64,000 bases of DNA, taken from Archivesica marissinica. Its lineage: Eukaryota; Mollusca; Bivalvia; Venerida; Vesicomyidae. The stretch spans positions 9,077,536 through 9,141,535 of the forward strand of contig CM026393.1 of NCBI GenBank assembly GCA_014843695.1. Reading direction: 5' to 3'. A model generated the notes under the pieces. That model was not told where the DNA came from. It worked only from the letters and a program-made list of their open reading frames with translations, and did not search any database. Shown in pieces: positions 1-64,000 of the stretch; within the stretch, counting starts at the first letter, position 1, and each line of letters begins with the position of its first letter. Made by a program: the position numbers and the translations under genes.

Positions 1-872
1 CATTGTAATTGCACCAACGTATGTCCTATATCTGCATGTCAATACATTGCAATTGCACCAACGTATGTCCTATATCTACATGTCAATACATTGCAATTGC
101 ACCAACGTATGTCCTATATCTGCATGTCAATACATTGCAATTCCACCAACGTATGTCCTATATCTGCATGTCAATACATTGCAATTCCACCAACGTATGT
201 CCTATATCTACATGTCAATACATTGCAATTGCACCAACGTATGTCCTATATATGCATGTCAATACATTGCAATTGCACCAACATATGTCCTATATCTGCA
301 TGTCAATACATTGCAATTCCACCAACGTATGTCCTATATCTGCATGTCAATACATTGCAATTCCACCAACGTATGTCCTATATCTGCATGTCAATACATT
401 GCAATTCCACCAACGTATGTCCTATATCTGCATGTCAATACATTGCAATTCCACCAACGTATGTCCTATATCTGCATGTCAATACATTGCAATTGCACCA
501 ACATATGTCCTATATCTGCATGTCAATACATTGCAATTGCACCAACGTATGTCCTATATCTGCATGTCAATACATTGCAATTCCACCAACGTATGTCCTA
601 TATCTGCATGTCAATACATTGCAATTCCACCAACGTATGTCCTATATCTACATGTCAATACATTGCAATTCCACCAACGTATGTCCTATATCTGCATGTC
701 AATACATTGCAATTCCACCAACGTATGTCCTATATCTACATGTCAATACATTGCAATTGCACCAACGTATGTCCTATATCTACATGTCAATACATTGCAA
801 TTGCACCAATGTATGTCCTATATCTGCATGTCGATACATTGCAATTGCACCAACGTATGTCCTATATCTGCA
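1..872. repeat. 44-bp minisatellite, about 20 copies, continues off the left edge
   Basis: Head-to-tail copies of a 44-bp unit containing the block caccaacgtatgtcctatat. Units differ mainly at one G/C site after 'caatt' and at 'tctgcatg' versus 'tctacatg'. The array is cut by the window edge and ends at about 872, only 8 bases before the likely splice acceptor at 879-880. Because 44 is not a multiple of three, every forward frame stays open across it; these frames are not genes. Confidence 0.95.
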
Positions 873-880
873 TGTTTCAG

Positions 881-1006
881 ATTGAACATAGGCTGCTTGC
901 TGTTGGAAGAGATATCTCCATTGCTGTGCAACCCTCAGACTTTGTCAAGGAACTCAAAAAACAAGTGAAAAAACTGAAGGGTTACAAAGACTATCTCATT
1001 AAGTGA
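881..1006 (+). CDS. Probable last coding exon of an unidentified gene (C-terminal 41 residues)
   Basis: Directly after the minisatellite there is 126 bp of non-repetitive sequence preceded by a good 3' splice site (catgtttcag, AG at 879-880). It reads in phase 0 as 41 residues and a stop (TGA 1004-1006). The residues look like real protein: an ordinary mixed start (IEHRLLAVGRDISIAVQPSD) and a lysine-rich amphipathic tail (VKELKKQVKKLKGYKDYLIK) that could end a coiled coil. I do not recognise the family. Upstream exons would lie left of the window, with the 44-bp array in the last intron. The 3' untranslated region would be the next minisatellite, which starts about 14 bases after the stop. 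Alternative: a fragment of a retroposed gene, or chance. Confidence 0.45.
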   Translation: MEHRLLAVGRDISIAVQPSDFVKELKKQVKKLKGYKDYLIK

Positions 1007-1019
1007 TTTATTGTTTAGC

Positions 1020-3290
1020 ATGAAACAAGTAACACACACACACGGACAGATGAAACAAGTAACACACATGGACAGATGAAACAAGTAACACACACGGACA
1101 GATGAAACAAGTAACACACATGGACAGATGAAACAAGTAACACACACACGGACAGATGAAACAAGTAACACACACGGACAGATGAAACAAGTAACACACA
1201 CACGGACAGATGAAACAAGTAACACACACGGACAGATGAAACAAGTAACACACACGGACAGATAAAACAAGTAACACACACACAAGGACAGATGAAACAA
1301 GTAACACACACACACGGACAGATGAAACAAGTAACACACACACAAGGACAGATGAAACAAGTAACACACACACACGCACAGATAAAACAAGTAACACACA
1401 CACAAGGACAGATGAAACAAGTAACACACACACACGGACAGATGAAACAAGTAACACACACACAAGGACAGTTGAAACAAGTAACACACACACACGGACA
1501 GATAAAACAAGTAACACACACACTAGGACAGATGAAACAAGTAACACACACACACGGACAGATGAAACAAGTAACACACACACACGGACAGATGAAACAA
1601 GTAACACACACACAAGGACAGATGAAACAAGTAACACACACACAAGGACAGTTGAAACAAGTAACACACACACAAGGACAGTTGAAACAAGTAACACATA
1701 CACAAGGACAGATGAAACAAGTAACACACACAGAAGGACAGATGAAACAAGTAACACACACAGAAGGACAGATGAAACATGTAACACACACACAAGGACA
1801 GATGAAACATGTAACACACACACAAGGACAGATGAAACAAGTAACACACACAGAAGGACAGATGAAACAAGTAACACACATAGAAGGACAGATGAAACAA
1901 GTAACACACACAGAAGGACAGATGAAACAAGTAACACACACAGAAGGACAGATGAAACATGTAACACATACACAAGGACAGATGAAACAAGTAACACACA
2001 CAGAAGGACAGATGAAACAAGTAACACACATAGAAGGACAGATGAAACAAGTAACACATATACAAGGACAGATGAAACAAGTAACACACACACAAGGACA
2101 GTTGAAACAAGTAGCACATACACACGGACAGATGAAACAAGTAACACACACAGAAGGACAGATGAAACAAGTAACACACACAGAAGGACAGATGAAACAA
2201 GTAACACACACACAAGAACAAATGAAAAAAGTAACACACATAGAAGGACAGATGAAACAAGTAACACACACAGAAGGACAGTTGAAACAAGTAACACACA
2301 CAGAAGGACAGTTGAAACAAGTAACACACACAGAAGGACAGTTGAAACAAGTAACACACACAGAAGGACAGATGAAACAAGTAACACACACACAGAAGGA
2401 CAGATGAAACAAGTAACACACACACAGAAGGACAGATGAAACAAGTAACACACATACAAGGACAGATGAAACAAGTAACACACATACAAGGACAGATGAA
2501 ACAAGTAACACACATACAAGGACAGATGAAACAAGTAACACACACAGAAGGGCAGATGAAACAAGTAACACACACACAGAAGGACAGATGAAACAAGTAA
2601 CACACACAGACAGATGAAACAAGTAACACACACGGACAGATGGAACAAGTAACACGCACAGAAGGACAGATGAAACAAGTAACACACATACAAGGACAAA
2701 TGAAACAAGTAACATACAAGGACAGATGAAACAAGTAACACACACACAAGGACAGATGAAACAAGTAACACACATACAAGGACAGATGAAACAAGTAACA
2801 CACACACAAGGACAGTTGAAACAAGTAACACGCACAGAAGGACAAATGAAACAAGTAACACACATACAAGGACAGATGATACAAGTAACACACATACAAG
2901 GACAGATGAAACAAGTAACACACACACAAGGACAGATGAAACAAGTAACACACATGGACAGATGAAACAAGTAACATACATACAAGGACAGATGATACAA
3001 GTAACACACACACAAGGACAGATGAAACAAGTAACACACACACAAGGACAGGTGAAACAAGTAACACACACGGACAGATGAAACAAGTAACACACAAGGA
3101 CAGATGAAACAAGTAACACACATACAAGGACAGATGAAACAAGTAACACACATGGACAGATGATACAAGTAACATACAAGGACATATGAAACAAGTAACA
3201 CACATACAAGGACAGATGAAACAAGTAACACACAAGGACAGATGAAACAAGTAACATACAAGGATAGATGAAACAAGTAACACACACGGA
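1020..3290. repeat. Minisatellite of about 22-30 bp units, roughly 80 copies
   Basis: Copies of a unit built from gatgaaacaagtaacacaca plus a short variable (CA)n, caaggaca or cagaaggaca segment. Unit length changes in 2-bp and 4-bp steps because the internal CA tract varies. Many units are exactly 30 bp, so long open frames appear on both strands; composition and periodicity show these are not genes. Confidence 0.95.
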
Positions 3291-3644
3291 CAGACAAAGA
3301 ACATCGAGGGATCTCGTCACACACTGACAGACAGAGAACATCCTCGCTGTTGTCCTACATTCATGCATAATAATGGTCAAACACGTCCTGCCTAATAAAC
3401 TACTTTATTAATCAGTGCCTAATAAATGTTTCGTGATGTCATAGCGCTGCGTATGTGATGTCATAGCGCTGCGTATGTGATGTCATAGCGCTGCGTATGT
3501 GATGATGTCATTTGTTCACAGGTATGATTAAACATAAAATGTATTTTTTATCAGAAGATAAATAGAATATTAGGTTACTACCATCTGTTAAATTTTAAAT
3601 TATTAGGCTCATCTCTGAATACAAGGCCCGTCTCTGACTAGCCA
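3291..3644. other. Short spacer with a 22-bp triplication
   Basis: Non-coding spacer between two arrays. At 3433-3498 a 22-bp unit (gtgatgtcatagcgctgcgt + at) is repeated three times. No gene or transposon is recognisable in the rest. Confidence 0.7.
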
Positions 3645-4150
3645 GTAGTATGGATATACATCGCTGGATCCAGTTGCCAGCTATACACATCTGTAATGTT
3701 AATCCTGTACACAGCAGTATGGATATACATCGCTGGATCCAGTTGCCAGATATGCACATCTGTAATGTTAATCCTGTACACAGCAGTATGGATGTACATT
3801 GCTGGATCCAGTTGCCAGATATACACATCTGTAATGTTAATCCTGTACACAGCAGTATGGATGTACATCGCTGGATCCAGTTGCCCGATATACACATCTG
3901 TAATGTTAATCCTGCACACAGCAGTATAGATATACATTGCTAGATCCAGTTGCCAGCTATGCACATCTGTAATGTTAATCCTGCACACAGCAGTATGGAT
4001 GTACATCGCTGGATCCAGTTGCCAGATATACACATCTGTAATGTTAATCCTGCACACAGCAGTATAGATATACATTGCTAGATCCAGTTGCCAGCTATGC
4101 ACATCTGTATAATGTTAATCCTGCACACAGCAGTATAGATATACATTGTT
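3645..4150. repeat. 69-bp minisatellite, about 7 copies
   Basis: Tandem units containing ctggatccagttgccagata and acatctgtaatgttaatcct. The unit is 69 bp, a multiple of three, which explains open frames on both strands. Confidence 0.93.
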
Positions 4151-4472
4151 AGTACGGAATCATGCTACTTTTCTGTAACTTCAGAATATGTCTTCTTAAG
4201 TTTTGAAATTGAATATAATTTTGGAATATTGACATGGCTGTGTAAGATGTGATGATTGCAGACGGACATACATGAGCTATTTACTATGGTTACCATGTTT
4301 ATAACTGAATCATGTGCTTGAAAGTGAACATATTTCGAACATTTATTATAAAAATGTATATATTCGAATATGATTTTAACATTAATACAGGATTTATTAA
4401 CTACAGTCGGTCATGCCATGAATTTATTAAATATATACACAGCCAGAAGTTTAAATCAACGAATAAAATATC
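4151..4472. other. AT-rich spacer, nothing recognised
   Basis: About 320 bp of unique-looking AT-rich sequence between two arrays. I see no coding potential, tRNA-like promoter or terminal repeat. Confidence 0.5.
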
Positions 4473-4932
4473 TGCCTTGCAATTGCTGCCTTGCAATAGC
4501 TGTCTTGCAATTGCTGCCATGCAATAGCTGCCTTGCAATTGCTGCCTTGCAATAGCTGTCTTGCAATTGCTGCCATGCAATAGCTGCCTTGCAATAGCTG
4601 TCTTGCAATAGCTGTCTTGCAATTGCTGCCATGCAATAGCTGCCTCGCAATAGCTGCCATGCAATAGCTGTCTTGCAATAGCTCTCTTGCAATTGCTGCC
4701 ATGCAATAGCTGTCTTGCAATAGCTGTCTTGCAATTGCTGCCATGCAATAGCTGCCATGCAATAGCTGCCTTACAATAGCTGCCTTACAATAGCTGCCAT
4801 GCAATAGCTGCCATGCAATAGCTGCCATGCAATAGCTGCCTTACAATAGCTGCCTTACAATAGCTGCCATGCAATAGCTGCCTCACAATAGCTGCCATAC
4901 AATAGCTGCCATGCAATAGCTGCCTTGCAAAC
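4473..4932. repeat. 14-bp minisatellite, about 32 copies
   Basis: Units of the type tgccatgcaatagc, with the variants ccatg, ccttg, tcttg and ccttac intermixed. The CAATTG/CAATAG alternation marks subgroups. Confidence 0.93.
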
Positions 4933-4962
4933 TTGTTTCATTGATATGTCATATTGTCAATA

Positions 4963-5682
4963 TTACTGGATAAGGCTATGTGACACGTGTACTATATTAC
5001 TGGATAAGGCTATGTGACACGTGTACTATATTACTGGATAAGGCTATGTGACACGTGTACTATATTACTGGATAAGGCTATGTGACACGTGTACTATATT
5101 ACTGGATACGGCTATGTGACACGTGTACTATATTACTGGATAAGGCTATGTGACACGTGTACTATATTAATGGATAAGGCTATGTGACACGTGTACTATA
5201 TTACTGGATAAGGCTATGTGACACGTGTACTATATTACTGGATAAGGCTATGTGACATGTGTACTATATTACTGGATACGGCTATGTGACACGTGTACTA
5301 TATTACTGGATAAGGCTATGTGACATGTGTACTATATTACTGGACAAGGCTATGTGACACGTGTACTATATTACTGAATAAGGCTATGTGACACGTGTAC
5401 TATATTACTGGATAAGGCTATGTGACACGTGTACTATATTACTGGATACGGCTATGTGACACGTGTACTATATTACTGGATAAGGCTATGTGACATGTGT
5501 ACTATATTACTGGATACGGCTATGTGACACGTGTACTATATTACTGGATAAGGCTATGTGACACGTGTACTATATTACTGGATAAGGCTATGTGACACGT
5601 GTACTATATTACTGGATAAGGCTATGTGACACGTGTACTATATTACTGGATAAGGCTATGTGACACGTGTACTATATTATAT
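4963..5682. repeat. 34-bp minisatellite, about 21 copies
   Basis: Highly uniform units containing tattactggataaggctatg followed by tgacacgtgtacta. Few substitutions (gataag/gatacg, cacgtg/catgtg) point to recent expansion or strong homogenisation. Each unit carries a CACGTG E-box-like palindrome; no function is implied. Confidence 0.95.
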
Positions 5683-5867
5683 CTTTATTAAATTAAGAAT
5701 CACCTAAGAAATTGGAAAGAATATGCATTTTCATGCACGCATGCTCCATTTTGCCATATTTGCCATATTTGCACTGGCACCCCCATATGCCCAAATGTTG
5801 TAGGTGGAGCACTGTACAAGATGCACATTCTGATAATAACGGTGGTACTGTTGGATGCAATCATGTA

Positions 5868-6005
5868 TTTCCTGTTCAGACCGTGTCTCTTTATATGAAA
5901 AAGTTGGCAGTTTCTTACGGAGGTTGGTGCACCAAGTACTTGTTAACTGCTGAAGCCTGCTCAGGAAAGGTGTTGCTAGGTAATCTGCCCGTCGCTAAAT
6001 AAACT
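5868..6005 (+). mobile_element. SINE family D, 5'-truncated copy
   Basis: The segment with aaaagttggcagtttcttac, the 'ggtgcaccaagtact' block and the tail 'aatctgcccgt..cgctaaataaact' matches the reverse complement of 25294-25440 almost base for base. That copy has a tRNA-like head, so this is a truncated SINE. A 96-residue open frame across 5712-6002 is therefore not a gene. The 5712-5867 stretch upstream is not shared with the other copy. Confidence 0.75.
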
Positions 6006-6019
6006 TAATTTAAAAAAAA

Positions 6020-6850
6020 GACATACTATGTTTTAGACATAATGACATATTTCTATGTTTTAGACATAGTCATATATTTGTATGCTTTAGACATGTGAAC
6101 ACATTTGTATATTTTACAGATATGGATATTTCTACATTTTAGACATAGTGATACATTTTATGTATTAGACATATGTCTATGTTTTAAAGACACATTTATA
6201 TGCTTAAACTTGATAGTGACATTTCTTTGTCTTACATATAGTGACACGTTTCTCTATTTCAAACTTAGTGACATATTTCTATATTTCAAACATAGTGACA
6301 CATTTCTATATTTCAAACTTAGTGACACATTTCTATATTTCAAACATAGTGACATATTTCTATATTTCAAACATAGTGACATATTTCTATATTTCAAACA
6401 TAGTGACATATTTCTATATTTCAAACATAGTGACATATTTCTATATTTCAAACATAGTGACACATTTCTATATTTCAAACATAGTGACACATTTCTATAT
6501 TTCAAACATAGTGACACATTTCTATATTTCAAACATAGTGACATATTTCTATATTTCAAACATAGTGACATATTTCTATATTTCAAACATAGTGACATAT
6601 TTCTATATTTCAAACATAGTGACATATTTCTATATTTCAAACATAGTGACATATTTCTATATTTCAAACATAGTGACATATTTCTATATTTCAAACTTAG
6701 TGACCTATTTCTATTCGTTAGACGGATACATTTCTATGTCTTTGACATAGGGATACATGTTTATGTTTTAGACAAGGGGACACATTTGTATATTTATACA
6801 TAATGATACATTTGTATATTTTAGACATAGGGCCATGCTTCTATGTTTAG
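6020..6850. repeat. 27-bp minisatellite with degenerate edges
   Basis: A clean core at about 6230-6710 has roughly 18 copies of a 27-bp unit containing atttctatatttcaaacata. Increasingly diverged versions flank it (6020-6230 and 6710-6850; for example tatgttttagacata). The young centre with old edges is a typical minisatellite age gradient. Confidence 0.93.
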
Positions 6851-6994
6851 CTTATAGTTTTCAGATTTAAATATTTTATTATAACTGTTATGGCTTTATA
6901 TTATAGTTTGTTATTGCTTGTTTTGTTAAATTCTAAGGTGTTTATATTCCAGGATTTAATATTGTATTATATTGAAATTAATATATATATATAG

Positions 6995-9490
6995 CGTGTG
7001 TAGCTTGTATACATATGTGTTATGCCAGGGTATGTGTGTGTGCTGGTATACATATGTGTTATGCCAGGGTATGTGTGTGTGCTGGTATACATATGTGTTA
7101 TGTCAGGGTATGTGTGTGTGCTGGTATACATATGTGTTATGCCAGGGTATGTGTGTGTGCTGGTATGCCAGGGTATGTATGTGTGCTGGTATGCCAGGGT
7201 ATGTGTGTGTGCTGGTATACATATGTGTTATGTCAGGGTATGTGTGTGTGCTGGTATACATATGTGTTATGCCAGGGTATGTGTGTGTGCTGGTATACAT
7301 ATGTGGTATGCCAGGGTATGTGTGTGTGCTGGTATGTCAGGGTATGTGTGTGTGCTGGTATGCCAGGGTATGTGTGTGTGCTGGTATGCCAGGGTATGTG
7401 TGTGTGCTGGTATGTCAGGGTATGTGTGTGTGCTGGTATGTCAGGGTATGTGTGTGTGCTGGTATGCCAGGTATGTGTGTGTGCTGGTATGTCAGGGTAT
7501 GTGTGTGTGCTGTGTTATGCCAGGGTATGTGTGTGTGCTGGTATACATATGTGTTATGCCAGGGTATGTGTGTGTGCTGGTATACATATGTGTTATGCCA
7601 GGGTATGTGTGTGTGCTGGTATGTCAGGGTATGTGTGTGTGCTGGTATGCCAGGGTATGTGTGTGTGCTGGTATGTCAGGGTATGTGTGTGTGGTATACA
7701 TATGTGTTATGTCAGGGTATGTGTGTGTGCTGGTATACATATGTGTTATGCCAGGGTATGTGTGTGTGCTGGTATGTCAGGGTATGTGTGTGTGGGTATA
7801 CATATGTGTTATGCCAGGGTATGTGTGTGTGCTGGTATACATATGTGTTATGCCAGGGTATGTGTGTGTGCTGGTATGTCAGGGTATGTGTGTGTGCTGG
7901 TATACATATGTGTTATGCCAGGGTATGTGTGTGTGCTGGTATGCCAGGGTATGTGTGTGTGCTGGTATACATATGTGTTATGTCAGGGTATGTGTGTGTG
8001 CTGGTATACATATGTGTTATGCCAGGGTATGTGTGTGTGCTGGTATGTCAGTGTATGTGTGTGTGCTGGTATACATATGTGTTATTCCAGGGTATGTGTG
8101 TGTGTGCTGGTATGCCAGGGTATGTGTGTGTGCTGGTATGCCAGGGTATGTGTGTGTGCTGGTATGCCAGGGTATGTATGTGTGCTGGTATGCCAGGGTA
8201 TGTGTGTGTGCTGGTATGCCAGGGTATGTGTGTGTGCTGGTATACATATGTGTTATGTCAGGGTATGTGTGTGTGCTGGTATACATATGTGGTATGCCAG
8301 GGTATGTATGTGTGCTGGTATACATATGTGTTATGTCAGGGTATGTGTGTGTGCTGGTATGCCAGGGTATGGTGTGTGCTGGTATGCCAGGGTATGTATG
8401 TGTGCTGGTATACATATGTGTTATGCCAGGGTATGTGTGTGTGCTGGTATGCCAGGGTATGTGTGTGTGCTGGTATGCCAGGGTATGTGTGTGTGCTGGT
8501 ATGCCAGGGTATGTGTGTGTGCTGGTATGTCAGGGTATGTGTGTGTGCTGGTATGTCAGGGTATGTGTGTGTGCTGGTATGCCAGGGTATGTGTGTGTGC
8601 TAGTATACATATGTGGTATGTCAGGGTATGTGTGTGTGCTGGTATACATATGTGTTATGTCAGGGTATGTGTGTGTGCTGGTATGCCAGGGTATGTGTGT
8701 GTGCTGGTATGCCAGGGTATGTGTGTGTGCTGGTATACATATGTGTTATGTCAGGGTATGTGTGTGTGCTGGTATACATATGTGTTATGCCAGGGTATGT
8801 GTGTGTGCTGGTATACATATGTGTTATGTCAGGGTGTGTGTGTGCTGGTATACATATGTGTTATGTCCGGGTATGTGTGTGTGCTGGTATACATATGTGT
8901 TATGCCAGGGTATGTGTGTGTGCTGGTATACATATGTGTTATGTCAGGGTATGTGTGTGTGCTGGTATGCCAGGGTATGTGTGTGTGCTGGTATGCCAGG
9001 GTATGTGTGTGTGCTGGTATACATATGTGTTATGTCAGGGTATGTGTGTGTGCTGGTATACATATGTGTTATGCCAGGGTATGTGTGTGTGCTGGTATAC
9101 ATATGTGTTATGTCAGGGTGTGTGTGTGCTGGTATACATATGTGTTATGTCCGGGTATGTGTGTGTGCTGGTATACATATGTGTTATGTCAGGGTATGTG
9201 TGTGTGCTGGTATACATATGTGTTATGCCAGGGTATGTGTGTGTGCTGGTATGCCAGGGTATGTGTGTGTGCTGGTATACATATGTGTTATGCCAGGGTA
9301 TGTGTGTGTGCTGGTATACATATGTGTTATGCCAGGGTATGTGTGTGTGCTGGTATACATATGTGTTATGCCAGGGTATGTGTGTGTGCTGGTATACATA
9401 TGTGTTATGCCAGGGTATGTGTGTGTGCTGGTATCATATGTGTTATGCCAGGGTATGTGTGTGTGCTGGTATACATATGTGTTATGTCAG
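6995..9490. repeat. Composite TG-rich minisatellite built from two unit types, runs into the gap
   Basis: The array mixes a short unit of about 26 bp (tatgccagggtatgtgtgtg + tgctgg) with a long unit of about 39 bp that adds tatacatatgtgt in front. The two types occur in irregular order for about 2.5 kb. The array ends at the assembly gap, so its true length is unknown. Open frames with CVCAG-type repeats are artefacts. Confidence 0.95.
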
Positions 9491-10490
9491 NNNNNNNNNN
9501 NNNNNNNNNNNNNNNNNNNNNNNNNNNNNNNNNNNNNNNNNNNNNNNNNNNNNNNNNNNNNNNNNNNNNNNNNNNNNNNNNNNNNNNNNNNNNNNNNNNN
9601 NNNNNNNNNNNNNNNNNNNNNNNNNNNNNNNNNNNNNNNNNNNNNNNNNNNNNNNNNNNNNNNNNNNNNNNNNNNNNNNNNNNNNNNNNNNNNNNNNNNN
9701 NNNNNNNNNNNNNNNNNNNNNNNNNNNNNNNNNNNNNNNNNNNNNNNNNNNNNNNNNNNNNNNNNNNNNNNNNNNNNNNNNNNNNNNNNNNNNNNNNNNN
9801 NNNNNNNNNNNNNNNNNNNNNNNNNNNNNNNNNNNNNNNNNNNNNNNNNNNNNNNNNNNNNNNNNNNNNNNNNNNNNNNNNNNNNNNNNNNNNNNNNNNN
9901 NNNNNNNNNNNNNNNNNNNNNNNNNNNNNNNNNNNNNNNNNNNNNNNNNNNNNNNNNNNNNNNNNNNNNNNNNNNNNNNNNNNNNNNNNNNNNNNNNNNN
10001 NNNNNNNNNNNNNNNNNNNNNNNNNNNNNNNNNNNNNNNNNNNNNNNNNNNNNNNNNNNNNNNNNNNNNNNNNNNNNNNNNNNNNNNNNNNNNNNNNNNN
10101 NNNNNNNNNNNNNNNNNNNNNNNNNNNNNNNNNNNNNNNNNNNNNNNNNNNNNNNNNNNNNNNNNNNNNNNNNNNNNNNNNNNNNNNNNNNNNNNNNNNN
10201 NNNNNNNNNNNNNNNNNNNNNNNNNNNNNNNNNNNNNNNNNNNNNNNNNNNNNNNNNNNNNNNNNNNNNNNNNNNNNNNNNNNNNNNNNNNNNNNNNNNN
10301 NNNNNNNNNNNNNNNNNNNNNNNNNNNNNNNNNNNNNNNNNNNNNNNNNNNNNNNNNNNNNNNNNNNNNNNNNNNNNNNNNNNNNNNNNNNNNNNNNNNN
10401 NNNNNNNNNNNNNNNNNNNNNNNNNNNNNNNNNNNNNNNNNNNNNNNNNNNNNNNNNNNNNNNNNNNNNNNNNNNNNNNNNNNNNNNNNN
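9491..10490. other. Assembly gap, exactly 1000 N
   Basis: A run of N of standard placeholder length. It hides the end of the TG-rich array, the 5' flank of the LTR retrotransposon and the first few bases of its 5' LTR. Confidence 0.99.
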
Positions 10491-11454
10491 CAAAACCCCA
10501 ATTTGCACGAAATATTTATTATTGTTATATATAAATAGTAATGTATTATATAAATACATTAAACTGTTTCTATATATGGCCAAATGTTTACCATGTAATA
10601 TATATATATTTGTTTTATGCATAATCGTCTGCTATTATTTTCGCGCCTAAAATTATCAGTCTCGCTTCGCGCGGGAAATGACTTAAGATTTTAGGCCTAA
10701 TCTCAGTTTATCAAGGCCGTGGTTGCAGGTGTCCAGTTATGTAATATAAAGGCGACGAACTGGTTTGATGGTGTAATATTAGATAACATAACAGATGTTT
10801 TAGGAATAACAGATGTTTTAGGAATTGTTATATCATATAGACACTGATTCAATCGTGTATATAAGAAATGGATTTTATTAACTAAAATCAGAACACTTAG
10901 GCCTACCTCCAGGAGAGAGAGTGGCGTGATCTCATTCTATAGAACATATAAACTGTTTCTATGATACTTAGATATTATGGACATTATAAGAATTATAACT
11001 TATAAAGATTTGTCGAATAATTAAATAAAATCGTTCAGCCATAGAAGAAACAGAGAGTTTCGGCGAACCATATCGAAGGTGATTAAAAGTTAATAAATCA
11101 GAAACATTGATTAGATTATAGTGATATTGAGTAATGACGGATTAGAGAAACTGGAGTTAATTATATTGTGTAGCGCATAGTCGGCTCACACAAATTGGAT
11201 TGTTAAATAAGCGTTTAATGATACGATGATATATATATAAATCACTGATTATATATATCAGAATATCTCTGATGCCAATTTAAACAAGATATTATATAGA
11301 AGAAATGTAAGACTGTGTTGAGTTATTATTAATACATATATTGAAGAAGAAACCCCCTAGACAACTCCAGCGAGTCTACAATAGGATAGACCCTGGTAAG
11401 AGCCGTAGCAACTGAGATATATAAATACGAGAAGAAAAAGGAGAGTTTGCGACA
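10491..11454 (+). repeat. 5' LTR (first about 4 bases lost in gap)
   Basis: Aligns from its first visible base with the 3' LTR from 16787. It ends gagtttgcgaca, giving the canonical CA terminus just before the primer binding site. The first roughly 165 bp match the 3' LTR perfectly. The rest carries several dozen substitutions and small indels (my count by eye is about 45). Confidence 0.92.
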
Positions 11455-11456
11455 AT

Positions 11457-11475
11457 TGGGACGCTCGTCCGGGAT
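11457..11475 (+). promoter_or_regulatory. Primer binding site, tRNA-Pro-like
   Basis: The sequence tgggacgctcgtccgggat lies 2 bases after the 5' LTR. Its 3' thirteen bases (gctcgtccgggat) equal the tRNA-Pro-type primer site known from murine leukaemia virus. The first part (tgggac instead of tgggg) differs and makes the site one base longer. The primer is therefore probably tRNA-Pro or a close relative; the host tRNA would settle it. Confidence 0.7.
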
Positions 11476-11950
11476 TGGACATACAATACAATACAAAACA
11501 TTTTATTGCATGAGATAATAAAATACAATAAAGAAGAAATGACATATCGTGACATATTGTGAAGGACACTAGAATTTATATATGGAATATTGTGAAGGAC
11601 ACTAGGATTTATACATGAAGAATACAAGGGACTATTAATTAACGTGTGAAAACAGAAGTGCATGCGAAACAGTGTTAGAATTTGTAAATAAGTGAAAGAC
11701 GTCAACGAATTATTAAATTAATGAAATGGATTAAATTATTGGAAATGTGCAAACTTTGAATATGTGATAAATTATATATTGGATTAACGGACGAGACAGA
11801 CTTCGGTAAGTACCAGTTTTCTTTTCATAGAGGCTTAATATTATCATTAAAATTATATTAGTGATTTACTTCCTTTTATTGAACTCAATTCTATAATACA
11901 TTTGGAGATACATTCTGGGGATTAAAAATTTTGGGAAATAAAAAAATAAA

Positions 11951-14900
11951 ATGGCTACAACTAGGAGTGCTAATAAGGAAACTGAGGGGCCGGTTCACCC
12001 CGACTTGCAGACAACAGGTGATGAGATATGGGACAAATTAATGAGACTTCCCTTCTTTAATCAGGCAAATCTGGAACGTCAGGGTGAGATTTATGAGAAA
12101 GAAAGAGAGAGGGAAAGAGAGAGGGAAGAAGTAAAACAAAGAGAGAGAGAAAGAGAGAGGGAAGAAGTAAAACAAAGAGAAGAAAGAGAGAGGGAAAGAG
12201 AAGAAAGAGAAAGAGAGAGGGAAGAAGTAAAACAAAGAGGGGAAAGAGAAGAGAAAGAAAGGGACAGGGAGGAAAGAATGCAAAGGGAGAAAATGCAGAT
12301 GGAGATTCGCCTGAGAGAAATCCAGAGAGATCAGGAATCTCAGCAAAATAACCCCCTCCATACAGATAATAGGCCCTCTAAGACAAACATTTCTGTTCCT
12401 ATTTGGACCCAGACTATGAGGCCAGATAAATTCTTCGCAACATGTGAGAGACTGTTCGAAGCTAGCCAGGTCGCCAAACAAACATGGGTGGGCCATATTA
12501 TAGACAAGTTGTCCGACAAGGCCAGAAATATATATGCCACTCTTCCTGTCCAAGACGCTAATAATTACGATACCCTCAAGGCCGCCATCTTGGATGAATA
12601 TAGACTCTCACCCACTGTATATAGAAAGAATTTCTTCTCTTGGGTAAAGAAACCTCAGCAGACATATTCCGAATTCATTAAGGAATTAAGGGAGCAAATG
12701 ACTCTATGGACGGAGAACAATGATCCGAGCGAGGTCAACTGGATCGAGCTGCTCTTGAGATATAGATTCGATTCCCAGCTAAGTGATGAGCTTAATTTGT
12801 TCATTCTGGATAAGAAAGCATCTACTCTCCAGGAATGTATTTCCCTGGCTGATGAATATAACCTCCATCGCAGATTAGCGCCCAGGACACGGATTAATTC
12901 AAATCCGAATGTGAAACCCAGAGATACAGAACACCGACCTCCAGCCCCAAGGCCATATATCCCATCACCCATGTATCGACCCAATATTAGGATAGATAAT
13001 TCCCAAGCTACCCATAGAACTCCCCGGATAGAAAAATATTGTAGTTATTGTAGGCGTAATGGCCACGGACGAACAGAGTGTTGGGCAGATCCCAATTCAC
13101 CTAGGTACAGGGGTACTAGAAACCTAGCAAACGGACACCAAGTGTCAAACACTACTCATAGTTCAGCCTTTATAACCAATGAGCCAGTGAACTCATATGA
13201 AAATACCGAGATGGTAAATCCATTACTTGTCAAATATACAGGTCAAGCACGCATAAATAATAACACCGCACAAGTGACGTATTTGAGAGATTCAGGTGCG
13301 ACAATTAGTTTATTGTCGGCTACTGATCAGACCGCTGATCATTTAGAATACACAGGTGAACGGGTAACAATCCGCGGTGTCAATTATATCCCTGGTAATT
13401 ATCCGATAGCAAAGATTAGCGTCGATTGTCCAATATACCAAGGAACATTGAAGGTGGCTGTATTAAAACACAGATGCACCGCGGGGGTGGATCTTATAAT
13501 AGGTAACGACTGTGAAACTGCCCCTGTCACTGATTTGATTACCTGTGGCGTGGTTACACGCTCAAATAAGAAAATTATCCCGTTTGATGAAATTGTCACG
13601 TCCAACCCAGACTCAGAAAACACGACCGATACAAATCACAATGTCTTACCTTTTCGGAATACAATTGAGATCAATTCCCCCTCTGAGAAAGCCAGTACAG
13701 TTAAACCCCAAAATATTCCCTCTATTGACGATTTGAGTCCTGATAAATTATTGCAAGAACAGAATAATGACCCGACCTTAGCACCCCTCTGGGAAATGGC
13801 TCAAGAAGGAACACCTATTCGGCAAGGATATTACATCCAGCTCGAACCCCGACTACTTATGAGGAGAGAACAACCTCAAGACACGTCCAAAGTTCGACCC
13901 TGGAAAATATATGATCAGGTGGTAGTTCCACGGGGATTCCGTGATCATATAACGGGACTCGCCCATGACAGTTTAAGTACGGGACACCAGGGACCTAGTA
14001 AGACCCTGAAGCGCATTAAGCGCCGCTTCTTTTGGCCGGGAATCCGCGCAGATGTTAAACGATTCTGCCATAGCTGTGGGCCGTGCCAGAGAGCGGGTAA
14101 GGGACAGAAAGCCACTGTAGCCCCATTGAAACCCCTGCCCATTATATCCCAACCATTCAAATTTATATCCGCTGATTTCGTTGGACCCATGAAGAAAACT
14201 ATAAATGGGAACCAGTATATCTTGAATTTTATTGATCATGCCACTAAATATACGGAATCTTTCCCATGCGCCGCAGCGACAGCTGTTAATGCACAAAAAG
14301 CCCTGATCGAGATAATATCTCGACATGGAAAACCCCAGACCCTGTTGACTGACCGAGGAAGCGCTTTCATAGCTGAAACATTCACACGCTTCCTAGCCGA
14401 GCACGATATACGTCACTTAACTAGCACGAGTTACAGGCCTCAAACCAACGGATCAATAGAGAAATATAATGGTACATTGAAAACCATGCTTAGAATCCTT
14501 GGGGAGAACTCTTTATCGTCTTGGGATGAGATGCTACCCTGGCTATTATTTGCATATAGAAGTGCAGAGCACTCTAGCACAGGATATTCTCCCTTCTACC
14601 TTCTATATGGGCGCGAACCTAGAGATAATCTAGATTCCACTTATGATCTCTGGGCTAGAAATGAGCGGGATGAAGGGATCCCCATAAATAACTATGTACA
14701 AGAATTATGTCATAGATTAGCTGAAGCGTTACGTGACGCCAGCGAGAATGCACAACAGGCCGCAGATGGTCGTAAAACAAAGTATGACAGAAGTAAGAAA
14801 GCGAAAATGCGTGTATTCCAGCGTGGTGAATTAGTGTTAGTACGATTACCGTTAAAAGGTAATAAGCTGAAAAATGCCCTCCAGGGACCGTATCCGGTAC

Positions 14901-16558
14901 ACGAAAAGGTAGCGTCGCATACCTATATTATATACATGCCTGATAAGAGAGTAAAATACCGTGTTATGCATGTAAACCAGTTGAAGCCCTGGACAGGTAG
15001 GGAGGAGGGTGCAGCTCTAGCTGATAGTAGTCCGGTGTATGAGTCCCAAGACCCTACCCTATTAGATTACCAAGCCCCTACGGACATTGAGAAAGAATTC
15101 GATCCTTGCAGTCCTCTTGAATCTGTACCTAAGAAAACCTGGCCGGATATCAGTCATTTAAACCCAGACCACAGGGACGATATTAGTCAGTTATTTGACC
15201 GTTACCCCCGTTTATTCTCTGGACAACTGGGACGTTTCCACGGTGTTACCCATGATATTGATGTGCAAGGTGCTTCACCCGTAGTCCAGCCTTACTACCG
15301 CATGTCTCCAGAAAAGAAACAAATATTAAAAACTGAGCTAGATCAAATGTTGGAGTTAGGAATTATCCGCCCTAGCAGAAGCCAGTGGGCCTCTCCCATA
15401 ATATTGGTACGCAAATCAGACTCAGAATGGCGACCATGTATTGATTATCGGAAAATTAATGACCTGACTCGAGGAGAAGCCTTCCCCATCCCGAGATTAG
15501 ACGATCTCATTGATCAGGTCGCAGGTTCGAGTCTGATATCAATTTTAGATCTTAATAAAGGTTACTGGCAGATTCCGCTAACCCCTCGAGCTAGTGAAAT
15601 TGCAGCGTTCATAACCCCCTGGGGCTTGTTTGAACCATTAACTCTCCCATTTGGTTTAAAAAACGGTGGAGTTACCTTCCAGAGGGCCATAAACGAGATA
15701 ATCGCTCAATCCCCGACAGAACCCATCCGTGATAGATTTGCCGACGCATATCTGGATGATATTGCTGTTCGATCCAATTTATGGTCACAGCACATAAATC
15801 ACTTGGATTGGACATTTCATAGACTAGAGGATAGTGGTGTTACTTTGAATCCGAAGAAGTGTAAAATTGGGTCTGGAACAGTCAAGTACTTGGGACATGA
15901 ATTAGGGTCGGGAAAAATCAAACCAATTTCCAGCAAGGTTGAGTGTATTAGTAATATCTCTCCCCCACAGACCAAGAAACAATTACGAGGATATCTGGGA
16001 TCAGTAGGATTTTACAGGAAATTCATTCCCCAGTTCGCTGAGATCGCCGCTCCCCTGACTGACTTATTAAAGGGCAAGCGATCAGGGAACATCATAACTC
16101 AGTGGAGCGATAAACATCAACTTGCTTTCGAATCCTTAAAGAAAGCTTTAACCAATAAACCCATACTGAAGGCCCCTGACTTTAACCAAGAGTTCGAACT
16201 CTATACTGATGCTTCCGATTTGGGAATTTCGGCTGTACTGACTCAGACCGTTGACCAAGTACCACACCCAGTAGCATTTTATTCCCGAAAACTTATTCCA
16301 CGAGAGAAAAACTACTCTACAATAGAGAAGGAATTATTAGCTATAGTGGCCGGTATCGAACATTTTCGCATATATGTAAGCACAAGCAAAACAATAATTA
16401 ATTCAGATCATAATCCCCTTGTATGGTTAAGTAGGTCGAAAACGTCCAATCAACGCCTCTTAAGATGGGCACTGTGTCTCTCAGAATTTAATCTGACCAT
16501 TAAACATATCAAAGGGACTCAAAATGTTCTAGCAGACTTTCTCAGTAGAGTTCAATGA
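11951..16558 (+). CDS. Gag-Pol polyprotein (Gag, protease, integrase, RT, RNase H), 1535 residues
   Basis: A single uninterrupted frame from ATG 11951 to TGA 16556-16558. Gag: residues about 45-120 are extremely charged (repeated RERE/EEVKQR), a likely helix or coiled coil. A capsid-like region follows (about 150-320), then a CCHC zinc knuckle C364-C367-H372-C377. Protease: DSGA with D447. Integrase: HHCC zinc domain (H672, H679, C706, C709), DDE triad D742, D801, E837 with the classic 35-residue D-E spacing, then a GPY/F-like module (G979-Y981). RT: about 1110-1290 with active site YLDD at 1267-1270. RNase H: acidic residues D1420, E1459 or E1461, and D1486; the frame ends about 40 residues later. 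No frameshift separates gag from pol, so Gag and Pol would be made as one chain and processed. All visible catalytic residues are intact, so the element may be recently active, although the LTRs differ. This start is the first ATG after a 475-bp leader. Confidence 0.96.
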   Translation: MATTRSANKETEGPVHPDLQTTGDEIWDKLMRLPFFNQANLERQGEIYEKEREREREREEVKQREREREREEVKQREEREREREEREREREEVKQRGEREEKERDREERMQREKMQMEIRLREIQRDQESQQNNPLHTDNRPSKTNISVPIWTQTMRPDKFFATCERLFEASQVAKQTWVGHIIDKLSDKARNIYATLPVQDANNYDTLKAAILDEYRLSPTVYRKNFFSWVKKPQQTYSEFIKELREQMTLWTENNDPSEVNWIELLLRYRFDSQLSDELNLFILDKKASTLQECISLADEYNLHRRLAPRTRINSNPNVKPRDTEHRPPAPRPYIPSPMYRPNIRIDNSQATHRTPRIEKYCSYCRRNGHGRTECWADPNSPRYRGTRNLANGHQVSNTTHSSAFITNEPVNSYENTEMVNPLLVKYTGQARINNNTAQVTYLRDSGATISLLSATDQTADHLEYTGERVTIRGVNYIPGNYPIAKISVDCPIYQGTLKVAVLKHRCTAGVDLIIGNDCETAPVTDLITCGVVTRSNKKIIPFDEIVTSNPDSENTTDTNHNVLPFRNTIEINSPSEKASTVKPQNIPSIDDLSPDKLLQEQNNDPTLAPLWEMAQEGTPIRQGYYIQLEPRLLMRREQPQDTSKVRPWKIYDQVVVPRGFRDHITGLAHDSLSTGHQGPSKTLKRIKRRFFWPGIRADVKRFCHSCGPCQRAGKGQKATVAPLKPLPIISQPFKFISADFVGPMKKTINGNQYILNFIDHATKYTESFPCAAATAVNAQKALIEIISRHGKPQTLLTDRGSAFIAETFTRFLAEHDIRHLTSTSYRPQTNGSIEKYNGTLKTMLRILGENSLSSWDEMLPWLLFAYRSAEHSSTGYSPFYLLYGREPRDNLDSTYDLWARNERDEGIPINNYVQELCHRLAEALRDASENAQQAADGRKTKYDRSKKAKMRVFQRGELVLVRLPLKGNKLKNALQGPYPVHEKVASHTYIIYMPDKRVKYRVMHVNQLKPWTGREEGAALADSSPVYESQDPTLLDYQAPTDIEKEFDPCSPLESVPKKTWPDISHLNPDHRDDISQLFDRYPRLFSGQLGRFHGVTHDIDVQGASPVVQPYYRMSPEKKQILKTELDQMLELGIIRPSRSQWASPIILVRKSDSEWRPCIDYRKINDLTRGEAFPIPRLDDLIDQVAGSSLISILDLNKGYWQIPLTPRASEIAAFITPWGLFEPLTLPFGLKNGGVTFQRAINEIIAQSPTEPIRDRFADAYLDDIAVRSNLWSQHINHLDWTFHRLEDSGVTLNPKKCKIGSGTVKYLGHELGSGKIKPISSKVECISNISPPQTKKQLRGYLGSVGFYRKFIPQFAEIAAPLTDLLKGKRSGNIITQWSDKHQLAFESLKKALTNKPILKAPDFNQEFELYTDASDLGISAVLTQTVDQVPHPVAFYSRKLIPREKNYSTIEKELLAIVAGIEHFRIYVSTSKTIINSDHNPLVWLSRSKTSNQRLLRWALCLSEFNLTIKHIKGTQNVLADFLSRVQ

Positions 16559-16769
16559 CTGTGATGTTTGACTTAGTAAATGTACTTGGTATTATTTCAG
16601 TTGTTCAGTAAATAGTTATTGCCTCTATGATTAGAATGTTGGTACCTAGCGAAAGAAATGCTATTTTAGGACATATGATGTATTGATATTATGATTGTTT
16701 TCTACTGTATATTCAAAGGAATGAAGATTTGTAAATCGGCCGATAGCGGGCGATGTCAAACTTCTCCCC

Positions 16770-16782
16770 GGGTAGGGAGGAT
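16770..16782 (+). promoter_or_regulatory. Polypurine tract before the 3' LTR
   Basis: The purine-rich stretch gggtagggagga ends next to the TG of the 3' LTR (16783-16784). Its position fits the plus-strand primer of LTR retrotransposons. Confidence 0.7.
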
Positions 16783-17757
16783 TGTGCAAAACCCCAATTT
16801 GCACGAAATATTTATTATTGTTATATATAAATAGTAATGTATTATATAAATACATTAAACTGTTTCTATATATGGCCAAATGTTTACCATGTAATATATA
16901 TATATTTGTTTTATGCATAATCGTCTGCTATTATTTTCGCGCCTAAAATTATCAATCTCGCTTCGCGCGGGAAATGACTTAAGATGTTAGGCCTAATCTC
17001 AGTTTATCAAGGCCGTGGTTGCAGGTGTCCAGTTATGTAATACAAAGGCACCGAACTGGTTTGATGGTGTAATATTAGATAACATAACAGATGTTTAGGA
17101 ATAACAGATGTTTTAGGAATTGTTATATCATATATACACTGATTCAATTATGTATATAAGAAATGGATTTTATTAACATAGATCAGACACACTAGAGCCT
17201 AACTCCAGGAGCGAGAAAGGTCGTGATCTCAATCTAGTATATAGAACATATAAACTGTATTTATGATACTTAGATATTATGGACATTATAAGAAATATAA
17301 CTTATAAAGATTTGTCGAATAATTAAATTGTTCAGCCACAGAAGAAACATAGAGTTTCGGCGAACCATATCGAAGGTTGATTAAAAGTTAATCTAATCAG
17401 AAACAGTGATTAGATTATAGTGATATTGAGTAATGACGGATTAGAAAGATTGGATGTTAAATATACTGTGTAAGCGCATAGTCGGCTCACACAAATGGAT
17501 TGTTAAATAAGCTTTTAATGATACGATGTATATATATATATAGATCACTGATTATATATATATGGATATTTCTGATGCCAATATAAACAAGATATTATAT
17601 AGAAGAAATGTAATACTGTGTTGAGTTATCATTAATACATATAATAACGAAGAAACCCCCTAGACAACTCCAGCGAGTCTACAATAGGATAGACCCTGGT
17701 AAGAGCCGTAGCAACCGAGACATATTATTACGAGAAGAAAAAGGAGAGTTTGCGACA
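16783..17757 (+). repeat. 3' LTR, about 975 bp
   Basis: Begins tgtgcaaaacccc and ends gagtttgcgaca, i.e. TG...CA. It includes a segment with tttcgcgcctaaaattatca and a run of TATA-like sequence. It differs from the 5' LTR by scattered changes after about base 165. Confidence 0.92.
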
Positions 17758-17825
17758 GTAGGACGAACACCATTATTGTGCTTATAAATTAGTATTTAAT
17801 TAACTGTGTGTGTGTGTGTTTGTGC

Positions 17826-18107
17826 TTTACGTTTATTGATCGTCTCTACCGGTTGCCCATATCAGCGACGCCTCCTAAAGAGATTAGTCATTTTAGATGT
17901 TTGGAGGATAGTGTAATGATACAGACAGATACCCAATCCAGAATCTCATCTGGTTATTTTACGTGCACGGTGTAAATCATCGACACGAGACCTCGGTTTA
18001 AAGTCCCATCTGAAAGACCGATAATTTTATTATGGTCAGACTGGGGATCGAATATGCGATCCCTGGATTCCCAGTCCATCGTGTTCACCACTGGACTACG
18101 TATCAGC
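17826..18107 (-). mobile_element. SINE family C copy (tRNA-Thr-like head)
   Basis: On the minus strand this reads: tRNA-like block with an anticodon arm resembling ctggactggtaatccag, B-box-like gcaggttcgatcccc (decayed here), a body with cagtctttcagatgggactt, and a tail gggcaaccggtagcgacgat followed by (CA)n. It is one of at least six copies in the window. Confidence 0.85.
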
Positions 18108-18330
18108 ATGTACTTTTTCGATAGATCTACGATGTTCAAGCGAAACTCGTCCAATTCCGGCCAGCAGATAATGCATTGAGACGTACCGAGTTAAGTCTGT
18201 AACTGGACGAGCAGTTTCGTATTGGAGCTACTATAATGTATCGTTTTCATATTGTCTGCAGCTATTCCCACACAGTAGATGCGTATTCTAGTAGAGGTCT
18301 AATGCAATATATGTCTAAAGTCTATAGGCC

Positions 18331-18573
18331 GTCCGATTAGAGCAGTTGTTAGCGCGCTCGCTTCTCACCAATGCAACCCGGGTTCGATCCTCGGACCCGG
18401 AAGTATGCGAGATGGTACGGTGGTCGCTAGATTGGACAGGTGTGTTTTCTCCGGGTACTCATGTTTCCTCCCACACCAAACATTTACGCTTTCATCCGCT
18501 ACAATGAAAGTGATTAATATAAGTTGTTAAAACTTGCTTCGCAATCATTGTAAAATAAAGAAAGTTAATAAAA
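18331..18573 (+). mobile_element. SINE family A copy (tRNA head, 'ctccgggtactc' core)
   Basis: The head gtccgattagagcagttgtt is A-box-like; cccgggttcgatcctc is the B box. It is followed by a core with gttttctccgggtactcatg and cctcccacacc, then the tail taatataagttgttaaaact and cttcgcaat, ending A-rich with aataaagaaag. The core block is widespread in animal SINEs. Confidence 0.88.
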
Positions 18574-18726
18574 CCCCACCAAAGTCTAGTTTATATAGAC
18601 GCATGCACCAAAATGATCGCTAATGTGTGGAATGTGCTTGGTGAACTGCAGAGATTAATGAAATCATATAATTGGTTAAGTGCTATCACATCATTATATT
18701 GTTATGTTGTTAAATATAAGTTTGGA

Positions 18727-18935
18727 AGTCGTTCGCTTCAGGTGCGAATGGCCCGGAGTTCGCGCCAAGCTGTAGTTGTTACGATTGTGCCATTAGGCAA
18801 GCATGCCATTTAAATTCCACATTACCTATTCTCTCTCGTACCGATGGATTCCACCAGGAATGAGGTCTCGAGAGTGCTTAATATAAGTTGCAGGAGCTTG
18901 TTTCGTAATCGAATTAACCTAAATGTGTATAAACT
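18727..18935 (+). mobile_element. SINE family B copy, 5'-truncated
   Basis: Shares gttcgcttcaggtgcga, ccggagttcg, gtgcccttaggcaagg-like and gatggattcca with the fuller copy at 46351. It ends with a version of the taatataagttg...cttg tail also found in family A. Confidence 0.8.
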
Positions 18936-19136
18936 AAGTATAAGTGTATCTCGTAGTTCATGATTTAGTTTAAACAGTATTTATTTCAGTATTTGTACAT
19001 GTAATCAAGAAATGAACATTTTACATATAGCTTTGAACAGCAGTAGACTGAAAGGGATTAGAACGAAAGAAAACGTATATAGTTCTTCTCCCTATCAATT
19101 GATTGGTATACAATAGGCAGGATAATATATATATAT

Positions 19137-19822
19137 ACTGTGTCAAATCATGAACTAGAATAGATTGCACGTATTTTCATTATATATATATATATAATGA
19201 AAATACGTGCATATATATATATATATATAATGAAAATACGTGCAATATATATATATAATGAAAATACGTGCAAATATATATATAATGAAAATACGTGCAT
19301 ATAATATATATATATAATGAAAATACGTGCAATATATATATATATGAAAATACGTGCAATATATATATATATAATGAAAATACGTGCATATTATATATAT
19401 ATAATGAAAATACGTGCAATATATATATATATATAATGAAAATACGTGCAATATATATATATATAATGAAAATACGTGCAATATATATATATAATGAAAA
19501 TACGTGCAATATATATATATATATATAATGAAAATACGTGCAATATATATATATATATAATGAAAATACGTGCAATATATATATATATAATGAAAATACG
19601 TGCAATATATATATATATAATGAAAATACGTGCAAAAATATAATATATATATATAATGAAAATACGTGCAATATATATATATAAATGAATATATATAATG
19701 AAATACGTGCAATATATATATAATGAAAATACGTGCAATATATATATATAATGAAAATACGTGCACTATATATATATAATGAAAATACGTGCAATATATT
19801 CTAGTTCATGATTTGACACAGT
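19137..19822. mobile_element. Fold-back element with an internal AT-rich tandem array
   Basis: The left end ctgtgtcaaatcatgaacta + gaata (19138 on) and the right end tattctagttcatgatttga + cacag (ending about 19820) are perfect inverted repeats of about 25 bp. The inner arms, attgcacgtattttcattat on the left and its complement on the right, extend the palindrome. The interior is about 22 copies of the arm segment (ataatgaaaatacgtgca plus variable (TA)n). This looks like a non-autonomous element whose right arm was amplified. A clean target-site duplication was not found. Confidence 0.7.
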
Positions 19823-19841
19823 TAGTTGATCTTCTTTGATG

Positions 19842-21990
19842 TCATCAAGGTGTAAATCTGTGTGTATATGTGGACATCTGCTTCCTGATGTCATCAATGT
19901 GTAACTCTGTGTGTATATGTGGACATCAAGGTGTAAATCTGTGTGTATATGTGGACATCAAGGTGTAACTCTGTGTGTATATGTGGACATCAAGGTGTAA
20001 CTCTGTGTGTATATGTGGACATCTGCTTCCTGATGTCATCAAGGTGTAAATCTGTGTGTATATGTGGACATCAAGGTGTAAATCTGTGTGTATATGTGGA
20101 CATCAAGGTGTAAATCTGTGTGTATATGTGGACATCAAGGTGTACATCTGTGTGTATATGTGGACATCAATGTGTAACTCTGTGTGTATATGTGGACATC
20201 AAGGTGTAACTATGTGTGTATATGTGGACATCAAGGTGTAACTCTGTGTGTATATGTGGACATCAAGGTGTAACTCTGTGTGTATATGTGGACATCAAGG
20301 TGTAACTCTGTGTGTATATGTGGACATCAAGGTGTAACTCTGTGTGTATATGTGGACATCAAGGTGTAAATCTGTGTGTATATGTGGACATCAAGGTGTA
20401 AATCTGTGTGTATATGTGGACATCAAGGTGTACATCTGTGTGTATATGTGGACATCAAGGTGTAAATCTGTGTGTATATGTGGACATCAAGGTGTAAATC
20501 TGTGTGTATATGTGGACATCAAGGTGTAAATCTGTGTGTATATGTGGACATCAAGGTGTAAATCTGTGTGTATATGTGGACATCAAGGTGTAAATCTGTG
20601 TGTATATGTGGACATCAAGGTGTAAATCTGTGTGTATATGTGGACATCAAGGTGTAAATCTGTGTGTATATGTGGACATCAAGGTGTAAATCTGTGTGTA
20701 TATGTGGACATCAAGGTGTAAATCTGTGTGTATATGTGGACATCAAGGTGTAAATCTGTGTGTATATGTGGACATCAAGGTGTAAATCTGTGTGTATATG
20801 TGGACATCAAGGTGTAAATCTGTGTGTATATGTGGACATCAAGGTGTAACTCTGTGTGTATATGTGGACATCAAGGTGTAACTCTGTGTGTATATGTGGA
20901 CATCAAGGTGTAAATCTGTGTGTATATGTGGACATCAAGGTGTAAATCTGTGTGTATATGTGGACATCAAGGTGTAAATCTGTGTGTATATGTGGACATC
21001 AAGGTGTAAATCTGTGTGTATATGTGGACATCAAGGTGTAAATCTGTGTGTATATGTGGACATCAAGGTGTAAATCTGTGTGTATATGTGGACATCAAGG
21101 TGTAAATCTGTGTGTATATGTGGACATCAAGGTGTAAATCTGTGTGTATATGTGGACATCAAGGTGTAAATCTGTGTGTATATGTGGACATCAAGGTGTA
21201 AATCTGTGTGTATATGTGGACATCAAGGTGTAAATCTGTGTGTATATGTGGACATCAAGGTGTAAATCTGTGTGTATATGTGGACATCAAGGTGTAAATC
21301 TGTGTGTATATGTGGACATCAAGGTGTAACTCTGTGTGTATATGTGGACATCAAGGTGTAAATCTGTGTGTATATGTGGACATCAAGGTGTAAATCTGTG
21401 TGTATATGTGGACATCAAGGTGTAAATCTGTGTGTATATGTGGACATCAAGGTGTAAATCTGTGTGTATATGTGGACATCAAGGTGTAAATCTGTGTGTA
21501 TATGTGGACATCAAGGTGTAAATCTGTGTGTATATGTGGACATCAAGGTGTAAATCTGTGTGTATATGTGGACATCAAGGTGTAAATCTGTGTGTATATG
21601 TGGACATCAAGGTGTAAATCTGTGTGTATATGTGGACATCAAGGTGTAAATCTGTGTGTATATGTGGACATCAAGGTGTAAATCTGTGTGTATATGTGGA
21701 CATCAAGGTGTCTGTGTGTATATGTGGACATCAAGGTGTAACTCTGTGTGTATATGTGGACATCAAGGTGTAAATCTGTGTGTATATGTGGACATCAAGG
21801 TGTAAATCTGTGTGTATATGTGGACATCAAGGTGTAAATCTGTGTGTATATGTGGACATCAAGGTGTAAATCTGTGTGTATATGTGGACATCAAGGTGTA
21901 AATCTGTGTGTATATGTGGACATCAAGGTGTAAATCTGTGTGTATATGTGGACATCAAGGTGTAAATCTGTGTGTATATGTGGACATCTG
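19842..21990. repeat. 32-bp minisatellite, about 66 copies
   Basis: Very uniform units containing tgtggacatcaaggtgtaaa and tctgtgtgtata. The first part uses more gtaactc units, the later part almost only gtaaatc. The motif gacatctgcttcctga occurs in the first copies and again at the right boundary (about 21983), so both edges share the same junction sequence. Confidence 0.96.
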
Positions 21991-22082
21991 CTTCCTGAGA
22001 ATATGAAATTAAACTGAAACTGACTATGATGGTCAATTCAATTCAAAAACATGAAATTTGCCAGTTTGTAAAGGTTTGTAAA

Positions 22083-22420
22083 TGGCATGATAGCGTAGTT
22101 TTAGCGCGTTCGCTTTATATGTGAACGGCCCGGAGTTCGCGCCCATTGTACGCTGGACTGGTAATCCAGGGATCGCAGGTTCGATCCCCCGTCTGACCAT
22201 AATAAAATAAACAGTCTTTCAGATGGGACTTTAAACCGAGGTCTTGTGTCGGTGCTGTACACCGTGCACGTAAAAGAACCAGAGGAGACACTGGAATGGG
22301 TCTCCGTCTGTATCATGCACTATCCTCCAAAAATCTAAAATGACTAATCTCTTCAGGAGGCGTCGCTCATATGGGCAACCGGTAGCGACGATAAATAAAC
22401 GTAAAACACACACGCCTATA
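22083..22420 (+). mobile_element. Composite SINE: family B head joined to family C body
   Basis: 22083-22146 resembles the family B tRNA head (gatagcgtagttttagcgcg, then cggcccggagttcgcgccca). At about 22147 it switches into family C (ctggactggtaatccaggg, the ggttcgatcccccgtctgac block and the 'caaccggtagcgacgataaa' tail). It ends with aaacacacac. No target-site duplication is evident at the junction. Confidence 0.75.
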
Positions 22421-23394
22421 TGTAGTCGTTACTATTGTAGCCTTAGACAAAACACTTATATTGCACACTGCGTCCTCAGGACCACTGTCCAGCGAAAACG
22501 ACAACATTGCATTTCCTGCTGTTCACGATGAAACAATGTGCCATTCTGGCGTTATTTTACAGGTCTCCATCAAATAAAAAGTATTTGTTGATAGAATAAG
22601 GTCTTCCGGTCGGGACCACAAGGGCATATCAGTGATCCGGTCGATTTTACCTAGTTTCTCGTCGATGTTTCTGCATGCATGTTTCATTTCCGTTGGTTGC
22701 CTTCAGTAAACATTACTTACTATATGACCATATGGCAAAACTAATTTGTGTATTGTGCCTGTGTGTGCAATAGTACCTATTTTGTATTTCAGTGTTTTAT
22801 AATTGTTCTAGCGCAGTTTTTAATATCCGATTAGCAGGGATATTGCAGCATTATCCCTAACATACTGTGATAAATGATTGTGTATAACTGTGATAAATGA
22901 TTGTGTATAATTTTGTTCAACTCTTATAACTCCATTTTGGAGTGGCATTGTACTATTAGTATGTAAACTATACATGTACTATTATTGTAAATATTGTACG
23001 TACAATGATGAGATGTAAATACAGATTACTATTACTTGTAAAGGTACCTTGACTTCTTCTATCATGTATTCTCGCCGTTGAACCGTCTGATCAGGCTATA
23101 TGCTGATTGCTCTTCAGACAGTGGAGCTGAAGCACCTGTCCGAATAGCAAACACTATAGATAATGATTGCCGCGGCTGATCTAGATCTATATTGTTTGCA
23201 CATTGCTTTGAATTTGTTCGGCGCTGAATGAGTAAAGCGCACGGCTATGTTAAATCTTAATGATAACCTGAAATCAAATACCCGTCCACATCGTCTGTAA
23301 ATCTTAATGATAACCTGAAATCAAATACCCGTCCACATCCTCTTTAAATCAAAATGAAATGAAATCCGAACCATGCGTGCAGACACCAATATAG
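22421..23394. other. Intergenic sequence, one 46-bp direct duplication
   Basis: No gene recognised. 22425-22475 still resembles the downstream part of a family B SINE (gtagccttagacaaaacact). At 23252-23345 a 46-bp segment beginning taaatcttaatgataacctg occurs twice in tandem. The rest is unique-looking AT-rich DNA. Confidence 0.5.
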
Positions 23395-23807
23395 ACAGAT
23401 GGATCAAAGGACATCATCACAGTTGACAGGATACAAATCAATCAGATTTACTTCCGATGTTCGAACTCAAAACTTGCGATCATCCGTCAATCTCCAACTT
23501 TGCCCTCCTAAGCCAACTACTGAAGTTTTTAAAAAATCTTTCTTATATTCAGAGTCACACTTGTGGAATTCCCTCCCTTATCACATCAAAACAGCACACT
23601 CTGTTCCACAGTTCAAAGCTTTATATATCAGGTGGTGCAAAGAACATATAACATAATAAACTGATAATATACAATTATACATGAATATAAGTATTAGTTC
23701 TTGCAGCTTATATCTTATTTCCTATGAAAGTTTTACTGGTTACTGTTTACATGTTTCATTATGCTAGTTCATGTTTTAATTTGTTGAGGGCCTCATGGTA
23801 GATTGAC
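23395..23807 (+). pseudogene. LINE 3' fragment (end of ORF2 plus 3' UTR), copy 1
   Basis: The reading frame contains the C-terminal LINE signature LWNSLPYHIK and PPKPTTEVFKKSFLY. It matches the copy at 39350-39720 in protein and in the following 3' UTR (tatacaattatacatgaata, then ttgttgagggcctcatggta). Only the last roughly 85 codons survive. The 3' UTR is interrupted at 23808 by a miniature element and resumes at 24416. Confidence 0.8.
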
Positions 23808-24415
23808 TTAAAGCAGCATTACATCGTAATAAAGGATGTTTTGGGTAAAATATAAATACTAATGTGTGTGTGTTTACAAAAATCGAAATAGTCGCTCAGA
23901 AACGATAAAATTCCAATAAATTTAAACCGTCGTATACGCGAATTGTTTATCAACACACGAAATGTAAACACGCACAGCGCGCATGCGTGAAACAACAGAG
24001 GATGTAGAAAACAACGTATATATTTTGAACAGGAAATACTATCTATCTATCTTCCTCTAATGTCGATCCCTCGCGGGGATGTAGAAATGTCCCTAAAAGA
24101 CTTAGCTAACAGAGGTATGAATCAACATATCAAGTAATTTAATTAAAAAAGACATCGTGGGACAAATGGGGACGATGCATTCCGAATGCAAACAAGTGCG
24201 GACGATGCGTTCCGATTGTAAACAAGTGCGTGACCGATCGACTCGGAAAGTCCTACTTTCGGTTTCGAGTTTGTTTTATCGCAAAAAACACTGTTTACCA
24301 AATGAACATAAGCATACAAAGTATAATGTTAGAATGTGTAGCAGCATTGCTACCTATACGCAAAAATTGAATTTTTCAAATATCTTTTATTTCATACAAT
24401 GTAATGCTGCTTTAA
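23808..24415. mobile_element. TTAA-flanked miniature inverted-repeat element (600 bp)
   Basis: The element starts agcagcattacatcg at 23812 and ends cgatgtaatgctgct-like (acaatgtaatgctgct) at 24411, flanked by TTAA on both sides (23808-23811, 24412-24415). The related LINE copy near 39719 has uninterrupted gattgacttaattgttcaaa, i.e. the empty site with a single TTAA. That demonstrates insertion with duplication. TTAA duplication is the hallmark of piggyBac-type transposition. A TA duplication with a longer TIR fits the same bases, so superfamily is not settled. There is no transposase inside; an open frame at 24157-24444 runs over the element's end and is not a gene. Confidence 0.8.
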
Positions 24416-24475
24416 TTGTTCAAATGAGTTCTCTCGTTAAATAAAGTCTTTATTATTATTAGTATTATTATTATA
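24416..24475 (+). mobile_element. Resumed LINE 3' end and ATT-rich tail
   Basis: ttgttcaaatgagttctctc and gttaaataaagtctttatta continue the LINE 3' UTR after the insertion. It ends in a (TTA)n-type microsatellite, as the other LINE copies do. Confidence 0.75.
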
Positions 24476-24526
24476 ATATAAGGGAAACGTCGTGTGATTA
24501 ATACTTATTATTATCATACGGATGCA

Positions 24527-25052
24527 TTAAAGCGACATTACATCGCAAACATCAAATAAAAGGCAATTTGTTCACGTATTAATGGATTGTTACTACTAAT
24601 TCTTCTGAATACATTCGAACACTAACATTGAATCAATAAACAGTGTTTTTGTGGTTTACAAACTTTCAAGAGTGAAAGTAGGATTTCATATAACGGTCAT
24701 CCAGGCTCCTGAATTGACGTTTGTTGTCATTGAAGTCAATACTAAACATGCGATACTTTCGTTTAGAGATAATTTAACTAAGAGTAGTCTACAAATAAAT
24801 ATGCAGAGGCACACATGTGAGGTATCACGGTAAATATGTACAATAACTAGTGATATTCCGGATAAATGCTTTGTATTACGAATGAATGTTTTACATTATT
24901 TTGTTATGTCAACAAACCGCTTATACGACGTTTGTTTAATTTGTGAAATACTCAGTTTTAGAGGCAAATATTTGGAAATAAAATTATACAATATAATAGC
25001 AAATTACAATTCTGCAGACATTTGCGTTTTCAGCGATGTAGTGTCGCTTTAA
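24527..25052. mobile_element. Second TTAA-flanked miniature element (518 bp) with related ends
   Basis: TTAA (24527-24530) is followed by agcgacattacatcgc. The right end reads gcgatgtagtgtcgct then TTAA (25049-25052). The ends are inverted repeats of about 16 bp with one mismatch. They resemble those of the element at 23812 (agcRRcattacatcg). Internal sequence shows no obvious match and no transposase. Confidence 0.7.
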
Positions 25053-25293
25053 CTATTATTGATGCTGTTTATATTCTTAATCGTTCATTAAACATCAATG
25101 TTTATATTGTCTTCATCTCGTTAGCTTTCCCTTGTCTCTGGATGCATTCCATCACCATCAGCCGTTGCACATTACGCAACACATTAAACGTTCGCGTCTG
25201 TTTCTTCTGTACTGGCACCAACAGAGGAGTGTGCATATTTCCTGGAAAACAAGGCACATTTAATGTAGAGACAGACCACAACATTATTTTTCA

Positions 25294-25545
25294 TTTTAGT
25301 TTATTTAACGTCGCTACCGGTTTCCCATTTAACGGGCAGATTACCTAACCACACCTTTCCTGGGCAGGCTCCAGCGGTTAACCAGTACTTGGTGCACCAA
25401 CATCCGTAAGAAACTGCCAACTTTTTCATAGAAATGAGACACGATCTGAGCGGGGTTCGAACCCGTGATCACCAGTAATGATAGGTTATGTACAGTGGTA
25501 CAGTTAGCGACCCTAACCACTCGACTATGGAGGCGGTTTAATGTG
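25294..25545 (-). mobile_element. SINE family D copy with tRNA-like head
   Basis: Minus strand: the head has ccatagtcgagtggttaggg (A-box-like) and acgggttcgaaccccgctca (B box), then aaaagttggcagtttcttac and ggtgcaccaagtactggtta. The tail ends aaaccggtagcgacgttaaa. The last part resembles the family C tail. Confidence 0.82.
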
Positions 25546-25599
25546 TCATCATATTGTTGGTGTACTATATATACACACAGGAACACTAACTATGAACGT

Positions 25600-25885
25600 G
25601 TGCTTTAACGTTTATTTATCGTCGCTACCGGTTGCCCATATGAGCGACGCCTCCTGAAGAGATTAGTTAATTTGGAGGATAGTGCATGATACAGACAAAG
25701 ACCCATTCCAGAATCTCCTCTGGTTCTTTTACGTGCACGGTGTAAAGCACCGACACGAGACCTCAGTTTAACGTCCCATCTGAAAGACTGTTAATTTTAT
25801 TAGGGTCAGACGGGGGATCGAACCTGCGATCCCTGGATTACCAGTCCAGCGTGTTACCACTGGACTACTGATCCGTCTGTTAACT
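25600..25885 (-). mobile_element. SINE family C copy, near full length
   Basis: The minus strand contains agtccagtggtaacacgctg, gactggtaatccagggatcg, gcaggttcgatcccccgtct, the cagtctttcagatgggac body and the cggtagcgacgataaataaa tail. This is one of the best preserved copies. Confidence 0.88.
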
Positions 25886-25984
25886 GTGAACATCTGTGCA
25901 TATCTCTATTAATCATATTAACATATTATTAATAAACATCGCCCGATCAATTGTGTGATGACTCGCCGTCGGTCCCTCATCAGT

Positions 25985-26169
25985 GTTTACACTGTACAGC
26001 AGTCAATGGTTACACTGTACAGCAGTCAATGGTTACACTGTACAGCAGTCAATGGTTACACTGTACAGCAGTCAATGGTTACACTGTACAGCAGTCAATG
26101 GTTACACTGTACAGCAGTCAATGGTTACACTGTACAGCAGTCAATGGTTACACTGTACAGCAGTCAATG
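25985..26169. repeat. 23-bp minisatellite, 8 copies, nearly identical
   Basis: Perfect copies of gttacactgtacagcagtca + atg. All three forward frames are open across it only because the unit lacks stops. Confidence 0.95.
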
Positions 26170-26304
26170 CATGTCCTATTTGTAATGCACGTAGTCACAA
26201 CATGCACTGTTAATTCTGATAACCCGCATATAGGACTAGGGATGCCAGAGATAATTGTTCATTGAATTAACTAAAGCTACTGTATGTTGCCGTGTAGTTC
26301 ACTA

Positions 26305-26615
26305 GTGTCTTCTCACGAGTGTGACTAACAGGTCAGTCTGTTGTGGCGGAGAGTAGACCCCCGTATTTCTTGCGAGTGTGACTAACAGGTCAGTCTGTTG
26401 TGGCGGAGAGTAGACCCCCGTATTTCTCGCGAGTGTGACTAGCAGTACAGTCTGTTGTGGCGGAGAGTAGACCCCCGTATTTTCTGGGTGAGACCAGTAC
26501 TCAACTCTCCAACCTCCGCGAACGACTGACAACTTTCTGCAGCCCTGATGCTAGCGATGAATGGCGAGTTCTAACGTCAGCACGTTAGACCACTTGGTCA
26601 CATAGGCTCTCTAAT
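26305..26615 (-). mobile_element. Possible tRNA-derived SINE with a 57-bp triplicated segment
   Basis: The minus strand begins with a tRNA-like block (gcctatgtgaccaagtggtc + taacgtgctgac). It continues to a segment repeated three times (57-bp unit with agtctgttgtggcggagaga-type sequence on the plus strand, about 26317-26482). No second copy of the family is present in the window, so the SINE assignment rests on the A-box-like head alone. Confidence 0.4.
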
Positions 26616-27188
26616 ACCACAAAGACATGGTTTGAGCAAATTAAAACTATGTTTGCTACTTCTTACTCCTATAAACCCTAGCTTTTATCTTGTGTATTAT
26701 ATTAGCAGTACCACCAGATAAGATAATATCAATTTTATTTTGAGTCGGTAAGATAGCAACAGTACAACACAAGCTCGGAGTGAGCTTTTGAACCGACTAT
26801 ATAACATAACATTAGAATCACTGATAAGAGTATTATATTTGCCCCTAGCACTTTATCTAGGGCCATTTTCAGAAAATTGGTCTAGTCTATATGCATATTT
26901 ATTTAAATTTGTTTCTAAGATAACCAAATGCTGACAATGTTAAAACATAACTAAGTTATTTAGGTATGACAAATGTGTGCTTGTTAGCCATAAGAATATT
27001 AACCTAGTAACTGAATGTATTATCATGTCAGATAATAACTGTAAAGTGCGTTAACCGTAATAAAACACTGTCGTGACCTCATATCGTTGTACTTGCAGTC
27101 CATTATTATTAATATTGTATTGCTTTCAAAAGGCCATGGTATTATATTAAATCCTACGCGTAAATGTACGAACTTAACAATCTTAGTG
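26616..27188. other. AT-rich intergenic DNA, nothing recognised
   Basis: No open frame of note, no repeat and no similarity to the other elements in the window. Confidence 0.5.
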
Positions 27189-27189
27189 T

Positions 27190-27470
27190 GTGTTTACGTT
27201 TATTTATTGTCGCTACATGTTGCCCATATGAGCGACGCCTCTTGAAGAGATTAGTCATTTTAGATTTTTGGAGGATAGTGCAATGATACAGACAGAGACC
27301 CAATCCAGAGTCTTCTCTGGTTATTTTGCGTGCACGGTGTACAGCACCGACATAAGACCTAGGTTCAAAGTCCCATCTGAAAGACTGTTAATTGTATTAG
27401 GGTCAGATAGGGGATCGAACCTGCGATCCATGGAGAGCGTGTTGCACTGGACTACAGATCCGTCTTAATT
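27190..27470 (-). mobile_element. SINE family C copy downstream of the mucin gene
   Basis: Same family and same orientation as the EGF-mucin gene, about 225 bp past its stop codon. The tail gives AATAAA on the minus strand (plus-strand tttatt at 27199 and 27203), so it could supply a polyadenylation signal in the sense of the gene. The anticodon-arm region is partly deleted. Confidence 0.8.
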
Positions 27471-27694
27471 AGTAACATCTTGTTATATGTGTGCTTTAAG
27501 TATGATATGAGCCCCATACGTATCCAATACATATTGAATCGTTTTCGGCTTATATCCCATACATATTTGTGAATGCGCAAACTAACCTAATTTGACATAC
27601 TAATAAAAATGCGTAGTAGGCTATATCGATATAAACGAATTGTACATGGACATTATAAAGTTGTTATACAGAGTAACACGATCTATTTAAAGTA

Positions 27695-36932
<9,238 letters not shown>

Positions 36933-36984
36933 CTGTAAATAAGTAAGAACATATGCATGTGACACATACTCAATACGAGATAGC

Positions 36985-37392
36985 AAACCTCCGTCACGCT
37001 GCTAAATATCCATGTTTCCCTATCTCAATGGTGAAGTCTCCGTCACGCTGCTAAATCTCCATGATGCCCATCTCACTATGGTGAAGCCTCCGTCACGCTG
37101 CTAAATCTCCATGATGCCCATCTCACTATGGTGAAGCCTCCGTCACGCTGCTAAATATCAATGTTGCCCTATCACACAATGGTGAAGCCTCCGTCACGCT
37201 GCTAAATATCCATGTTGCCCTATCTCACAATGGTGAAGCCTCCGTCACGCTGCTAAATCTCCATGTTGCCCTATCACACAATCGTGAAGCCTCCGTCACG
37301 CTGCTAAATCTCCATGTTTACCCTATCTCACAATGGTGAAGCCTCCGTCACGCTGCTAAATCTCCATGTTGCCCATCTCACAATGGTGAAGA
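36985..37392. repeat. About 51-bp minisatellite, 8 copies
   Basis: Units contain gaagcctccgtcacgctgct and aaatctccatgttgccc. Length varies by a few bases. It lies just upstream of the first exon found for the EGF-mucin gene. Confidence 0.93.
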
Positions 37393-37446
37393 ATCGTGCG
37401 GGCCACCTTCAACGTCTAATTGGTTCGTCATTAACCCAAATGCATA

Positions 37447-37690
37447 CGCAGGTTCGATCCCCCGTCTGACCCTAATAACATTAACAGTCTTTCAGATGGG
37501 ACTTTAAACCGAGGTCTCGTGTCAGTGCTTTACACCGTGCAAGTAAAACAACTAGAGGATACTCTGGGATGGGTCTCTGTCTGTATCATTGCACTATCCT
37601 CCAACATCTAAAATGACTAATCTCTTCAGGAGGCGTCGCTCATATGGGCAACCGGTAGCGACGATATATAAACGTAAAACACACACAAAT
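37447..37690 (+). mobile_element. SINE family C copy, 5'-truncated
   Basis: Starts at the B box (cgcaggttcgatcccccgtc) and runs through the body to the tail gggcaaccggtagcgacgat and aaaacacacac. The tRNA anticodon arm and A box are missing. Confidence 0.85.
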
Positions 37691-37964
37691 GCATACCCTT
37701 TCACCAAATGTCATGGAAATAGTGTAATTTTTGCTACTTATATAGAGTGTCGCAAAATACTAATATGTATATAAATGTGTAGGCATAAGTCCATTTTGGA
37801 ACCCGCACCACTACGGCAAATATGAAATTCGCACTTATGGCAAAACGACCTAACGGAACAAAAACTTCCTTGAACATTATTGGGAGGGTGACATTTTTAC
37901 AGGTATTTATCTTTATCCTACGATTAATACTTTAAGAAATAATCTGTTCAGGCTAAAGTTTGCG

Positions 37965-38262
37965 ACAGACGGATATGTACTCCAGTGGTAACACGCTGGA
38001 CCGGTAATCCAGGGATCGCAGGTTCGATCCCCCGGCTGACCATAATACAATTAACAGTTTTTCAGTTCGGACTTTAAACTGAGGTTTCGTGTCGGTGCTT
38101 TACACCGTGCATTAAATGAACCATAGGACACTCTGGAATTGGTCTCTGTCTGTATCATTGGACTATCCTCCAAAATCTATAATGATTAATATCTTCCGCA
38201 GGCGTCACTCATATGGGCAACCGGTAGCGACGATAAATAAGCGTAAAACACACACACTCAAG
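37965..38262 (+). mobile_element. SINE family C copy, near full length
   Basis: Contains tactccagtggtaacacgct, ggaccggtaatccagggatc, the B box and the complete tail ending aaaacacacacac. It lies 275 bp from the previous copy in the same orientation. Confidence 0.87.
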
Positions 38263-38399
38263 TTTGCAAGTGGAATGTGTCAGACTTTAGCATGAATACA
38301 CCACTAAGGCGACTAACGTAATACATTGGATACATCTACAACTATGATGATCAACACCCAAATAAGTTGCGCTATTGTTCTCACTTATAGTGCTATCTT

Positions 38400-38520
38400 T
38401 TGATTGCATTTGATTGTATATATGTTGAGGGCCTCATGGTAGATTAACTTTTGTTAAATGAGTACTCTCGTTAAATAAAGTATTTCTAATTATTATTATT
38501 ATTATTATTAACTCTGAACA
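38400..38520 (+). mobile_element. LINE 3' terminus, copy 2 (very short)
   Basis: gttgagggcctcatggtaga and ctctcgttaaataaagtatt match the last roughly 90 bp of the two other LINE copies. It ends in (ATT)n. Extreme 5' truncation is typical of target-primed insertion. Confidence 0.75.
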
Positions 38521-38536
38521 CCTTTGAGTGAAACGT

Positions 38537-38600
38537 TTAAACTTTATTTAATTTACAACTGCGAAGCAAGTTTTAACAACTTGTATTAATCACTCTCAGT
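38537..38600 (-). mobile_element. SINE family A/B tail fragment
   Basis: The minus strand reads gagagtgattaatacaagtt, then aaaacttgcttcgcagt: the shared 3' tail of families A and B without a body. It sits between two LINE fragments. Confidence 0.65.
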
Positions 38601-38604
38601 TATC

Positions 38605-39765
38605 ACACATTGTTGGTATAAAGTCAAAGTCTAGTACTGTAGTATCCGGTGTTCCCCTAGGATGTGTATTAGGTCCGTTGTTGTTTCTACTCTTTATAAA
38701 TGACCTGCCATTATCAACACAACACTCAGTGGCAGATATCTTTGCACATGAAACGACTCTTTCAACTTCTAGTCGATCAATAGATACTATAGTGACTTCT
38801 CTTGCTAATGATCTTCAAAATGTTGATAATTGGTGTGATTTGAATCTCATGTCAATCAATGCAACACAAACTAAAGTCATGTATATTTCTTCAATGTCGA
38901 AGTCTAGTGAAATCTATGCCGATGCTCGTAGTATTCATTTTAAAAATGACCTAATAGCATGCAACTCTGAAGATAGACTTATTGGGATAACAATAGACAA
39001 TACACTGTCTTGGAACTCTCACATTGATAATGTTATCAAGAAGTGTAATTCCTTGTTATATTTATTGTCTCGTATTAAACCATTCCTTTCTATATATATG
39101 CGCAATGTGTGTTTAATTCCTACATGTTACCCCATCTAGACTACTGTTGTGTCATTTGGGGGAACTCTAATGCATATTTAGAAGATAAAATTGCTAGATT
39201 CCAAAAACGAGCTGCAAGACTAATTCTTGACAAAGATTTGTACACGCCTTCTTCCGAACTTTTCTCAACTCTCAATTGGATGACTTTCCCAGAAAGGGTT
39301 AGCTTTCAAAAAGCAGTCTTAATGGTTAAACACTCAATGGCCTAGCACCTGTCAATCTGCAAGAGTCATTCAGATTTATTTCCGATGTTCGAACTCAAAA
39401 CTTGCGATTATCCGCCAATCTCCAACTTTATCCTCCTAAGCCAACTACTGAAGTTTTTCGGAAATCGTTCTTATATGCAGGGTCACTGTGGAATTCCCTC
39501 ACTTATCACATTAAACAGCACATTCTGTTCCACACGTCAAAGCTTTATATAGCAGGTGGTGCAAAGAACAAACCAATAACCCAGTAAACTGATAGTATAC
39601 AATTATACATGAATATAAGTATTAGTTCTTGCAGCTTATACTGGTTTTACTGGTTACTGTTTACATGTTTCATTTTGCTATTTCATGTTTTAATTTGTTG
39701 AGAGCCTCAAGGTAGATTGACTTAATTGTTCAAATGAGTTCTCTCGTTAAATAAAGTCTTTATTT
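38605..39765 (+). pseudogene. Decayed LINE reverse transcriptase (CR1/Jockey-like), copy 3
   Basis: The first frame has the RT signature GVPLGCVLGPLLFLLFINDL (expected GVPQGSVLGPLLF). The catalytic FADD position reads FAHE (38741-38752), so two active-site aspartates are lost. The frame breaks at about 39110 and continues in another frame with LPHLDYCCVIWGN and FQKRAARLI, typical of the RT thumb and C-terminal region. After a further break it ends with LWNSLTYHI and a 3' UTR shared with the copy at 23395. Final sequence: tcgttaaataaagtctttat. Clade is inferred from the motif wording only; CR1, L2 or Jockey relatives are possible. Confidence 0.85.
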
Positions 39766-39767
39766 AA

Positions 39768-41685
39768 GACTAATCCAATCACTCACTTACATACTGTAAT
39801 TGTGTAGATGTTATGATAACATATGTACTTATCCAATCACTCACTTACATACTGTAATTGTGTAGATGTTATGATAAAATATGTACTTATCCAATCACTC
39901 ACTTACATACTGTAATTGTGTAGATGTTATGATAAAATATGTACTTATCCAATCACTCACTTATATACTGTAATTGTGTAGATGTTATGATAAAATATGT
40001 ACTTATCCAATCACTCACTTACATACTGTAATTGTGTAGATGTTATGATAACATATGTACTTATCCAATCACTCACTTACATACTGTAATTGTGTAGATG
40101 TTATGATAAAATATGTACTTATCCAATCACTCACTTACATACTGTAATTGTGTAGATATTATGATAACATATGTACTTATCCAATCACTCACTTATATAC
40201 TGTAATTGTGTAGATGTTATGATAAAATATGTACTTATCCAATCACTCACTTACATACTGTAATTGTGTAGATGTTATGATAACATATGTACTTATCCAA
40301 TCACTCACTTACATACTGTAATTGTGTAGATGTTATGATAAAATATGTACTTATCCAATCACTCACTTACATACTGTAATTGTGTAGATGTTATGATAAC
40401 ATATGTACTTATCCAATCACTCACTTATATACTGTAATTGTGTAGATGTTATGATAAAATATGTACTTATCCAATCACTCACTTATATACTGTAATTGTG
40501 TAGATGTTATGATAACATATGTACTTATCCAATCACTCACTTATATACTGTAATTGTGTAGATGTTATGATAACATATGTACTTATCCAATCACTCACTT
40601 ATATACTGTAATTGTGTAGATGTTATGATAAAATATGTACTTATCCAATCACTCACTTATATACTGTAATGGTGTAGATGTTATGATAAAATATGTACTT
40701 ATCCAATCACTCACTTATATACTGTAATGGTGTAGATGTTATGATAAAATATGTACTTATCCAATCACTCACTTATATACTGTAATTGTGTAGATAGCAT
40801 GATAAAATATGTACTTATCCAATCACTCACTTATATACTGTAATTGTGTAGATGTTATGATAAAATATGTACTTATCCAATCACTCACTTATATATGTAA
40901 TGTGTAGATGTTATGATAAAATATGTACTTATCAATCACTCACTTAATACTGTAATGTGATGATAAAATATGTACTTATCCAATCACTCACTTATATACT
41001 GTAATTGTGTAGATGTTATGATAACATATGTACTTATCCAATCACTCACTTACATACTGTAATTGTGTAGATGTTATGATAAAATATGTACTTATCCAAT
41101 CACTCACTTACATACTGTAATTGTGTAGATATTATGATAACATATGTACTTATCCAATCACTCACTTATATACTGTAATTGTGTAGATGTTATGATAAAA
41201 TATGTACTTATCCAATCACTCACTTACATACTGTAATTGTGTAGATGTTATGATAACATATGTACTTATCCAATCACTCACTTACATACTGTAATTGTGT
41301 AGATGTTATGATAAAATATGTACTTATCCAATCACTCACTTACATACTGTAATTGTGTAGATGTTATGATAACATATGTACTTATCCAATCACTCACTTA
41401 TATACTGTAATTGTGTAGATGTTATGATAAAATATGTACTTATCCAATCACTCACTTATATACTGTAATTGTGTAGATGTTATGATAAAATATGTACTTA
41501 TCCAATCACTCACTTATATACTGTAATTGTGTAGATGTTATGATAACATATGTACTTATCCAATCACTCACTTACATACTGTAATTGTGTAGATGTTATG
41601 ATAAAATATGTACTTATCCAATCACTCACTTACATACTGTAATTGTGTAGATGTTATGATAAAATATGTACTTATCCAATTACTA
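39768..41685. repeat. 58-bp minisatellite, about 33 copies
   Basis: Units contain tccaatcactcacttacata and ctgtaattgtgtagatgtta. Two binary variant sites (acata/atata, aacat/aaaat) allow unit order to be read. Units at about 40890-40975 carry several small deletions. Confidence 0.96.
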
Positions 41686-41764
41686 GAATCCTAGTTATAT
41701 CTATATATGTATACATTTTTATTTATATTTCCATATATTATTGTTATGTGTAAATGTTTAAAAT

Positions 41765-41868
41765 TGCATCTGTAATTGTGAAGCGCAATAGAATAATATT
41801 TAATTTTTGCGCTATAAAAATTCCATGTATGTATGTATTTGTATTTATTATTATTATTATTATTATAT
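41765..41868 (+). mobile_element. Retroposon 3' tail with ATT microsatellite
   Basis: gtaattgtgaagcgcaatag and tttgcgctataaaaattcc resemble the 'gaagcgc...gcgctat-aaa' hairpin tail common in animal SINEs and LINEs. A (TAT)n run follows. The body of the element is absent. Confidence 0.45.
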
Positions 41869-41988
41869 TCTCGTTGGCGCGGATGAAAGCGTAAATGTGG
41901 TCATTCGTGTGGGAGGAAACCTGAGCACCGGAGAAAACCCACCCGCCCGATCTGGCGACCACCGTACCATCTCACATACTTCCCGGTG
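41869..41988 (-). mobile_element. SINE family A core fragment, inverted relative to its neighbour
   Basis: The minus strand contains tacttgtgagatggt-like sequence, gatcgggcgggtgggttttc, tccggtgctcaggtttcctc and ccacacgaatgacc. Head and tail are truncated. It lies 68 bp from the plus-strand copy at 42056. Confidence 0.82.
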
Positions 41989-42055
41989 TATCAACTGTGA
42001 GTGATGCTTGCATTGTATCACACCGATAGTCTACTAGCGTATGTTAAATTGTAAT

Positions 42056-42302
42056 GTCCGATTAGCGCAGTGGTTAGCACGCTCGCTCCTCACAAATGCA
42101 ACCCGAGTTCGATCCATGGGCCGGGAAGTATGTGAGATGGTAAGATGGTCGCCAGATCGGACACGTGGGTTTTCTCCGGGTACTCCGGCTTCCTCCCACA
42201 CGAATAACCACATTTACGCTTTCATCCGCGCCCACGAGAGTGATTAATATAAGTTGTTAGAACTTGCTTCGCAATAGTTGTAAAATAAATAAAGTTTAAA
42301 AA
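42056..42302 (+). mobile_element. SINE family A copy, near full length
   Basis: The head gtccgattagcgcagtggtt + agcacgctcg is an excellent A-box region; cccgagttcgatccatgg is the B box. The core has gggttttctccgggtactcc and the tail ttaatataagttgttagaac, ending aataaataaagtttaaaaa. Confidence 0.9.
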
Positions 42303-43560
42303 AATAAATTGTAATGCCAATTATGTGAGAGAATCATTGTTTAAACATGGATCATACTTACACATACCACTCCAAAACAAATTCCCAGAAAATATACGGA
42401 GCTCGTAAACGGCTGCATATCTATGGTAAATTAAATATAAACAACTTAAAGACATATCTGAACATATAGTCTAGTGTCCTCAAATCGTGATACCTTCGTT
42501 TTCATTACCCCGTAAGTATTTACAATACTGCGCGCGCGATCGGTGTTTTCTGACGTCACCAATCAGGAATAGATAGTGTCAAAGGTCATTTTCCATATTT
42601 GGCAACAACAATGCGCCGTATAATCCTTGTAGGTATAAGTAATCGGTTATTTTCCTTGCATTTGTATAAAACATGCTATCTTTCATAATGCAATATTGCA
42701 TCACCATTTGTCCATTTGATTTACTGCAAAATATTGACCATTTCCAGTTTTGTTTTGCGTCGTCTGATTTGTTTACCTACCTGTCATTTAATGTGAAGGT
42801 CAATATAGACTGGGTTACAATTTTAATTAGTGTAAGGGGAGATAGTTTTGGAGACTTCTCTTATATTGTTTTGAGGTCCACACAGTGGTTTACTGTCGTC
42901 GTCAACTAAACGATGTGTCCTGTAGTGTAGTGTACTTAAGGAATAGTTTTTAATTTCGTTTTAGGTTTATGGCAGTCCACCACCTACAAAGCGAAAGTAC
43001 AGGCACTATTCATCAACAACCCTTACAAATGGGCACTGTGTGATCATTGGACCCACGTCATTTACTGTTCAAAAGTCAGGTTTACAAGATTAGGTGATGA
43101 ATTCAGATGTCCACATGTGAAATTGCTTGTTAAACTGTGAAAGTGTTCACTGTGAAAAGAAATATTCATCAAAATAATAGAAATTATCATTATGCTGCAT
43201 AAAACGTGTTCGTTTTATATTTACACCCATTCGATGTTACGCAAAATTGATTTTCTGAAAGGTCACGAAAACTCCGGTACCAGTCACCACAGATGTCGGT
43301 TTCGGGTCATGGTAAAAATGACAGCGCCCGTTGTTATATTCATTTCTAATTCTTTGGAATAAAAGAGGAACGTTACTTTATTTACATCATACACATAAAC
43401 AACTTTTATAAGTGTGCATCTTTGATTTCCGTATAACATTTTTATTTATTAATATTTTTGCACGAACTTTTGAGTACTGGCTATTGACTACATTTCGAGT
43501 ATTATCCCGTGCTCCATGTGTTCAATTTAATCGATACGGCGCGTTAAACCACGCAACGTC
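42303..43560. other. Unassigned DNA with two short open frames
   Basis: No family recognised. A 78-residue frame at 42673-42909 and a 56-residue frame at 42970-43140 (after a ttttaggtttatggcag-like acceptor) have mixed composition but no motif I know. The neighbouring Tc1-like remnant suggests this may be transposon-derived flanking DNA. Confidence 0.35.
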
Positions 43561-43639
43561 AAAATCAACACAATGCACGAGGAAATGGTGCGCTGGCCCA
43601 AAATAAAACTGCATTTGGTCGTTGTGGACTTGATTACGA

Positions 43640-44459
43640 TCCACACACCAGAAAAACATGACATGAGCAGGCTGACTATAGCTGAACGAGGAATAGCCGT
43701 CGGCTTCGTCAACGCCGGTATACACCAAACAGAGATACGTCTCAAAGTTAATTCAATGTCACTAATTAATTAAGTTTGTTTGTGTTATAAAAATTGAAAG
43801 TCACTAACATTCAGTTTTTTATCGAAAATATCCATAAAAAATAACTTATATATTTTAATTACTAATTTCATGTTATCCGTATCATTTGCAGGTTGCACGA
43901 CGTATGGGTGTACACCGCAATACCATCAGAAAGCTGATGCTTAAGTACAGAGCGACTGGCAACGTTGGTAACCTCCCTCGCAGACCACGTGGGCGTTGTA
44001 CAACAGCTGCACAAGATAATCACATCGTACATGTACATCGTCAGCAGAGAACACGTACAGCTGTCAAGACGGCCGGAGAAACGCGCGGGACGCATGGACG
44101 CCATATCTGAACGCCGCCCGGTACCAACATGACGTGCTTCAAACTGAGGTAGTACCCATGTTTAGGAACAATAGACTGAGGATTGCGGTTGCTGCAGGAT
44201 GGCGCATTATGAATGCTAACCACATCAATGTGATGGACATACCACCAAAGTCTTAAACATTATAGAAACTATATGGGATGAATTGAATCGCCGCGTAAGA
44301 AGGACCGGCGCAGTGCCACAGACCATCGCCCAGCTCCGTGCGAAGATTGGGTAAGAGTTGGCAAATCTACCCCAGAACTATGTACGACTTTATGTCCCTT
44401 CCATGCGACGACGTTGCCAAGCTGTGATCCGCAGTCAGGGTGCGCATACGCGATATTAG
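43640..44459 (+). pseudogene. Decayed Tc1-like transposase with an intron-like insertion and an internal deletion
   Basis: N-terminal part (from about 43663) has MSRLTIAERGIAVGFVNAGI, the start of the Tc1-type helix-turn-helix region. At 43735-43891 a 157-bp AT-rich segment interrupts it. The frame resumes with VARRMGVHRNTIRKL and a GRPR-like stretch (PRRPRGR). From about 44110 the frame shifts, and the central catalytic region is missing: the first DDE aspartate segment is absent. The C-terminal part reads ETIWDELNRRVRR, a stop, then SMRRRCQAVIRSQGAHTRY, the typical Tc1 C-terminus. It is non-functional. Terminal inverted repeats were not identified. Confidence 0.85.
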
Positions 44460-45028
44460 AATAATTAATTCTCATCGGCCTGAGTTTTATCATTGACATT
44501 ATCATTTTGCAACATTGACTTTTTACGCGCCATCACATTAATTAGTCATGTGTGTTTAATTTGTGTTTGTTATGAAATAAAATAAATGGAATATCATGAA
44601 ATATATCTCAACTGTATTTGCTGAAAATGTCATAATTATTGGGCCAATAGTGACGGAGATATGAGACCATTTATACATGCACACTTATAAGAGTTGTTAA
44701 GTGTACATTTAGAAACTATGTAGTTTTAAGATTCGTTTTGTTGAATGCCGATCATTTCTTATCATAACGGAAACCGGAAACTCGAGGGTAGGCCCTACTT
44801 GCTCCATCATCCTTGGTGCAGGTCAAAACACAGATATTAAAATCAATATTTAATCAAGGAAATGTGTGATTCAAACACTTAATGGCATGATAGTCACGAT
44901 AAATCACTTGAATTGCAAGATAACTCTGTTAATTCGCATGATAAGTACCTTACATCCTTGTTTGAGGATATGTGCCGTAATCGACTGACGCATTTCAGTA
45001 TTTATTTCTAGATGTGGACTTGCTTCAT
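44460..45028. other. AT-rich intergenic DNA, nothing recognised
   Basis: May include the 3' flank of the Tc1-like element. No clear terminal repeat or open frame is visible. Confidence 0.45.
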
Positions 45029-45108
45029 CGCGGGTTTGTGATGCCCAGAGCGTTGCGGGTTTGTGATGCCCAGAGCGTTGCGGGTTTGTGATGCCCAGAG
45101 CGTTGCGG
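45029..45108. repeat. 25-bp unit, three copies
   Basis: gcgggtttgtgatgcccaga + gcgtt is repeated three times without differences. Confidence 0.93.
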
Positions 45109-45189
45109 GAGTAGGCTATCGTGAGTGGGGTTTACAAGAAAGAGGTGCGTGCGATTTAGAATGGACGGAATGCGAAAACAGCGTGATGT

Positions 45190-45390
45190 GTTTTCTTATC
45201 GACGCCCACAGAACATTGGGGCGACGCCTCCAGAAGTGCATGTATGCTAGTTTATGTTTTAATCGTCGCCCACAGACCATTGGGGCGACGCCTCCAGAAG
45301 TACATGTATGCTAGTTTATGTTTTAATCGTCGCCCACATACCATTGGGGTCGACGCCTCCAGAAGTACATGTATGATAGTTAATGTTTTA
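45190..45390. repeat. 64-bp unit, three copies
   Basis: Units contain ccattggggcgacgcctcca and gaagtacatgtatgctagtt. They differ by a few substitutions. The 'cgacgcctcc' core resembles the minus-strand family C SINE tail, so this may be a triplicated SINE end. Confidence 0.9.
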
Positions 45391-45630
45391 GAGGATAGTA
45401 CAAGATACATAAAACGCTCCAATTCTCCAAAAGGCATTTCTGATTCGTTTACGTGCCCTATGTATATCATCGATTTCGCTTTATAGTCCCGTCCGAAATA
45501 CTGCTAATAATGTTACAATATCAAAGTCACGAGCACTGGGTTCGCATTACAGCGTGCTAACCTCTGCACCATTACAGCGTGCTAACCTCTGCACCATTAC
45601 AGCGTGCTAACCTCTGCACCATTAATCCGA
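45391..45630 (-). mobile_element. Strongly diverged family C-like SINE with a 25-bp triplication
   Basis: In order on the plus strand: gaggatagtacaagatacat, ttcgtttacgtgccctatgt, tagtcccgtccgaaatactg and gttcgcattacagcgtgcta. These follow the order of landmarks in minus-strand family C copies, but with many changes. At 45548-45622 the unit attacagcgtgctaacctct + gcacc occurs three times, within what would be the A-box end. Confidence 0.5.
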
Positions 45631-46350
45631 CATGCAGATTGATCAGTCGTTGCATTTAATTACTACATGTATGGATAGAGTGATCAGACAAGCGGTTGTT
45701 CGATTTAGAACGGGACTGGATGCGAACCTGTAGACTTTGTTCAAACGACGGATAACTCCTCCACGGAAAGCGATATTGTCGTTGGACGGAAAACAGTGTG
45801 CCGTTTAAACGAACATGTATGTGCCGTGGGGTGGTAACGGTGCGATTCCCACGACACGAACCAGACTGTGGTATGAAACCAGAGAGTTGGTAAGGTAATT
45901 GCACAATACCATTGCTATTATAACTGCTGACCAGAGACTAACCCATTACTAATACTACATCACTATGATGGTGCTATTTGGGTCTCGGGTTCGGGTCATG
46001 GCGTGATGGGGTGGAACAGCGGGTGGAATCGTGGGCTGCGTGTATTTATCTAACATTGCTTTAGTTTAATATTTATACCATTTTGTATGGGTTTTGTTGT
46101 TGTTGTTGTTTTTCCTCTTCTTGTCATAATCCGTCACTTTGTTTAATTATACATTAATGTGACGTTCTGGTGAGGGTCGTTTTCTAATGCTGTTAAAACT
46201 TCTGGCCCAAACCATTTGTATTATCAGGCTATATTGTTATACCTATGTTTTGTATATTATATCTTGATCAATGCAATAAAATATGATTAAACCAGAGACT
46301 CTATGACCGAGTTGGTAAGGTAGTGTACTTCAAATTACTTTCGTGGAAGT
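45631..46350. other. Intergenic DNA, nothing firm
   Basis: Two similar short phrases, gagttggtaaggtaattgca (45884) and gagttggtaaggtagtgtac (46312), both follow 'accagaga'. They could be remnants of one tRNA-like repeat. No coding potential is recognised. Confidence 0.4.
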
Positions 46351-46580
46351 CGTGATAGCGCAGTGGATGCGTGTTCGCTTCAGGTGCGAAAGGTCCGGAG
46401 TTCGAGCCCCACTGGAGCCGTTACGAGTGTGCCCTTAGGCAAGGCATTTAAAGTCCATGTTGCCTCTTCTCTCTCCCTCGTGGCGATGGATTCCATCAGG
46501 AATGAGGTCTCGAGAGTGATTTATATAAGTTGAAATAACTTGTTTCGCAATCGAGCTAAAATAAATTTGTATAAACTAAA
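46351..46580 (+). mobile_element. SINE family B copy, fullest in the window
   Basis: The head cgtgatagcgcagtggatgc and tccggagttcgagccccact are A-box- and B-box-like. The body contains gtgcccttaggcaaggcatt, gatggattccatcaggaatg and aggtctcgagagtgatttat. The tail is ataagttgaaataacttgtt + tcgcaat. Confidence 0.85.
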
Positions 46581-47209
46581 TCACTTTCGCTGCATCGCTG
46601 TAGACTGTTTCCATGTGAGGAAGCTATCTACATGACTTGTGGATATATGTGGTTCTACTCGGGTACCCGTCCGTGCCTGGAATCTAGCTAGAAGATGCAC
46701 CCGGGGTCGTACTCCACCACCACTAGCTGGAGAGTCGACATGTTACCTAAGCTGTTGGCATGTGCTATGAACTGTCTACGTAGATTGGTAATGCGTATAC
46801 GGTCGTTGATTTCAAATCACGTCCACACCCACGTGGACTCGAATGTTGTCATGACGACACTATCCAGCTGACTAGCGGAAGATTTGCAATCTACAGCAGT
46901 CGCCATCGTTTTCCCGATAATTGGGACAGCACGTTGGACAAGGAGATATATAATGGATCAGCAATTAGGACGTATTTATATTGGGAATGTTGTTCGTACC
47001 TGGATGGGAATAGTATACTGGTAATAGAACATATAATGCCATCACATGCTTAATAGGGATCTCGGTGGTTGTTAGAAGTTGCTGCCTGATGTACATCACT
47101 GGAATCCGGCTTATAAATGCCAGACATGGAACGTTATGTGTTTAACCCGGGGGTCAGTCTGCCATATTTGATGTAACCCGGGTGTGGTGGTATGGCCCCC
47201 TATTTCGGG
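46581..47209. other. Intergenic DNA, nothing recognised
   Basis: A GC-richer stretch than most of the window, with ccgtccgtgcctggaatcta and acccacgtggactcg. No open frame, terminal repeat or matching copy elsewhere in the window. Confidence 0.45.
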
Positions 47210-47815
47210 GTCAGTCTGTGATATTTGATTTAATCCGGGTGTGGTGATATGGTCCCCTTAACCCGGGTGTGGTGATATGGTCCCCTTAACCCGGGTGTGG
47301 TGATATGGTCCCCTTAAGGCGGGTGTGGTGATATGGTTCCCTTAACCCGGGTGTGGTGATATGGTCCACTTAACCCGGGTGTGGTGATATGGTCCCCTTA
47401 ACCCGGGTGTGGTGATATGGTCCCCTTAACCCGGGTGTGGTGATATGGTCCCCTTAACCCGGGTGTGGTGATATAGTTCCCTTAACCCGGGTGTGGTGAA
47501 ATGGTTCCCTTAACCGGGTGTGGTGATATGGTCCCCTTAACCCGGGTGTGGTGATATGGTCCCCTTAACCCGGGTGTGGTGATATGGTCCACTTAACCCG
47601 GGTGTGGTGATATGGTCCCCTTAACTCGGGTGTGGTGATATGGTCCCCTTAACCCGGGTGTGGTGATATGGTCCACTTAACCAGGGTGTGGTGGTATGGT
47701 CCCCTTAACCCGGGTGTGATGGTAAACTATGGTCCCCTTAACCCGGGTGTGATGGTAAACTATGGTCCCCTTAACCCGGGTGTGGTGGTATGGTTCTCTA
47801 TTTCGGGGTCATTCT
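47210..47815. repeat. 28-bp minisatellite, about 21 copies
   Basis: Units of taacccgggtgtggtgatat + ggtcccct. CCCGGG occurs in nearly every unit. Both edges carry a longer related form with tatttcggggtca (47200 and 47800), so the array grew inside a duplicated border. Confidence 0.95.
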
Positions 47816-48117
47816 GCCATATTTGATTTAATCCGTTTTAAGGGTGTCAGATCACCACCCTGAACTATTAATATAGCATTAATTTTTTATTATTAAATGA
47901 TAATTATAGCTGTATATGACGTTACATTTGCATACTTGTCATTTATGTTATTCCATGCATGGTGTGTAAACAAGTTATTATCATAACATAGTAATGCTCG
48001 GAGTTATATCCCTTCTGTTGGTACTCATTTGTTTGTTTACTGCTTGACATCTCGCCAATAGTTTAGGTCATATGGCCCCTTCCCATTTATTATTAAAATT
48101 AGCTTCTTCTTTCTTCT
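47816..48117. other. AT-rich spacer between two arrays
   Basis: About 300 bp with no coding or element signature. Confidence 0.5.
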
Positions 48118-51100
48118 GTATGATATAATACTACCATCCGTATAGTCGTAACCTTAACCCTTCCGTTGTATGATATAATACTATCATCCGTATCGTCGTA
48201 ACCTTAACCCTCCCGTTGTATGATATAATACTATCATCCGTATCGTCGTAACCTTAACCCTCCCGTTGTATGATATAATACTATCATATCTATCGTCGTA
48301 ACCTTAACCCTCCCGTTGTATGATATAATACTATCATATCTATCGTCGTAACCTTAACCCTCCCGTTGTATGATATAATACTATCATCCGTATCGTCGTA
48401 ACCTTAACCCTCCCGTTGTATGATATAATACTATCATATCTATCGTCGTAACCTTAACCCTCCCGTTGTATGATATAATACTATCATCCGTATCGTCGTA
48501 ACCTTAACCCTCCCGTTGTATGATATAATACTATCATATCTATCGTCGTAACCTTAACCCTCCCGTTGTATGATATAATACTATCATCCGTATCGTCGTA
48601 ACCTTAACCCTCCCGTTGTATGATATAATACTATCATCCGTATCGTCGTAACCTTAACCCTCCCGTTGTATGATATAATACTATCATCCGTATCGTCGTA
48701 ACCTTAACCCTCCCGTTGTATGATATAATACTATCATCCGTATCGTCGTAACCTTAACCCTCCCGTTGTATGATATAATACTATCATATCTATCGTCGTA
48801 ACCTTAACCCTCCCGTTGTATGATATAATACTATCATCCGTATCGTCGTAACCTTAACCCTCCCGTTGTATGATATAATACTATCATATCTATCGTCGTA
48901 ACCTTAACCCTCCCGTTGTATGATATAATACTATCATCCGTATCGTCGTAACCTTAACCCTCCCGTTGTATGATATAATACTATCATCCGTATCGTCGTA
49001 ACCTTAACCCTCCCGTTGTATGATATAATACTATCATATCTATCGTCGTAACCTTAACCCTCCCGTTGTATGATATAATACTATCATATCTATCGTCGTA
49101 ACCTTAACCCTCCCGTTGTATGATATAATACTATCATATCTATCGTCGTAACCTTAACCCTCCCGTTGTATGATATAATACTATCATATCTATCGTCGTA
49201 ACCTTAACCCTCCCGTTGTATGATATAATACTATCATCCGTATCGTCGTAACCTTAACCCTCCCGTTGTATGATATAATACTATCATATCTATCGTCGTA
49301 ACCTTAACCCTCCCGTTGTATGATATAATACTATCATATCTATCGTCGTAACCTTAACCCTCCCGTTGTATGATATAATACTATCATATCTATCGTCGTA
49401 ACCTTAACCCTCCCGTTGTATGATATAATACTATCATCCGTATCGTCGTAACCTTAACCCTCCCGTTGTATGATATAATACTATCATCCGTATCGTCGTA
49501 ACCTTAACCCTCCCGTTGTATGATATAATACTATCATATCTATCGTCGTAACCTTAACCCTCCCGTTGTATGATATAATACTATCATCCGTATCGTCGTA
49601 ACCTTAACCCTCCCGTTGTATGATATAATACTATCATCCGTATCGTCGTAACCTTAACCCTTCCGTTGTATGATATAATACTATCATCCGTATCGTCGTA
49701 ACCTTAACCCTTCCGTTGTATGATATAATACTATCATCCGTATCGTCGTAACCTTAACCCTCCCGTTGTATGATATAATACTATCATCCGTATCGTCGTA
49801 ACCTTAACCCTCCCGTTGTATGATATAATACTATCATCCGTATCGTCGTAACCTTAACCCTCCCGTTGTATGATATAATACTATCATCCGTATCGTCGTA
49901 ACCTTAACCCTCCCGTTGTATGATATAATACTATCATCCGTATCGTCGTAACCTTAACCCTCCCGTTGTATGATATAATACTATCATCCGTATCGTCGTA
50001 ACCTTAACCCTCCCGTTGTATGATATAATACTATCATCCGTATCGTCGTAACCTTAACCCTCCCGTTGTATGATATAATACTATCATATCTATCGTCGTA
50101 ACCTTAACCCTCCCGTTGTATGATATAATACTATCATATCTATCGTCGTAACCTTAACCCTCCCGTTGTATGATATAATACTATCATATCTATCGTCGTA
50201 ACCTTAACCCTCCCGTTGTATGATATAATACTATCATATGTATCGTCGTAACCTTAACCCTCCCGTTGTATGATATAATACTATCATCCGTATCGTCGTA
50301 ACCTTAACCCTCCCGTTGTATGATATAATACTATCATCCGTATCGTCGTAACCTTAACCCTCCCGTTGTATGATATAATACTATCATATCTATCGTCGTA
50401 ACCTTAACCCTCCCGTTGTATGATATAATACTATCATATCTATCGTCGTAACCTTAACCCTCCCGTTGTATGATATAATACTATCATATCTATCGTCGTA
50501 ACCTTAACCCTCCCGTTGTATGATATAATACCATCCGTATCGTCGTAACCTTAACCCTCCCGTTGTATGATATAATACTATCATCCGTATCGTCGTAACC
50601 TTAACCCTCCCGTTGTATGATATAATACTATCATATCTATCGTCGTAACCTTAACCCTCCCGTTGTATGATATAATACTATCATATCTATCGTCGTAACC
50701 TTAACCCTCCCGTTGTATGATATAATACTATCATATCTATCGTCGTAACCTTAACCCTCCCGTTGTATGATATAATACTATCATCCGTATCGTCGTAACC
50801 TTAACCCTCCCGTTGTATGATATAATACTATCATATCTATCGTCGTAACCTTAACCCTCCCGTTGTATGATATAATACTATCATATCTATCGTCGTAACC
50901 TTAACCCTCCCGTTGTATGATATAATACTATCATCCGTATCGTCGTAACCTTAACCCTCCCGTTGTATGATATAATACTATCATCCGTATCGTCGTAACC
51001 TTAACCCTCCCGTTGTATGATATAATACTATCATCCGTATCGTCGTAACCTTAACCCTCCCGTTGTATGATATAATACTATCATCCGTATCGTCGTAACC

Positions 51101-53748
51101 TTAACCCTTCCGTTGTATGATATAATACTATCATCCGTATCGTCGTAACCTTAACCCTCCCGTTGTATGATATAATACTATCATCCGTATCGTCGTAACC
51201 TTAACCCTTCCGTTGTATGATATAATACTATCATCCGTATCGTCGTAACCTTAACCCTTCCGTTGTATGATATAATACTATCATCCGTATCGTCGTAACC
51301 TTAACCCTCCCGTTGTATGATATAATACTATCATATCTATCGTCGTAACCTTAACCCTCCCGTTGTATGATATAATACTATCATATCTATCGTCGTAACC
51401 TTAACCCTCCCGTTGTATGATATAATACTATCATATCTATCGTCGTAACCTTAACCCTCCCGTTGTATGATATAATACTATCATATGTATCGTCGTAACC
51501 TTAACCCTCCCGTTGTATGATATAATACTATTATCCGTATCGTCGTAACCTTAACCCTCCCGTTGTATGATATAATACTATCATCCGTATCGTCGTAACC
51601 TTAACCCTCCCGTTGTATGATATAATACTATCATCCGTATCGTCGTAACCTTAACCCTCCCGTTGTATGATATAATACTATCATATGTATCGTCGTAACC
51701 TTAACCCTCCCGTTGTATGATATAATACTATCATATGTATCGTCGTAACCTTAACCCTCCCGTTGTATGATATAATACTATCATCCGTATCGTCGTAACC
51801 TTAACCCTCCCGTTGTATGATATAATACTATCATCCGTATCGTCGTAACCTTAACCCTCCCGTTGTATGATATAATACTATCATCCGTATCGTCGTAACC
51901 TTAACCCTTCCGTTGTATGATATAATACTATCATCCGTATCGTCGTAACCTTAACCCTCCCGTTGTATGATATAATACTATCCGTATCGTCGTAACCTTA
52001 ACCCTCCCGTTGTATGATATAATACTATCATCCGTATCGTCGTAACCTTAACCCTCCCGTTGTATGATATAATACTATCATCCGTATCGTCGTAACCTTA
52101 ACCCTCCCGTTGTATGATATAATACTATCATCCGTATCGTCGTAACCTTAACCCTCCCGTTGTATGATATAATACTATTATCTATCGTCGTAACCTTAAC
52201 CCTCCCGTTGTATGATATAATACTATCATATCTATCGTCGTAACCTTAACCCTCCCGTTGTATGATATAATACTATCATATGTATCGTCGTAACCTTAAC
52301 CCTCCCGTTGTATGATATAATACTATCATCCTATCGTCGTAACTTAACCCTCCCGTTGTATGATATAATACTATATCTATCGTCGTAACCTTACCCTCCC
52401 GTTGTATGATATAATACTATCATATCTATCGTCGTAACCTTAACCCTCCCGTTGTATGATATAATACTATCATATCTATCGTCGTAACCTTAACCCCCGT
52501 TGTAATATAATATATCTATCGTCGTAACCTTACCCTCCCGTTGTATATTAATACTTCATCCGTATCGTCGTAACCTTAACCCTCCCGTTGTATGATATAA
52601 TACTATCATCATCCGTATCGTAACCTTAACCCTCCCGTTGTATGATATAATACTATCATCCGTATCGTCGTAACCTTAACCCTCCCGTTGTATGATATAA
52701 TACTATCATCCGTATCGTCGTAACCTTAACCCTCCCGTTGTATGATATAATACTATCATCCGTATCGTCGTAACCTTAACCCTCCCGTTGTATGATATAA
52801 TACTATCATATCTATCGTCGTAACCTTAACCCTCCCGTTGTATGATATAATACTATCATACCTATCGTCGTAACCTTAACCCTCCCGTTGTATGATATAA
52901 TACTATCATCCATCGTCGTAACCTTAACCCTCCCGTTGTATGATATAATACTATCATATTATCGTCGTAACCTTAACCCTCCCGTTGTATGATATAATAC
53001 TATCATCCGTATCGTCGTAACCTTAACCCTCCCGTTGTATGATATATATATCATCCGTATCGTCGTAACCTAACCCTCCCGTTGTATGATAATAATCCTA
53101 TGTCGTAACCTTAACCCTCCCGTTGTATGATATAATACTATCATCCGTATCGTCGTAACCTTAACCCTCCCGTTGTATGATATAATACTATCAATCCTAT
53201 CGTCGTAACCTTAACCCTCCCGTTGTATGATATAATACTATCATATATATCGTCGTAACCTTAACCCTCCCGTTGTATGATATAATACTATCATCCGTAT
53301 CGTCGTAACCTTAACCCTCCCGTTGTATGATATAATACTATCATACCTATCGTCGTAACCTTAACCCTCCCGTTGTATGATATAATACTATCATATCTAT
53401 CGTCGTAACCTTAACCCTCCCGTTGTATGATATAATACTATCATCCGTATCGTCGTAACCTTAACCCTCCCGTTGTATGATATAATACTATCATCCGTAT
53501 CGTCGTAACCTTAACCCTCCCGTTGTATGATATAATACTATCATATCTATCGTCGTAACCTTAACCCTCCCGTTGTATGATATAATACTATCATATCTCG
53601 TAACCTTAACCCTCCCGTTGTATGATATAATACTATCATATCTATCGTCGTAACCTTAACCCTCCCGTTGTATGATATAATACTATCATATATATCGTCG
53701 TAACCTTAACCCTCCCGTTGTATGATATAATACTATCATCCGTATCGT
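48118..53748. repeat. 50-bp satellite, about 112 copies, runs into the second gap
   Basis: Units contain cgtcgtaaccttaaccctcc and cgttgtatgatataatacta. Two main forms alternate irregularly: 'tcatccgtat' and 'tcatatctat'. Most copies are otherwise identical, so homogenisation is recent. Between about 52320 and 53110 units carry many single-base deletions. Confidence 0.97.
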
Positions 53749-54748
53749 NNNNNNNNNNNNNNNNNNNNNNNNNNNNNNNNNNNNNNNNNNNNNNNNNNNN
53801 NNNNNNNNNNNNNNNNNNNNNNNNNNNNNNNNNNNNNNNNNNNNNNNNNNNNNNNNNNNNNNNNNNNNNNNNNNNNNNNNNNNNNNNNNNNNNNNNNNNN
53901 NNNNNNNNNNNNNNNNNNNNNNNNNNNNNNNNNNNNNNNNNNNNNNNNNNNNNNNNNNNNNNNNNNNNNNNNNNNNNNNNNNNNNNNNNNNNNNNNNNNN
54001 NNNNNNNNNNNNNNNNNNNNNNNNNNNNNNNNNNNNNNNNNNNNNNNNNNNNNNNNNNNNNNNNNNNNNNNNNNNNNNNNNNNNNNNNNNNNNNNNNNNN
54101 NNNNNNNNNNNNNNNNNNNNNNNNNNNNNNNNNNNNNNNNNNNNNNNNNNNNNNNNNNNNNNNNNNNNNNNNNNNNNNNNNNNNNNNNNNNNNNNNNNNN
54201 NNNNNNNNNNNNNNNNNNNNNNNNNNNNNNNNNNNNNNNNNNNNNNNNNNNNNNNNNNNNNNNNNNNNNNNNNNNNNNNNNNNNNNNNNNNNNNNNNNNN
54301 NNNNNNNNNNNNNNNNNNNNNNNNNNNNNNNNNNNNNNNNNNNNNNNNNNNNNNNNNNNNNNNNNNNNNNNNNNNNNNNNNNNNNNNNNNNNNNNNNNNN
54401 NNNNNNNNNNNNNNNNNNNNNNNNNNNNNNNNNNNNNNNNNNNNNNNNNNNNNNNNNNNNNNNNNNNNNNNNNNNNNNNNNNNNNNNNNNNNNNNNNNNN
54501 NNNNNNNNNNNNNNNNNNNNNNNNNNNNNNNNNNNNNNNNNNNNNNNNNNNNNNNNNNNNNNNNNNNNNNNNNNNNNNNNNNNNNNNNNNNNNNNNNNNN
54601 NNNNNNNNNNNNNNNNNNNNNNNNNNNNNNNNNNNNNNNNNNNNNNNNNNNNNNNNNNNNNNNNNNNNNNNNNNNNNNNNNNNNNNNNNNNNNNNNNNNN
54701 NNNNNNNNNNNNNNNNNNNNNNNNNNNNNNNNNNNNNNNNNNNNNNNN
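53749..54748. other. Assembly gap, exactly 1000 N
   Basis: Placeholder gap between a 50-bp and a 49-bp satellite that share no unit sequence. The real distance and the transition between them are unknown. Confidence 0.99.
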
Positions 54749-57700
54749 ACGACAATCAATGACATATATTGTGCTATCTACCTGCTACTACCGGCCCACT
54801 ACCATCAATGACATATATTGTGCTACCTACCCGCTACTACCGGTCCACTGCCATCAATGGCATATATTGTGCTACCTACCTGCTACTACCGGCCCACTAC
54901 CACCAATGGCATATATTGTGCTATTTACCTGCTACTACCGGCCCACTAACACCAATGACATATATTGTGCTACCTACCTGCTACTACCGGTCCAGAACGA
55001 TCAATGACATATATTCTACTACCTACCTGCTACTACCGGCCCACTACTACCAATGACATATATTGTGCTACCTACCTGCTACTACCGGCCCACTACCATC
55101 TATGACATATATTGTGCTACCTACCTGCTACTACCGGCCCACTACCACCAATGACATATATTGTGCTACCTACCTGCTACTACCGGGCCCACTACCATCA
55201 ATGGCATATATTGTGCTAACCTACCTCTACTACCGGCCCACTACCATCAATACATATATTCTGCTATCTACCTGCTACTACCGGCCCACTACCATCAATG
55301 AATATATTGTGCTACCTACAGGCCCACTACCATCAATGCCATATATTGTGCTACCTACCCGCCACTACCGGCCCACTGCCATCAATGGCATATATTGTGC
55401 TACCTACCTGCTACTACCGGCCCACTACCACCAATGGCATATATTGTGCTATTTACCTGCTACTACCGGCCCACTAACACCAATGACATATATTGTGCTA
55501 CCTACCTGCTACTACCGGCCCACTACATCAATGACAAATATTCTACTACCTACCTGCTACTACCGGCCCACTACACCAATGACATATATTGTGCTACCTA
55601 CCTGCTACTACCGGCCCACTACCATCTATGACATATATTGTGCTACCTACCTGCTACTACCGGCCCACTACCATCAATGACATATATTGTGCTACCTACC
55701 TGCTACTACCGGCCCACTACCATCAATGACATATATTGTGCTACCTACCTGCTACTACCGGCCCACTACCATCTATGACAAATATTGTGCTACCTACCGG
55801 CCCACTACCATATATTGTGCTACCTACCTGCTACTACCGGCCCACTGCCATCAATGGCATATATTGTGCTACCTACCTGCTACTACTTGCCCACTAACAT
55901 CAATGTCATATATTGTGCTACCTACCTGCTACTACCGGCCCACTACCATCAATGACATATATTGTGCTACCTACCTGCTACTACCGGCCCACTACCATCA
56001 ATGACATATATTGTGCTACCTACCTGCTACTACCAGCCCACTACCATCAATGACATATATTCTGCTACCTACCTGCTACTACCGGCCCACTACCATCTAT
56101 GACAAATATTGTGCTACCTACCGGCCCACTACCATATATTGTGCTACCTACCCGCTACTACTGGCCCACTGCCATCAATGGCATATATTGTGCTACCTAC
56201 CTGCTACTACCTGCCCACTAACATGAATGTCATATATTGTGCTACCTACCTGCTACTACCGGCCCACTACCACCAATGACATATAGTGTGCTACCTACCT
56301 GCTAATACCGGTCCACTGCCATCAATGACATATATAGTGCTACCTACCTGCTACTACTGACCCACTACAATCAATGACATCTATTATGCTACCTACCTGC
56401 TACTACCGGCCCACTACCATCAATGACATATATTGTGCTACCTACCTGCTACTACCGGTCCACTGCCATCAATGACATATATTTTGCTACCTACCTGCTA
56501 CTACCGGCCCACTACCACCAATGGCATATATTGTGGTATTTACCTGCTACTACCGGCCCACTAACACCAATGACATATATTGTGCTACCTACCTGCTACT
56601 ACTGGCCCACTACCATCAATGACATATATTCTGCTACCTACCTGCTATTACCGGCCCACTACCATCAATAACATATATATTTCTACCTACCTGATACTAC
56701 CGGCCCACTACCATCAATGACAAATACTGTGCTACCTACCTGCTACTACCGGCCCACTACTATCAATGTCATATATTGTGCTACCTACCTGCTACTACTG
56801 ACCCACTACCATCAATGACTAATATTGTGCTACCTACCTGCTACTACCGGACCACTGCCATCAATGACATATATTGTGCTAACTACCTGCTACTACCGGC
56901 CCACTACCATCAATGGCATATATTGTGCTATTTACCTGCTACTACCGGCCAACTAACACCAATGACATATATTGTGCTACCTACCTGCTACTACTGACCC
57001 ACTGCCATCAATGGCATATATTGTGCTACCTACCTGCTACTTCCGGCCCACTACCATCAATGACATATATTCTGCTACCTACCTGCTACTACCGGCCCAC
57101 TACCATCAATGACATATATTGTGCTACCTACAGGCCCACTACCATCAATGCCATATATTGTGCTACCTACCCGCCACTACCGGCCCACTACCATCAATGG
57201 CATATATTGTGCTATCTACCCGCTACTACCGGCCCACTGCCATCAATGGCATATATTGTGCTACCTACCCGCTACTACCGGCCCACGACAATCAATGACA
57301 TCTATTGTGCTAGCTACCTGCTACTACCGGCCCACTACCATCAATGACATATATCGTGCTACCTACCTGCTACTACCGGTCCACTGCCATCAATGACATA
57401 TATTGTGCTACCTACCTGCTACTACCGGCCCACTACCACCAATGGCATATATTGTGGTATTTACCTGCTACTACCGGCCCACTAACACCAATGACATATA
57501 TTGTGCTACCTACCTGCTACTACCGGTCCAGAACGATCAATGACATATATTCTACTACCTACCTGCTAATACCGGCCCACTACTACCAATGACATATATT
57601 GTGCTACCTACCTGCTACTACCGGCCCACTACCATCTATGACATATATTGTGCTACCTACCTGCTACTACCGGCCCACTACCACCAATGACATATATTGT

Positions 57701-60700
57701 GCTACCTACCTGCTACTACCGGCCCACTACCATCAATGGCATATATTGTGCTACCTACCTGCTACTTCCGGCCCACTACCATCAATGACATATATTCTGC
57801 TACCTACCTGCTACTACCGGCCCACTACCATCAATGACATATATTGTGCTACCTACAGGCCCACTACCATCAATGCCATATATTGTGCTACCTACCCGCC
57901 ACTACCGGCCCACTGCCATCAATGGCATATATTGTGCTACCTACCTGCTACTACCGGCCCACTACCATCAATGGCATATATTGTGCTATCTACCCGCTAC
58001 TACCGGCCCACTGCCATCAATGGCATATATTGTGCTGCCTACCCGCTACTACCGGCCCACGACAATCAATGACATCTATTGTGCTAGCTACCTGCTACTA
58101 CCGGCCCACTACCATCAATGACATATATCGTGCTACCTACCTGCTACTACCGGTCCACTGCCATCAATGACAAATATTGTGCTACCTACCTGCTACTACC
58201 GGCCCACTACCACCAATGGCATATATTGTGCTATTTACCTGCTATTACCGGCCCACTAACACCAATGACATATATTGTGCTACCTACCTGCTACTACCGG
58301 TCCAGTACGATCAATGACATATATTCTACTACCTACCTGCTACTACCGGCCCACTACCATCAATGACATATATTGTGCTACCTACCTGCTACTACCGGTC
58401 CACTGCCATCAATGACATATATTTTGCTACCTACCTGCTACTACCGGCCCACTACCACCAATGGCATATATTGTGGTATTTACCTGCTACTACCGGCCCA
58501 CTAACACCAATGACATATATTGTGCTCCCTACCTGCTACTACTGGCCCACTACCATCAATGACATATATTCTGCTACCTACCTGCTATTACCGGCCCACT
58601 ACCATCAATAACCTATATATTTCTACCTACCTGATACTACCGGCCCACTACCATCAATGACAAATACTGTGCTACCTACCTGCTACTACCGGCCCACTAC
58701 TATCAATGTCATATATTGTGCTACCTACCTGCTACTACTGACCCACTACTATCAATGACTAATATTGTGCTACCTACCTGCTACTACCGGACCACTGCCA
58801 TCAATGACATATATTGTGCTAACTACCTGCTACTACCGGCCCACTACCATCAATGGCATATATTGTGCTATTTACCTGCTACTACCGGCCAACTAACACC
58901 AATGACATATATTGTGCTACCTACCTGCTACTACTGACCCACTGCCATCAATGGCATATATTGTGCTACCTACCTGCTACTTCCGGCCCACTACCATCAA
59001 TGACATATATTCTGCTACCTACCTGCTACTACCGGCCCACTACCATCAATGACATATATTGTGCTACCTACAGGCCCACTACCATCAATGCCATATATTG
59101 TGCTACCTACCCGCCACTACCGGCCCACTACCATCAATGGCATATATTGTGCTATCTACCCGCTACTACCGGCCCACTGCCATCAATGGCATATATTGTG
59201 CTACCTACCCGCTACTACCGGCCCACGACAATCAATGACATCTATTGTGCTAGCTACCTGCTACTACCGGCCCACTACCATCAATGACATATATCGTGCT
59301 ACCTACCTGCTACTACCGGTCCACTGACATCAATAACATATATTGTGCTACCTACCTGCTACTACCGGCCCACTACCACCAATGGCATATATTGTGCTAT
59401 TTACCTGCTAACTACCGGCCCCACTAACACCAATGACATCTCTTGGCATACCTACCTGCTCCACCGGTTTCCAGAACGATCAATGACCATTATATTCTAC
59501 GTAACCGAATATACCATGCTAATACGGCCCCTACCTACCAATGACATATTTGTGCTAGCCTACCTGCTACTACCGGCGCCACGACCATATATGCTATATT
59601 GTGCTCCCTTACCTTCTACTACCGCCCACTACCACCATTACATAGTTGATGGTCTACCTAACCTGCTACTCTACGGCGCTCCCTACCATCAGTGCCTATA
59701 TTTGCTAACCTACCTGCGTACTTCCGGCCCCTCCAGCAATGACAGTATATTCTGCGTACCTACCTGCTACTACCGGCCCACTACCATCAATGACATATAT
59801 TGTGCTACCTACAGGCCCACTACCATCAATGCCATATATTGTGCTACCTACCCGCCACTACCGGCCCACTGCCATCAATGGCATATATTGTGCTACCTAC
59901 CTGCTACTACCGGCCCACTACCATCAATGGCATATATTGTGCTATCTACCCGCTACTACCGGCCCACTGCCATCAATGGCATATATTGTGCTGCCTACCC
60001 GCTACTACCGGCCCACGACAATCAATGACATCTATTGTGCTAGCTACCTGCTACTACCGGCCCACTACCATCAATGACATATATCGTGCTACCTACCTGC
60101 TACTACCGGTCCACTGCCATCAATGACAAATATTGTGCTACCTACCTGCTACTACCGGCCCACTACCACCAATGGCATATATTGTGCTATTTACCTGCTA
60201 TTACCGGCCCACTAACACCAATGACATATATTGTGCTACCTACCTGCTACTACCGGTCCAGTACGATCAATGACATATATTCTACTACCTACCTGCTACT
60301 ACCGGCCCACTACCACCAATGACATATATTGTGCTACCTACCTGCTACTACCGGCCCACTACCATCTATGACATATATTGTGCTACCTACCTGCTACTAC
60401 CGGCCCACTACCATCAATGACATATATTGTGCTACCTACCTGCTACTACCAGCCCACTACCATCAATGACATATATTCTGCTACCTACCTGCTACTACCG
60501 GCCCACTACCATCTATGACAAATATTGTGCTACCTACCGGCCCACTACCATATATTGTGCTACCTACCCGCTACTACCGGCCCACTGCCATCAATGGCAT
60601 ATATTGTGCTACCTACCTGCTACTACTTGCCCACTAACATCAATGTCATATATTGTGCTACCTACCTGCTACTACCGGCCCACTACCATCTATGACATAT

Positions 60701-63700
60701 ATTGTGCTACCTACCTGCTACTACCGGCCCACTACCATCAATGACATATATTGTGCTACCTACCTGCTACTACCAGCCCACTACCATCAATGACATATAT
60801 TCTGCTACCTACCTGCTACTACCGGCCCACTACCATCTATGACATTTGTGTTGGTTATATTGTGCTACCTACCTGCTACTACCGGCCCACTGCCATCAAT
60901 GGCATATATTGTGCTACCTACCTGCTACTACCTGCCCACTAACATCAATGACATATATTGTGCTACCTACCTGCTACTACCGGCCCACTACCACCAATGA
61001 CATATATTGTGCTACCTACCTGCTACTACCGGCCCACTACCATCTATGACATATATTGTGCTACCTACCTGCTACTACCGGCCCACTACCATCAATGACA
61101 TATATTCTGCTACCTACCTGCTACTACCGGCCCACTACCATCAATGACATATATTGTGCTACCTACCTGCTACTACTGACCCACTACAATCAATGACATA
61201 TATTGTGCTACCTACCGGCCCACTACCATCAATGCCATATATTGTGCTACCTACCCGCTACTACCGGCCCACTGCCATCAATGGCATATATTGTGCTACC
61301 TACCTTCTACTACCGGCCCACTACCATCAATGGCATATATTGTGCTATCTACCCGCTACTACCGGCCCACTGCCATCAATGGCATGTATTGTGCTACCTA
61401 CCGTACTACCGGCCCACTACCTCAATGGCATATATTGTGCTACGTACTGCTACTACCTGCCCACTACCATCAATGGCATATATTGTGCTAACTACCTGCT
61501 ACTACTGGCCCACTGCCATCAATGGCATCTATTGTGCTACCTACTTGCTACTACCGGTCCACTACCACCAATGGCATATACTGTGCTATTTACCTGCTAC
61601 TATCGGCCCACTAACACCAATAACATATATTGTGCTCCCTATCTGCTACTACCGGCCTACTACCATCAATGGCATATATTGTGCTACCTACCTGCTAATA
61701 CCTGCCCACTACCATCAATGATATATATTGTGCTACCTACCTGCTACTACCGGCCCACTACCATCAATGACATATATTTTGCTACCTACCTTCTACTACC
61801 GGCCCACTACCACCAATGACATATATTGTGCTACCTACCTGCTACTACAGGCCCACTACCACCAATGACATATATTGTGCTACCTACCTGCTACTACCGG
61901 CCCACTACCATCAATGTCATATATTGTGCTACCTACCTACTACTACCGGCCCACTACCATCAATGACATATATTCTGCTACCTACCTGCTAATAACGGCC
62001 CACTACCATCAATGACATATATTGTGCTACCTACCTGCTACTACCGGTCCACTGCCATCAATGACATATATTGTGCTACTTACCTGCTACTACCGGCCCA
62101 CTACCACCAATGGCATATATTGTGGTATTTACCTGCTACTAGCGGCCCACTAACACCAATGACATATATTGTGCTACCTACCTGCTACTACTGGCCCACT
62201 AGCATCAATGACATATATGCTGCTACCTAGCTGCTACTACCGGCCCACTACCATCTATGACATATATTCTGCTACCTACCTGCTACTACCGGCCCACTAC
62301 CATCTATGATATATATTCTGCTACCTACCGGCCCACTACCATCACTGCGATATATTGTGCTACCTACCCGCTACTACCGGCTCACTGCCATCAATGGCAT
62401 ATATTGTGCTACCTACCTGCTACTACCGGTCCACTACCATCAATGACATATATTGTGCTACCTACCTGCTACTACCGGCCCACTAACACCATGACATATA
62501 TTGTGGTACCTACCCGCCACTACCGTCCACTGCCATCAATGGCAAATATTGTGCTAACTACCGGCTACTACCGGCCCACGACAATCAATGACATCAATTG
62601 TGCTACCTACTTGCTACTACCGGTCCACTACCACCAATGGCATATAGTGTGCTATTTACCTGCTACTACCGGCCCACTACCACCAATGACATATATTGTG
62701 CTACCTACCTGCTACTACCGGCCCACTACCATCAATGTCATATATTGTGCTACCTACCTACTACTACCGGCCCACTACCATCAATGACATATATTCTGCT
62801 ACCTACCTGCTACTACCGGCCCACTAAACCATGACATATATTGTGGTACCTACCCGCCACTACCGTCCACTGCCATCAATGGCAAATATTGTGCTAACTA
62901 CCGGCTACTACCGGCCCACGACAATCAATGACATCAATTGTGCTACCTACTTGCTACTACCGGTCCACTACCACCAATGGCATATAGTGTGCTATTTACC
63001 TGCTACTACCGGCCCACTACCACCAATGACATATATTGTGCTACCTACCTGCTACTACCGGCCCACTACCATCAATGTCATATATTGTGCTACCTACCTA
63101 CTACTACCGGCCCACTACCATCAATGACATATATTCTGCTACCTACCTGCTACTACCGGCCCACTGCCATCAATGACATATATTGTGCTACCTACCTGCT
63201 ACTACCGGTCCACTGCCATCAATGACATATATTGTGCTACCTACCTGCTACTACCGGCCCACTACCACCAATGGCATATATTGTGGTATTTACCTGCTAC
63301 TAGCGGCCCACTAACACCAATGACATATATTGTGCTACCTACCTGCTACTACTGGCCCACTAGCATCAATGACATATATGCTGCTACCTAGCTGCTACTA
63401 CCGGCCCACTACCATCTATGACATATATTCTGCTACCTACCTGCTACTACCGGCCCACTACCATCTATGATATATATTCTGCTACCTACCGGCCCACTAC
63501 CATCACTGCGATATATTGTGCTACCTACCCGCTACTACCGGCTCACTGCCATCAATGGCATATATTGTGCTACCTACCTGCTACTACCGGTCCACTACCA
63601 TCAATGACATATATTGTGCTACCTACCTGCTACTACCGGCCCACTAACACCAATGACATATATTGTGGTACCTACCCGCCACTACCGGTCCACTGCCATC

Positions 63701-64000
63701 AATGGCAAATATTGTGCTAACTACCGGCTACTACCGGCCCACGACAATCAATGACATCAATTGTGCTACCTACTTGCTACTACCGGTCCACTACCACCAA
63801 TGGCATATAGTGTGCTATTTACCTGCTACTACCGGCCCACTAACACCAATAACATATATTGTGCTACCTACCTTCTACTACCGGCACACTACCATCAATG
63901 ACATATATTCTGCTACCTACCTGCTACTACCGGCACACTACCATCAATGACATATATTGTGCTACCTACAGGCCCACTACCATCAATGCCATATATTGTG
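54749..64000. repeat. 49-bp satellite, about 189 copies, continues past the window, with higher-order structure
   Basis: Units contain catatattgtgctacctacc and tgctactaccggcccactac plus caYcaatg. Variants (ggtccactgcc, ttgtggtattt, shortened units lacking 'tgctactac') recur in fixed order. Blocks at 56423-57400 reappear at 58363-59330 (shift 1940), 57844-58170 at 59800-60126 (shift 1956) and 62012-62500 at 63173-63660 (shift 1161). Open frames of up to 227 codons are artefacts. Confidence 0.97.

Follow-up and report, generated by a model that had tools for sequence, protein, structure and literature searches.

An integrase-first, Gmr1-like Ty3/gypsy LTR retrotransposon, probably recently active, in the genome of the bivalve Archivesica marissinica

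The question raised by this locus is what kind of element carries an integrase upstream of a gypsy-type reverse transcriptase (RT) in one uninterrupted frame, and whether this order is a property of the element or an accident of the place. The locus lies in a window of 64,000 nucleotides (C8:9077536-9141535) of an A. marissinica genome assembly of 1.54 Gb in 2808 contigs. The Gmr1 clade of Ty3/gypsy elements reportedly goes back to Goodwin and Poulter in 2002. We read the element as a complete-looking, presumably autonomous integrase-first (Gmr1-like) Ty3/gypsy LTR retrotransposon of an unnamed subclade that was recently active here, with a probability of roughly 0.93. Its anatomy, domain order, kinship, copies and the near-identity of the best copies are direct observations.

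All features lie on the + strand. A single open frame of 1535 codons (11951..16558) runs from Gag through protease, integrase and RT to RNase H, and an open reading frame search found no other frames of at least 200 aa inside the element. The Gag capsid region (aa 132-316, 12344..12898) gives a two-lobed helical model with a SCAN-like C lobe (aa 223-307, 12617-12871), and is followed by a CCHC zinc knuckle (aa 364-377, 13040..13081) recognized by motif and alignment, whose four ligand residues are conserved in every aligned protein extending that far (16 of 19). The aspartic protease region (13196..13600, DSG with D447) is assigned from a model with a mean pLDDT of 80, Foldseek matches of that model to retroviral proteases (E about 3e-4) and a match to PF00077 at E 0.029, which is under the cut-off. 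The Pfam matches put the zinc finger of the integrase at aa 659-715 and its core (rve) at aa 734-830 (together 13925..14440), and alignment gives the triad D742-D801-E837, with E837 at 14459-14461. The C-terminal SH3-like/GPY segment of the integrase (aa 965-1014, 14843..14992) has GPY at aa 979 and matches PF24626 at 24.4 bits, under the cut-off of 30. After it come the RT (RVT_1 in Pfam, aa 1153-1318, 15407..15904, YLDD at aa 1267-1270) and the RNase H (Pfam, aa 1385-1513, 16103..16489). H672, C706, C709, D742, D801, E837, D1269 and D1270 are invariant across the 19 aligned proteins. An initial annotation, made from the letters of the window, had described integrase, RT and RNase H in this order in one intact frame, and the Pfam domains bear it out; the DDE and YLDD residues it named are where it had put them, and GPY does follow the integrase, with the SH3-type profile there below threshold.

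The frame is enclosed by the parts that an LTR retrotransposon should have. The 5' LTR (10491..11454) ends in GCGACA and is cut by an assembly gap of 1000 N (9491-10490) that hides its first four bases; because of this gap neither these bases nor the target duplication can be read in the window. The 3' LTR (16783..17757) has 975 bases and runs from TGTG to GACA. The primer binding site (11457..11476) begins two bases after the 5' LTR, and its spelling varies among eight copies: L006 and L007 have TGGGGGCTCGTCCGGGATT, which we take to be complementary to tRNA-Pro, and the window and four others have a variant. The polypurine tract GGGTAGGGAGGA (16770..16781) contains one T and adjoins the 3' LTR; the same string is found 5' of the other 3' LTRs compared. 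Paired LTRs, primer site, polypurine tract and target duplication are thus all present, the last being read in a single copy, L019. Absent from the initial annotation were the LTRs (about 975 bases), the primer site and the polypurine tract, the gap cutting into the 5' LTR, and the other copies elsewhere in the genome.

The same domain order is found in most of the listed public proteins that resemble the element. The homolog list comprises 120 of 693 proteins at E <= 1e-10, from 7978 candidates scored. When full domains are required, integrase comes first in 114 of the 120 listed, RT first in 3, and 3 are incomplete, in a set that is biased toward integrase-first proteins because both domains were scored jointly when it was selected. 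By the best BLAST hit alone the counts are 117 integrase-first (P0097 included) and 3 RT-first. Judged from the sequences compared, the integrase-first order is far beyond chance. Over the region used in the search, identity to the window is 48-60% for P0001-P0014, 46% for P0019 and at most 42% for the other listed hits. Among the named hosts of integrase-first hits are Xenopus, Sparus, Patiria, Antedon, Diadema and the sponge Amphimedon (P0026); we rejected P0097 (Trichonephila) as evidence of a spider host, as it has integrase on both sides of the RT. A second search gave 119 new proteins, with 87 RT-first, 30 incomplete and 2 integrase-first; these two (P0195 and P0159) are pseudoscorpion proteins and were excluded from the trees before counting. 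Scans of IMG/VR for relatives gave no locus. A search with a LINE fragment pointed to one named organism, an insect, at 36% identity.

Trees were built from rows thinned by identity, which kept 62 of 115 integrase-first rows, the window included. In the RT-RNase H tree (IQ-TREE, supports as bootstrap/SH-aLRT) the two orders separate at 100/100, with 62 rows on the integrase-first side and 18 on the RT-first side. The RT-first sample is narrow: beside Ty3 and a frog protein, it is drawn mainly from a single pseudoscorpion genome and from unnamed contigs. The window and P0001-P0014 form a subclade at 100/100 (15 rows, 14 of them public proteins), nested in a set of 36 rows at 97/92. In a quick tree this 36-row set (94) includes the fish sequences P0021, P0039, P0041, P0048, P0084, P0086 and P0098. 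The integrase tree (62 plus 15 rows) recovers the 15-row subclade with an SH-aLRT of 99. The named cod Gmr1 is in none of these sets, and its place is taken by P0039, a protein of Sparus aurata; one paper calls an element of S. aurata, Saugg1, Gmr1-like in structure (PMC3587641). The membership in the Gmr1-like group proposed by the initial annotation is upheld by the shared order and the clade support in the RT-RNase H tree, with cod Gmr1 itself outside the sets.

The alternative that survives best is that the window's subclade gained the integrase-first order independently of the fish Gmr1 group. It draws on the integrase trees: in free searches the 62 integrase-first rows do not form one clade, with 2 changes of order when 15 RT-first rows are used and 3 when 12 are used, and the RT-first rows in these trees have long end branches. 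However, imposing a single integrase-first clade gives an integrase tree slightly better than that of the free search (p-AU 0.51), the RT tree puts all integrase-first rows on one side at full support, and the Gag aligns with the Gags of SCAN-bearing proteins. We therefore regard an independent origin as very unlikely.

The Gag adds some detail to this kinship. It is predicted, from the model, to have a capsid-like fold. The SCAN profile scores 23.6 bits against the Gag piece of the window, which is below the cut-off of 27, and 29.3 bits against P0009 of the same subclade, which is above it. Four other members of the subclade (P0001, P0002, P0004 and P0012), searched as whole proteins, had no SCAN match at E <= 0.01, and Foldseek with the Gag model had no match at E <= 0.001. 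For Gmr1-like elements a Gag related to the SCAN domain is described, and the vertebrate SCAN domain is reported to derive from a capsid lobe (PMC3424704). The partial matches suggest that this ancestral lobe may be more widely spread.

The genome search shows that the window is not alone. We scored 30 matches out of 21,923 candidates, and 7 of the 30, including the window, are open through the whole frame at seven places, an intactness that is selected since these copies score best. They differ pairwise by 1-19 bases per 4605 aligned bases, length changes excluded, and the window differs from the copy on C1 by one base. A 33-base marker in Gag, with either codon allowed at the stop described below, occurs exactly at 347 places (reversed control 0), which is not a count of elements because of assembly duplicates. 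The copy L019 has both LTRs and both flanks readable; its LTRs differ by a K2P of 0.015 over 1046 sites, and CTAT stands on each flank as a target duplication of 4 bases. We also calculated a pN/pS of 0.61 for the seven copies and rejected it as a claim of selection, the variable sites being too few (22 nonsynonymous, 10 synonymous) and the copies chosen by score.

The other 23 of the 30 scored matches have one common in-frame stop in Gag and one common score. Nine of them were compared, and in all nine an identical block, at least 7083 bases long, starts abruptly at one point in the LTR and is joined to differing broken pieces of elements. Rightward from the marker, the three loci that could be extended furthest agree in all 25,428 bases up to the fetched end, and about 20 kb of this lies past the element; a fourth is identical for 15,359 bases, to the end of its fetched piece. 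The stop is present at 6 of the first 100 of the 347 marker places. We rejected a high-copy subfamily carrying this stop, as such long identical blocks fit one contig placed repeatedly. The 23 matches look like a single locus repeated by the assembly, and a very recent duplication of the block could also account for them.

The 5' end of the window has its own irregularity. Its two LTRs differ by a K2P of 0.055 over 962 sites. Measured against the other LTR pieces, the 3' LTR is at 0.000-0.028 and the 5' LTR at 0.022-0.073; the 0.022 covers the first 375 sites, the discordance lying mainly further in. The start of the leader also carries bases absent from the other copies compared. As the 5' LTR departs from the other copies but the frame and the 3' LTR stay close to them, we rejected its divergence as a measure of age. 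The 5' end may be a recombinant with another subfamily or a mis-join at the gap.

These irregularities are what could be said for a chimera, in which the domain order would be an accident of assembly or recombination at this locus: the gap cuts the 5' LTR, the 5' LTR is discordant, and a block identical at nine fetched places points to a faulty assembly around the element. For the domain order, however, a chimera is already refuted, as the other open copies carry their own differences and the same order, which is also that of the 114 listed homologs. The assembly artefact that the initial annotation had considered thus fails on seven genome copies and on public sequences, and its chance of being right is practically nil.

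The two enzymes also agree on the superfamily. The best PDB match of the RT is Ty3 (PDB 7q5b, E 1.4e-104; the chain has a second matched stretch, location not given), and aa 623-892 match the foamy-virus integrase among PDB chains (E 1.2e-25). Profiles, PDB matches and tree put both in one superfamily, with the Ty3-type RT, RNase H and integrase of Ty3/gypsy elements; the RT and RNase H had rightly been called gypsy-like, and since RT and integrase are both Ty3/gypsy-like the element is not the chimera of superfamilies that had also been envisaged. Yeast Ty3 shares this type of RT-RNase H and integrase but has the RT before the integrase. Integrase upstream of RT is the copia order, but a Ty1/copia element whose RT became gypsy-like by convergence is hardly credible, as the RT is not copia-type: RVT_1 is the sole RT profile in Pfam at E <= 0.01 (we take RVT_2 to be the copia family), the RNase H matches its own profile, and the best chain is that of Ty3.

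Comparison with known systems places the element within a group that is already wider than deuterostomes. As far as the accessible parts of the sources go, the Gmr1 clade has the same integrase upstream of a gypsy-type RT and a SCAN-related Gag (PMC6238403, PMC8220671, PMC3587641); the window differs in forming a separate 15-row subclade and in the sub-threshold SCAN match of its Gag. Pufferfish Gmr1-Gmr4, in the text available, encode Gag and Pol as single products of 1506-1634 aa and share with the window the fused product and young insertions, but are 6.1-6.5 kb long with LTRs of 337-518, compared to about 7.3 kb and 975 here (PMC11117352). The fusion of gag and pol without a frameshift, as initially annotated, is confirmed by the 1535-codon frame but is usual for Gmr elements (same source). 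The available portions of two further papers relate crustacean elements, by RT/RNase H (PMC3587641), and an element of the annelid Lamellibrachia (PMC8220671) to the Gmr1 clade; these resemble the window in being Gmr1-clade elements outside deuterostomes, a likeness taken from their descriptions. The claim that a molluscan host would extend the host range is thus weaker than first put, since crustaceans, the annelid and the sponge protein P0026 are non-deuterostome already; what stands of it is that we found no Gmr1-like element from a mollusc in the open-access literature searched. A survey covering 9 mollusc genomes together with 46 other species reports, in its available text, six known Gypsy clades (A, B, C, CsRN1, Cigr-1 and Tor2) and 16 new MolGy clades defined on RT/RNase H, and cites Gmr1 only as an exception in integrase position (PMC6238403). 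One of these MolGy clades may correspond to the window's subclade; the literature searched gave no name for the window's lineage.

We infer every step of the retrotransposition cycle from the anatomy, read in the light of what is known of other LTR retrotransposons. RNA driven by the 5' LTR would be packed into a particle by Gag, and the element's own protease would cut the single polyprotein, freeing integrase and RT-RNase H. As both enzymes would be released in this way, it need not matter which of them comes first in the chain, and the swapped order would require no new chemistry. A tRNA-Pro-like primer would begin cDNA synthesis at the primer site, and the integrase would insert the cDNA and thereby create a short target duplication such as the 4 bases in L019. 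Tf1 degrades Pol and copia uses a spliced gag RNA; Pol degradation or a spliced gag RNA are likewise candidates for how an excess of Gag over Pol could arise here without a frameshift.

Neither the integrase-first order nor the fused gag-pol is new; both are well known from Gmr1-like elements. The order is shared by a sponge, echinoderms, fish, frogs and the host of the window. Tentatively, and at slightly less than even odds, we suggest that it arose once, early in animals, and that the window represents an unnamed lineage, recently multicopied, in a host phylum without reported Gmr1-like elements. With this element, a group marked by its unusual gene order gains a well-supported, recently active subclade. 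As there are intact frames at several loci, whether the order affects the cycle and when the swap took place are questions that can be taken up outside vertebrates; the overall view of LTR elements is unchanged. A further difference between the seven open copies lies in an E/R-rich stretch near the N-terminus of Gag, the length of which varies among them.

Nine fetched places in the assembly with stop-bearing copies of the element (L009-L017, L023-L029) share an identical block, which extends over more than 7 kb and in three of them over more than 25 kb. It starts abruptly within the element and then continues into other sequence, and it is probable that these places represent one contig placed repeatedly in the assembly.

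Counting copies by the 33-base Gag marker has a further complication. Among the first 100 marker places there are five pairs exactly 165 bases apart (for example C1:60041824 and 60041989), which suggests copies with a duplicated Gag stretch, and because of such copies the marker places overcount elements. The Gag N-terminus also carries a short tandem repeat encoding an E/R-rich stretch (window 12094-12271), whose length differs among copies when the same region is compared in the matching places L001-L008.

In the window copy, the 5' LTR and first leader bases (10491-11480) differ in sequence type from the 3' LTR and from the LTRs of other copies, and this stretch adjoins an assembly gap. The 1000-N gaps, at 9491-10490 and 53749-54748, both lie next to satellite or minisatellite arrays; several large arrays were recognized by eye from frame lists, at 1-3400, 6970-9490, 19140-21000, 33770-34570 and 54749-62000.

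Other repeats in the window include, by eye, a tRNA-headed SINE-like sequence at 18330-18500, with similar repeated patterns near 22100-22300, 25600-25900, 27150-27470 and 37430-37600. The tRNA-Thr prediction at 25802-25874 may be the head of such a repeat. Broken LINE-type reverse transcriptase pieces occur at 23363-23656 and 38552-39587, the latter with 96 relatives in the search, most of them carrying RVT_1, and a frame at 43859-44110 resembles, by eye, the helix-turn-helix terminal part of a transposase of the Tc1/mariner type. Finally, a 949-aa frame on the reverse strand (27695-30544) reads on visual inspection as a putative mucin-like membrane protein, with an EGF-like start, a long Thr/Ser-rich repeat and a C-terminal hydrophobic segment.
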